Assembly: GCA_949130485.1 (NCBI GenBank)
Contig: OX422195.1
Span: 3,804,066 to 3,868,065, forward strand
DNA from: Agelas oroides
Taxonomy: Eukaryota; Porifera; Demospongiae; Agelasida; Agelasidae
Direction: 5' to 3'
Length of the DNA: 64,000 bases
Position 1 is the stretch's first letter. Every line of letters begins with the position of its first letter. Below the pieces are notes generated by a model. The model did no database searches. It worked only from the letters and a program-made list of their open reading frames with translations, and was not told the origin of the DNA. The position numbers and the translations under genes were made by a program. Shown one piece after another: positions 1 through 64,000 of the stretch.

Positions 1-443
1 TCCATTTGATGTGTACATTCATAATCTGATGTTTGTTTTCATTTTGGTATGAGTGGTTCAAAAAGAGTCTAGGTACGGTTGTGATTTTACCACTTGTACA
101 TATCGGGTACTTGTAAGTAACAATTTCAGGCCTGGAACAGCTAATACTTGACTAAACTATACAAAATGGGTATCAAACAGTTCCATTTGATGTGTACATT
201 CATAATCTGATGTTTGTTTTCATTTTGGTATGAGTGGTTCAAAAATAGTCCAGGTGCGGTTGTGATTTTACCACTTGTACATATCGGTTACTTGTAACTA
301 ACAATTTCAGGCCCGAAACAGCTAATACTTGACCAAACTATACAAAATGGGTATCAAACAGTTCCATTTGGTGTGTACAATCACAATCAATCACATATTA
401 TACCAATATTTCCATTGCATGACAAGCATCAGAGTCTGATCAT
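1..443. repeat. 181-bp satellite, end of array
   Basis: Two full copies of a 181-bp AT-rich unit (the TCCATTTGATGTGTACATTC start recurs at 1, 182 and 363) are followed by a truncated copy and a unique tail at 385-443 ending GTCTGATCATATA. The same unit and the same tail recur at 27329-31783, so this is the same repeat family seen from its right-hand end. The neighbouring 144-bp satellite starts abruptly at about 444. The left part lies outside the window. No coding potential is seen. Confidence 0.93.
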
Positions 444-1170
444 ATAGCACTGTGAGATTGGTGCAAGGGTGTTTATGAGTGGGAAAGACCTGATAACGCC
501 GTTTTAACCTCCGAGGAGGTGCTGTGAAGCAAGTGGAGGCCGGTTTAAGTGCTAGAGAAGATCGAGAAAGCTCTTTTCACCACTGTGGAAGCCCTGTGAG
601 GTTGGTGCAAGCCTGTTTATATGCGGGAAAGACCTGATAACACCGTTTCAACCTCCGAAGAGGTGCTGTGAAACATGTGGAGGCCTCTTTAAGTGCCAGA
701 GACGATCGAGAAAGCAGTTTTCACCACTGTGATGGCCTTGTGATGTTGGTTCAAGCCTGTTTATGTGCGGGAAAGAATGGATAAAAGCAGTTTTAACCTC
801 CAAGGAGGTGCTGTCAAGCACGAGGAGGCCTGTGGAAGTGCCAGAGCATATCGAAAAAGCAGTTTCACCGCTGTGGAGGCCCTGTGATGGTGGTGCAAGC
901 GTGTTTATGAGTGGGAAAGACCTGATAACACCGTTTTAACCTCCGAGGAGGTACTGTGAAGCTCGTTCAGGCCTGTTTAAGTGCCAGAGAAGATCGAGGA
1001 AACAGTTTTCACCACTGTGGAAGCACTGTGAGGTTGGTGCAAACCTGTTTATGTGCGGGAAAGACGTGATAACGCCGTTTTCACCTCCGAGGAGGTACTG
1101 TGAAGCTCGTTCAGTCCTGTTTAAGTGCCAGAGAAGATCGAGAAAGCATTTTTCACCTCTGTGGTGTCCT

Positions 1171-3768
1171 TGTGATGTTGGTGCAAGCCTGTTTATGTGC
1201 GGGAAAGACCTGATAAAGCAGTTTTTCACCTCCTATGAGGTGCTGCGAAGCACGTGGAGGCCTGTGTAAGTGCCAGAGCATATCGAAAAAGCAGTTTTCA
1301 CCGCTGTGGAGGCCCTGTGAGGTTGGTGCAAGCATGTTTATCAGTGGGAAAGACCTGATAACACCGTTTTAGCCTCCGAGGAGGTGCTGTGAAACATGTG
1401 GAAGCCTCTTTAAGTGCCAGAGATGATCGAGAAAGCAGTTTTCACCACTGTGGAGGCCGTGTGAGGTTGGTGCAAGCCTGTTTATGTGCGGGAAAGACCT
1501 GATAAAAGCAGTTTTAACCTCCTATGCGGTGCTGTGAAGCACGTGGAGGCCTGTTTAATACCAGAGAAGATCGATAAAGCAGTTTTCACCACTGTGGAGA
1601 CCCTGTGATGTTGGTTCAAGCTTGTTTATGTGCGGGAAAGAATGGATATAAGCAGTTTTAACCACCGAGGAGGTGCTGTAAAGCACGTGGAGGCCTGTGT
1701 AAGTGCCAGAGCATATCGAAAAGGCAGTTTTCACCGCTGTGGAGGCCCTGTGAGGTTGGTGCAAGCCTGTTTAGTGCGGGAAAGTCCTGATAACGCCGTT
1801 TTCAACTCCGAGGAGGTGCTGTGAAGCTCGTTCAGGCCTGTTTAAGTGCCAGAGAAGATCGAGAAATCTGTTTTCACCACTGTGGACGCCCTGTGAGGTT
1901 GGTGCAAGCCCGTTTCTATGCGTGAAAGACCTGATAACACCGTTTTAACATCCCAGGAGGTGCTGTGAAACATGTGGAGGCCGGTTTAAGTGCTAAAGAA
2001 GATCGAGAAAAAAGTTTTCACCACTGTGGAAGCACTGTTAGGTTGGTGCAAGCCTGTCTATGTGCGGGAAAGGCGTGGTAACCCCGTTTTAAACCTCCGA
2101 GGAGGTACTGTGATGCTCGTTCAAGCCTGTTGAAGTGCCAGAGAAGATCGAGAAAGCAGTTTTCACAACTGTGGTGGCCTTGTGATGTTGGTGCAAGCCA
2201 GTTTATATGCGCTAAAGAACGGATAACGCCGTTTTAACCTCTGAGGAGGTGCTGTGAAGCACGTGGAAGTCGGTTTAAGTGCTAGAGACGATCGTGAAAG
2301 CAGTTTTCACCCCTGTGGAGGCCGTGTGAGGTTGGTGCAAGCCTGTTTATGTGCGGGAAAGACCTGATAAAAGCAGTTTTAACCTCCTATGCGGTACTGT
2401 GAAGCACGTGGAGGCCTGTTTAAGTACCAGAGAAGATCGAGGAAGCAGTTTTCACCACTGTGGTGGCCTTGTGATGTTGGTGCAAGCCTGTTTATGTGCG
2501 GGAAAGACCTGATAAAGCAGTTTTTCACCTCCTATGAGGTGCTGCGAAGCACGTGGAGGCCTGTGTAAGTGCCAGAGCATATCGAAAAAGCAGTTTTCAC
2601 CGCTGTGGAGGCCCTGTGAGGTTGGTGCAAGCATGTTTATCAGTGGGAAAGACCTGATATCACCGTTTTAGCCTCCGAGGAGGTGCTGTGAAACATGTGG
2701 AGGCCTCTTTAAGTGCCAGAGACGATCGAGAAAGCAGTTTTCACCACTGTGGAGGCCGTGTGAGGTTGGTGCAAGCCTGTTTATGTGCGGGAAAGACCTG
2801 ATAAAAGCAGTTTTAACCTCCTATGCGGTGCTGTGAAGCACGTGGAGGCCTGTTTAATACCAGAGAAGATCGATAAAGCAGTTTTCACCACTGTGGAGAC
2901 CCTGTGATGTTGGTTCAAGCTTGTTTATGTGCGGGAAAGAATGGATATAAGCAGTTTTAACCACCGAGGAGGTGCTGTAAAGCACGTGGAGGCCTGTGTA
3001 AGTGCCAGAGCATATCGAAAAGGCAGTTTTCACCGCTGTGGAGGCCCTGTGAGGTTGGTGCAAGCCTGTTTAGTGCGGGAAAGTCCTGATAACGCCGTTT
3101 TCAACTCCGAGGAGGTGCTGTGAAGCTCGTTCAGGCCTGTTTAAGTGCCAGAGAAGATCGAGAAATCTGTTTTCACCACTGTGGACGCCCTGTGAGGTTG
3201 GTGCAAGCCCGTTTCTATGCGTGAAAGACCTGATAACACCGTTTTAACATCCCAGGAGGTGCTGTGAAACATGTGGAGGCCGGTTTAAGTGCTAAAGAAG
3301 ATCGAGAAAAAAGTTTTCACCACTGTGGAAGCACTGTTAGGTTGGTGCAAGCCTGTCTATGTGCGGGAAAGGCGTGGTAACCCCGTTTTAAACCTCCGAG
3401 GAGGTACTGTGATGCTCGTTCAAGCCTGTTGAAGTGCCAGAGAAGATCGAGAAAGCAGTTTTCACAACTGTGGTGGCCTTGTGATGTTGGTGCAAGCCAG
3501 TTTATATGCGCTAAAGAACGGATAACGCCGTTTTAACCTCTGAGGAGGTGCTGTGAAGCACGTGGAAGTCGGTTTAAGTGCTAGAGACGATCGTGAAAGC
3601 AGTTTTCACCCCTGTGGAGGCCGTGTGAGGTTGGTGCAAGCCTGTTTATGTGCGGGAAAGACCTGATAAAAGCAGTTTTAACCTCCTATGCGGTACTGTG
3701 AAGCACGTGGAGGCCTGTTTAAGTACCAGAGAAGATCGAGGAAGCAGTTTTCACCACTGTGGTGGCCT
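1171..3768. repeat. 1299-bp tandem segmental duplication (9 satellite units)
   Basis: The stretch 1171-2469 is repeated at 2470-3768 with a constant offset of 1299 bp and very few differences, for example the same AATGGATATAAGCAG and GTCCTGATAACGCC variants in the same order. 1299 is nine 144-bp units, so whole blocks rather than single units were copied. Edges are approximate because they lie inside repeats. Confidence 0.88.
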
Positions 3769-5263
3769 TGTGATGTTGGTGCAAGCCAGTTTATATGCGG
3801 GAAAGACCGGATAACGCCGTTTTAACCTCCGAGGAGGTGCTGTGAAGCACGTGGAAGTCGGTTTAAGTGCTAGAGACGATCGTGAAAGTATTTTTCACCT
3901 CTGTGGAAGCGGTGTGAGGTTGGTGCAAGCCTGTTTATGTGCGGGAAAGACCTGATAAAAGCAGTTTTAACCTCCCATGCGGTGCTGTGAAGCACGTGGA
4001 GGGCTGTTTAAGTACCAGAGAAGATCGAGGAAGCAGTTTTTACCACTGCGGTGGCCTTGTGATGTTGGTGCAAGCCAGTTTAGATGCGGGAAAGACCGGA
4101 TAACGCCGTTTTAACCTCAGAGGAGGTGCTGTGAAGCAAGTGGAGGCCGGTTTAAGTGTTAGAGAAGATCGAGAAAACAGTTTTCACCAATGTGGAAGCA
4201 CTGTGAGCTTGGTGCAAGCCTGTTTATGTGCGGGAAAGTCCTGATAACGCCGTTTTCACCTCCGAGGAGGAACTGTGAAGCTTGTTCATGCCTGTTTAAG
4301 TGCCAGAGAAGATCGAGAAAGCTGTTTTCACCACTGTGGACGCCCTGTGAGGTTGGTGCAAGCCTGTTTATGTGCGGGAAAGACCTGATAAAAGCAGTTT
4401 TAACCTCCTATGCGGTGCTATGAAGCACGTGGAGGCCTGTTTAATACCAGAGAAGATCGATAAAGCAGTTTTCACCACTGTGGAGGCCCTGTGATGTTGG
4501 TTCAAGTCTGTTTATGTGCAGGAAAGAATGGATAAAAGCAGTTTTAACCTCCGAGGTGCTGTGAAGCACGTGGAGGCCTTTGTAAGTGCTAGAGAATATC
4601 GAAAAAGCAGTTTTCACCGCTGTGGAAGCCCTGTGATGGTGGTGCAAGCGTGTTTATGAGTGGGGAAGACCTGATAAGACCGTTTTCACCTCCGAGGAGG
4701 TACTGTGAAGCTCGTTCAGGCCTGTTTAAGTGCCAGAGAAGATCGAGGAAACAGTTTTCACCACTGTGGAAGCACTGTGAGGTTGGTGCAAGCCTGTTTA
4801 TGTGCGGGAAAGACGTGATAACGCCGTTTTCACCTCCGAGGAGGTACTGTGAAGCTCGTTCAGTCCTGTTTAAGTGCCAGAGAATATCGAGAAAGCAGTT
4901 TTCTCTACTGTGATGGGCTTGTGATGTTGATTCAAGCCTGTTTATGTGCGGGAAACAATGGATAAAAGCAGTTTTAACCCCCGAGGAGGTGCTGTAAAGC
5001 ACGAGTAGGCCTGTGGAAGTGCCAGAGCATATCGAAAAAGCAGTTTTCACCGCTGTGGAGGCCCTGTGATGGTGGTGCAAGCGTGTTTATGAGTGGGAAA
5101 GACCTGATAACACCGTTTTCCCCTCCCAGGAGGTACTTTGAAGCTCGTTCAGGCCTGTTTAAGTGCCAGAGAAGATGGAGGAAACAGTTTTCACCACTGT
5201 GGAAGCACTGTGAGGTTGGTGCAAACTTGTTTATGTACGGGAAAGACCTGATAAAAGCAGTTT

Positions 5264-6310
5264 TAACCTCCTATGCGGTGCTGTGAAGCACGTGGAGGCC
5301 TGTTTAATACCAGAGGAGATCGATAAAGCAGTTTTCACCACTGTGGAGACCCTGTGATGTTGGTTCAAGCTTGTTTATGTGCGGGAAAGAATGGATATAA
5401 GCAGTTTTAACCACCGAGGAGGTGCTGTAAAGCACGTGGAGGCCTGTGTAAGTGCCAGAGCATATCGAAAAGGCAGTTTTCACCGCTGTGGAGGCCCTGT
5501 GAGGTTGGTGCAAGCCTGTTTAGTGCGGGAGGGTCCTGATAACGCCGTTTTCAACTCCGAGGAGGTGCTGTGAAGCTCGTTCAGGCCTGTTTAAGTGCCA
5601 GAGAAGATCGAGAAATCTGTTTTCACCACTGTGGACGCCCTGTGAGGTTGGTGCAAGCCCGTTTCTATGCGTGAAAGACCTGATAACACCGTTTTAACAT
5701 CCCAGGAGGTGCTGTGAAAAACACCTGATAGCACAACTTCTTTAACCAAGTACGCCTTGGAGCTGTTTTATAAATGTCCATGGTCGACCTGGAAAAAGTA
5801 ATCACCAGATGGAGCACCTCAACAGAATAGCGAAAGAAGCTGTTGGTTACCTGGGAGCCAACAAAACAGCATCCAAGGCAAACAGTTGCATAGTGACATG
5901 TGGAGGCCGGTTTAAGTGCTAAAGAAGATCGAGAAAAAAGTTTTCACCACTGTGGAAGCACTGTTAGGTTGGTGCAAGCCTGTCTATGTGCGGGAAAGGC
6001 GTGGTAACCCCGTTTTAAACCTCCGAGGAGGTACTGTGATGCTCGTTCAAGCCTGTTGAAGTGCCAGAGAAGATCGAGAAAGCAGTTTTCACAACTGTGG
6101 TGGCCTTGTGATGTTGGTGCAAGCCAGTTTATATGCGCTAAAGAACGGATAACGCCGTTTTAACCTCTGAGGAGGTGCTGTGAAGCACGTGGAAGTCGGT
6201 TTAAGTGCTAGAGACGATCGTGAAAGCAGTTTTCACCCCTGTGGAGGCCGTGTGAGGTTGGTGCAAGCCTGTTTATGTGCGGGAAAGACCTGATAAAAGC
6301 AGTTTTAACC
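5264..6310. repeat. Third partial copy of the 1299-bp block, interrupted
   Basis: From about 5264 the variants found at 1515 and 2814 recur in the same order (offset 2450 from the second copy). This copy continues to about 6310 but is broken by 177 bp of foreign sequence at 5720-5896, which the other two copies lack. Those copies therefore preserve the pre-insertion sequence. Confidence 0.85.
5720..5896 (+). pseudogene. 177-bp insert resembling a DUF6589-type protein fragment
   Basis: This segment is absent from the two sister copies of the satellite block. One plus-strand frame reads MEHLNRIAKEAVGYLGANKT near 5813-5872, which resembles the MEHLNR...LGANKT signature I associate with DUF6589-domain proteins found in animal mobile elements. 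An upstream frame (KYALELFYKCPW) looks like a frameshifted continuation. Only about 55 codons are present, with no start and no splice signals, so it is a dead fragment. Edges show GTGA microhomology rather than a clear target duplication. The family assignment is from memory and uncertain; the insertion itself is certain. Confidence 0.5.
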
Positions 6311-7063
6311 TCCTATGAGGTGCTGTGAAGCACCAGAGAAGATCGATAAAGCAGTTTTCACCGCTGTGGAGGCCCTTTGAGGTTGGTGTAAGCGTGTTTA
6401 TGAGTGGGAAAGACCGGATAACGCCGTTTTAACCTCGAGGAGGTGCTGCGAAGCACATGGAGGCCGGTTTATGTGCTTGAGAAGATCGAGAAAACAGTTT
6501 TCACCACTGTGGAAGCACTGTGAGGTTGTTGCAAGCCTGTTTATGTGCGGGAAAGTCCTGATAACGCCGTTTGCAACTCCGAGGAGGTACTGTGAAGCTT
6601 GTTCATGCCTGTTTAAGTGCCAGAGAAGATCGAGAAAGCTGTTTTCACCACTGTGGACGCCCTGTGAGGTTGGTGCAAGCTTGTTTATATGCGGAAAATA
6701 CTTGATAACACCGTTTTAACCTCCGAGGAGGTGCTGTGAAGCATGTGGAGGCCTGTTTAAGTACCAGAGACGATCGAGAAAGCAGTTTTCAACACTGTGG
6801 AGGCCCTGTGATGTTGGTGCAAGCGTGTTTATGAGTGGGAAAGACCTGATAACACCGTTTTCACCTCCGAGGAGGTACTGTGAAGCTCGTTCAGGCCTGT
6901 TTAAGTGCCAGAGAAGATCGAGGAAACAGTTTTCACCACTGTGGAAGCACTGTGAGGTTGGTGCAAGCCTGTTTATGTGCGGGAAAGACGTGATAACGCC
7001 GTTTTCACCTCCGAGGAGGTACTGTGAAGCTCGTTCAGTCCTGTTTAAGTGCCAGAGAAGATT

Positions 7064-7544
7064 CTTGAACAAGGGCATGCAGTCACTGGAAACTGTGCAA
7101 AAATTTGCTTGTAAAGTCTGTCTCAAGCAATGGGACTTGGACTATGACAGTATGTTGCAACTGCTCAACCTCCCCCGTCTGTCAGTTCGTCGTAAATATC
7201 TTAAGCTAACTGCAATGTACAATATTGTTAGTGGTCATATGGACTTCCCATCTAGTATCTTTGTACAAAGTAATTTACCATACCACCTTAATCGTACAAG
7301 TACGTTTAATTTTACTAGACCTTTTGCACATACTAATTACATGTATCACTCATTTGTACCTTCTGTAATCTCCTCCTGGAACAATTTGCCTGACTCAGTT
7401 AAATTATGTTCTATCTCCTCCTTTAAAAGATCCTTGTTGTATCACTTTGAGGCACATGTCTCACATTAGCTATCAGCTATACTCATGTTGCCTTTGTCAT
7501 TTATGACATAAATTTTATAGAAAAAAATAAATAAATTTTAAAAA
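7064..7544 (+). mobile_element. 5'-truncated non-LTR retrotransposon (CR1/Jockey-like 3' end)
   Basis: An insertion in a satellite unit, flanked by the 5-bp direct repeat AAGAT (7059-7063 and 7545-7549). It carries the last ~135 codons of a reverse-transcriptase ORF with the typical C-terminal pattern: SLETVQKFACK, then LPRLSVRRKYLKLTAMYNI, then SSWNNLPDSVK and SFKRSLLYHF, stop at 7467-7469. A ~70-bp 3' UTR ends in an A-rich AATAAATAAA-type tail. No catalytic RT or endonuclease domain is present, as expected for target-primed insertion that stopped early. The open frame runs upstream into the satellite only by chance. The clade is a guess from the C-terminal pattern. Confidence 0.9.
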
Positions 7545-10500
7545 AAGATCGAGAAAGCAGTTTTCTCCACTGTGGTGGCCTTGTGATGTTGGTGCAAGCC
7601 TGTTTATGTGCGGGAAAGACCTGATAAAGCAGTTTTTAACCTCCGAGGAGGTGCTGTGGATCATGTGGAGGCCTGTTTAAGTGCCAGATAAAATCGGGAA
7701 AGCAGTTTTCACCGCTGTGGAGGCCCTGTGATGCTGGTGCAAGCCTGTTTATGTGCGGGAAAGACCTTTTTACGCCGTTTTCCCCTCCTAGGAAGTGGTG
7801 TGCAGCACGTGGAGGCCTGTTTAAGTGCCAGAGAAGATCGAGAAAGTAGTTTTGTCCACTGTGGAAGCCCTGTGTGGTTGATGCAAGCCTGTTTATGCGA
7901 GGTAAAGGCCTGATAATGCCGTTTTAACCGCCGAGGAGATCTTCTGAAGCAAGTGCAGGCCTGTTTAAGTGCCAGAGAAGATCCAGAAAGCAGTTTTCAA
8001 CGCTGTGGACGCCCTGTGAGCTTGGTTCAAGCGAGTTTATCTGCGGGAAAGACTTGATAACACCGTTTTAACCTTCGAGGAGGCGCTGTGAAGCATGTGG
8101 AGGCCTGTTTAAGTGCCAGAGACGATCGAGAAAACAGTTTTCACCACTGTGGAGGCACTGTGAGGTTGGTGCAAGCCTGCTTACGTGCGCGAAATACCTG
8201 ATAACGCAGTTTTAACCTCCGAGGAGGTGCAGTGAAACATGTGGAGGCCGGTTTAAGTGCTAGAGAAGATCGAGAAAACAGTTTTCACCGCTGTGGAGGC
8301 CCTGTGAGGTTGATTCAAGCCTGTTTATATGCGGGAAAGCCCGGATAACGCCATTTTAACCTCCGAGGAGGTGCTGTGAAACATGTGGAGGCCTGTTTAA
8401 GTGCCAGAGACGATCGAGAAAGCAGTTTGAACCACTGTGGAGGCTCTGTGAGATTGATGCAAGCATGTTTATGTGCGGGAAAGACCTGAAAAAAGCAGTT
8501 TTAACCTCCTATGAGGTGCTGTGAAGCACGTGGAGGCCTGTGGAAGTGCCAGAGCATATCGAAAAAGTAGTTTTCACCGCTGTGGAGGCCCTGTGAGGTT
8601 GGTGCAAGCGTGTTTATGAGTGGCAAAGACCTGATAACCTCGTTTTAACCTCCGAGGAGGTGCTGTGACGCAAGTGGAGGCCGGTTTAAGTGCGAGAGAA
8701 GATCGAGAAAACAGTTTTCACCACTGTGGAAGCTCTGTGAGGTTGGTGCAAGCCTGTTTATGTACAGGAAAGTCCTGATAACGCCGTTTTAACCTCCGAG
8801 GAGGTACTGTGAAGCTCGTTCATGCCAGTTTAAGTGCCAGAGAAGATCGAGAAAGCTGTTTTCACCACTGTGGACGCCCTGTGAGGTTGATGCAAGCCTG
8901 TTTATATGCGGGGAAAGACCTGACAACACCGTTTTAACCTCCGAGGAGGTGCTGTGAGACATGTGGAGGCCCCTTTAAGTGCCAGAGACGATTGAGAAAG
9001 CAGTTTTCACCACTGTGGAAGCACTGTGAGGATTGTGCAAGCCTGTTTATGTGCGGGAAACGCGTGATAACGCCGTTTTCACATCCGAGGAGGTACTGTG
9101 AAGCTCGATCAGGCCTGTTTAAGTGCCAGAGAAGTTCAAGGAAGTAGTTTTCACCACTGTGGTGGCCTTGTGATGTTGGTTCAAGCCTGTTTATGTGCGG
9201 GAAAGAATGGATAAAAGCAGTTTTAACCTCCTATGAGGTGCTGTGAAGCACGTGGAGGCCTGTGTAAGTGCCAGAGCATATCGAAAAAGCAGTTTTCACC
9301 GCTGTGGAGGCCCTGTGATGTTGGTGCAAGCGTTTTTATGAGTGGGAAAGACCTGATAACACCGTTTTCACCTCCGAGGAGGTACTGAGCAGCTCGTTCT
9401 GGCCTGTTTAAGTCCCAGAGAAGATCGAGGAAACAGTTTTCACCACTGTGGAAGCACTGTGAGGTTGATGCAAGCGTGTTTATGTGCGGGAAAGACGTTA
9501 TAACGCCGTTTTCACCTCCAAGGAGGTACTGTGAAGCTCGTTCAGGCCTGTTTAAGTGCCAAAGAAGATCGAGAAAGCAGTTTTCACCACTGTGGTGGCC
9601 TTGTGATGTTGGTGCAAGCCTGTTTATGTGCGGGAAAGACCTGATAAAGCAGTTCTAACCTCCTAGGAGGTGCTGTGAAGCACACGGAGGCCTGTGTAAG
9701 TGCCAGAGCATACCGAAAAAGCAATTTTCACCGCTGTGGAGGCCCTGTGAGGTTGGCGCAAGCGTGTTTATGAGTGGGAAAGACCCTGATAACACCGTTT
9801 TAACCTCAGAGGAGGTGCTGTGAAACATGTGGAGGCCTCTTTAAGTGCCAGAGACGATCGAGAAAGCAGTTTTCACCACTGTGGAGGCCGTGTGAGGTTG
9901 GTGCAAGCCTATGAGTGGGAAAGACCTGATAACACCGTTTTCACCTCCGAGGAGGCACTGAGAAGCTCGTTCTGGCCTGTTTAAGTCCCAGAGAAGATCG
10001 AGGAAACAGTTTTCACCACTGTGGAAGCACTGTGAGGTTGGTGCAAGCCTGTTTATGTGCGGGAAAGACGTGATAACGCCGTTTTCACCTCCGAGGAGGT
10101 ACTGTGAAGCTCGTTCAGGCCTGTTTAAGTGCCAGAGAAGATCGAGAAAGCAGTTTTCACCACTGTGGTGGCCTTGTGATGTTGGTGCAAGCCTGTTTAT
10201 GCGCGGGAAAGACCTGATAAAGCAGTTTTAACCTCCTATGAGGTGCTGTGAAGCACGCGCAGGCCTGTGTAAGTGCCAGAGCATACCGAAAAAGCAATTT
10301 TCACCGCTGTGGAGGCCCTGTGAGGTTGGTGCAAGCGTGTTTATGAGTGGGAAAGTCCTGATAACGCCGTTTTAAACTCCGAGGTGGTGCTGTGAAGCAA
10401 GTGTAGGCCGGGTTAAGTGCTAGAGAAGATTGAGAAAACAGTTTTCACCACTGTGGAAGCACTGTGAGCTTGGTGCAAGCCTGTTTATGTGCGGGAAAGT

Positions 10501-12096
10501 CCTGATAACGCCGTTTTAACCTCGGAGGAGGTACTGTGAAGCTCGTTCATGCCTGTTTATGTGCCAGAGATGATCGAGAAAGCTGTTTTCACCACTGTGG
10601 ACGCCCTGTGAGGTTGCTGCAAGCCTGTTTATATGCGGGGAAAGACCTGATAACACCGTTTTAACCTCCGAGGAGGTGCTGTGAAACATGTGGAGACCTC
10701 TTTAAGTGCCAGAGACGATCGAGAAAGCAGTTTGAACCACTGTGGAGGCCGTGTGAGGTTGGTGCAAGCCTGTTGATGTGCCTGATAAAAGCAGTTTTAA
10801 CCTCCTATGCGGTGCTATGAAGCTCGTGGAGGCCTGTTTAATACCAGAAAAGATTGATAAAGCAGTTTTCACCACTGTGGAGGCCCTGTGATGGTTGTGC
10901 AAGCGTGTTTATGAGTGGGAAAGACCTGATAACACCGTTTTCACCTCCGAGGAGGTACTGAGAAGCTCGTTCAGGCCTGTTTAAGTGCCAGAGAAGATCG
11001 AGGAAACAGTTTCCACCACTGTGGAAGCACTGTGAGGTTGGTGCAAGCGTGTTTATGTGCGGGAAAGACGTGATAACGCCGTTTTCACCTCCGAGGAGGT
11101 ACTGTGAAGCTCGTTCAGGCCTGTTTAAGTGCCAGAGAAGATCGAGAAAGCAGTTTTCACCACTGTGGTGGCCCTGTGATGTTGGTGCAAGCCTGTTTAT
11201 GTGCGGGAAAGACCTGATAAAGCAGTTTTAACCTCCTATGAGGTGATGTGAAGCACGTGGAGGCCTGTTTAAGAGCAAGACAAAATCGAGAAAGCAGTTT
11301 TCACCGCTGTGGAGACCCTGTGAGGTTGGTGCAAGCCTGTTGATGCGCAGTAGAAACCTGATTACGCCGTTTTAACCTCCGAGGAGGTGCTGTGAATCAT
11401 GTTGAGGCCAGTTAAAGAGCTAGAGAAGATCGTGAAAACAGTTTTCACCACTGTGGAGGCCCTGTGAGGTTGGTGCAAGCCTGTTTATAGGCGGGGAATG
11501 ACTTGATAACACCGTTTTAACCTCTGAGGAGGTGCTGTAAAACATGTGGAGGCCTCTTTAAGTAGAGGATCGAGAAAGCAGTTTGCACCACTGTGGAGGC
11601 CTTGTGAGGTTGGTGCAAGCCTGTTTATGTGCGGGAAAGACCTGATAAAAGCAGTTTTAACCTCCTATGCGGTGCTGTGAAGCACGTGGAGGCCTGTTTA
11701 ATACCAGAGAAGATCGATAAAGCAGTTTTCACCACTGTGGAGGCCCTGTGATGGTGGTGCAAGCGTGTTTATGTGCGGGAAAGACGTGATAACGCCGTTT
11801 TGACCTCCGAGGAGGTACTGCGAAGCTCCTTCAGGCCTGTTTAAGTGCCAGAGAAGAACGAGAAAGCAGTTTTCACCACGGTTGTGGCCTTGTGATGTTG
11901 GTGCAAGACTGTTTATGTGCGGGAAAGACCTGATAAAGCAGTTTTAACCACCTATGAGGTGCTGTGAAGCACGTGGAGGCCTGTTTAAGAGCAAGAGAAA
12001 ATCGAGAAAGAAGTTTTCACCGCTGTGGAGACCCTGTGAGGTTGGTACAAGCCTGTTTATGCACAGTAAAAACCTGATTACGCCGTTTTAACCTCC

Positions 12097-15000
12097 GATG
12101 AGGTGCTCTGAATCATGTTGAGGCCTGTTAAAATGCTCGAGAAGATCGAGAAAACAGTTTTCACCGCTGTGGAAACCCTGTGAGGTTGGTGCAAGCCTGT
12201 TGATGCGCAGTAGAAACCTGATTACGCCGTTTTAACCTCCGAGGAGGTGTTGTGAATCATGTTGAGTCCTGTTAAAGTGCTAGAGAAGATCGTGAAAACA
12301 GTTTTCACCACTGTGGAGGCACTGTGAGGTTGGTGCAAGCCGGTTTATGTGCGGGAAAGAATTGATTACGCCGTTTTAACCTCCGAGGAGGTGCTGTGAA
12401 GCATGCGGAGGCCTGTTTAAGTGCCATAGAATATCCAGAGAGCAGTTTTCACCGCTGTGGAGGCCCTGTCAGATTGGTGCAACGCTGTTTATGAGCGGGA
12501 ACGACCTGATAATGCCGTTTTAACCTCCGAGCAAGTACTGTTAAGCACGTGCATGCCTGTTTAAGTGCCAGAGACGATCGAGAAAGCAGTTTTCACCACT
12601 GTGGAGGCACTATGAGGTTGGTGCAAGCCTGCTTATGTGCGGGAAAGACCGGATAACGCCGTTTTAATCTCCGAGGAGGTGCTGTGAAGCACTTGAAGGC
12701 CTGTTGAAGTGCTAGGGGAGTTCGAGAAAGCAGTTTACACCGCCGTGGAGACCCTGTGAGGTTGGTGCAAGCCTGTTTATGTGCAGTAAAAACCTGAATA
12801 CGCCGTTTTAAACTCCGATGGGGTGCTGGGAAGCTTGTGGAGGCCTGTTTAAGTGATAGAGAAGATCGAGAAACAGTTTTCACCACTGTGGAGGCACTGT
12901 GAGGTTGGTGCAAGCCGGTTTATGTGCGGGAAAGAATTGATTACGCCGTTTTAACCTCCGAGGAGGTGCTGTGAAGCATGCGGAGGCCTGTTTAAGTGCC
13001 ATAGAATATCCAGAGAGCAGTTTTCACCGCTGTGGAGGCCCTGTCAGATTGGTGCAACGCTGTTTATGAGCGGGAACGACCTGATAATGCCGTTTTAACC
13101 TCCGAGCAAGTACTGTTAAGCACGTGCATGCCTGTTTAAGTGCCAGAGACGATCGAGAAAGCAGTTTTCACCACTGTGGAGGCACTATGAGGTTGGTGCA
13201 AGCCTGCTTATGTGCGGGAAAGACCGGATAACGCCGTTTTAATCTCCGAGGAGGTGCTGTGAAGCACTTGAAGGCCTGTTGAAGTGCTAGGGGAGTTCGA
13301 GAAAGCAGTTTACACCGCCGTGGAGACCCTGTGAGGTTGGTGCAAGCCTGTTTATGCGCAGTAAAAACCTGAATACGCCGTTTTAAACTCCGATGGGGTG
13401 CTGGGAAGCTTGTGGAGGCCTGTTTAAGTGATAGAGAAGATCGAGGAACAGTTTTCACCACTGTGGAGGCCCTATGATGTTGGTGCAAGACTGTTTATGT
13501 ACGGGAAAGACTTGATAACGCCGTTTTAACCTCCGATGAGGTGCTCTGAATCATGTTGAGGCCTGTTAAAATGCTCGAGAAGATCGAGAAAACAGTTTTC
13601 ACCGCTGTGGAAACCCTGTGAGGTTGGTGCAAGCCTGTTGATGCGCAGTAGAAACCTGATTACGCCGTTTTAACCTCCGAGGAGGTGTTGTGAATCATGT
13701 TGAGTCCTGTTAAAGTGCTAGAGAAGATCGTGAAAACAGTTTTCACCACTGTGGAGGCACTGTGAGGTTGGTGCAAGCCGGTTTATGTGCGGGAAAGAAT
13801 TGATTACGCCGTTTTAACCTCCGAGGAGGTGCTGTGAAGCATGCGGAGGCCTGTTTAAGTGCCATAGAATATCCAGAGAGCAGTTTTCACCGCTGTGGAG
13901 GCCCTGTCAGATTGGTGCAACGCTGTTTATGAGCGGGAACGACCTGATAATGCCGTTTTAACCTCCGAGCAAGTACTGTTAAGCACGTGCATGCCTGTTT
14001 AAGTGCCAGAGACGATCGAGAAAGCAGTTTTCACCACTGTGGAGGCACTATGAGGTTGGTGCAAGCCTGCTTATGTGCGGGAAAGACCGGATAACGCCGT
14101 TTTAATCTCCGAGGAGGTGCTGTGAAGCACTTGAAGGCCTGTTGAAGTGCTAGGGGAGTTCGAGAAAGCAGTTTACACCGCCGTGGAGACCCTGTGAGGT
14201 TGGTGCAAGCCTGTTTATGTGCAGTAAAAACCTGAATACGCCGTTTTAAACTCCGATGGGGTGCTGGGAAGCTTGTGGAGGCCTGTTTAAGTGATAGAGA
14301 AGATCGAGAAACAGTTTTCACCACTGTGGAGGCCCTATGATGTTGGTGCAAGACTGTTTATGTACGGGAAAGACTTGATAACGCCGTTTTAACCTCCGAT
14401 GAGGTGCTCTGAATCATGTTGAGGCCTGTTAAAATGCTCGAGAAGATCGAGAAAACAGTTTTCACCGCTGTGGAAACCCTGTGAGGTTGGTGCAAGCCTG
14501 TTGATGCGCAGTAGAAACCTGATTACGCCGTTTTAACCTCCGAGGAGGTGTTGTGAATCATGTTGAGTCCTGTTAAAGTGCTAGAGAAGATCGTGAAAAC
14601 AGTTTTCACCACTGTGGAGGCACTGTGAGGTTGGTGCAAGCCGGTTTATGTGCGGGAAAGAATTGATTACGCCGTTTTAACCTCCGAGGAGGTGCTGTGA
14701 AGCATGCGGAGGCCTGTTTAAGTGCCATAGAATATCCAGAGAGCAGTTTTCACCGCTGTGGAGGCCCTGTCAGATTGGTGCAACGCTGTTTATGAGCGGG
14801 AACGACCTGATAATGCCGTTTTAACCTCCGAGCAAGTACTGTTAAGCACGTGCATGCCTGTTTAAGTGCCAGAGACGATCGAGAAAGCAGTTTTCACCAC
14901 TGTGGAGGCACTATGAGGTTGGTGCAAGCCTGCTTATGTGCGGGAAAGACCGGATAACGCCGTTTTAATCTCCGAGGAGGTGCTGTGAAGCACTTGAAGG

Positions 15001-16985
15001 CCTGTTGAAGTGCTAGGGGAGTTCGAGAAAGCAGTTTACACCGCTGTGGAGACCCTGTGAGGTTGGTGCAAGCCTGTTTATGTGCAGTAAAAACCTGAAT
15101 ACGCCGTTTTAAACTCCGATGGGGTGCTGGGAAGCTTGTGGAGGCCTGTTTAAGTGATAGAGAAGATCGAGAAACAGTTTTCACCACTGTGGAGGCCCTA
15201 TGATGTTGGTGCAAGACTGTTTATGTACGGGAAAGACTTGATAACGCCGTTTTAACCTCCGATGAGGTGCTCTGAATCATGTTGAGGCCTGTTAAAATGC
15301 TCGAGAAGATCGAGAAAACAGTTTTCACCGCTGTGGAAACCCTGTGAGGTTGGTGCAAGCCTGTTGATGCGCAGTAGAAACCTGATTACGCCGTTTTAAC
15401 CTCCGAGGAGGTGTTGTGAATCATGTTGAGTCCTGTTAAAGTGCTAGAGAAGATCGTGAAAACAGTTTTCACCACTGTGGAGGCACTGTGAGGTTGGTGC
15501 AAGCCGGTTTATGTGCGGGAAAGAATTGATTACGCCGTTTTAACCTCCGAGGAGGTGCTGTGAAGCATGCGGAGGCCTGTTTAAGTGCCATAGAATATCC
15601 AGAGAGCAGTTTTCACCGCTGTGGAGGCCCTGTCAGATTGGTGCAACGCTGTTTATGAGCGGGAACGACCTGATAATGCCGTTTTAACCTCCGAGCAAGT
15701 ACTGTTAAGCACGTGCATGCCTGTTTAAGTGCCAGAGACGATCGAGAAAGCAGTTTTCACCACTGTGGAGGCACTATGAGGTTGGTGCAAGCCTGCTTAT
15801 GTGCGGGAAAGACCGGATAACGCCGTTTTAATCTCCGAGGAGGTGCTGTGAAGCACTTGAAGGCCTGTTGAAGTGCTAGGGGAGTTCGAGAAAGCAGTTT
15901 ACACCGCCGTGGAGACCCTGTGAGGTTGGTGCAAGCCTGTTTATGCGCAGTAAAAACCTGAATACGCCGTTTTAAACTCCGATGGGGTGCTGGGAAGCTT
16001 GTGGAGGCCTGTTTAAGTGATAGAGAAGATCGAGGAACAGTTTTCACCACTGTGGAGGCCCTATGATGTTGGTGCAAGACTGTTTATGTACGGGAAAGAC
16101 TTGATAACGCCGTTTTAACCTCCGATGAGGTGCTCTGAATCATGTTGAGGCCTGTTAAAATGCTCGAGAAGATCGAGAAAACAGTTTTCACCGCTGTGGA
16201 AACCCTGTGAGGTTGGTGCAAGCCTGTTGATGCGCAGTAGAAACCTGATTACGCCGTTTTAACCTCCGAGGAGGTGTTGTGAATCATGTTGAGTCCTGTT
16301 AAAGTGCTAGAGAAGATCGTGAAAACAGTTTTCACCACTGTGGAGGCACTGTGAGGTTGGTGCAAGCCGGTTTATGTGCGGGAAAGAATTGATTACGCCG
16401 TTTTAACCTCCGAGGAGGTGCTGTGATGCATGCGGAGGCCTGTTTAAGTGCCATAGAATATCCAGAGAGCAGTTTTCACCGCTGTGGAGGCCCTGTCAGA
16501 TTGGTGCAACGCTGTTTATGAGCGGGAACGACCTGATAATGCCGTTTTAACCTCCGAGCAAGTACTGTTAAGCACGTGCATGCCTGTTTAAGTGCCAGAG
16601 ACGATCGAGAAAGCAGTTTTCACCACTGTGGAGGCACTATGAGGTTGGTGCAAGCCTGCTTATGTGCGGGAAAGACCGGATAACGCCGTTTTAATCTCCG
16701 AGGAGGTGCTGTGAAGCACTTGAAGGCCTGTTGAAGTGCTAGGGGAGTTCGAGAAAGCAGTTTACACCGCCGTGGAGACCCTGTGAGGTTGGTGCAAGCC
16801 TGTTTATGCGCAGTAAAAACCTGAATACGCCGTTTTAAACTCCGATGGGGTGCTGGGAAGCTTGTGGAGGCCTGTTTAAGTGATAGAGAAGATCGAGAAA
16901 CAGTTTTCACCACTGTGGAGGCCCTATGATGTTGGTGCAAGACTGTTTATGTATGGGAAAGACTTGATAACGCCGTTTTAACCTC
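12097..16985. repeat. 863-bp higher-order repeat array (6 x ~144 bp)
   Basis: The marker GATGAGGTGCTCTGAATC recurs at about 12097, 13535, 14398, 15261 and 16124. The last four are exactly 863 bp apart. The first interval is 1438 bp because of an extra 575-bp (four-unit) duplication at about 12300-13450. Copies are nearly identical, differing at scattered sites such as GTGCAG/GCGCAG and GAGAAACAG/GAGGAACAG. This is much more homogeneous than flanking units and suggests recent unequal exchange or amplification. A repeated minus-strand 106-codon ORF is a by-product of the period. Confidence 0.94.
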
Positions 16986-19900
16986 CGATGAGGTACTGTG
17001 AAGCATGCGGAGGCCTCTTTAAGTGCCAGAGACGATCGAGAAAGCAGTTTTCACCACTGTGGAGGCCGTGTGAGGTTGGTGCAAGCCCGTTTATGTGAGG
17101 GAAAGACCTGATAAAAGCAGTTTTAACCTCCTGTGCGGTGCTGTGAAGCACGTGGAGGCCTGTTTAATACCAGAGAAGATCGATAAAGCAGTTTTCACCA
17201 CTGTAGAGACCCTGTGATGTTGGTTCAAGCCTGTTTATGTGCGGGAAAGAATGGATAAAAGCAGTTTTAACCTTCGAGGAGGTGCTGTGAAGCACGTGGA
17301 GACCTGTGTAAGTGCCAGAGAAGATCGAGAAAACAGTTTTCACCACTGTGGAAGCACTGTGAGGTTGTTGCAAGACTGTTTATGTGCGGAAAAGTCCTGA
17401 TAACGCCGTTTTAACTTCCGAGGAGGTGCTGTGAAACATGTGGAGTCCTCTTTAAGTGCCAGAGACGATCTAGAAAGCAGTTTTCACCACTGTGATGGCC
17501 TTGTGATATTGGTGCAAGCCTGTTTATGTGCGGAACAGACCTGATAAAGCAGTTTGAACCTCCTATGAGGTGCTGTGAAGCTCGTTCATGCCTGTTTAAG
17601 TGCCAGAGAAGATCGAGCAAGCTGTTTTCACCACTGTGGACGCCCTGTGAGGTTGGTGCAAGCCTGTTTATATGCGGGAAAGACCTCATAACACCGTTTT
17701 AACCTCCGAGGAGGTGCTGTGAAACATGTGGAGGCCTCTTTAAGTGCCAGAGACGATGGAGAAAGCAGTTTTCACGGCTGTGAAGACCCTGTGAGGTTGG
17801 TACAAGGCTGTTTATGCGCAGTAAAAACCTGATTACGCCGTTTTAACTTCAGAGGAGGTGTTGTGAAGCATGCGAAGGCCTGTTTAAGTGCCATAGAAGA
17901 TCCAGAAAGCAGTTTTCACCGCTGTGGAGGCCCTGTGAGATTGGTGCAAGCCTGTTTATGTGCGGGAAAGACATGATAAAGCCGTTTTAACCCCCAAGGA
18001 GGTGCTGTGGAGCACGTGGAGGCCGGTTTAAGAGCAAGAGAAAATCGAGAAAGCAGTTTGCACCGCTGTGGAGACACTGTGAGGTTGGTGCAAGCTTGTT
18101 TATGCGCAGTAAAAACCTGATTACGCCGTTTTAACCTCCGAGGAGGTGCTGTGAAGCATTTGGGGGCCCGTTTAAGTGCCAGAGATGGTCTAGAAAGCAG
18201 TTTTTACCACTGTGGACGCACTGTGAGGTTGGTGAAAGCTTGTTTATATGCGGAAAATACTTGATAACACCGTTTTAACCTCTGAGGAGGTGCTGTGAAG
18301 CATGTGGAGGCCTCTTTAAATACCAGAGACGATCGATAAAGCAGTTTTCAACACTGTGGAGGCCCTGTGATGTTGGTGCAAGCCTGTTTGTGTGCGGGAA
18401 AGACCTTAAAACGCCGTTTTCACCTACGAGGAAGTGCTGTGAAGCACGTGGAGGCCTGTTTAAGTGCCAGAGAAGATCCAGAAAGCAGTTTTCACCACTG
18501 TGGACACTCTATGAGGTTGGTGCAAGCCTGTTTATGTGCGGGAAAGACCTGATAACGCCGTTTTAACCTCCGAGGAGGTGCTGTGAAACACGTGGAGGTC
18601 TGTTTAAGTACTATGGAAGTTCGAGAAAGTAGTTTTCACCGCTGTGAAGACCCTGTGAGGTTGGTGCAAGCCTGTTTATGCGCAGTAAAAACCTCAATAC
18701 GCCGTTTTCACCTCCGAGGAGGTGCTGTGAATCATGTGGAGGTCTGTTTAAGTGCCAGAGAAGATCGCGAAAGCAGTTTTCACCGCTGTGGAGGCCCTGT
18801 GAGATTGGTGCAAGCCTGTTTATGTGCAGGAAAGACATGATAAAGCCGTTTTAACCCCCTAGGAGGTGCTGTGAAGCACGTGGAGGCCTGTTTAAGGGCA
18901 ACAGAAAATCGAGAAAGCAGTTTTCACCGCTGAGGAGACACTGTGATGTTGGTGCAAGCCTGTTTATGCGCAGTAAAAACCTGATTACGCCGTTTTAATC
19001 GCCGAGGAGATGCTCTGAAGCACGTGCAGACCTGTTTAAGTGCCAGAGAAGATCCAGAAAGCAGTTTTCACCACTGTGGACGCCCTGTGAGGTTGGTGCA
19101 AGCGAGTTTATGTGCGGGAAAGACTTAATAACACCGTTTTAAACTCTGAGGGGGCGCTGTAAAGCATGTGGAGGTCTGTGAATGTGCCATTGCAGAGACG
19201 ATCGAGAAAGCAGTTTTCACCACTGTGGAGGCACTGTGAGGTTGGTGCAAGCCTGATAATGAGCGGGAAAGACGTGATAACGCCGTTTTAACCTCCGAGG
19301 AGGTGCTGTGAAGCATGTGAAGGCCTGTTTAAGTGGCAGAGAAGATCGAGAAATCTGTGTTCACCACTGTGGACGCCCTGTGAAGTTGGTGCAAGCCCGT
19401 TTATATGCGGGAAAGACCTGATTACACCGTTTTAACATCCCAGGAGGTGCTGTGAAACATGTGGAGGCCGGTTTAAGTGCTAGAGAAGATCGAGAAAACA
19501 GTTTTCACCACTGTGGAAGCACTGTGAGGTTGGTGCAAGCCTGTTTATGTGCGGGAAAGACGTGATAACGCCGGTTTCACCTCCGATGAGGTACTGTGAA
19601 GCTCGATCCGGACTGTTTAAGTGCCAGAGAAGATCGAGAAAGCAGTTTTCACCACTGTGGTGGCCTTGTGATGTTGGTGCAAGCCTGTTTATGTGCGGGA
19701 AAGACCTGATAAAGCAGTTTTAACCTCCGAGGTGATGCTGTGAAGCACGTGGAGGCCTGGTTAAGTACCAAAGAATATCGATAAAGCAGTTTTTACGGCT
19801 GTGGAGGCCCTGTGAGGTTGGTGCAAGCCTGTTTATATGCGGGAAAGACCGGATAACGCCGTTTTAACCTCCGAGGAGGTGCTGTAAAACATGTGGAGGC

Positions 19901-21076
19901 CTGTTTAAGTGCCAGAGACGATCGAGAAAGCAGTTTTCACCACTGTGGAGGCCCTGTGAGGTTGATGCAAGCATGTTTATGTGTGGGAATGACCTGAAAA
20001 AAGCAGTTTTAACCTCCCAGGAGGTGCAGTGAAGCACGTGGAGGCCTGCGGAAGCGCCAGAGCATATCGAAAAAGCAGTTTTCACCACTGTGGAAGCACT
20101 GTGAGCTTGGAGCAAGCCTGTTTATGTGCGGGAAAGACGTGATAACGCCGTTTTAACATCCGAGGAGGTGCTGTGAAGCACGTGAAGGCCTGTTGAAGTG
20201 CTAGGGAAGTTCGAGAAAGCAGTTTTCACCGCCGTGGAGACCCTGTGAGGTTGGTGCAAGCCTGTTTATGCGCAGTAAAAACCTGAATACGCCGTTTTAA
20301 ACTCCGATGGATTGCCGGGAAGCTTGTGGAGGCCTGTTCAAGTGATAGGGAAGATCGAGAAACAGTTTTCACCACTGTGGAGGCCGTGTGAGGTTGGTAC
20401 AAGCCTGTTTATGTGCGGGAAGCACCTGATAAAAGCAGTTTTAACCCTTTGAACGCGGAAGTGATCTTATTCATGACAGTTTATTAACGCGGAAGTTGTT
20501 CCATATCAACGTTATTGACTCGAACGGTTTTAGTGACAAGCGTGCTAACAAGTCTTTGGCTGTTCTAGTGACTTGATTTGTATAGATAGGGTGGAAATAG
20601 GCTGGACAAGTTTATCTAAATGACTGATAAGTGCGTAGTAAGTCATTTCTACTTGTTTGAAGCCATTTTGTGCTGACTATACATTGTAGCTTCGAGCGGT
20701 TGGAAACGGTGCCGATTTTCTCACCTGATACCAGCCACGGTAAAATCAGCCGATTTACAAGTTATTTGAAGCTATTACTCCTACCTGAAGTCAAATGTGG
20801 AGAACGCTTGCTCCCTGTGGGCGAGAAAAAGCTTTGTGTTTGGCAGCCCTCGGCTCATTGACGATACCCCGCGAATAAGTACCGCCTCTTCCTGTCTTTC
20901 AAGCCGATGATGTCAGTCAAAAGGTGTGGCCTAGCCTCATTAGCACTTATCATGGAGGGGCCTACCCTCAAACCTCGTTAAGCTTCTTAGCTTCGCGCGG
21001 AAAGCGCACGAACTTATCGTGAGCATATATATATGGTCGCCGCGACGACCGGAAGTTTAATGTGACCATATATAAA

Positions 21077-21747
21077 GTCACAAAAAAGTTTGCCAAACGC
21101 AAACAAGCACATGTAGGGATGAAATCCTCAAAAACCAACCAAACAAGACGGGAACGACACCACAATACTTTTACACCATCCCTACATCTTGTGCCATTTT
21201 GCCAAAACTGTGTGTTTGTATTTGTTTTTTAGTTGTGTGTAGAAGAGGGTTGTCTTGTAGATGGAAGGGTGTGGCGTGGGTGTGTTGTGCATAGTGAGTA
21301 TGTTGTGTTGTTGGTGGTTGCTACTGAGTGTAGCAGGTATGGTCCAAGTTGTGTGTAGAAGGTGTGGAGTGAGTGAGGAGTGGTGAGTGTGTGTGGTATG
21401 TTGGAATGTGCATTATGTTAAGTTTTATGCCTGTTTAGCATGATAGATATGGGTTGTCTTGTATACAGGTGGCTGTGAAGTGAGTAGTGGTAATTTTGTA
21501 ATGCTTTGTGAAGGATGGGTTATTTTGTGAGATAGTTGAATGGAGTGAAGTACTATGTTTGTTTGTGGTTGGTGTGGGCTAATAATTACAAATGTAGAGG
21601 GTTTTGTGTTGTGTACAGGTGGCAAAATGGCACAAGATGTAGGGATGGTGTAAAAGTATTGTGGTGTCGTTCCCGTCTTGTTTGGTTGGTTTTTGAGGAT
21701 TTCATCCCTACATGTGCTTGTTTGCGTTTGGCAAACTTTTTTGTGAC
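21077..21747. repeat. Long inverted repeat inside the piggyBac-like element
   Basis: 21077-21203 reads GTCACAAAAAAGTTTGCC...CCATTTTGCC; 21621-21747 is its near-perfect reverse complement. Arms are about 127 bp and the spacer about 417 bp, T/G-rich. The arms contain the TGTAGGGATG motif that also ends other repeats in this window. It could be a nested fold-back element. A transcript would form a long hairpin. Confidence 0.92.
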
Positions 21748-21934
21748 TTGTTTCTGTTGTGTTTTTTTTGTTGTTGTGTAACCACACCCCAAGTGAAATG
21801 ACTTGTTATGTAGTTTATTGTTGATGTTGATGGATTTCTGGAGGATGTTAGCTGCTTGCACTTATCCACTTGACAATGGAATCATGGGTGTAACTGTTGT
21901 CTAATTGGGTATGTGCATGTGTGTGTGAGTGGTT

Positions 21935-22204
21935 GTTCTAAGGCACTGTGGTCTCGGGGTCCTCCCAATAACGGGTATGGGAGGACGCCCTCTTGGTCTC
22001 GGGGTCCTCCCAATAACGGGTATGGGAAGATGCCCTTTTCTTTTCAGGGTTCTTCCAATAACTAGTAAGAGAGTACGCCCGGGAAGATGCCCTTTGTTTT
22101 TCCGGGTTCTTCCAGTACTTGTTACGGGACGCTTGCCTTTTGCTTTCTTTGTTTCGCAGATAGTTCTGCTTATCCCGCGCCCGTTTCTTGTGGACGTTAC
22201 GCAT
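21935..22204 (-). pseudogene. Basic tandem-repeat protein relic (YWKNPEKKRASS-type)
   Basis: The minus strand encodes four to five imperfect copies of an ~18-residue motif: KYWKNPEKQRASS, SYWKNPEKKRASS, RYWEDPETKRASS and RYWEDPETTVP, after a basic segment (KKRARDKQNYLRNKESKRQ). The corresponding 54-bp DNA repeat is visible on the plus strand as GGTCCTCCCAATAACGGGTA and variants. From memory, such arrays precede Helitron-like or helicase-related ORFs in sponge and other invertebrate genomes. Here only ~88 codons remain, with no domain after them, so it is probably a captured fragment. The CDS status is doubtful. Confidence 0.5.
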
Positions 22205-22849
22205 ACTGCGTTCCTTGTCAAATCCAGCACAAGTACGTCAACTGCTGTATGAAAGTAGCAACATATGCAATCGTTTGGGAATCAATCGATCGTCAAGTTC
22301 TCTACGGAAGTAGAATAACCGCAGCTGCATGCCAACTTCACGTGCTGTAGCTGTTGAACTTCTGTTGACGTAATCGCTATGAATATTCTATTCTAACAAA
22401 ATGGCGTATAGCAGCAAGCATAAGCGTGGGGTTACCTGAGAATCGCCGATTAATTCGACTTCTTTCTTTGAGAACGATGAGTGGTGGGTACAATACCCAG
22501 TAATTTATGCTGATCTTTCGCGTTTGAATCGTTGTAATAGCTTCAGCCGTTGTCGTGCTATCGTGGTGAGCAAAAGAAGAAGTCAGAAGATAGACGATTT
22601 GCCTTTTTTAGCGACTTGATGTCAGGTATACTTAGCGATGCTTTCCAGCAAATTTAACGATCCTGTTGCCCATGGAAGCACTCGATAATGTCTGATATGG
22701 CTCATGGAGGCCGTTGACTTATCTAACGCGGACATTTCGAGCGTGTCATTTGTGCACTTTGAATGTGGCCGCCATTTTTTTTCGGGGTCATCCCTACATA
22801 TGGCGTACTACCGTACGCCATGATGTGGTCACCGCGTTCAGAGGGTTAA

Positions 22850-24960
22850 CCTCCTATGTGGTGCTGTGAAGCACGTGGAGGCCTGTTTAATACCAGATAA
22901 GATCGATAAAGCAGTTTTCACCACTGTGGAGGCCCTGTGATGTTGGTTCAAGCCTGTTTATGTGCGGGAAGGAATGGATAAAACCAGTTTTAACCTCCGA
23001 GGAGGTGCTGTGAAGCACGTGGAGTCCTGTGTAAGTGCCAGAGCATATCGAAAAAGCAGTTTTCACCGCTGTGGAGGCCCTGTGAGGTTGGTGAAAGCGT
23101 GTTTATGAGTGGGAAAGTCCTGATAACACCGTTTTCATCTCCGAGGTGGTACTGTAAAGCTCGTTCATGCCTGTTTAAGTGCCAGAGATGATCGAGAAAG
23201 CTGTTTTCACCACTGTGGACGTCCTGTGAGGTTGGTGCAAGCATGTTTATATGCGGGAAAGACCTGACAACACCGTTTTAACCTCCGACGAGGTGCTGTG
23301 AAACATGTGGAGGCCTCTTTAAGTGCCAGAGACGATCGAGAAAGCAGTTTTCACCACTGTGGAGGCCGTGTGAGGTTGGTGCAAGCCTGTTTATGTGCGG
23401 GAAAGACCTGATAAAAGCAGTTTTAACCTCTTATGCGGTGCTGTGAAGCACTTGGAGGCCTGTTTAATACCAGAGAAGATAGATAAAGCAGTTTTCACCA
23501 CTGTGGAGGCCCTGTGATGTTGGTTCAAGCCTGTTTATGTGCGGGAAAGAATGGATAAAAGCAGTTTTAACCTCCGAGGAGGTGCTGTGAAGCATGCAGA
23601 GGCCTGTTTAAGTGCCATAGATGATCCAGAAAGCAGTTTTCACCACTACGGACGCCCTGTAAAGTTGGTGCAAACCTGTTTATATCAGGGAAAGACCTGA
23701 TAACACCGTCCGAGGAGGTGCTGTGAAGCATGTGGAGGCCTGTTTAAGTTCCTGAGTAAATGGAGAAAGCCGCTGTGGAAGGACTGTGAGGTTGGTGCAA
23801 GCCTGTTTATGTGCAGGAGAGACTTGACAAAGCCGTTTTAACCTCCGAGGTGCTGTGAAGCACGTGGAGGCCTGTGTAAGTGCCAGAGCATATCGAAAAA
23901 GCGGTTTTCACCGTTGTGGAGGTCCTGTGATGGTGGTTAAAGCGTGTTTATGAGTGCGAAAATCCTGATAACACCGTTTTAACCTCCGAGGAGGTGCTGT
24001 GAAACATGTGGAGACCTCTTTAAGTGCCAGAGACGATCGAGAAAGCAGTTTTCACCACTGTGGAGGCCGTGTGAGGTTGGTGCAAGCCCGTTTATGTGCG
24101 GGAAAGACCTGATAAAAGCAGTTTTAACCTCCTGTGCGGTGCTGTGAAGCACGTGGAGGCCTGTTTAATAGCAGAGAAGATCGATAAAGCAGTTTTCACC
24201 ACTGTAGAGGCCCTGTGATGTTGGTTTAAGCATGTTAATGTGCGGGAAAGAATGGATAAAAGCAGTTTTAACCTCCGAGGAGGTGCTGTGAAGCACGTGG
24301 AGGCCTGTTTAAGTGCCAGAGCATATCGAAAAAGCAGTTTTCACCGCTGTGGAGGCCCTGTGATGGTGGTGCAAGCGTGATTATAAGAGGGAAAGACCTG
24401 ATAATGCCGTTTTCACCACCGAGGAGGTACTGTGAAGCTCGTTCAGGCCTGTTTAAGTGCCAGAGAAGATAGAGAAATCTGTTTTCACCACTGTGGACGC
24501 CCTGTGAGGTTGGTGCAAGCCTGTTTATATGCGGGAAAGACCTGATAACACCGTTTTAACATCACAGGAGGTGCTGTGAAACATGTGGAGGCCGGTTTAA
24601 GTACCAGAGAAGATCGATAAAGCAGTTTTCACCATTGTGGAGGCCCTGTGATGTTGGTTCAAGCCTGTTTATGTGCGGGAAAGAATGGATAAAAGCAGTT
24701 TTAACTTCCGAGGAGGTGCTGTGAAGCACGTGGAGGCCTGTTTAAGTGCCAGAGCATATCGAAAAAGCAGTTTTCACCGCTGTGGAGGCCCTGTGATGGT
24801 GGTGCAAGCGTGATTATAAGTGGGAAAGACCTGATAACGCCGTTTTCACCACCGATGAGGTACTGTGAAGCTCGTTCAGGCCTGTTTAAGTGCCAGAGAA
24901 GATAGAGAAATCTGTTTTCACCACTGTTGACGCCCTGTGAGGTTGGTGCAAGCCTGTTTA
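22850..24960. repeat. 144-bp satellite block B
   Basis: Continuation of the satellite to the right of the piggyBac-like insertion, resuming with CCTCCTATGTGGTGC directly after the TTAA. About 15 diverged units. It ends at GCCTGTTTA, where the 7.2-kb element is inserted. No gene is seen. Confidence 0.94.
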
Positions 24961-24962
24961 TA

Positions 24963-25210
24963 CACAGAAAAAAAAAAGTGTGCTAATCTGACACATAAAG
25001 TGTGTCAAAAGTGATGTCTCCAGTTTTGACACACCTACACGCATGTCAAATTGTTAGGTGTGTCAAAACTACACATGTGCTAACTGGACAGTGTGCCAAA
25101 TTACTAGTGTGCTATTCAGCAAGTGTGCTAAATAACAAGTGTGTTATTCTACCAATGTGTCAAAATTGGTGTGCAAAATTAGCAGTGTGTCAACTGACAT
25201 GCAGCTGACC
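24963..25210. repeat. Left terminus with subterminal GTGTGYYAA motifs
   Basis: Within ~240 bp there are about a dozen copies of GTGTGCTAA, GTGTGTCAAAA, GTGTGCCAAATT and GTGTGTTATT, mostly on the plus strand. Arrays of this kind are commonly transposase-binding sites in CACTA and hAT elements. The binding role is inference. Confidence 0.8.
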
Positions 25211-27328
25211 CCTCACTTAGTGGGTGGAGCTTTTACATGGAATTTCCAGTGAAACACTCTTGACTGTAAGCAAAATATAATTGTGACATACACTGAGTTG
25301 AAAACATGAATATACTAAAACAAGCAAACAATAGTTATGCTATAACTTACGTTACAGCATTTTATACAAATATGTATGTGATTGAAGTACTACATTGTAT
25401 AAAAATGTGTCAATATACTCTATACATACAAAAATGGCATTCAACTATGCATATAATATACATTTTATGTACCTATCAATCAGTTAGTTGAGTTCAATTG
25501 TTAACATCCATCTGTGAAAGAATAGCACATGCAATAATTATTCATATACTAATCAGGTCATGCGATGGAGGAACTGCAATCATTCTATTATTCCATTATA
25601 CAAGTCATGTGGGGCATCATACTAGCGCATTGAACTTCCCGCCCTAGCAATGCTCCTACCAGTAGCATTCATTTCTCACAGAGGTCTTCACTAACCCTTT
25701 GCATAGTCTAAAGTTGAAGTTAAACGCCCGAAACAGGTCTGTAGAAATGTAATTTTTGTATAATTGCTTTCCTTCAATTGCCTTCCAACATGGCAGCATG
25801 TGTACTGAAAATATTTCGAAAGTGTAGCAGCTATCATTTCAAATCAAATTCCTCTACCGGGGTATGTGAAGAAATCACACAGTCAGCATCTCAGAAAGGC
25901 TCATCTTGTTTGTTGTTATTCATGCATACATGGAAATCCCTGAACGTAATCACCAGGGATAAGGCTAGATGTATTAAACATTGTAACCACTCACTTGGCT
26001 ATGAGCCTCTTCAAGCAGCTGGGGCCTCTGTAGTCAGTTGGTGTAGTGAGGAGAAGTAAACAGGCCTGGAAGGTATAGTGGAAGATGGTCATGATACAAA
26101 CTAGGTTTGCAAATTTAAGAGTACAAAAATGCAAACACTGGACAATTCCCAACCAGAAGAGTCATCCACTCAGCAGGTACATTTCGGAAAATACAAGGCC
26201 TTGTGTACAACTTATGTTCTCCGCACCTTATTAAGAAATGTACTATGGCTCCCCCCACCCCCAATCCAGTGCAGAACAAATTAAGGAGGAAGACCTAAAT
26301 GCAAATTCAGACAACTGCAGTTGTAATAAGTATATAGTACAAGCTTACTTACCAGCAGTTTAAACCACTTGCAGGGCAGCGTGGAGATTGAACCTTGTGG
26401 CCTGGGTACTTCTGAACAATGAGGCATTAATAGCCTGGAGACAAAGGTCCTGTGTATGGATATACAAGTGATGTGAATTAATCATCTGGGGCTTTTAAAT
26501 AAAAGCTTTTGTTCTCCCTATCTCATACCTTTCCTCTCTGTGCATATACAGCCTCCAGAACCTCCCTTCAGAACATGTCTTTGGGAAGGCTGCAGACTCA
26601 CTCTGTGTACCTATCACCACCACGATCTCTCAGACAAGATCAGTATAGAGGAAGACTAACTGGTCTAGCTAGTCTGGTAGTTGGTGGAAGGATGAGAAGG
26701 GAACAAGCAGGGAGGTATAAGGTAGAAAGAAAGAAATGACACATTCAACAATATTTCTTTAGCGACTTTACTACTGCAGTACAACTCTATAGCTAGCTAT
26801 ATGTTTCCTTACGCGGAAATAGCTACTTTAGCTATTTTATATGTAGTAAAAAAAAAAGTACATTTATAAATTCATTGACTTTCAGCCACTTCTTACCACG
26901 GTGGTGTGAAGTCTCAGCGATGTAACCGCTCCGCACTCCTTGTCACCGAAAGACATCGCTCCCGTGGGACATCGAACATGTAAGCCCTCTCCTCCACTAA
27001 GCTCAGGTACCATTTTGTTGCTGGCGGAATTTTCACGAACGGATCATATCAAAGAAGACGAACTTGAAGTGTACGATCGAAGTGAGAAAATGCGAAATGG
27101 CGCGTGCCATGTTGCGCACGCGTACAAGGACTGAGCCACGCCCCTGTCATTATTAGCCCCACCCTGTTTGCGAGGCTGGGTCCTGTACTTCTAAGTATAA
27201 GTTTCTGTAACAAAACAGACTCTACATACACGCTACTACCTGTCATGATGGTTGTTCTCTCCAGACTAAAGCTACAGGAGTTGGAAAAGTTATTGCATGA
27301 TCATGTATGTTCATATATGTAATATGAA
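25211..27328. other. Unique interior of the 7.2-kb element, no recognised gene
   Basis: AT-rich, low-repeat sequence. The largest open frames (25778-26059 plus, 93 codons; 26509-26739 plus, 76 codons) lack any recognisable domain, and I do not call them genes. A short GC-richer patch (~26880-27180) contains promoter-like GAAAATGCGAAATGGCGCG. It may be captured host sequence. Confidence 0.5.
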
Positions 27329-30300
27329 TCAGGCCTGAAACAGCTAATACTAGACCAAACTATACAAAATGGGTATCAAACAGTTCCATTTGATGTGTAC
27401 CTTCATAATCTGATGTTTGTTTTCATTTTGGTATGAGTGGTTCAAAAACAGTCTAGGTACAGTTGTGATTTTACCACTTGTACATATCGGTTAGTTGTAA
27501 CTAACAATTTCAGGCCCGAAACAGACAATACTTGACCAAGCCAGACAAAATGGGTATTAAACAGTTCCATTTGGTGTGTACATTCATAATCTGGTGTTTG
27601 TTTTCATTTTCGAGTAAGTGTTCTGAAAATTGTGTGGGTACGGTTGTGGTTTTACCAACATATCGGTTACTTGTAACTAACAATTTCAGGCCCGAAACAG
27701 CTAATACTTGACTAAACTATACAAAATGGGTATCAAACAGTTCCATTTGATGTGTACCTTCATAATCTGATGTTTGTTTTCATTTTGGTATGAGTGGTTC
27801 AAAAACAGTCTAGGTACAGTTGTGATTTTACCACTTGTACATATCGGTTAGTTGTAACTAACAATTTCAGGCCCGAAACAGACAATACTTGACCAAGCCA
27901 GACAAAATGGGTATTAAACAGTTCCATTTGGTGTGTACATTCATAATCTGGTGTTTGTTTTCATTTTCGAGTAAGTGTTCTGAAAATTGTGTGGGTACGG
28001 TTGTGGTTTTACCAACATATCGGTTACTTGTAACTAACAATTTCAGGCCCGAAACAGCTAATACTTGACTAAACTATACAAAATGGGTATCAAACAGTTC
28101 CATTTGATGTGTACATTCATAATCTGATGTTTGTTTTCATTTTGGTATGAGTAGTTCAAAAAGAGTCTAGGTACGGTTGTGATTTTACCACTTGTACGTA
28201 TCGCTTAATTACTTGTAACTAACAATTTCAGGCCCGAAACAGCTAATACTTGACCAAACTATACCAAACGGGTATCAAACAGTTCCATTTGATGTGTACA
28301 TTCATAATCTGATGTTTGTTTTCATTGTGGAGTAAGTGTTCTGAAAATTGTCTGGGTGCGGTTGTGGTTTAATTTACCACTTGTACATATCTGTTACTTG
28401 TAACTAACAATATCATCCATGAAACAGACAACACTTGACCAAACCAGACAAAATGGGTATCAAACAGTTCCATTTGGTGTGTACATTCATAATCTGATGT
28501 TTGTTTTCATTTTGGAGTAAGTGTTCTGAAAATTGTGTGGGTACGGTTGTGGTTTTACCAACGTATCGGTTACTTGTAACTAACAATTTCAAGCCCAAAA
28601 CAACTAATACTTGATCAAACTATACAAAATGGGTATCAAACAGTTCCATTTGATGTGTACATTCATAATCTGATGTTTGTTTTCATTTTGGTATGAGTGG
28701 TTCAAAAAGAGTCTAGGTACGGTTGTGATTTTACAACTTGTACATATCGGTTACTTGTAACTAACAATTTCAGGTCCGAAACAGCTAATACTTGACCAAA
28801 CTATACAAAATGGGTACCAAACACTTCCATTTGATGTGTACATTCATAATCTGATGTTTGTTTTCATTTTGGTATGAGTGGTTCAAAAAGAGTCTAGGTA
28901 CGGTTGTGATTTTACAACTTGTACATATCGCTTACTTGTAACTAACAATTTCAGGCCCGAAACAGCTAATACTTGACCAAACTATACCAAACGGATATCA
29001 AACAGTTCCATTTGATGTGTACATTCATAATCTGATGTTTGTTTTCATTTTGGAGTAAGTGTTCTGAAAATTGTCTGGGTGCGGTTGTGGTTTTACCACT
29101 TGTACATATCTGTTACTTGTAACTAACAATATCATCCATGAAACAGACAACACTTGACCAAACCAGACAAAATGGGTATCAAACAGTTCCATTTGGTGTG
29201 TACATTCATAATCTGATGTTTGTTTTCATTTTGGTATGAGTGGTTCAAAAAGAGTCTAGGTACGGTTGTGATTTTACAACTTGTACATATTGGTTACTTC
29301 TAACTAACAATTTCAGGTCCGAAACAGCTAATACTTGACCAAACTATACAAAATGGGTACCAAACACTTCCATTTGGTGTGTACATTCATAATCTGATGT
29401 TTGTTTTCATTTTAGAGTAAGTGTTCTGAAAATTGTCTGGATGCGGTTGTGGTTTTACCAACGTATCGGTTACTTGTAACTAACAATTTCAGGCCCGAAA
29501 CAGCTAATACTTGACTAAACTATACAAAATGGGTATCAAACAGTTCCATTTGATGTGTACATTCATAATCTGATGTTTGTTTTCATTTTGGTATGAGTAG
29601 TTCAAAAAGAGTCTAGGTACAGTTGTGATTTTACCACTTGTACGTATCGCTTACTTGTAACTAACAATTTCAGGCCCGAAACAGCTAATACTTGACCAAA
29701 CTATACCAAATGGGTATCAAACAGTTCTATTTGATGTGTACATTCATAATCTGATGTTTGTTTTCATTTTGGAGTAAGTGTTCTGAAAATTGTCTGGGTG
29801 CGGTTGTGGTTTTACCACTTGTACATATCTGTTACTTGTAACTAACAATATCATCCATGAAACAGACAACACTTGACCAAACCAGACAAAATGGGTATCA
29901 AACAGTTCCATTTGGTGTGTACATTCATAATCTGATGTTTGTTTTCATTTTGGAGTAAGTGTTCTGAAAATTGTGTGGGTACGGTTGTGGTTTTACCAAC
30001 GTATCGGTTACTTGTAACTAACAATTTCAGGCCCGAAACAGCTAATACTTGACCAAACTATACAAAATGGGTATCAAACAGTTCCATTTGATGTGTACAT
30101 TCATAATCTGATGTTTGTTTTCATTTTGGAGTAAGTGTTCTGAAAATTGTCTGGGTGCGGTTGTGGTTTTACCACTTGTACATATCTGTTACTTGTAACT
30201 AACAATATCATCCATGAAACAGACAATACTTGACCAAACCAGACAAAATGGGTATCAAACAGTTCCATTTAGTGTGTACATTCATAATCTGATGTTTGTT

Positions 30301-31783
30301 TTCATTTTGGAGTAAGTGTTCTGAAAATTGTCTGGGTGCGGTTGTGGTTTTACCACTTGTACATATCTGTTACTTGTAACTAACAATATCATCCATGAAA
30401 CAGACAATAATTGACCAAACCAGACAAAATGGGTATCAAACAGTTCCATTTGGTGTGTACATTCATAATCTGATGTTTGTTTTCATTTTGGTATGAGTGG
30501 TTCAAAAAGAGTCTAGGTACGGTTGTGATTTTACCACTTGTACATATCGGTTACTTGTAACTAACAATTTCAGGCCCGAAACAGCTAATACTTGACCAAA
30601 CTATACCAAATAGGTATCAAACACTTCCATTTGATGTGTACGTTCATAATCTGATGTTTGTTTTCATTTTGCAGTAAGTGTTCTGAAAATTGTCTGGGTG
30701 CGGTTGTGGTTTTACCACTTGTACATATCTGTTACTTGTAACTAACAATATCATCCATGAAACAGACAATACTTGACCAAACCAGACAAAATGGGTATCA
30801 AACACTTCCATTTGGTGTGTACATTCAAAATCTGATGTTTGTTTTCATTTTGGAGTAAGTATTCTGAAAATTGTCTGGGTACGGTTGTGGTTTTACCAAC
30901 GTATTGGTTAGTTGTAACTAACAATTTCAGGCCCGAAACAGCTAATACTTGACCAAACTATACAAAATGGGTATCAAACAGTTCCATTTGATGTGTACAT
31001 TCATAATCTGATGTTTGTTTTCATTTTGGTATGAGTGGTTCAAAAAGAGTCTAGGTACGGTTGTGATTTTACCACTTGTACATATCGGTCACTTGTAACT
31101 AACAATTTCACGCTTGAAACAGCTAATACTTGACCAAACTATACAAAATGGGTATCAAACAGTTCCATTTGATGTGTACATTCATAATGTGATGTTTGTT
31201 TTCATTTTGGTATGAGTGGTTCAAAAAGAGTGTAGGTGCGGTTGTGATTTTACCACTTGTACATATCGGTTACTTGTAACTAACAATTTCAGGCCCGAAA
31301 CAGCTAATACTTGACCAAACTATACAAAATGAGTATCAAACACTTCCATTTGGTGTGTACATTCAAAATCTGATGTTTGTTTTCATTTTGGAGTAAGTGT
31401 TCTGAAAATTGTCTGGGTACGGTTGTGGTTTTACCAACGTATCGGTTAGTTGTAACTAACAATATCATCCCTGAAGCAGCTAATACTTGACCAAACTATA
31501 CAAAATGGGTATCAAACAGTTCCATTTGATGTGTACATTCATAATCTGATGTTTGTTTTCATTTTGGTATGAGTGGTTCAAAAATTGTCCAGGTGAGGTT
31601 GTGATTTTACCACTTGTACATATCGGTTACTTGTAATTAACAATTTCAGGCCCGAAACAACTAATACTTGACCAAACTATACAAAATGGGTATCAAACAG
31701 TTCCATTTGATGTGTACATTCACAATCAATCACATATTATACCACTATTTCCATTGCATGACAAGCATCCGGGTCTGATCATA
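27329..31783. repeat. 181-bp satellite array, ~24 copies
   Basis: Tandem copies of the 181-bp unit also seen at 1-443. Two main variants exist: one with GGTATGAGTGGTTCAAAAAG and one with GGAGTAAGTGTTCTGAAAAT. Around 27350-28070 they alternate as a 361-bp dimer. The array begins mid-unit at TCAGGCCTGAAACAG and ends with the same non-repeated tail (GTCTGATCATATA) as the array at 1-443. The whole array lies inside the 7.2-kb element. Confidence 0.95.
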
Positions 31784-31784
31784 T

Positions 31785-32141
31785 ACACAAAATATCACAA
31801 GTGTGTCCCATGCAGTTGTTGTGTTAGTGTGCTGATCATGATGAGAAACTAGCACACGTGGTGTGTCATACAGTTTTGGTGATGAGGAACTAGCACATGT
31901 AGTGTGTAATACAGTTTTGGTGATGAGGAACTAGCACATGTGGTGTGTCAAACCAAGGGTGCTAAAAAGGAAATTAGTGCTTGCATGTGCTAATATGTTA
32001 TGTAGCACAGCAGAACATGCCATTTTAGCACACTCCAGTGCTGGATTTGACCGTTTAGTGTGTTAAAGATATACAATAGCACACTCTGTGCTTATTTGGC
32101 ACACCAGTTTTACCCAAATAGCACACCAGTTTTTTTCTGTG
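31785..32141. repeat. Right terminus with inverted subterminal motifs
   Basis: Mirror image of the left end: TAGCACAC, TTGGCACACC and TGTGCTAA motifs recur, mostly in reverse orientation, up to AGCACACCAGTTTTTTTCTG and the TA duplication. A near-tandem GATGAGGAACTAGCACATGT repeat is seen at 31880-31940. Confidence 0.8.
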
Positions 32142-32143
32142 TA

Positions 32144-35100
32144 TGCGGGAAAGACCTGATAACACCGTTTTAACATCACAGGAGGTGCTGTGAAACATGT
32201 GGAGGCCGGTTTAAGTACCAGAGAAGATCGATAAAGCAGTTTTCACCATTGTGGAGGCCCTGTGATGTTCGTTCAAGCCTGTTTATTTTTTTAATTTTTA
32301 TTTTTTTTATACGAATTTGTAATATACCGGGGGGTATATATATTAGATATGTGCGGGAAAGAATGGATAAAAGCAGTTTTAACCTTCGAGGAGGTGCTGT
32401 GAAGCACGTGGAGACTTGTGTAAGTGCAAGAGCATATCGAAAAAGCCACTGTGGAGGCCCTGTGATGGTGGTGCAAGCGTGTTTATTGGTGGGAAACACC
32501 TGATAACGCCGTTTTCACCTCCGAGGAGGTACTGTGAAGCTCGTTCATGCCTGTTTAAGTGCCAGAGAAGATCGAGAAAGCAGTTTTCACCACTGTGGTG
32601 GCCTTGTGATGTTGGTGCAAGCCTGTTTATGTGCGGGAAAGCCCTGATAAAGCAGTTTTGACCTCCTATGAGGTGCTGTGAAGCACGTGGAGGCCTGTGT
32701 AAGTGCCAGAGCACATCGAAAAAGCAGTTTTCACCGCTGTGGAGGCCCTGTGAAGTTGGTGCAAGCGTGTTTATGAGTGGGAAAGACCTGATAACACCGT
32801 TTTAACCTCCGAGAAGGTGCTGTGAAACATGTGGATGCCTCTTTAAGTACCGGAGACGATCCAGAAAGCAGTTTTCACCACTGTGGAGGCCGTGTGAGGT
32901 TGGTGCAAGCCTATTTATGTGCGGGAAAGACCTGATAAAGCAGTTTTAACCTCCCAGGAGGTGCTGTGAAGCACGTGGAGGCCTGTTTAAGTACCAGAGA
33001 AGATCGGTAAAGCAGTTTTGAACGCTGTGGAGGCCCGGTGAGGTTGGTGCAAGCGTGTTCATGAGTGGATAAGACCTGATAACGCCGTTTAAACCTCCGA
33101 GGAGGTGCTGCGAAGCACGTGGAGGCCGGTTTAAGTGCTAGAGAAGATCGAGAAAACAGTTTTCACCACTGTGGAAGCACTGTGAGGTTGTTGCAAGCCT
33201 GTTTATGTGCGGGAAATACTTGATAAACCAGTTTCATCCTCCGATGTGGTGCTGTGAAGCACATGGAGGCCATTTTAAGTACCACAGAAGATCGAGAAAG
33301 CTGTTTTCACCACTGTGGAGGCCCTGTGAGGTTGATGCAAGCCTGTTTATGTGCGGGAAAGACTTGATAACGCCGTTTTAAACTCCAAGGAGGTGCTGTG
33401 AAGCACGTGGAGGTCTGTTTAAGTACCGGAGAAGATCGAGAAAGCTGGTTTCACCGCTGTGGAGGCCCTGTGAGATTGGTACAAGCCTGTTTATGTGCGG
33501 GAAAGACCTGAAAACGCCGTTTTAATCTCAGAGGAGGTACTGTTAAGCACGTGCAGACCTGTTTAAGTGCCAGGGAATATCGAGAAAGCAGTTTTCATCA
33601 ATGTGGAGGGTCTGTGAGGTAGGTGCAAGCCTCTTTATGTGCGGGAAAGACGTGGCAAAGCCGTTTTAACCTCCAAGGAGGTGCTGTGAAGCATGTGGAG
33701 GCCTGTTTAAGTGCCAGAGAAGATCGCGAAAGCAGTTTTCACCACTGTGGAGGCCCTGTGAGGTTGGTGCAAGACTGTTTATGTGTGGGAAAGACTTGAT
33801 AAAGCCGTTTTAACCTCTGAGGAGGTGCTGTGAAGCACGTGGACGGCTGTTTAAGTGCCACAGACGATCGAGAAAGCAGTTTTCACCACTGTGGAAGCAC
33901 TGTCAAGTTGGTGCAAGCCTGTTTATGTGCGGGAAAGACCTGATAACGCCGTTTTCACCTCCGAGGAGGTACTGAGAAACTCGTTCTGGCCTGTTTAAGT
34001 GCCAGAGATGATCGAGGAAACAGTGTTCACCACTGCGGAAGCACTGTGAGGTTGGTGCAAGCCTGTTTAGTGCGGGAAAGTCCTGATAACGCCGTTTTCA
34101 ACTCCGAGGAGGTACTGTGAAGCTCGTTCAGGCCTGTTTAAGTGCCAGAGAAGATCGAGATATCTGTGTTCACCACTGTGGACGCCCTGTGTGGTTGGTG
34201 CAAGCACGTTTATATGCGGGAAAGACCTGATTACACCGTTTTAACATCCCGGGAGGTGCTGTGAAACATATGGAGGCCGGTTTAAGTGCTAGAGAAGATC
34301 GAGAAAACAGTTTTCACCACTGTGGAAACACTGTCAGGTTGGTGCAAGCCTGTTTATGTGCGGGAAAGAATGGATAAAAGCAGTTTTAACCTCCGAGGAG
34401 GTGCTGTGAAGCACGTGGAGGCCTGTGTAGGTGCCAGAGCATATCGAAAAAGCAGTTTTCACCGCTGTGGAGGCCCTGTGATGGTGGTGCAACCGTGTTT
34501 ATGAGTGGGAAAGAATGGATAAAAGCAGTTTTAACCTCCTATGCGGTGCTGTGAAGCACATGGAGGCCTGTTTAATACCAGAGAAGATCGATAAAGCAGT
34601 TTTCACCACTGTGGAGGCCCTGTGATGTTGGTTCAAGCCTGGTTTTGTGGGGGAAAGAATGGATAAAAGCAGTTTTGACCTCCGAGGAGGTGCTGTGAAC
34701 CACGTGGAGGCCTGTGTAAGTGCCAGAGCATATCGAAAAAGCAGTTTTCACCGTTGTGGAGGCCCTGTCATGGTGGTGCAAGCGTGTTTATGAGTGGGAA
34801 AGACCTGATAACACCTTTTTAACCTCCGAGGAGGTGCTGTGAATCAAATGGAGGCCGGTTTAAGTGCTAGAGAAGATCGAGAAAACAGTTTTCACCACTG
34901 TGGAAGCACTGTGAGGTTTGTGCAAGCCTATTTATGTGCGGGAAAGACCTGATAACGCCGTTTTAACCTCCGAGGAGGTGCTGTGAAGCACGTGGAGGCC
35001 TGTTTAAGTACCAGAGAAGATCGAGAAAGCTGGTTTCACCGCTGTGAAGGCCCTGTGAGATTGGTACAAGCCAGTTTATGTGCGAGAAAGACCTGATAAC

Positions 35101-35297
35101 GCCGTTTTAACCTCCGAGGAGGTACTGTTAAGCACGTGGAGGCCGGTTTAAGTGCCCGAGAAGATCGAGAAAGCAGTTTTCATCACTGTGGAGGGTCTGT
35201 GAGGTTGGTGCAAGCCTGTTTATGTGCGGGAAAGACCTGATAACGCCGTTTTAATCTCAGAGGAGGTACTGTTAAGCACGTGCGGACCTGTTTAAGT
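32144..35297. repeat. 144-bp satellite block C
   Basis: The satellite resumes exactly after the right TA of the 7.2-kb element and runs, with diverged units, to about 35297, where it stops inside a unit (CTGTTTAAGTTAACACG). One 66-bp insert interrupts it. No gene is seen. Confidence 0.94.
32284..32349 (-). mobile_element. 66-bp retrotransposon-tail-like insert
   Basis: Foreign sequence splits GCCTGTTTA/TGTGCGGG of a satellite unit. Read on the minus strand it contains ATATATACCCCCCGGTATAT and then an A-rich end (ATAAAAATTAAAAAAA), like a severely truncated, reverse-oriented LINE or SINE 3' end. Too short to classify. Confidence 0.55.
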
Positions 35298-35653
35298 TAA
35301 CACGCTTTGTTAAACTTTGTGGTACATACTCTCACAAAAGATCTATATCTAGTTTGTCTACTCGTTGTTTTGCATCTGTTTCCAGTAGTATCTCGTACCC
35401 TACTCAATTTACTGTTGTTTTGTTTACTCAATATTTTTGCTTCCATTTACAAGTACTGAAGTCAAAGATTTGCTTTTCTTTGCATCACATGGTCAAGTAC
35501 AAAACTGGCCACATAAGTGCATTGGCCTAGTGGTCTGTATAATGAATATGGTCCACAGACAAATTACCATGTGAAAGTGTGTCACAAAACAATCAAATGC
35601 CTGGCTACAAAGGGTCATTGAACATTTATCCCCAACTTACATATGTGGAGAAA
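35298..35653. other. Non-repetitive stretch, nothing recognised
   Basis: AT-rich unique sequence between the satellite edge and the first MITE. No convincing exon, RNA gene or repeat is seen. Confidence 0.6.
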
Positions 35654-35931
35654 TAGTCGCTGCCAACCCAGCTCACATGAGGAAAAGGGGTTTGGTGTCA
35701 CAAGCCCAAATCCTTCCAGAAATGTGAAGCAACCAAACAAATTTCCAAATGGCATTTATTAGAATAATGCAAAGCGAGAACAAGTACTACAGCTCAAGTG
35801 TACAACACTGACCAATTTGTAATCCTACAATTACAAGGCTTCAACACTTCTGCAAGCCCATGAATCTGGATCTGGACTTGTGACACCAGACCCTTTTCCC
35901 AGTGAGAGGGCTGTCTCTGGGCATGAGACGA
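35654..35931. mobile_element. MITE, TAGTCTCG-type family (old copy)
   Basis: Homologous along its length to the element at 58015-58761 but without the 416-bp nested insertion. Shared parts include CCCAGCTCACATGAGGA, GTCACAAGCCCAAATCCTT and CACCAGACCCTTTTCC. Termini are degraded (TAGTCGC...GAGACGA). It gives the empty-site sequence CTTCAACACTTCTGCAAGCC for the nested element at 58265. Confidence 0.85.
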
Positions 35932-36227
35932 GGGAGAATGAGTGTACCCACTCATTCTCCCCTCCTTACAGATGGGGAGAAAGACTGAACTACACTCTCT
36001 TTTCCCTTCAGTATGGTGAAAATTTGAAAATGTACCCCACACTCTTTTTTTTTTTCATCAGAAGGGTTCAAAGAGTGAAAGTTTATCCCTACCCATGTTA
36101 CTGAATCTTGCACCTACGTACTAAAATCAAGCATCAAAGGTTGTTGCTTGTTTTTCAGTTACATTTGTGTCTCATATGCATTGTTTTTGCAGTTGGGCTT
36201 CTCCCCCCTACATCCACCTCGCATCCA

Positions 36228-36268
36228 TGCACCTGGTCTCATTCTTATGATGAATGAGACCAGGCCTT
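36228..36268. repeat. 13-bp-stem hairpin CCTGGTCTCATTC
   Basis: CCTGGTCTCATTC and its exact complement GAATGAGACCAGG are separated by about 7 bases. The GGTCTCATTC motif resembles a terminus of the TAGYCTCG MITE family, so this may be a collapsed member. Another 13-bp hairpin with a 4-base loop (GGGAGAATGAGTG) is at ~35931-35962. Confidence 0.7.
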
Positions 36269-36349
36269 TAGGGCTCCTTGTATTATTGTGAACACAAAAG
36301 GAAAATGCTCTGAAAATGAAGCTAGGTTGGTGCATTTGAGGCAGAGGAA

Positions 36350-36530
36350 GAAGAAAGTGAAAAGCCGGCAGCCGCCAGGAATCAAACCCAGGGCCTCTGG
36401 CTTGAGCTGCCAGTGCTCTGACCACCGGGCAACCACCAGCCCCCACAATCCTCTCCATATACTGCACAGGTGGTACTGAATGCTTCAGTCTCAACACCTG
36501 GGTTCGATTCCTGGCGGTTGCCAGGTTTTC
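36350..36530 (-). repeat. tRNA-derived SINE-like repeat
   Basis: On the minus strand 36440-36371 reads like a tRNA: GGTTGCCCGGTGGTCAGAGC (A-box region at 36410-36424) and GGGTTTGATTCCTGGCGG (B box at 36378-36388). Just downstream, on the plus strand, a second B-box-like GGGTTCGATTCCTGGCGG stands at 36499-36517, facing the other way. A related copy is at 59294-59390. Stems do not close as a functional tRNA, so I call a SINE relic. Confidence 0.65.
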
Positions 36531-37591
36531 ACTTTCTGCTCCCTCTGCCTCAAAAGCATACATGTACACCAAATAGCAGATGAGTGCTAGTTCATAAACA
36601 GGACAACAATACATGAAGAGGCACAGAGTTAATACACATAAGCAACAACATAATAAGACTTGAAGGTAGCAGCTGAAGATGGAAGTGGGATAGTTGAAGG
36701 CAGAGAGTTGCACAAAGGAACAACAGATACGAAAAAGGAAGATCTATGAGCAACTGAATGAATTTGTGGTACAAACAAAGGAAGATTATGGGAATGCTGT
36801 AGTGACTGGTAAGGGTGCTGAGAAAAAGTACTTGGTGGAATACAAAGTTTACTAACACTTCACTTGATGTTTCCTTTGAGGAAACCATCTAGCACCAGTT
36901 TCTCATGCTTGTTGTTTCTAGGATAGGTGTACCATGGCAATCCTGTGCTCACAATTCATCCAACTGCACATGCCAACAACCTCAACCTAGACACTGGTGC
37001 ATCCATTGACATGAACTGGAACTCACCTCAGTGTCTTTTCTCTATCCCTCAATTTTCACCTAAACTACTTATCATCTTTCTTTACCAAACACCTAACTAA
37101 CACTTTTTCTCACTATTTACACCCCAGTTTCACACTTGGTTGTATTTATTCTGAGGCCATTCTGTTGTGTATCAGTGTAGCTGAAGAAGATCCAAGGACC
37201 GAAACGTTCTATGTCATTGTAAAAGTGAATACTACGTTTATCTGCTCTGTAACAAAAATTTTCGAATTTGGTTGTAGCAACATAGTAATGAGGCTATACT
37301 CTATTATTACAGAGAATAGCTTGTCATGGAGTGGTACCATACAGTGGAGCCATTTGTTCTACCTAAGCAGCTACTGTGGCTATTAAACTGTAGGCTAAGT
37401 CTGAACACAGTCTGGCTTGTCATGCATAGTCCTTACTTGAGGCATCTTAGAGAAATAGCAACTGGGAATTGCCACACATCAGCCATGAAGCAGAATCTTT
37501 GCCACCTTCTGTGTTCATCCTGTCTACACAATGTTAGCCCTTGTATACAAAGAGTAGGTACTCATACCCAGTGTTGCCTCCTTGAATGCAG
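36531..37591. other. Non-coding stretch upstream of the first visible plakin exon
   Basis: No convincing exon is seen. Around 37172-37240 the plus strand has GCTGAAGAAGATCC...GGACCGAAACGTT followed by AAAGTGAATACTACG, a motif arrangement I know from invertebrate retroelement leaders or tails. Probably an old repeat fragment. Confidence 0.45.
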
Positions 37592-37661
37592 CAGGGGAGA
37601 AACTGATGGTCTCCATCTCCGCAGCTGAGATGCAGAAGTACCTCATGGACCTGAATGAAAG
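37592..37661 (+). CDS. Plakin-like spectrin-repeat protein, exon 1 of those visible
   Basis: Reads AAGEKLMVSISAAEMQKYLM then DLNER, the end of a spectrin-repeat helix C (A..I...L..LN.R pattern). Acceptor is GAATGCAG at 37591 (an alternative three bases downstream is possible); donor is GAAAG|GTGGGC. It ends two bases into an Arg codon, which the first base of the next exon completes, so the phase agrees. Being internal, it implies earlier exons that are not visible between here and the satellite. Confidence 0.72.
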
Positions 37662-37830
37662 GTGGGCAGGTTGTAGTCAGATAGGCCTTTTGGCTGCCTG
37701 CTGCCTGCCCTCCCCCTCCCTTCTTCTCATACACTCAAACACTCTTGAACATGCACATGTATACCTGTACGTATTTACATGCACATATACATTCTGTTGT
37801 CTCTCATACACACACACAAACACCATACAC

Positions 37831-37874
<44 letters not shown>

Positions 37875-39285
37875 ACACGCACATGCAACACACACACCAC
37901 ACATAACACACATGCACATGCACACACGCACATGCACACACACGCACACACACACACATGCTACGCACACACGCCATGCACACACACACGCACGCACACA
38001 CACGCACACACACACACACACACCTACACACACACACATGCACACACACACCACACATAACACACATGCACATGCACACACGCACATGCACACACACACG
38101 CACACACACACACACACACACGCTACGCACACACGCCATGCACACACACACGCACGCACACGCGCACACACATGCACACACACACACACACACTTGTGCT
38201 GTTTTAGTTTAATGTTCAGACTAGGCTGCAGATCCAAATTGTTAGTTTAGTTTTAACTTTAATTACTAAATCTAAAATGGGTTAGTATCGGTACATTTAG
38301 GTTTAGTTAACTACCATTTTTGGGTGATTTCAAATTAGTTTAGTTGTAGTTTTTAATTAACAGACTAAGCCAGCATCAATTTTAGTTTTAGTTTTAAATG
38401 CATTTAGTTTTGGTTTTAGTTAGCTAAAACAACACTGACACACACAATAAATAACTATGGGAGTTCTTCCTGCCAGTAATAATCTTCCAATGCAAATTGG
38501 CTATGCCTTGTACAAAGCAGCCACCATTCATTAGACCCACAGCCTATTCAGCTAACACCTAGCAATTACAACCACCCAACCAACAGTCTTCTAGAAAAGG
38601 TCAGTCATTTGAAGAATCCAGCAGCATCGACCGCTCTTCTGAGGTATAAGGTACACAAGTACATTCTATGTACTGGTAGTACTGTCATTTTACTAATGCC
38701 CCCAATAACAAAAATAAAACAAGGCGGTGGATAGCCACACTTCAGATCAGACTAATCCCTAACGAAGCATGGAAGACTCAGATAAACCATGCCTTTATTC
38801 TGCAAACTGCTAGCTCACAGGTATATAGTTAAATAATAGTGCGGTAACCCACGTGCAAGCCCACATGGAAGTTCACATGCAAGCTCACGCGTAAGCCCAC
38901 GTGCAACACATCTCACATAACCATGACTGGGCTGGACTCCATATGGGAGAGGCTCCGCCCTTTCTGTAGCCGATCACAGGTTGGGAGTTCAAAGGAGCCG
39001 AAACCTGTGATTGTGCAAGGATCAGATCGGGAACTCCCCTGATGACCAGCAAAAGAAAACATGGAACTGGAAGCAGCAGAACATTTAAATGCATATTATA
39101 TAACTATAACACTCTCATAAAATGTTGTTTTGTTCTATATGTTGTATCACACACAAACAAATGCCCCCCTTCCATCCAAAAGAATAAGAATAAAGAAAAA
39201 AATTATTAAAAATAATAATTTATTTTTACTGACTCAAAGTGCAATGGACAAGTTCCTTGCCACTCTTCTTAATGGGAAGACTCTT

Positions 39286-39323
<38 letters not shown>

Positions 39324-39324
<1 letters not shown>

Positions 39325-39474
39325 CATATAGAACTTCTCACTGCCAAAAGATGGAGTACACTGAATGCTGATCTGGAGAAAACCTGGCTCAGTAATGCAG
39401 AGATGAGAATGTATGCTGAGTGGAAGCCTTGTGCACTGCCTGAAACGTGTGTGGCAGAGATCACGAAACATCAG
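39324..39474 (+). CDS. Plakin-like spectrin-repeat protein, exon 2
   Basis: 151 bp, reading HIELLTAKRWSTLNADLEKT, WLSNAEMRMYAEWKPCALPE, TCVAEITKHQ. It has heptad-like helix C and helix A character with two Trp, ending in the KHQ/EHK motif that marks the A-B linker of plakin repeats. The acceptor is the last CAG of a (CA)n microsatellite; donor is CAG|GTATGT. One base completes the previous codon and the exon ends in phase 0. Confidence 0.82.
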
Positions 39475-40010
39475 GTATGTCTGTTTCTCCTCCTCTCCCT
39501 CCTCCCCCTCCCCCCACTTCCTCCCCTTCTTCTTCTTCTCTTCTCCTCTTTCCTCCTGTCCTCTTCTCCTTGTCAAGAAATGTTGTTGCTCAGCAATCTC
39601 ATTTCTCCCTGTCTCCTCCCTTCCCACTCCTTCCCCTTCTCCTTTCCCCCTATTCCATCCTTCCCTCCCCTCCCTCCCTCCCCTCCCTCCCTCCTCTCTC
39701 CCTCCCTCCCCTCCCTCCTCTCCTCCCTCCCTCCCTCCCCTCCCTCCTATCCTCTCTCCCTCCCTCCCCTCCCTCCTATCCTCCCTCCCCTCCCTCCCTC
39801 CCCTCCCTCCCTCCCTCCTCTCCTCCCTCCCCTCCCTCCCCTCCCTCTCTCCTCCCTCCCCCTTCCCTCCTCTCCTCCCTCCCTCCCACCCTCCTTTCCT
39901 CCCTCCATCCCCTCCCTCTCTCCTCTCCTCCCTCCCCTCCCTCCCTCCTCTCCTCTCCTCCCTCTCTCCCCTCCCTCCCTTCTCTCCTCCCTCCCTCATC
40001 TCTCCCCCAG
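39475..40010 (+). repeat. Intron with ~400-bp pure polypyrimidine tract
   Basis: After the donor, the intron is almost entirely C and T on the plus strand (CTCCCTCCCTCCCCT repeats, ~39600-40008), ending CTCTCCCCCAG. Only a few A or G interruptions occur. Long mirror-symmetric purine/pyrimidine runs can form triplex DNA; that is a general property, not shown here. The large Pro/Ser and Gly/Glu/Arg-rich ORFs here are artefacts. Confidence 0.93.
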
Positions 40011-40173
40011 GCATTCACAGAGGAGGTGCAGTCACATCATGCACCCATCAATGCTCTCAAGTCAAAGGCAGATGATCTGAAGTCTTGTGATGTGGTGAAG
40101 ATAGTGGAGAGGTGGACAAGTCATGACTTGGTGGGAAGGTGGGAGGACCTCAACGGTGCACTGGAGGAGAGAC

Positions 40174-40175
<2 letters not shown>
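40011..40175 (+). CDS. Plakin-like spectrin-repeat protein, exon 3
   Basis: 165 bp, 55 codons, phase 0 at both ends. Starts AFTEEVQSHHAPINALKSKA (helix B, compare AFxEEL of plakin repeats), then DDLKSCDVVKIVERWTSHDL and VGRWEDLNGALEERQ (helix C with the W..LN...ERQ signature). Acceptor CTCCCCCAG; the donor CAG|GTGTGT is itself the start of a (GT)n run. Confidence 0.88.
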
Positions 40176-40214
<39 letters not shown>

Positions 40215-40316
40215 TGTGTGTGTGTTGTGTGTGCAGTGTGTGCATGTGTGTGTGTGCATGCATGTGTGTGTGTGGTGTGTGTGCATGTGTGTGTGTGTGC
40301 ATGTGTGGGGTGCTAC
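40176..40316. repeat. (GT)n microsatellite abutting a 5' splice site
   Basis: TG/GT repeat with TGCATG interruptions, starting at the first intron base and continuing up to the 1.6-kb inverted-repeat element. Confidence 0.93.
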
Positions 40317-41930
40317 AAAACTACGCAGTTTCGGTATCCTTGCCCGTACTATATAGGAGACAAATTGCTTACCCCTACGCAATTTGTCTCCTATAGTAAT
40401 ATGGGAAACAAACAGTGTATAGGAATTTAGTGCTGCCTGTAATACTATAGGGGACAAATAGCGTAGGGGTACGCAATTTGCCTCCTATATACTACCGGAA
40501 CCTGACACAGTACAGGTATATACAGTATTAGTGCCAGTTGCCTATATACTATAGGGGACGAATAGTGTAGGGTACGCAATTTGTCTCCTATAGTACTACA
40601 GGAGACAAACAGTGTAGGTTAGGCAATGTAGATGATCAGTACTATATGATATAAGGATCCTGTCGTTTAGCTGCCTGTTTTCTTGTAACAGCTGTTTGTC
40701 CTCTGGCATCAGTTTCAGGTCTCGTATACAGTACGATGCAGGGCTGCATGGACTATCCCCAATCACTATAGGATCTGCAAACAAAATGTTTCGAGTTCAA
40801 TGGCATCTGTAACTAATTCTTCTTTTTTTCCTTAGGTAATGTGTATACGTACACACGTTTTGCAGGTTTGGTAGTTGTGACATGTACTTCCCACTTCTAC
40901 ATCTAAGGGCCTGTTTTAGCAACTTACCTTCGTTGGGTATTGTCTTCTTAGGAGGATCCACTGAGAGCACATGAGTGTCCGTGTAGAGCTGAGATATTCT
41001 CACCACAAAGTGCTCTTTCCTCTTTTCAGCCCTATGTCTAACTTAGCTACAAGTAGAGCAATAGCTACTCTTGCACTGATTGCAGAATATGGTTGCTTCA
41101 CCCTGACAGTGGTCACACGTATCATCCACTGTCTCTGAATCATCCATGGCTAGGCTAGATTGCAACTACACACTTCAATAGCACACTCTCCAGTATCACT
41201 GTGACTGTAAGTGTCAGAGTCATAGATCTTGAAGACGCTGAATGGCTGGGAAGCTGAGCGCTGTGATGAGCATTCGTTTCGTGCTAAAATCTAGGTGAGT
41301 ACTTGAGCCGTTTTCGAGTTATCGTTGTTTGACAAGTGGTCTGAACAAAGAAAGAAAGAAAGAAAGAAGAAAGAATACGAAAAATGGCACTTTTGCGTTT
41401 AGCTGTCTTCCACGTGGCTTTTGGGCAACTATATGAGTCTTGCTGATCACAAAGGCACTCAAAGAGGAAGCCTGGTCGCTTAAATAAGCTTTTATCGCAT
41501 TTGTGGTGAAGTTATACGGCTTTTGCTTAAGATATTGCGTGTCGGCGCCATCCCTACATAGAGAGTCTACCGACTCGCTGATAAAATGTTCTGACAGGTA
41601 TGGATCTACTAATCTGGACAGGTGTCCCGTAAAGGTTCTGCCTAAACACTTCTAAGCAGACACCTTGGATATGGCACTTGTGCCTAACCTGTTTGTCTCC
41701 TGTAGTACTATAGGAGACAAATAGCGTAGTTTTGTACACACCTCAATATCATATAGTACTGATCATCTACATTGCCTAACCTACACTGTTTGTCTCCTGT
41801 AGTACTATAGGAGACAAATTGCGTACCCCTACGCAATTTGTCTCCTATATACTATAGGGGACAAATAGCGTAGGGTACGCAATTTGTCTCCTATATAGTA
41901 CGGGCAAGGATACCCAAACTGCGTAGTTTT
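40317..41930. mobile_element. 1.6-kb inverted-repeat element in intron 3
   Basis: The left arm 40317-40370 (AAAACTACGCAGTTTCGGTA...GGAGACAAATTGC) is matched by its reverse complement at 41875-41930. Inside, short palindromic modules of TTTGTCTCCTATAGTACTAT/AGGAGACAAATAGCGTA type recur at 40350-40620 and 41690-41900. It lies between GT microsatellites, so a target duplication cannot be read. No transposase is seen. It contains a nested dispersed repeat at 41396-41577 and a short (GAAA)n run at 41346-41375. Confidence 0.8.
41396..41577 (-). repeat. Dispersed repeat sharing an end with 56150-56330
   Basis: The reverse complement begins GAGTCGGTAGACTCTCTATG and TAGGGATGGCGCCGACACGC, then runs through CTTAAGCAAAAGCCGTATAA to TGATCAGCAAGACTC and CAAAAGCCACGTGG. 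The plus strand at 56150-56330 matches along ~180 bp. The TGTAGGGATG motif lies at one end, as in several other repeats here. Confidence 0.85.
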
Positions 41931-41939
41931 ATCTAATGC

Positions 41940-42357
41940 CGCATGTGTGCGCATGTGCGTGTGTGTGCGTGTGTGTGCGCATGTGCGTATGTGTGCATGC
42001 ATGTGTGTATGTGTATGTGCGTGTATGTGTGTGTGGGTGGTGTTTGCGTGTGTGAGAGGGCATGTGTGTGTGTGTGTGTGCATGTGTGCGCTTGTGCATG
42101 TGTGTGTGCGTATGTGTGCATGCATGTGTGTATGTGTATGTGCGTGTATGTGTGTGTGGGTGGTTTGCGTGTGTGAGAGGGCATGTGTGTGTGTGTGTGT
42201 GCATGCGTGTGTGTGGTGTGTGTGTGTGTGCATGTGTGTGCACTTGTGCATGTGTGTGTGCGTATGTGTGCAAGCATGTGTGTATGTGTATGTGCGTGTA
42301 TGTGTGTGTGGGTGGTGTTTGCGTGTGTGAGAGGGCATGTGTGTGTGCGTGTGCGTG

Positions 42358-42394
<37 letters not shown>

Positions 42395-42395
42395 A
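41940..42395. repeat. Complex (TG)n minisatellite and (CTAT)n
   Basis: A ~115-bp block of TGTGTGCGTATGTGTGCATG, TGGGTGGTGTTTGCGTGTG and AGAGGGCATGTG type is repeated about three times (42000-42350), followed by nine copies of CTAT (42358-42393). The Cys/Val- and His/Thr-rich ORFs here are artefacts. Confidence 0.92.
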
Positions 42396-42443
42396 GTGTA
42401 ATGCTATACACACCATTGTACACACTCCATCCCTCTGCTACAG

Positions 42444-42604
42444 GTGCAGCTATATCAGGCAAAGGACCAGGCAGACAAGTTTGACAGGTCCTACCAGTCC
42501 CTCATTGCTGGCCTAGATGGGGTACAAGAGGTGCAGGAGAAGCAGGAACCCATTCACACCAAGGTAGAGATAGTCAAGCAACAACTGGAGGCACACAAGA
42601 TGGG
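42444..42604 (+). CDS. Plakin-like spectrin-repeat protein, exon 4
   Basis: Acceptor TGCTACAG. Reads VQLYQAKDQADKFDRSYQSL, IAGLDGVQEVQEKQEPIHTK, VEIVKQQLEAHK(MG): a clear helix A and linker with the plakin-type EKQEPI...VKQQLEAHK. The likely donor is GATGGG|GTACAT, which ends in phase 2, whereas exon 5 needs phase 0, so the junction is one base off. The GGGG run at the donor is a possible one-base assembly error, or an unusual donor is used. An alternative donor AAG|GTAGAG at 42563 keeps phase 0 but drops the linker. Confidence 0.78.
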
Positions 42605-43886
42605 GTACATAGCCAACTGTCATTCCATACCATTGCCCTAGTTCCATGTTACTTAATACCATTTTCTCTCCTAGTTTTATACCAGTTCAATACAATGTAC
42701 TGCTTTTGTGCGATACGAAATGACCAATCAAAGCACCAAAAACCTGGCCTTCCATGAATCTGATTGGTTAATTTCAAAGTCCAATACTGTGTTCTCTGAC
42801 TCAGCAACTTGAACTTTACAGTACATATTCATCAATTTCTTTCAGCACATTTGAAGGAGTTAGCATTCCAGTGATTGATAAGCACCAAATATGAACCTCT
42901 AAATGAGCCTAGATTGTGAGACATATAGACCGTATGTCCCATTTCCAGCCCATGTGCCCTGGGAACGAGACTACTAGTGTAAATTGTGGGGCCTGAACGA
43001 GCAATGCAGAGCAGCATCGTTTGACTAAGATTTCACAGGCTAGTTTTATTACCAGGTTATAGCATACAGGTTATGCGTGTCTGCAGCTAGCAGGGTTTAA
43101 CTCTGGCCTCCTGCTGACCTCTGTTGGCTCTGGACACACTGCCTGGCTTGTCACGCATTGTTCTTTCACAAATAGGAGAGGCATCGAAAAGTCACTACAC
43201 ATGGTAAACACATTGTCAGCCATTCAACTATCAAAGCATCTCTGCTACCTTCTGCATTCTGTAAGTAGCCAGGTTTGTCTTCACAACTTCCAACCCTCTT
43301 ACAGTAAACGTTCACGCTCCAACTACTCCTCCCAAGCGTCTCTCCTTGCTGTGTTTGCGAATTGTCCACACTGCGACTGGAAAATATAGTTTGCAGGACG
43401 AAAATGTTACTTATTGTCTGTACGCGGCATGCGGTTGCGTTAAATTACAGCCTAAACAGACATACGGAATACGTACGACAGATATATATATGAAAAGTGC
43501 ACCGTTCTACTAGCTAGCGTGGGGCTCGCTCAGGCTCGCCCCAATAGTATTGTAATGGACCGAGCCGCACGCACAAGTATCAAGTACTCAGGTAACTCAA
43601 CAATTAAGTAATACTGACAGAGAAAAGAGGACTGTACAACACTGGAAGACGCTAGTTAAATACAAAAAGAGAACAAAGTGGTGCAAAAGTACAATTGGAC
43701 CTGCTAGCTACAACAAAGATCTATTCAATACCACAAAGCACCATAAAAGTCTCATACAAAACCCAAGCAACAAATTAACACCTAATTAGCACAAATCAAC
43801 ACCTAGTAAAGAAAACTGTGGTAAGTTCAGTCCACCACAAATATTATCCAGTTACTTAGTTAGCCTTGTTGCATCTGGGATATTAG
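42605..43886. other. Intron 4, left part, no recognised gene
   Basis: Intronic sequence with a solitary MITE-end-like CCCTGGGAACGAGACTACT at about 42957-42975. A weak direct match is seen between GACACACTGCCTGGCTTGTC (43132) and the CTGGCTTGTCATGC region at 37411, suggesting an old dispersed repeat. Nothing else recognised. Confidence 0.5.
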
Positions 43887-43999
43887 TAGTCTCGTCCCCA
43901 GACACCAAATTTTTCGCGCGCGCCCTGCGGCCTTACCCTAACCCTATTTTTCGACGAGTCCGCAGGGCGCGCGAAAAATTAGGTCTGGGGACGAGACTA
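43887..43999. mobile_element. 113-bp MITE with 9-bp target duplication
   Basis: Nearly a perfect palindrome. The left arm TAGTCTCGTCCCCAGAC continues as ATTTTTCGCGCGCGCCCTGC, and the right arm is its complement, with a short AT/CCCTAACCC core. GGATATTAG is duplicated on both sides (43878-43886 and 44000-44008). A 9-bp duplication suggests a Mutator-like transposase in trans; that is inference. Confidence 0.93.
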
Positions 44000-44069
44000 G
44001 GATATTAGGTGTTCTGACACAGGTCTGGTAGCATCACATGATCCCTAATGGTACTGTTTGTGTGTCCAG

Positions 44070-44197
44070 GAGCACCTGAAGGTGCTAGCCAACCTGGAGA
44101 GTCAGCTGAATGATTTGGATGGACTGGGACAGCTGCTTAGTAGAGACTGTGTGAAGATTGATGGAAAGATCATCCAACAAAGGATTGCTGACCTCAG
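44070..44197 (+). CDS. Plakin-like spectrin-repeat protein, exon 5
   Basis: Acceptor TTTGTGTGTCCAG, donor CTCAG|GTGAGT. Reads EHLKVLANLESQLNDLDGLG, QLLSRDCVKIDGKIIQQRIA, DLR: helix B followed by the start of helix C, continuing directly from the LEAHK linker of exon 4. Ends two bases into an Arg codon that exon 6 completes. Confidence 0.88.
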
Positions 44198-44380
44198 GTG
44201 AGTCCATCTGTCTGTTTGGCATTGTCTTTCTACTTTAATGATAGAACAGATTCAAATAACAAGAAGATACAATCATATTCTTCCCTTCCCTCTCCCATTC
44301 CCTCCCCTCACCATCCTTCCCTACTCCTCCCTTTTGTTCCTTCTGCCCTTCCTTATCACCTCCCTCCCCTCCCTCACCAG

Positions 44381-44570
44381 GGCATGGTGGAATCATCTTT
44401 ACTTGGCAGCCATTGCTCGGCAGTCCTCCCAGGAGGAGCCACTGCTTTCCCTAGGACAGTTTAAGAAGGCCTACGAAGAGCTAAGGCCATGGCTCACCAA
44501 TGCCCTCAGGCAGCCAGCAGAAATAGAGCCCATCACAGGAGACCTGGATCCTGTTCCTACCCAGCCCAAG
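44381..44570 (+). CDS. Plakin-like spectrin-repeat protein, exon 6
   Basis: Acceptor CCTCACCAG, donor CCAAG|GTGTGT. The first base completes Arg. Reads AWWNHLYLAAIARQSSQEEP (end of helix C), then LLSLGQFKKAYEELRPWLTN (helix A of the next repeat) and EIEPITGDLDPVPTQPK with the EPIxGDLD motif typical of plakin repeats. Ends in phase 0. Confidence 0.9.
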
Positions 44571-44759
44571 GTGTGTACATGTTTAGGTTGACACTTTCAG
44601 GTCACTTGTGATAATTGCTTTCACGAATTATTTTTTGCCTCTCCCTTCTCTCTTCCTCCTTCCCACTCCCCCCCCCCCCCCCCCCCCCACCACCACCCCT
44701 TTCCCTTTTCTTGACCTTTCTCTTCTTTTTTCTCTCCCCCCCCAACCTTCTCCTCCCAG

Positions 44760-45029
44760 GCCCTCCAGAAGCACCACAAGACAGGAGATAACTGTGTCGT
44801 TCTCAAGAAGAAGCTGCAAGACCTGGAGAGGAAGTGGGAAACAGTCTGTCAGGTGTCCGTGGAAAGGCAGGATCGTTGTCTTGAGCAAGCGTACAAACAC
44901 ATTGGACAGTTCCAGTCCCACCTTATCCCCCTACAATCATGGATGACTAAAGTTTTACACATGCTGGATGATTCTGAGCCAGTACATGGTGATATTGATA
45001 CTACAGATGCTCTCATGGCTACACATTCT
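44760..45029 (+). CDS. Plakin-like spectrin-repeat protein, exon 7
   Basis: The longest exon, 90 codons, phase 0 at both ends (acceptor CTCCTCCCAG, donor TTCT|GTAAGT). ALQKHHK, then LKKKLQDLERKWETVC (helix C), then QAYKHIGQFQSHLIPLQSWM (helix A) and DSEPVHGDIDTTDALMATHS. Helix B between ALQKHHK and LKKKLQDL seems about 30 residues shorter than usual, so this repeat is contracted or a small exon is missed in the C/T-rich intron before it. Confidence 0.92.
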
Positions 45030-45059
45030 GTAAGTATGAGTGCTCATCCTGTGACCAAT

Positions 45060-45360
45060 GATCCTTTATCCAACTCTCCCCCCTTTTTTTCCCTTTTTCC
45101 TTTCTCCATTCATTCTTCCGTTCCTTCCCTGTTTTTCTCTCCTTATCCCTCCTTCCCTTCCTCTATTCCTTCCTCCCTAATTTCTCACCCCTTTCTCCAT
45201 CCTTCCCTCCATTTCTTCCTCCTTCCCTCCTTTCCCCTATGCCTTCCTTTCCTCCCCATCCTTCCTCCCTCCTTCCCTCCCCATTCCTCCTTCTCCCACC
45301 TTCCATTCCTTTTCCTTCCCCCCTCCCTCTCTCTCCCTCTCTCTCCCTCCTCCTCCACAG
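45060..45360 (+). repeat. C/T-rich intron 7
   Basis: Almost pure pyrimidine (TTCCCTCC, CTCCTTCC) from 45075 to the CTCCACAG acceptor at 45360. Similar tracts make up introns 5 (44280-44380), 6 (44620-44759, with a run of about 20 C from ~44669) and 9 (45875-45947). Confidence 0.9.
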
Positions 45361-45543
45361 TCCTTCCAGAGGGAACTAAGCTCATACCAGAAGAGCGTAG
45401 ATGCAGCCAACACCAGCGGAGTTCACCTGATAAATGATGACCCATCAGTCACCAAGCAAGAGCTGCAGGAGATGAATGAGATGTGGGACACCATCTGCCA
45501 GAAGTCCACCCAGAAACAGGAACGACTGGTCACAGCATACAAG
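45361..45543 (+). CDS. Plakin-like spectrin-repeat protein, exon 8
   Basis: 61 codons, phase 0. SFQRELSSYQKSVDAANTSG (helix B, following HS- of exon 7 as in HKAFQKEL of plakins), then VTKQELQEMNEMWDTICQKS and TQKQERLVTAYK (helix C). Donor AAG|GTTTGT. Confidence 0.92.
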
Positions 45544-45663
45544 GTTTGTAAATAATGGGCACCCAATCAGATTGAGACCCAGAGCTGCATTAGATTTCAT
45601 AGCACATGTGAAGCCAGAGTTCCTTTCTCTCCTCCCTCACCTCCTCCCTGATCTCCCCTCTAG

Positions 45664-45795
45664 GCTGCTTGTGAGTTTGAGGAGGCATACAGTAACATGA
45701 TGTTGTGGATGGAGGATAAGTGCAAAGAACTGCAGACAATGCCTCCACCGGATCAGGATGCTAGCATACTGAACCAACAGATTAAAGAACATTGG
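45664..45795 (+). CDS. Plakin-like spectrin-repeat protein, exon 9
   Basis: 44 codons, phase 0. AACEFEEAYSNMMLWMEDKC is helix A; QDASILNQQIKEHW is the linker (IKEHK in most family members). Acceptor CCCCTCTAG; donor TGG|GTTTGT, again the start of a GT microsatellite. Confidence 0.9.
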
Positions 45796-45832
<37 letters not shown>

Positions 45833-45865
45833 TGTGCATGTGTGTGCGTGTGCATGTGCATATAC
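45796..45865. repeat. (GT)n microsatellite at the exon 9 donor
   Basis: Starts at the first intron base (GTTTGTGTGTG...) and runs about 60 bp. The 5' splice site is therefore part of the microsatellite. Confidence 0.92.
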
Positions 45866-45947
45866 ATGCATTTCTCTTCCCTCCTCTCCCTTCACCCTCC
45901 CTTGCATTTTTCCCTCCCCTCTCCCTTACCTCTCCCTCATTCCTCAG

Positions 45948-46092
45948 GCCTTCATCCATGAGGCATTTGCCAAATATGACACACTCCTAGCAGATGGGCT
46001 GAACCTACTGCAGCTGGCCCACCCAAAGGCAGTTCCTGTCCTACAGGACAAACTCCACCACCTGGAACAGAGATGGGTCGATCTATGTGGAG
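45948..46092 (+). CDS. Plakin-like spectrin-repeat protein, exon 10
   Basis: Acceptor CATTCCTCAG, donor GGAG|GTATTG. Reads AFIHEAFAKYDTLLADGLNL (helix B), then LQLAHPKAVPVLQDKLHHLE and QRWVDLCG (helix C with LEQRW). Ends one base into a codon, matching exon 11. Confidence 0.9.
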
Positions 46093-46274
46093 GTATTGGT
46101 CAGCCTTGTCATCAGGCGTTCTAATAGCTTGTACACTCTCATCCCATGCTTCCCTCCCCAGCATTTCTGTCACATGGTGGTACATTTTGCAGCTGAAATC
46201 TGGGGAGGAGCCTTGGAATGAGGCTACGCCATATTTTGTACACTCCCTTTTTTCTAGCTGCATCCCAACTCAGG

Positions 46275-46634
46275 TAGCCTCATTCCCAGGCTCCGCCCAG
46301 CTTTCCATCGCTTGCAGTACAGAAAGGCAGGGAGAGCCTGGTATCTTTTCTCACGTGAGTATGACATAATTGTAAAATGGCCAAAATTTCAGAAAGAACA
46401 AGCACCGTTTCGCGTGCTGTGCAATCAACTACACGTTCAACTCTTGGTGTGTATGACAGTCACCCCTCACTAGCTAGATACGTGCGGTAAGTTACCTTGT
46501 ATCTTTGCTCTTCTTGCATTTCTGGACCCCGTGCACCCACACACAATTAAACCCTTTTTACCATCCTTTCTATCCTGATTTCACTTCCGTACTGTAAGTG
46601 ACGGAAAGCTGGGTGGGGCCTGGAAACGAGGCTA
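46275..46634. mobile_element. 360-bp MITE in intron 10, 8-9 bp target duplication
   Basis: Termini TAGCCTCATTCCCAGGC at the left and its complement (GCCTGGAAACGAGGCTA) at the right; subterminal parts CGCCCAGCTTTCC and GGAAAGCTGGG also pair. AACTCAGG flanks both ends (46267-46274, 46635-46642). A solitary related end is at ~46205-46226 (GAGCCTTGGAATGAGGCTA). Confidence 0.88.
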
Positions 46635-47082
46635 AACTCAGGTGTATTAAGACATTGGTTGGAAAAGTAGGAGGTTCCATAACTTTTTCCGCTTAACATA
46701 CATTATCCAAACTTAGAGACAAAATATATTGTGTTAACTTGAATTGCCACACCCATTTTGGTGATCACATGACCAATTATGACATCACTCTTTCCAAAAA
46801 GGGACTAAAAATACGTAGCCAAAACACCATTTCTTTTCCTTTTAGATGTAAGCTTGAGAATGGTGTGAAGCAAAAAAATTAGTACGAAGATCCTCCATGG
46901 GAAACAAAACCATGCTGTACAAAGTAAATTATGCCCAAGGAGTCTTCATGATGGTGTGCACTAATTTTAATCCAAAAAGGGCATTCTCAGAGCATCTAAT
47001 TGACCAGGCTTTCCCCATGGTACCCAAGATGCTCCCTATGACATAGAATTAACCCTCCCTCCCCCACCTCCCCACCCCCCCT

Positions 47083-47084
<2 letters not shown>

Positions 47085-47114
<30 letters not shown>
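47085..47114. repeat. (CA)n forming the exon 11 acceptor
   Basis: CCACACACACAC... ends in ACACACAG, which serves as the 3' splice site, as in exon 2. Confidence 0.9.
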
Positions 47115-47115
<1 letters not shown>

Positions 47116-47260
47116 TGCTTGCAGCAAGGCATTGGGCTTAGTCTTCCTGGAACTCCTTGGCCTAAAGGACACGCTGGGCAGGCTATGGGAGTGTGTTACA
47201 ATGGGAGAGGGGAAGCTGCACCTGCAACAAATAATTTTGCAGCAGCTGGCAAAACATGAG
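47115..47260 (+). CDS. Plakin-like spectrin-repeat protein, exon 11 (last one recognised)
   Basis: The first two bases complete an Asp codon begun in exon 10, so the phase agrees. Reads DACSKALGLVFLELLGLKDT, LGRLWECVTMGEGKLHLQQI, ILQQLAKHE: a diverged helix C and helix A ending in an A-B linker motif like LMEQHK. Donor GAG|GTAGGA, phase 0. Similarity is weaker than for exons 5-10. No GAS2 or EF-hand region, as would end a plakin, is seen downstream, so the gene continues beyond what I can recognise. Confidence 0.68.
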
Positions 47261-47289
47261 GTAGGACCAATTAAGTTACCTTCATTCTC

Positions 47290-47645
47290 AGGCCATTCTC
47301 AGGCCACATTAAATGTGCGCAAATGACACGCTTGAAATGGCTGCGTTAGATTAGTCAAAGGCCTCTATGAGCAGTCTCAGTCATTATCGAGAGCTTCCAT
47401 GAGCAACAGGACCGTTAACTTTGCTGGGAAGCATCACTAAAGTACCAGACCGGCAAGTCGGAATAGCACGACAATGGCTGAAGCTATTACAACCCTTCAA
47501 ACACGAAAGAACAGCACAAATCACCGGGTATTGCACTCACTAGTTACCATTGTCAAAGAACTTGGACTAGTCGGTGGCAATTCTCAGGTGATCCCACGCT
47601 TATGCTTGCTGCTATACGCCATTTTGTTCGAATATAAAATATTAA
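47290..47645 (-). mobile_element. Fragment of the piggyBac-like family
   Basis: The reverse complement matches the right half of the element at 20445-22845 (about 22385-22765 there): GACACGCTTGAAATG, CATTATCGAGAGCTTCCATG, GCAACAGGACCGTTAAC, GCTTGCTGCTATACGCCATT. No terminus or TTAA pair is seen, so the copy is truncated at both ends. Confidence 0.85.
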
Positions 47646-47918
47646 CATCACCAGAAATTATGCCCCTGGCTGGAAGCTTAACTGAGCACATGTTTAGATA
47701 GCTTACTGTGATAAGAATTGTAGGCAGCAGCTGACACAGAGTGCAACAGCCAAAGTCAGGTGGTATAACACAAAACATAGAGAGGGGATGTGTGAGGAGA
47801 AAATTAATATTGTATTGCTAGGGCTGCTGTATGTGAGGACTCCATACACAGACGTGTAGTTTGCAAGGGCAGCAGTTTCTACTTCCGTTTAGACTATAGC
47901 TGGAAGTCATTCTGTAAC

Positions 47919-47980
47919 TAGCCTATTCTCCAGACTCTTTCCCGTGCACGGAAGAGGAAATGAGCCTGGGGACGAGGCTA
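47919..47980. mobile_element. 62-bp MITE with 9-bp target duplication
   Basis: TAGCCTATTCTCCAGACTC... pairs with ...GAGCCTGGGGACGAGGCTA around the core CCCGTGCACGG. TTCTGTAAC is exactly duplicated (47910-47918 and 47981-47989). It is little more than two terminal repeats back to back, an unusually small mobile unit. Confidence 0.9.
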
Positions 47981-48138
47981 TTCTGTAACCTGATTGGTCA
48001 GTTGCTAGTCCTACAACTCACCTAGCCAGTAGGTACTTGATACTTTAGAACACTAGCACTTCTGGTTATTCATATACTCTGGTCTCATGTTCTCTACCCT
48101 TCCAGAGACCAGTAAATGCCTCAACTGCCTCCTTCCAG

Positions 48139-48417
48139 ATTAAAGACTCAACTGTGCCTACTTTATCCACGGAGCTCACCAGTTTCTCCTCCTTTCTGCC
48201 TGGGAGTTCTGCACATATACAGAAATTTTGCACAGAATACTTAAAATCACGTGGTGGTGAACAGCCAATGATGTCTCTGGTTTGTGTTTACCGTGGCAAG
48301 TACAAACTAAAAAGAGAACATTTCTGGTTAGATGCAACTTTTTTTGAACGCCATCCACACGTGTTTGTAGTAAAAACTGTTGATAGCAAACCTTGGATCA
48401 AGCTTATTAGAAATTGA
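48139..48417 (+). CDS. Candidate terminal exon, winged-helix-like
   Basis: A good acceptor (TGCCTCCTTCCAG at 48138) opens a 92-codon frame ending at TGA 48415-48417. It reads IKDSTVPTLSTELTSFSSFL, then IQKFCTEYLKSRGGEQPMM, YRGKYKLKREHFW, FFERHPHVFVVKT and SKPWIKLI. The pattern (hydrophobic-GG, Y, FF..HP..F.V, W..L) resembles a LOTUS/OST-HTH-type winged helix, but this is not certain. It starts in phase 0, compatible with exon 11, though plakins do not end like this. It may be the last exon of another gene. No AATAAA closely follows. Confidence 0.5.
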   Translation: MKDSTVPTLSTELTSFSSFLPGSSAHIQKFCTEYLKSRGGEQPMMSLVCVYRGKYKLKREHFWLDATFFERHPHVFVVKTVDSKPWIKLIRN

Positions 48418-50606
48418 TGTATTTGTGTTCTTGCTTTGTGTTTGCATTGTGTTCTATTTCAAATAGAGGAATTATCTAAGCAAAGGTCATCATTTTTGGT
48501 GTTCTTGCATTTTAAGTGGAGGAATTACTTAACCTACTTTACTACCGTTTCTGTGCTCAGGGCACTACAGCACAGGGCCCTAATAGCCTTGGTCTTGGTA
48601 TCTAACCAGTAAAAGAGCTAGTATAAAAGTATCAAAAGTTTGACTACCTACTTAGAGTAGCAATATACCAAAAAAAAAAACCAAAAAAAAAACTGTCGTT
48701 CAGCTACTGACCAAATTAAAGTAAGGGGACACCGAGTCGATCCCAAATACTGTTGGAAAGATAGCACAGTGTAGACTATTTCAAGTCTAGAAGGGCACCT
48801 GGTACAGAAGAATTTTTCATTTCCAAATTAATGAAGGGCTCTGATACTGGTCTAACCCAACATCAAGTACTGGAAACTGCATGAATTGCACAGAAAAACT
48901 TACATACCCTATGAGCATAAGACCAAAAATTTGAAATTCTTAAATTTTCAGCAGCTTCTGAAATGCATTTTGTGAGTATTCCCATGTTAGGGGGGGCTGA
49001 CTCAAGATTTGTGGGTTAGACCACTCTGCTTCTTGGTCCTTCAGTAATTAGGTGAGGGAACGTGTTTGTTGGACTGTACATTAAGTATAAAAGTTAGACA
49101 TACAGAGCTTGTAACAGCAAGTGGGATCCCCTTTCTCCACAAGCAGCATCAATGTTGGACACCCATGCAACTCACCATTAACCATCCAGACCCTGTTAAA
49201 ATACAGCACTGTTTGTGAGCTCATATTCAAAGTGTGTTTATTGCCTGTTATGTAACAATATGTAATTGAATAGCCTTCAGAAACTCAATAAACCAAGTCA
49301 CAAACTCAACTCTGATTATTTCCTTCTAGAAAGCGAAGAGGCTAATTCCAATTTACAGTCAAAGATTTGCTCTGCCAAGCAGCTCAAGTACCATAATTAC
49401 CTCAACACTGACATTATGTTCAAGTACACACGATCTGTATTTCCTGTATTATCCACCTGAGATTAAAGCTGGATGAATGATTCTGCTAATATTTTGATCA
49501 TGATGCATTTGACGTAGGGGCTAAACAAGAGAATGTATTGTCTTTACTGTTTTATCAAGTCTCTCTAAAGGAATGACTGTCTTGGTGAAGTGTTCTTCCA
49601 TTTGTTGAAACAGAAGAGGAAAAGAATGCTATTACTCACTTTGACAAAAATTAACACACTCTTTTACCCGAGATTGAGTCAGAGATTCTCATCGTAGGAC
49701 TCCCTAAGACCACGATCCTCTCTGCCAATAACCTGGCTCAGAAAACCCAGCTTCCTTTCCAAGAGTCATTATTGGTACGCTGCCAAGTTGGAGAAGTGTC
49801 TGGCCTAGATATACATTTTAAGTGCCCTGCCATTTGTGATTAGTCTACTCTCTTCTCTGCCATTGAGAATCACCGCTGTTTAAATGAGTTTGTTTGCATT
49901 TACATGGAATACCAGTGCAGAATGCGTGTGTAAGCAGGTTCTTTTCTCCACAGTGACCTCTAGCAAAAATGGCACCTGCACATGACGCGGACTTCTGGTA
50001 GGCCGTTTAGTTCACACGTGAAAGATTTTCCTCAAAAAACATCATCCACATTCTCACTAAAAAGAGGAACTCTAACACCTTTCCCACCATGGATGTCAGT
50101 TTCATTCCCTATAACTGTCCACCGCACCCCTTTTGAATTCAAGGCTTCAGGAACAACCTCTAGCTCCACCACACCAATCAGAATATTCAATAGCCAGATC
50201 ACCATGCACACTCTAGCCTGGTTCCCAGGCCCCACTCAGCTTTCCGTTGCTATTAACCCATCTGGCCCTGTTGCCTTTCAATTCTTCAGCTTTGCTGTTG
50301 CAATAGCTTCACCAGTCTGTTTTCTTTGTCCGAGTGCGGTCTGGGGACAAGTAAGGCCATGCATGTTCCCCCCCCCCCCCCCCCCCTTTACCATAGTTAC
50401 TGCATCTACACAGTAATAATGCTGTATTATTAGTAAGCACTCCAGGAGACCAGGTCAGCCCATAGTCACAAAACTTACTGAGTTGAATTCACGATTTGTA
50501 TGCCTAGGTTTCCTACTCAAGTACTGTAAAATTTCCATGCCACTGCTATATAAACAGGTGAAAGGTTAATGACAAATAAGGTCAAAGTTCAGTCAGTTCA
50601 CAACAA
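48418..50606. other. Non-coding stretch, no recognised gene
   Basis: Unique AT-rich DNA with A-runs at 48669-48691, a run of about 20 C at 50370-50389 and a solitary MITE-end relic at 50215-50255 (TAGCCTGGTTCCCAGGCC, then CAGCTTTCCGTTGC) like the left end of the 46275 element. No exon is convincing. Confidence 0.5.
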
Positions 50607-50967
50607 TTACATTCCAGTAACAATGGCCTCGTCCTCTTCCTCTCCCTCGTCCTCTTCCTCTTCACGAGATGGCACACGAGATGGCACATGCACATGAGAT
50701 GGCAGTCTGTCTTCTATGGACTTCACCCTCAGGTTAAGAGTTTTTATCTCTTCGCTTATAGACAATAGTAAACTTGGCAAGTCGTCTTGGGGGAGTGGGG
50801 GGGGGAGCTGCAAATTTTGCATAGACTCCGATAGTTGGAGGACTACGGGGTGAGTCCACTCACTGGTACATTTATTGGCTTCCATTTCTATCATTTCAAG
50901 ACACCCCAAAACCTCCTGGAAATTCGCAGTGTTAAACTTCCGCTTCGTGTAACGATCTCTTTGCCAT
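50607..50967 (-). CDS. Hypothetical coiled-coil/acidic-tail protein, candidate last exon
   Basis: A minus-strand frame preceded by an acceptor (GGCTATCTTCAG) near 50967. It reads RWQRDRYTKRKFNTANFQEV, LGCLEMIEMEANKC, then SESMQNLQLPPPLPQDDLPS, LLLSISEEIKTLNLRVKSIE (amphipathic helix), a VHVPSRVPSR repeat, and an acidic EEEEDEGEEEDE tail before TAA. Composition and order look like a real protein, unlike the surrounding ORFs. An in-frame ATG at 50981 could instead start a 124-residue intronless protein. Family unknown. Confidence 0.55.
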
Positions 50968-51307
50968 CTGAAGATAGCCAAAGTGTCGGGTGTGATCAGT
51001 AAACCTGTAGGAGAGTACTAAATGGTTAGCCTTTGCTACAGTAGAACCCCGCTTAACCTATTATTAACTTCTGTATACCTGTATACTTAAGACAGCAGAC
51101 CCTATCCAAAAAAGCTTATCTGTCCTCCAATTTATAGCACTTTGATCATTAAACCACTTCATATACATAGCTGCTGAACTCTATTTTTGACTGAAAAAAT
51201 ACACATCTAATTGTGGCTGTTTCCAATGAAAATTGTATCACGTGTACGTAAATTTAGGATATACGGTAAGTATGCACGTGCAAGCAATATCCCGTATGTA
51301 ACCTTAA

Positions 51308-52143
51308 CTCATTGTACGCGGAAGTAATTTACACGTTCCAAATTAGCAGTGTGGAAATTGCCCACAATCAGCGTTGTCATTCTGAAGGTCGAAGTTGACA
51401 AGCGTGCTAGGAAGCCCTGAGCTGTGTCAGTGGCTTGATTTGTGTACACAGGGTGTAACTAGGCAGGACGCGTAGACTAATTGTAGCACGTAAGCCTATA
51501 TGTAGGCTAGCCTCGTCCCCAGGCCCGTTTGAAAAATCGGAGCGAGGACCTGGTATCCACTGTTTGCGCATGCGCTTAATTTCCCGACATTCTGGGAATA
51601 CCGGATAATACCGTGTTACCTACACGTCAGGTACGTGTATTTTGCTGTATATTTAGTCATACACTGCTGACAATGGCTATTTGTGTGCAAGGCATGGATT
51701 CTGCTGTCTTGTATGCCTTCCTGCGACTTCAAGGCGAAGCGACGGCATTAAACACGACAAGAAAGCATCTATGAAGCGTTTATACTTGGGTCTTATGGGT
51801 TTTGGCAAGTTATAATTCGTGTTACGAAGTTATAGCTTACATTTGTAGTGTGAAGATGGTCCTGCGTCGACAGCGCAGTTCAAGCGATAAGCGCTAGGGT
51901 CAGAAGAGCTGGGCAAAGGGCTAGGAGAGCAGCGCTCGCCTCTTCGGCGTTATAATATCAAAGTTCATATATGAACGTCATAGTTCATGACAACATGATA
52001 CTGGCCGTCATTTGACACATCGTTGCACAATTTCACATGATCTGTACGCACATTCGTGAACAGTGGATACCAGGCCCTCTTCTCCGATTTTTCGAACGGG
52101 CCTGGGGACGAGGCTAATATTTAGGCTTACTGTGCGCAATGAG
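51308..52143. mobile_element. piggyBac-like MITE, interrupted by a nested MITE
   Basis: TTAA flanks both ends (51304-51307, 52144-52147). Termini CTCATTGTACGC and GTGCGCAATGAG are inverted. Interior stretches such as TACGCGGAAGTAATTTACAC and GACAAGCGTGCTA...GTGACTTGATTTGT-like sequence match the left end of the element at 20445. Without the nested 609 bp the element is only ~227 bp. Confidence 0.86.
51508..52116. mobile_element. 609-bp MITE nested in the piggyBac-like MITE
   Basis: Inverted ends of ~55 bp: TAGCCTCGTCCCCAGGCCCG...GGTATCCACTGTT and complement. Flanks ATATGTAGGC (51498-51507) and ATATTTAGGC (52117-52126) form a 10-bp duplication with one mismatch. The nested position shows it inserted after the piggyBac-like copy. 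Confidence 0.9.
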
Positions 52144-52605
52144 TTAAGGGTGGTTGTAACTAGCAACCATGCTGATGCAAAAGTATGCAAAAAGCTGTTG
52201 TCATAAAACAACCTGGGCAATTATTTTGATGACCTCAATCCACTTACTTGAAGCTTCAGGTGCTCCTGCGTTTACATTGCAGCAAGGAGGCTGGATTACT
52301 GTACACAAAAGGCAATTCTTTCTCAAAGTCCAGCTAGGTGCAGTTCACATAACTCAACTCCACTTGCATTCACTGGAATTGAACTTAGTTTATTTTTCAA
52401 CACCCTGGTGGAGTGGACTAGCTACCTAGAACTGCCAATTATTTAGCGGATTCGTGCGATTCTACAGTTCTTCGCTGCTAAAGCATGTACAGTACCTGGT
52501 AAACACCCATAACTGTGAGAAAAACAGTACATTCTATGCATGGTACCAGTACTTTTACCCCTTCCATTCTCTCGGCTGTTACCTACAATGGAAACATTAC
52601 TGATA

Positions 52606-53178
52606 CCGTAAAATCGGGATAATAAGCACCCACACAAAATAAGCACCCCTTGGATATAGGCACCCATTTGATTACAACAACCACATCGCGTTCATAAGCA
52701 CCCATACAAAAATAAGCACCCATATGAAAATGCACCGCAAACGGAAGTGAATTTGCTGATTTGGCTTTTTCGAACGTAGCGGCTACCTTTTGCCAGTGTC
52801 CACCTCCAATTGTAAGCAAGCTATCGACATGGGATAAAACCAAAATTTAGGCAAGGCCTCTTGGTAAGACATATCCAGAAATTAGCAAAAACCTCTCACG
52901 GATTCGTTGGTTCCAGCACTTCACGTTAGTGGGCGGGGGTTGGCAACGATGGATTGATTGCTGACTGTATCTCTGTTTGTAGAAAAGCTATAAACATTGG
53001 ACAGAATTTAGCAGAAAAAGAACCTCTAGGCTTAAAATATACACAGCTAATCTGTTACCACACAACTGCGCGCTGGCAGAATATCACATGCGTTTATAAG
53101 CACCCTATGAAAATAAGCACCCATTCTGGCTGCTAATTTCGAAAATAGGCACCGGTGCTTAATATCCCGATTTTACGG
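52606..53178. mobile_element. 573-bp Tc1/mariner-type MITE, TA duplication
   Basis: Ends CCGTAAAATCGGGATAATAA and the complement of CCGTAAAATCGGGATATTAA, flanked by TA on both sides (52604-52605, 53179-53180). About eight ATAAGCACCC modules lie near both ends, forming subterminal repeats. No transposase. The superfamily call rests only on TA and terminal shape. Confidence 0.85.
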
Positions 53179-53180
53179 TA

Positions 53181-54261
53181 TGCCGACATACAGCAGTAAG
53201 TATATGTTCGATATGTGTGGGGTATGTGCAGCTTGTAGCTGGAAATCTGTTTTCGTGCAAAGCGCTATTCAAAGTTTCTTAGTTTAATCTAGACATTTGC
53301 CATGTACACAGGTAACATACAGAATAATTGGAATTGTTGTTGCATTAACAGCAAACTTGGAAAAACTACAAAACGACATTATTTGCCTTCGAAAACGAAG
53401 TAACTCTCATGAGCTCCGCTGCTGCATCCTTGCAATTAAAGATCACGACTAAAATAATGCCTTGGGAGCCTTACTAGCTTGGCCGTTGCTTCACGAGTTC
53501 GCAGGACTTCAGTATATGCTGTGCTGGTAGGGAAATTTCACCGTACAACCATAACACGCTCTAGTTCCGGGTAGTGACGTCAATGCCAAGATAAATTTGA
53601 GGCGTTTCCAATCCCTTCTCTGTAGGTCAATAATCTATGCCGGGATCCAACCCCCTAGCAACCGGCCATGCATGCGTCCTCAATTACTTCCGACCACCCT
53701 TAAAAACATTGTGCCCTGTCTTGTACACATACCACACTTCCATTACTGGGGTGAGCTCATGCAAGCCCCACACTAGCGAGTTGAATTGCAGATTTTATCA
53801 GTTCTGTCATCTGTCATTTTGTAAGTTGTAAAAAACCAGTAAATAGTCTTACCCATTGGGTGGCAGCCTCTTTGGTCCATCTCACATCTAAAAAGGGCTG
53901 CCATCAGTTGCCACTGCCCTGGCCCGCAGGCACTGCTTTTAATTTCTGCAATTAGTAGCACACATTGGGTGCTTGCACAATGAACTTGCGCATCAACAAC
54001 TCCTATGAAGTAGAAGCAAACAGATAAACACTGTTGTCTTACAAAGAGCGCCCATGGGCACAGTACCTTACACAAGTCTTCCAATAACCATTTAACCATT
54101 TAAACCCCATGTTTCGAGCAAAGTAACCGCACCCCAAGATGCTCACGAGAGGTTAGTGCTGCAGGTTTACCTTGGCTCAAACACTTGAGAGTTCAGTGCT
54201 ACACAAGAAACCACAAACTCTGAACTCTAAGACTCTCTACTTCTGGTCTTGTGGCTAAGTA
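53181..54261. other. Non-coding stretch, nothing recognised
   Basis: Unique sequence; short ORFs have no recognisable domain or splice context. Confidence 0.5.
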
Positions 54262-54270
54262 GCAGTGAAC

Positions 54271-54849
54271 TAGCCTTGTCCCCAGGCCCCGCCTGAAAAA
54301 TCGGGAAAAAGGCCTGGTAGCACTTCCGTGTATTTTCTGTCGCTAATGTAAACATCATCAAACGTGTGCTACGGTAGGACACGCCTTACTGCAACCGTTG
54401 ATGTCAGCTGACTATCATGCAAATGTGTGCAAGATCAAGCAAGAGCGAGTCGAACAAGCGATGCTGTAGTATGCTATCTTCCATGTTTATCTATCCAGTT
54501 CGAATGCACCCTGTCTATACACAAATTCTGACAGATTGTCTCAGTTGATCGGGACCCAAGCCAGTGCCAACAGACGATCGGGGAGTTTGTCTCAATAACC
54601 CGTATGGGTAAACAGCGCTCTCCAATTTCGATTGTCCACCAATTTCCTGTAAATGCGCTAGAAGACAGAGACGACACCATCACGAGCTACTCTACCATAT
54701 TGCATAGTCGGCACTTTTGGCCTCGTGCGCATGTGATGGGATCACGTTGGCTCCTCAAAATTTTGAAAGGTAATGGTCGACAGAAAATGCGTGGAAACAC
54801 TACCAGGCCCCTTTCCCGATTTTTCGGGCAGGGCCTGGGGACGAGGCTA
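54271..54849. mobile_element. 579-bp MITE, 9-bp target duplication
   Basis: Ends TAGCCTTGTCCCCAGGCCCC...CCTGGTAGCACTTCC and complement; GCAGTGAAC is duplicated exactly (54262-54270, 54850-54858). Same family as 51508-52116, from its ends and TGAAAAATCGGG subterminal block. Confidence 0.92.
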
Positions 54850-54859
54850 GCAGTGAACT

Positions 54860-56149
54860 TGGTTTCCCAAACCTACTAACAAAGATTTCACCTATGTATA
54901 GCTATAAAGTGTTTGGGCCAAGGTAAATCTGCAGCACTAACATTCCGTGAGCATCTTGGGGTGTGGTTACTTTGCTCAAAGCAGGCATACTTAACTCTTA
55001 GCACCACACATAGTTTAAAATCATCACCCATACGTAAACCGCTTACTAGTTAGTTACGGTTGTTCAAATATTGACCAACTCGTGCACAAGATAACATGCA
55101 GTTAAGTTGCCTAGAAAACTGTAGAAGTGCCTAGTGGCATCCTAAGAACGGTTATTAGCGACTGACATACATGTAAGCTTTGCAAAAAATATTGAAGCAA
55201 ATTCCTAATATAGAGCAACATAGCCTGCTCAAAGCCCTGCCCAGGGACTTACTCAGTCATATATTCCAGTCAAGTAATCACCAAAAACTTCTATCAATCC
55301 CTTGGGGGAGTCGTATTGAGTCCATGAAAGTTCATTCTAACACTCAGATGGCTGTTTTTGTGCAAGAGCAAGCTACTCTGTGTGCCAGGCAGCCATGGCT
55401 AGTTACTCGACATTGTTGACGAACTGCACACGCAAGCACATTGGAAGCCAACATATGCAACATACATGTTTTGTGGTTAAATGAATGCTTTATTGATCTT
55501 ACTAGCTCCCTGGCTCAGCAGTTCTGGACTAAAGCTGAGCACTGGCTTTCCACAAAAGGTCTTTCAACAGTTACTGTTCAAGCTTCATACCCAGGCCAAT
55601 GAACTGCATACAGTCATATGCTATTGTTGTCTATTACATAATTATTATACTGTTAAGAATAGGGTGAGGTAACACCCCACAAATTGCAGCTCATTTTGTG
55701 GAGTGTTATTAAAACATAAAATTGAGTAGTGTTAGCTAAAAGTTACGAGTATAGTTTTTAATGTCTGCCCCAATCAGAAATCAATTGATTTTAACAATAA
55801 TCACCGTATAGTGGTCTGCTCTCTGATAATGGGTATCCACACCAGTCAGTTCTTGGGTCAGTTGTCGTGGAAATTTTTGTGACACCTATCTCGGTGAGGC
55901 AAAGTAGGTGGTAAATAAAAAGTTTACCAGACCCATTCCTCAACAAAAACCCATAAACTGTGTTGATGCCGTGTATATAATTGAATAGTGGCTGAAATCG
56001 AGAGGGCAGGTGGGTGGGCAGCGCTCTCATATCATCATCTGTGGAAAAGTTAAATAACAAGGTAACATTCCAATTTTAGCTTAGTTGATTGTTAAAATTG
56101 TTTAAATAATTTTAGTTTGAATCTTCACTTTTAGTAGTTGTTTTAGTTA
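54860..56149. other. Non-coding stretch, nothing recognised
   Basis: AT-rich; a TTTTAGTT-rich low-complexity patch at ~56075-56150 resembles one at 38240-38430. No gene is supported. Confidence 0.5.
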
Positions 56150-56330
56150 TCAGAGTCGGTAGACTATGTAGGGATGGTGCTGTGTAGGGATGCAACACAC
56201 AATATATGCAATACTTAAGCAAAAGCTGTATAACTTGAACACACTAAAAGCTTGTTAGCACAGGCTTCCTCTTGAGTGCTTTTGTGATCAGCAAGACTCT
56301 TGTAAGTGGCCAAAAGCCACGCGGACGATA
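56150..56330 (+). repeat. Dispersed repeat, second copy
   Basis: Homologous to the reverse complement of 41396-41577: GAGTCGGTAGACTATGTAGG at the start, CTTAAGCAAAAGCTGTATAA and TGATCAGCAAGACTCTTGTA inside. It is followed by a small fold-back of the TAGTCTCG family (TAGTCTCGGAGCCAGACCC...GAGGGTCTGG, 56329-56371). Confidence 0.85.
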
Positions 56331-56674
56331 GTCTCGGAGCCAGACCCTCGCACGTGGAAGGAGGGTCTGGTAAACTTGCATACATAAACTCTTTATGGGA
56401 TATGGTCTCCTTACTGCAATAATTGAAGGTGTTGATTGGGTGCAAATATGCATGTGCTCAATTTGCTACTGTAGACGGTCGCTGCCAGTGAAGATACTAG
56501 TAACGAAGCGACCGTTTGACAGTACCTTGGAGAGCGCCACTGCTACTTTTGGCAGGCAATTTAAACAGCCAATAGCAGGGAAGCCAGGAACTGTGGTGTT
56601 GGCTAACAAAATTTGCGTGACTTGTGTTGTCATTTTAGCGTTGGTCAAGTTAGATTTTAAGCAATGTGACTCAC

Positions 56675-56932
56675 CATGCCACTTTCAACTTGAGCCCCAC
56701 GCATAAAACGTTTAGCAAACTCTTTTGCTGGACCTTGCTCGGCTAACCTAGCTTGAGAAAACGAAGAATTCACTAGTTTTCTTGTCAAATACCATCCATA
56801 TTCTTGACCACGTAGCTCGATCATCTTTTGTTCGATTGCCTTGGTCAATAAGCCAGTTTCACGTAAGCTAAAATATGTAAGGAACGTGGGATGAGTACGT
56901 GACGTCACATCCGGCGGCTTTCCAAGCGCCAT
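56675..56932 (-). CDS. Candidate first coding exon, unknown protein
   Basis: On the minus strand, CACAAAATGGCGC gives a start at 56932 and the frame runs 86 codons to a strong donor GGCATG|GTGAGT. It reads MALGKPPDVTSRTHPTFLTY, FSLRETGLLTKAIEQKMIEL, RGQEYGWYLTRKLVNSSFSQ, ARLAEQGPAKEFAKRFMRGA, a basic, helix-prone sequence that looks protein-coding. An upstream in-frame ATG at 56956 overlaps a CCATATATGG box and is less likely. A degraded second copy lies at 57272-57468. No later exon is identified, and I do not recognise the family. Confidence 0.55.
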
Positions 56933-57080
56933 TTTGTGGCTCTTAAGTATGGCCATATATGGGATTTTCCCGTTTCGCGTCTAACTTCCGTGTTCTACCA
57001 GGTAATCAGCTATAGCGTATACCGTAAGAAAATGGAGTCTTCGTAGTATTCGATGGTGTAAAAACCAAAGCGATCGGACA
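56933..57080 (-). promoter_or_regulatory. Promoter-like region with CArG box and CRE
   Basis: Upstream of the minus-strand start are CCATATATGG (56953-56962, an SRF/CArG consensus) and a YY1-like CAAAATGGC over the start codon. TGACGTCA (CRE consensus) lies within the exon at 56899-56906. The region is duplicated in inverted orientation at 57455-57612. Regulatory function is inferred from motifs alone. Confidence 0.4.
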
Positions 57081-57271
57081 TAAGATGAGCGAGCTATCCT
57101 GTCGCGAACCCAGACGGTACAGGACAAGAAAACTAGCAACTTCTACTGCTCTCTTCATTTCTCAAGCTAGGTAAGGCCGAGAAAGCCTTAAAAACCAGTT
57201 GTTGTGGATGTGCGTGTATGGCTAGGAGAGGAAAGTGGTGCGAGTAGTCACAAACGCCCGCACTGAGGTTT

Positions 57272-57468
57272 GTTGTCATTTTAGCGTTGGTCAAGTTAGA
57301 TTTTAAGCAATGTGACTCACCATGCCACTTTCAACTTGAGCCCCACGCATAAAACGTTTAGCCAACTCTTTTGCTGGACCTTGCTCGGCTTACCTAGCTT
57401 GAGAAAACGAATACCGTCCATATTCTTGACCACGTAGCTCGATCATCTTTTGTTCGATTGCCTTGGTT
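57272..57468 (-). pseudogene. Truncated duplicate of the 56675-56932 exon
   Basis: Direct repeat of 56627-56846 with few substitutions but lacking ~24 bp (AGAATTCACTAGTTTTCTTG... of the first copy). It ends at TTGCCTTGG, where the inverted promoter copy joins, so the N-terminal codons are lost. The donor sequence is kept. Confidence 0.7.
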
Positions 57469-57612
57469 TTTACACCGTTCAATAGCACAAAGACTTAGTT
57501 TTCTTACAATATGCGCTACAATGGATTACATGGTAGAATGCGGAAGTTAGATGCGATCAAAAAACCCGGGAAATCCCATATATGGCCATACTTAAGGGCA
57601 CAAAATGGCGCT
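57455..57612 (+). repeat. Inverted copy of the promoter region
   Basis: Reverse-complement match to ~56926-57080: TTGGTTTTTACACCG, GTTTTCTTACAATATGCGCT, AATCCCATATATGGCCATAC and CACAAAATGGCGCTGGGA. The CArG box (57576-57585) and ATGGCG (57605) now face the plus strand. Together with the direct repeat at 57272 this is a complex local rearrangement. Confidence 0.85.
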
Positions 57613-58014
57613 GGGATTGGACTACGGATGTATTATTGCAATTATTTGCATACCTTAGTCCTTATGTGCAACTGGCTTATTTACGTTATAGATAAACCAC
57701 AGTAGACAGGGATTTATGGTCCATAAACCACCCTAGCCCTGAGGGCGCAGTTATATTCTCCACTCTTATTGGTCCTTGTTGTTATTAGTAAATACACATG
57801 GTAGTTTTCACTGTAAATAAGGTATGTTATTAGTAAACATGTAAAGTAATTTACACTCTAAACAAGGTAGCTTGTAGGAAACATCATTTTACAACTTCCT
57901 ATGGTATATGGAACAGAATTTACAGAATCTACAACTTCCTGTCAGTATATTACCCACCTGTTGCCGCAGAAACAAGGGTGAAGTGGAGTATATATACCTT
58001 TGTACCACGAAAAC

Positions 58015-58761
58015 TAGTCTCGTGCCCAGACCCCACCCAGCTCACGCGAGGAGAAGGGGTCTGGTGTCACAAGTCGAAATCCTTGGGCTAGCTCCAGAAA
58101 CATGGAGCGACCAATGAAATCACAGAGCGGCGTTTATTGGAATAATGCGGAAGCGAGAACAAGTACTTCAATCGTACCACTCAAAGTGATGTTATGAGAT
58201 TCATTATTCAACACTGACCAATTTGTAATCCTACACTAACAATTACAAGGCTTCAACACTTCCGCAGAGGAGGGTGGAAGCTAGTAATTAGCGACGGCGG
58301 CGATCACGCTAAGGTAGCAATTACTGCTACATGATGACGTAATCACAGTAAAAGGTGAAATCAACTTACACTACGGCGCCCTCGCTTGTTTGAAACAAAA
58401 CTCGCTCAGTGGATGCTGCCAGGTGAGCTCTAGATCGCACTATAGCTATTCCTTATACACAAAGCATTTGAGTGTTTCCTTGGGAATCCTGTGAAAGATT
58501 TTGCGCGTCATAAAATTCCATAGCGGTCGATCTAGAGCTCACCTAGCAGTAGTGTAAGTCGATTTCACCCTTTACTATGGGCCTCATGGCAGCTCGTATG
58601 ATTACGTCATTCACGTAGCACTAATTGCTACCTTCGCATGATCGCGAGCGTCGCCAATTACTAGCTTCCAACCTCCTCTGACACTTCCGCAAGCCCAAGG
58701 ATTCAGGCTTGTGACACCAGACCCTTTCCACATGAGAGGGTTGGGTCTGGGCACGAGACTA
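58015..58761. mobile_element. 747-bp MITE, TAGTCTCG family
   Basis: Ends TAGTCTCGTGCCCAGACCCC and complement, with pairing for about 80 bp (GGTCTGGTGTCACAAG, AATCCTTGGGCT). Flanks CACGAAAAC and CGTGAAAAC look like a decayed 9-bp duplication. The interior contains a nested 416-bp element. An unoccupied relative is at 35654-35931. Confidence 0.9.
58265..58680. mobile_element. 416-bp fold-back MITE nested in the 747-bp MITE
   Basis: Ends CAGAGGAGGGTGGAAGCTAG and the complement of CAGAGGAGGTTGGAAGCTAG. Arms of ~170 bp pair, including GGTGAGCTCTAGATCG. ACACTTCCG is duplicated (58256-58264 and 58681-58689). The relative at 35654 reads CTTCAACACTTCTGCAAGCC without interruption, which proves the insertion. 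Confidence 0.93.
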
Positions 58762-59079
58762 CGTGAAAACACTGGTCAGTTTTTATGCTCTGTCAGTAGT
58801 TTTCTGGTTGGTCAATCGTCATGTGATTGAAAAACAGAAAATCGGCTTCATAAAGGGCTCGAAATGTGGTACGGAGAAAGGTTAGCCCTTCATCGGATTC
58901 CACACCAGCTGTATATTACAATTCACATGCTTGGAACCACTATTAGACTGTCAATGCTGCTTCAAGTTCTGGTTACATGTACACTTGAGAGAAACATTCT
59001 TCTTAGGCTTAGGTCTAACTGTAACTGAGCAAAAAAGTACAGAAACAAGACTTAAAAAGCATTAAAAATGTAAAAGGAT

Positions 59080-59128
59080 GTAGGGATGGCATGCCAAAAA
59101 GTATGCAAACAAGGTAGGGATGATATAA
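59080..59128. repeat. Left arm of a distant inverted repeat (partner 63728-63777)
   Basis: GATGTAGGGATGGCATGCCA...AAGGTAGGGATGAT; the complement occurs at 63728-63777 and similarity extends outward through an AAAAGCAT/TAAAAA-rich flank. The two could bound a ~4.7-kb unit or be independent MITE copies. Confidence 0.75.
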
Positions 59129-59293
59129 GGCCACTGTTAATGAAGTTCATGTTTCTGGTCACCCGCCCGCGCGTAATTTTAATGGCCGCATCAATTGAAC
59201 AGACGGACAGAAGGATAGAAAGATGAATGGAAAAATGAACAGACGGACAGAAGGATGAACAGACAGATGGATTGAAAAATGAACAGACACACA

Positions 59294-59390
59294 GTCGCCA
59301 GAATTGAATCAAGGGCCGCTGGCCTGAGCTATCAGTGCTCTGACCACTGAGGTACGACCATTAGAGAACCACCTCACTTTCCTCTATGTA
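59294..59390 (-). repeat. tRNA-derived SINE-like repeat, second copy
   Basis: Complement resembles the 36371-36440 repeat: CAGAGCACTGATAGCTCAGG (A-box region, 59330-59350) and a B-box-like CTTGATTCAATTCTGG at 59299-59314, plus shared flank TGTACTGCACAGGTAGT. Confidence 0.6.
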
Positions 59391-59440
59391 CTGCACAGGT
59401 AGTGCTTCATGGTTCAAAACCAGTTTTCTCGCATGTCTTT

Positions 59441-59515
59441 TAACACACACACACACACACACCACACACACACACACACATACACACACACACACATACA
59501 CACACACACACACAG
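59441..59515. repeat. (CA)n microsatellite
   Basis: CACACA repeats with CATACA interruptions, next to a coiled-coil exon on the minus strand. Confidence 0.93.
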
Positions 59516-59535
59516 CATGCAGTGCGTGTACTTAC

Positions 59536-59645
59536 TGTTCCTTGAGGCCCTGAATGACACTCTGGAGTTGGAGTTTCTCAGTGTGCAGGGCCTGGGTGAC
59601 CTCCACCTGCTCCTTGATCTGAGACTCCACCTCCTGGAGCAGAGA
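59536..59645 (-). CDS. Candidate internal exon of a coiled-coil protein
   Basis: On the minus strand, acceptor GAAGCTCTAG, then SLLQEVESQIKEQVEVTQAL, HTEKLQLQSVIQGLKE(Q), and donor GAACA|GTAAGT. The heptad pattern of a coiled coil is clear, and both splice sites are good. Phase 0 in, phase 2 out. No neighbouring exon of the same gene is convincing: the next upstream minus candidate (donor GAGAAG|GTGAGG near 59707) has stops in the needed frame. Family not recognised. Confidence 0.6.
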
Positions 59646-59718
59646 CTAGAGCTTCATTACCCTTTCTCTCCCTCCCCTCCTCCATTTTCCCTCCCTGCCT
59701 CCTCACCTTCTCCAGTGA

Positions 59719-59817
59719 CTAGAAGACCAGCTTCGTGAGGAGAAGTTCCTAACACAGGAGGCGGAAGAGATGCACAACCGGCTGTCCCTGAAGAAGACAG
59801 AGAGAAAGGGAAGATGA
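59719..59817 (+). pseudogene. Coiled-coil segment on the opposite strand
   Basis: Plus-strand frame LEDQLREEKFLTQEAEEMHN, RLSLKKTERKGR, stop TGA at 59815. Strong coiled-coil character, with a possible acceptor CAGTGACTAG at 59722. There is no donor, so it is either a last exon or an inverted fragment of the gene on the other strand 70 bp away. A stop lies just upstream at 59716. Confidence 0.4.
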
Positions 59818-60087
59818 TGGGAGGGAGGGAGGAAGGCCATTAGCTGGTCACACACATCATTTCAGTAGTTGGTACAATAACTTCACCATTAAAATAGAAA
59901 GCTCATGTGACACTTGCCTAAAGCCACATGACATTCTAGACACACCCATCTCACTCTAAAACATAAGCATGCAACCAAATGTCATGTTTGAAGCTTCTCA
60001 TTAATCTTCAGACCTAATCACACAAACGTGGACTTAGCAGGACTAACCAGTATCAGTACAAAGCAACAAGACTGGCCTATCAAACCC

Positions 60088-60722
<635 letters not shown>

Positions 60723-61741
60723 ACATGCCAGAGCCCCGTTAGCCAGTCATTGCTGACTGTTCACCCGACCACCGCGTTGAGGAGGGGATGGACTTTGGTC
60801 GGGGAAACACACACATACCTTGTCTGTCACAGTAACATTGAATTTCCCGGTGAGCACCAATGATTTAGCACCACCCTTAGTTATTAAATAAAGCAGTTTG
60901 TCATCTGTGTCTGGGACCTTTCCCTGGGGAGTAGAGGTTTAGGCAGAGATGCAGTGGTTGATGTCAATGTGAAATAGATTTATTGTATGGCTGGTGAACC
61001 TCCAAACACGTGTAGTGTCGACTTTCTGTTTTGCCTACTTATCAAACGCACGCACAAGGTACACACTAGCCAAGACATTCGTTGTGTCGCACTCAGCAAT
61101 CTGCATGCGCTTAGGAATTTATGGGGACTGTTGGGAGTCAAACATCGTACAGCAGAGCTGAGAATAGAATGCACTTAGCACAAAATGGGGTTTAGTATAG
61201 ACAGGCAAAAGCTGGCCTGGCAACATGGTAGATGATGAGACCACTATTGGTTTTGGGGAATTCAGGTTTGGTTTTGCTTTTCTATTCACTGTGGTCTCTT
61301 CTAAAATTTTAGTGGTCTTCCCAAGGGTTATAAATTGCCTTACTTCCAGCTAAATTTCAGTTCTGACTATGGATTTGCAAAGTAAGAAGAAGTGCTAATG
61401 GAGCTAGAGCAGTATGACAGTTGTTGTTTCTTACATACAGATGTAGCAGACCTGGTCCTCCTGTTGTTACAAAAGGACAGGAGTAGAAGGAGGAGGAGGA
61501 GGAGAGGGGGTAAGTAGCATGAGAAAAGTCTTCCCAGAGTAGATCAAGGTACATTGTATAATGGGTACATGACATCGTTAAGGGCCTGTAAGCTGTCAAG
61601 GCCTGTCTTTGAAGTTTTATAGCATGCATGATATAGTAGTCTGCAGCATTTTACCTATTTGTTGTCAATAGTATTGTGTATCATCCTCAGACCTGAGACC
61701 AGGCAGAGACTGGCTACTCATATTACACATATACAAACTCA
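60723..61741. other. Non-coding stretch, no recognised gene
   Basis: Unique sequence; (GGA)n at 61488-61503. No exon supported. Confidence 0.5.
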
Positions 61742-62117
61742 TAGCCTCGTTCCCAGGCTCCTCTGCTCCAGAACGAGAAACTGAACTTGTGCACGCGGAG
61801 AGAGCCTGGTATTTTTTCTCACGTGAGCACCGCCAAAGGTAGAACGGAGGTAGAACGACCTTAATTGCGCATGGGCGTACCCGAGACTCAGAACAGGAAA
61901 AAGAGCCAAGGTAGCGGCCAACTTACTACATGTATCTAGTTATCGGGGGTTGAATATCATACACACTCAGCGTTGAACGCATAGTTCGTTGAACAACGCG
62001 CAAAATGATGCCGTTCTGTTTTAGTCCTATTTTGATGACATCATGCTTACGTAGAAAAGATACCAGGCTCTCCACGCGTGTACAATTCGCGTTCCGGGAG
62101 AGCCTGGGAACGAGGCT
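61742..62117. mobile_element. 376-bp MITE, 9-bp target duplication
   Basis: Ends TAGCCTCGTTCCCAGGCTC and complement (GAGCCTGGGAACGAGGCT); flanks ACAAACTCA and ACATACTCA differ at one base. Subterminal CGCGGAGAGAGCCTGGTAT pairs with ATACCAGGCTCTCCACGCG. Confidence 0.9.
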
Positions 62118-62742
62118 ACATACTCATGCTCGTGCGTGTGCTTGTCTAGTTCCAAGTCGAAAGTGCAGTAATTTGTGGTCTCGGAACAAGACTACCTATG
62201 CGCATGCGCACATAATTTGATACCATGCTAGCAAATACTTCAAGTAAAATGGTCACAACATACACAGTATACTACAACATGTAAGACACAATGGCTGATA
62301 GGCAGATCACTTTGCAGTTTTTGCATACTGCAAGCGATCAAGAACTGGAGGCAGGGAAGGCCTGGGAACCAAGCTAGAGAAAATAGGGCCTAGTTTCTAC
62401 CGCCGTATGGATAAAGCCAGCCGACTGCATTTTCTGCATGAGATAGCAGTCCCCATCTCCTGGTTACTGCAGAGCAGGCCTGGTATTGGCCGAAACGCGT
62501 CCTCCACAGTGGATGACTTTGCAAAATATCTAGGTCTGCCTTTTTTAAAGGGAGATGAATGTTCATACAGTATTCAGTACTCTAGCTGCTCCTGGTAGTT
62601 AATATTAATAGGTAGCTGTACCTTCGTATTGTGTTAGATATTCTCCTTTTCTTCCTGCTACGCTACCAGTTCCTAGAATGCAAATATGAAATGTGTAAAT
62701 GCAGGTTTTTGCATCAACATACATGTAATAACATTTTCCAGG

Positions 62743-63014
62743 AAGAGGAGGAAGAGGATACAGAGGTAGAGGAGAACAAAGGGGAGGAAGGAGAAGAGGG
62801 CAAGGAAGAGGAGAGGGGGAAGGAAGAGGAGGTGGGGAAGGAAGAGGAGTAGAGGAAGAACAAGTAGTGGGAGGAAGAGACCAGGAACATGTACAAGGCG
62901 AAAGAGGGAGAGAAAGAGGGAGAGAAAGAGGAAGGGGAGAAGGCGAAGAGCAAATAGAGGGAGAAAGAGGTGAAAGTGGGAGAGGAAGACAAAGGAGAGG
63001 AGGAAGAGGAGGAG

Positions 63015-63049
<35 letters not shown>

Positions 63050-63066
63050 GGAAGAGGAAGAGGAGA

Positions 63067-63097
<31 letters not shown>

Positions 63098-63255
63098 GGA
63101 GGAGGAGGAGGAGGAGGAGGAGGAGGAGGAGGAGAAAGAGGAGGTGGAGGAAGAATAGGAGAAGAACAAGGAAATGAAGAAAGAGGAAGGGGAGGAGGAA
63201 GAGGAAGAGAAATCGAAAGAGAAGGAGGAGAGAGAGAAGAAAGGGAAGAAAGAGA
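62743..63255. repeat. ~500-bp purine (GGA/GAA)n tract
   Basis: Almost pure A/G on the plus strand, with a core of (GGA)n at about 63000-63140. It yields artefactual Glu-, Gly/Arg- and Ser/Pro-rich ORFs on both strands; no gene is called. Confidence 0.93.
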
Positions 63256-63727
63256 TGCTATGGACTGGGGTATGATGATATTGTACATGTATTAAGCACC
63301 TGTAGCAGAAAGAAGGTGGGCACTAGATGCATAATCTACCGTAGATTGGGAAATTCTCTTGTTAAAAATAATTTGCGTGAAAAATTTGTGGTATTAAATT
63401 TTTGTGGTTTCGTTCAATCCGCAAAATTTTGATGGTTACATGCACAATGTAGACGAGCACCTGGAGAGTTTCTAGTGTTTAGTCTATTACCAGGTAGTCG
63501 TTGATTGGACATTTACACATCTTTTTCACACTATACCGTTAGACAGCATCCTTGAGAGCTGAATCTGCTCCCATCCATGCAGTTATTAACGTTGCAGTTA
63601 TTAATGCTGCACATAAGTAATTGAGTTTTACGCTATGACCAGTCTGCAGCCCACTCAAGCTCAGGGTCTATAACTGCAGTGTGAAAAAGATGTAGGAATG
63701 GGGCGGGGCTTTGCCACTTCGTTTTCA

Positions 63728-63777
63728 TGCATCATCCCTACCTTCTTTGCACTCTTTTTGGCATGCCATCCCTACAT
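63728..63777. repeat. Right arm of the distant inverted repeat
   Basis: Complement of 59080-59128 (CATCATCCCTACCTTC...GGCATGCCATCCCTACATC). The sequence between 63256 and this arm, and from here to 64000, shows nothing else recognisable. Confidence 0.75.
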
Positions 63778-64000
63778 CTTTTTATGCTTTTTAATGTATA
63801 GACATTGTTGGTGAGGGAGGAATAGGAGAGGAAAGAAGAGAGGAAAGAGGAGGAATAAGAAGAGAGGAAGAAGTCCTTCTAGATGAACCATAGGTGTGAT
63901 GAAAGCCAGCTAGTTGACAGTGCAGAGGTCTGTATGAACATGTTTCTTAGTAATCTATCACCAGTCTTTGTGTGTATAAACTATTGAGAGGCATAATCAT

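Follow-up and report, generated by a model that had tools for sequence, protein, structure and literature searches.

Satellite-bearing CACTA elements have already been published (PMC8978399). There, the CACTA-like element Jozin of the plant Chenopodium quinoa carries an internal array near the 3' end, 32.5 units of 171 bp that occupy 5.55 kb of a 16.5-kb element, and such arrays occur in several elements. In animals, SmTRC1 of Schistosoma mansoni belongs to the CACTA superfamily (PMC1636069): it encodes a transposase, contains a region of tandem repeats nearer its 3' end and shows 2-bp duplications in 7 of 14 copies. Satellites also travel in other classes of element. In Xenopus, miDNA4 is a non-autonomous miniature element (a Tc1/mariner MITE) that holds its satellite as a monomer or as an array of variable copy number (PMC9659126, PMC12628747), while Helitrons and Helentrons, for example in oysters, spread internal satellite-like central arrays by transposition (PMC12628747), in their case by a rolling-circle route that leaves no target duplication (PMC9659126).

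Then, how does the present locus compare? The window, that is, the whole stretch of 64,000 nucleotides analysed here, contains a segment (Table 1) that is probably a copy of a non-autonomous DNA transposon, from a family that moved recently and resembles CACTA/EnSpm (CMC clade) most. Its 181-bp array resembles that of Jozin in unit length and size; however, the elements described in PMC8978399 belong to a plant and include Transposase_21, whereas the 21 copies read here are non-coding and apparently animal, and the 3-bp duplications given there for CACTA elements are replaced by 2-bp ones, together with near-identical sister copies. The duplication size agrees with SmTRC1, whose ends, as quoted in PMC1636069, start with CCC instead of the CAC found here. 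The family appears to be new, and it adds a well-documented example to a phenomenon known in outline.

Table 1. Features of the window copy and its surroundings (window positions).
Feature	Position	Strand	Details
Whole element, 7179 bp, non-autonomous, probably CACTA/EnSpm-like	24963..32141	+	ends and duplication; same ends in other copies
Target-site duplication TA, left copy	24961..24962	.	
Target-site duplication TA, right copy	32142..32143	.	
Left terminal inverted repeat	24963..24974	+	CACAGAAAAAAA, 3 bases later GTGTGCTA
Right terminal inverted repeat	32130..32141	-	reverse complement is CACAGAAAAAAA + CTG + GTGTGCTA
Left subterminal block	24963..25202	+	9 GTGTGYYA motifs, both strands counted
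Left module, 2366 bp	24963..27328	+	
181-bp tandem array, 24.5 copies	27329..31727	+	unit spacings 176, 181, 185 bp
Right module, 414 bp	31728..32141	+	8 GTGTGYYA motifs in last 400 bp
41-bp tandem repeat inside right module	31839-31950		
Empty site: neighbouring host 144-bp repeat stretch without element	24138..24672	+	97% over 536 bp
Host 144-bp repeat array, 433-bp higher-order unit, insertion target	22846..24961	+	resumes after 32143
Tail of second copy	1..450	+	left end upstream of window (G000:C13:3798252)

The window copy ends in CACAGAAAAAAA...TTTTTTTCTGTG, and the precise insertion proposed in the initial annotation is borne out, with exact borders and TA on both sides. When the flanks are joined minus one TA, several matches span the junction, the best of them being the neighbouring stretch in Table 1 and the second best reaching 91.6%; positions 24519-24530, earlier named as the preserved empty site, lie within that stretch at the insertion point. 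The dense subterminal motifs noted at the outset are equally clear: against 1000 dinucleotide shuffles, the GTGTGYYA count on two strands in the left 240 bp was compared with a mean of 0.44 and a maximum of 3, and that in the right 400 bp with a mean of 0.37 and a maximum of 4, while the middle module and the array contain none. No open frame longer than 104 codons occurs in the left module, and two of its frames (25745-26056 and 26910-27131) were scanned without a Pfam match. An Rfam scan of the whole window gave 0 matches, and the 181-bp unit did not convincingly match any module of the element or the remaining window. In the second copy at the window's start, the right module is broken off and the host 144-bp repeat comes next.

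The left-end pattern occurs at 70 places genome-wide (reversed control, 0), and ends with up to 2 mismatches number 152 (control, 0). Among the 100 ends listed of these 152, 86 form pairs that delimit 43 units, 0.9-19.2 kb long, and 14 are unpaired; further copies with both ends, which the initial annotation had called for, therefore exist. Their borders also agree with the expectation, since the ends are constant across the copies aligned, with CACAG...CTGTG in 22/22. Left module, array and right module are common to all 20 copies compared with the window copy. The ends diverge from their consensus by 0.8% on average (22 copies), and the family is therefore young. Two pairs of copies, each pair divided between different chromosomes, are almost identical (L021/L033, 1 mismatch in 9379 bp; L018/L031, 1 mismatch in 6184 bp), with the array intact in both partners, and among 40 flanks of 20 copies no match was found between the flanks of different copies. 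Consequently, the array moved whole: left module, array and right module travel as one piece, and to this extent the claim that the unit transports a satellite holds.

Shorter and altered forms also exist. A 937-bp derivative with a TG duplication retains little beyond the two ends, and a related 210-bp miniature element, which shares the family's ends and is flanked by a TA duplication, has no array. The latter was found via CACAGN{4,14}GTGTGYCAA, which matches 167 places against 52 in the reversed control, the 100 matches listed being mostly other repeats; used as a query, it retrieved known copies and old relatives. The variant end pattern CACAGAAAAAANNNNGTGTGD occurs at 1 place. In one copy, L028, about 2.3 kb of extra sequence, in which no open frame reaches 115 codons, lies between left module and array.

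All 24 copies that have both flanks show a 2-bp duplication. Six different targets are seen, TA in 13 copies and exact TG, CA, AG, TT or CG in the other 11, and pyrimidine-purine duplications make up 21/24 against 25% of flanking dinucleotides (p ~2e-10). The description of the segment as a TA-flanked unit is therefore right for the window copy and fails as a fixed target.

To which superfamily does the family belong? Three traits of CACTA/EnSpm are found, namely CAC..GTG terminal inverted repeats in 22/22 aligned copies, duplications of 2-3 bp without fixed sequence in 24/24, and short direct and inverted subterminal repeats (9 and 8 motifs). The assignment is likely, not proven, since it draws on the termini, the subterminal repeats and the size of the duplication and not on a protein. 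In the CMCT clade most ends are CA..TG and duplications are 2-5 bp long, with CAC..GTG in EnSpm (PMC12730594). The animal CACTA/TRC ends quoted in PMC1636069 start with CCC, not CAC, which lowers the odds slightly. These CCC ends, the absence of a transposase linking the family to EnSpm, and the several lineages that make 2-bp duplications (PMC12730594) leave a small chance for another superfamily, such as Mirage, Plavaka or a PIF/Harbinger-ISL2EU relative; on the other hand, CAC..GTG ends with direct and inverted subterminal repeats suit EnSpm best, Transposase_21 occurs in this genome, and the Plavaka termini quoted there are TGT..ACA or CATCA..TGATG.

Since the window copy and 12 others duplicate TA, a satellite-carrying Tc1/mariner-type element, or a TA-specific lineage such as fungal PHISTA/ESTA, might also be considered. 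However, it is very improbable, because with only 13/24 duplications being TA, the TA rule is broken and Tc1/mariner is excluded; long subterminal repeat blocks are also atypical of Tc1/mariner. Helitrons and Helentrons have no terminal inverted repeats, and they were rejected here because such repeats and target duplications are both present. It could further be supposed that segmental duplication, ectopic exchange or gene conversion among satellite arrays, in place of transposition, multiplied the copies, since the window copy sits in tandem repeats and tandem arrays recombine. This is barely credible given the exact duplications in every copy with both flanks and the exact empty site, and segmental duplication is ruled out by near-identical copies on different chromosomes with unrelated flanks. 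The locus is a satellite-bearing DNA transposon in the descriptive sense, with the array inside the element in 20/20 copies and moved along with it.

An autonomous copy, whose ends would match these and enclose a transposase, had been suggested as a check and was found neither in the 43 units nor in the long copies sampled. Transposase_21 (PF02992) has 25 matches in this genome, of which 18 exceed the curated cut-off and 8 lie in frames of 380-978 codons free of stops; none was found in 14 control genomes of unstated composition. None of the 25 lies inside the 43 paired units obtained from the 100 listed ends, the nearest being 134 kb away, and the window copy and 20 others have no open frame longer than 125 codons. 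Three very long copies were sampled in pieces, leaving out C1:3943486 and C8:3542724. In C2:7890905-7910147 all three pieces, 9.0 of 19.2 kb, consist of array; C8:4779348-4795104 and C9:7148914-7161045 hold other sequence inside the array, which in the latter appears Gypsy-like from a reading of its frames.

One gene was considered as a partner and rejected. The PF02992 match at C2:15554613 (27.7 against a cut-off of 28.6 bits) has an orphan right end at a distance of 16.5 kb; this end belongs to an old copy that shares about 90% identity with the window copy and is broken after about six units. The gene is not linked to that end, and the 9 kb read at the gene show none of the family's ends. 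It has relatives at C7:2696477 and C2:6858577, and two C7 stretches match only its outer parts, with no CACAG end at the similarity limit. Separately, a Transposase_21 fragment was observed 2.5 kb from a CACAGTTACACTG end.

Across 21 counted copies the array has between 4 and 36 units, with roughly 90 estimated for the longest copy, and its periodicity varies between copies. Nine or more units are present in 20 of the 22 end-aligned copies, the remaining two being deletion derivatives (four units; none). Genome-wide, the 181-bp repeat has 1481 exact sites. Among the 100 listed, all on C1, 96 lie in four paired copies and 4 outside the listed paired copies, and no long free array was met. Because of these 96 sites and the array present in L054, an old relative whose right end is about 18% diverged, the repeat looks like the element's own internal component, not a host satellite seen being picked up. 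The earlier proposal that the unit disperses satellites is modified accordingly: the array is dispersed inside the element, and on the sites listed its pick-up from the host seems unlikely.

The opposite order of events, with free arrays coming first and the element capturing a host satellite that it now disperses, is in our judgement unlikely. The 4 sites outside paired copies are in its favour, as is the 210-bp relative, whose lack of an array would let the array be a one-lineage addition. However, about 75 copies with about 17 hits each predict about 1300 sites, and the number found is not far above; to this are added the 96 sites in paired copies, the fact that no long free array was met, and the array of L054, of which L053 has at most a trace. 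It is a speculative idea, to which we give little credence, that the array aids persistence of the family, for example if it nucleates heterochromatin or gives rise to small RNAs and so conceals the element, or if it sets length and topology for transposition; the 20 copies with nine or more units favour it, whereas the two deletion derivatives and the 210-bp relative, which have little or no array, nevertheless inserted or survived.

We propose that a transposase of CACTA type, encoded at another place in the genome, would bind the subterminal GTGTGYYA repeats, cut at CACAG/CTGTG and insert the element at a 2-bp staggered cut. The array would be a passenger, able to pass unchanged through one round of transposition and changing in length through unequal exchange or repair-linked slippage. 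Movement of the unit as one piece is supported, while the cut-and-paste mode of the initial annotation is taken from the superfamily, no excision having been seen.

The family provides a clear natural case in which a 36-unit array within a 9.4-kb element moved intact between chromosomes, and the mover is a terminal-inverted-repeat DNA transposon, as supported by the duplications, the empty site and the near-identical sister copies. With young copies whose arrays vary in both length and periodicity, the family could allow the pace of array change between transposition events to be timed, a rate that is hard to measure in ordinary satellites.

After in silico deletion of the element and one TA, the 144-bp host repeat became unbroken, and the rejoined flanks were 97% identical to window 24138-24672 over 536 bp spanning the junction. 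Given this empty-site match and the TA-flanked ends, the insertion described in the initial annotation is real, and its boundaries are exact. Within the host repeat, the 863-bp recurrence of a 108-codon frame indicates a longer higher-order unit at 12593-16946. A 249-codon frame at 6720-7469 had no match in a Pfam scan. A neighbouring gene shows weak spectrin-repeat matches, under the curated cut-off, which point to an animal.

Coordinates of the element, its surroundings and related loci (bare numbers, window positions; G000, source genome; C, contig)
Feature	Position	Ends	Remarks
Element	24963-32141	start CACAGAAAAAAAAAAGTGTGCTAA, end TAGCACACCAGTTTTTTTCTGTG	TA either side
Second copy	1-450 and G000:C13:3798252		left end ~31 kb upstream; same host repeat; last part of right module lost
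Host 144-bp repeat	450-24961 and 32143-35297		higher-order units 433 bp
AT-rich short insertion	32286-32350		breaks host repeat immediately right of element
108-codon open frame	12593-16946		recurring, mostly every 863 bp
249-codon frame	6720-7469		second half resembles LINE reverse transcriptase C-terminal tail (by eye)
Two family left ends	G000:C3:10125969 and 10126127		same orientation, 158 bp apart
Copy L028	G000:C2:7790380-7797584		~2.3 kb other sequence at element positions ~2353-4690
Miniature relative L051	G000:C9:6359845-6360054	same termini	210 bp; TA duplication; array absent
Transposase_21-like gene L038	G000:C2:15552800-15557800		627-codon frame, just under curated cut-off
Stretch 98% identical to L038	C7:2696477
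Other dispersed repeat, e.g.	G000 C2:10891198	begins CACAGTTACACTG

The window occupies C13:3804066-3868065, and the whole genome (259.3 Mb, 141 contigs) was searched for further copies. The left end (24963-25200) as query gave 95 candidates, of which the 40 scored were each 99-100% identical, and the right end (31740-32142) gave 109, with 40 scored at 97-100%. The left-end pattern occurs at 70 places (reversed control, 0), and a joint pattern for either end, with at most two mismatches, at 152 (control, 0); the first 100 places listed of these 152 all have no mismatch. Among these 100 ends, 86 pair inward into 43 units of 937 to 19,243 bp (median 7496), that is, further copies with both ends, while 14 are unpaired. 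The left-end pair on C3 suggests a nested or duplicated end. Twenty whole copies were fetched with 200 bp per side, and the 937-bp copy was added later; the ends diverge from the consensus by 0.8% on average (22 copies).

A 2-bp duplication was found in all 24 copies with sequence on both sides, against a chance dinucleotide match of 6.6% per site. The duplicated dinucleotides are TA (13), TG (5), CA (2), AG (2), TT (1) and CG (1), and pyrimidine-purine steps make up 21 of the 24, compared with 25% in the flanks. Consequently, and in correction of the initial annotation, TA is favoured but is no requirement, since 11 of 24 sites carry other dinucleotides; with six kinds of duplication and TA in just 13 of 24, Tc1/mariner is excluded.

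Two pairs of copies bear on the transport of the satellite. A single mismatch in 9379 aligned bases separates L021 (C1) from L033 (C2), and one in 6184 separates L018 (C1) from L031 (C2). Both alignments are gap-free, and the series of unit lengths is identical within each pair. No flank-to-flank similarity between different copies was found among 40 flanks, the sole match being between the two sides of L027, a copy itself inside a repeat. Therefore, two complete arrays, one with 36 units and the other with 15, each now on different chromosomes between unlike flanks, have moved with their length unchanged, and the satellite is indeed transported as one unit.

The order and orientation of left module, array and right module are constant in all 20 copies of the first set, and the units per copy range from 4 to 36 (21 copies including the window, counted with a fuzzy anchor). 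L018 and L031 have in common an extra ~0.6 kb inside the left module; L028, with nine units, has its other sequence between left module and array; L036 (2420 bp) has four units and lacks the inner half of the left module; and L020 and L028 show small losses close to the left end. Three 3-kb pieces sampled from the 19.2-kb copy are all array (17, 17 and 16 units), which gives a rough estimate of ~90 units, while the 937-bp copy consists of 592 bp of left end, 303 bp of right end and an array scrap. No open frame above 125 codons was found in 21 copies, and two left-module frames scanned against Pfam matched no family.

Mean unit identity is 91.1% within and 90.7% between copies (466 units). With L031 and L033 left out, 184 units find their best partner in another copy and 172 in their own, with 61 tied. 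The strongest self-repeat offset varies from copy to copy. This pattern is as expected of arrays inherited with the element and then separately rearranged by unequal exchange or repair.

Free 181-bp arrays outside the element may possibly hold some of the repeat. The 28-base repeat core occurs at 1481 exact places (607 + 874; control, 0), and 383 cores in 22 copies (~17 per copy), multiplied by ~75 copies (152 ends), would account for ~1300 of them; the remainder could sit in long and old copies. Among the first 100 core places listed of the 1481 (C1, up to 9.7 Mb), 96 lie inside four paired copies and 4 outside, and neither these places nor the relatives have so far given any sign of a free host satellite. 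Of the relatives, L054 has a right module 82% identical to that of the window copy, with array at 81-86%, and L053 a right module at 82%, with a single short array piece ~1 kb away. In our reading, one old branch of the family acquired the array as an internal repeat.

The CAC..GTG ends agree with the description of CACTA/EnSpm given in PMC12730594, and so do the 2-bp duplications and the subterminal repeats. The CACTA account in PMC8978399 agrees too, but the plant duplications there are 3 bp; the animal CACTA elements described in PMC1636069 have 2-bp duplications as here, but their ends begin with CCC. Transposase_21 (PF02992) has 25 matches in the genome, 18 over the cut-off, and none in 14 control genomes. 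Of the 25, 0 lie within the 43 paired units, so that an autonomous copy with a transposase between the same ends was not found among these units. The family's place in CACTA/EnSpm is therefore likely rather than proven. We consider with good confidence, set slightly lower for the CCC ends of published animal elements, that the element is a non-autonomous CACTA/EnSpm-like transposon copy. Elsewhere, the L038 gene has a zinc-finger-like exon upstream (by eye). The repeat whose end begins CACAGTTACACTG makes up about half of the 100 matches listed for a variant end pattern, and one such copy sits 2.5 kb from a Transposase_21 fragment.

Satellite arrays within transposons are already known. For example, a C. 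quinoa CACTA is described with a 32.5 x 171 bp array (PMC8978399), Xenopus miDNA4 and Helitrons carry arrays according to reviews (PMC9659126, PMC12628747), and a Chenopodium satellite is reported as derived from CACTA (PMC7320549). We do not claim an undescribed family; the distinction is the quality of the case, with the array in 20 of 20 copies and near-identical sister insertions.
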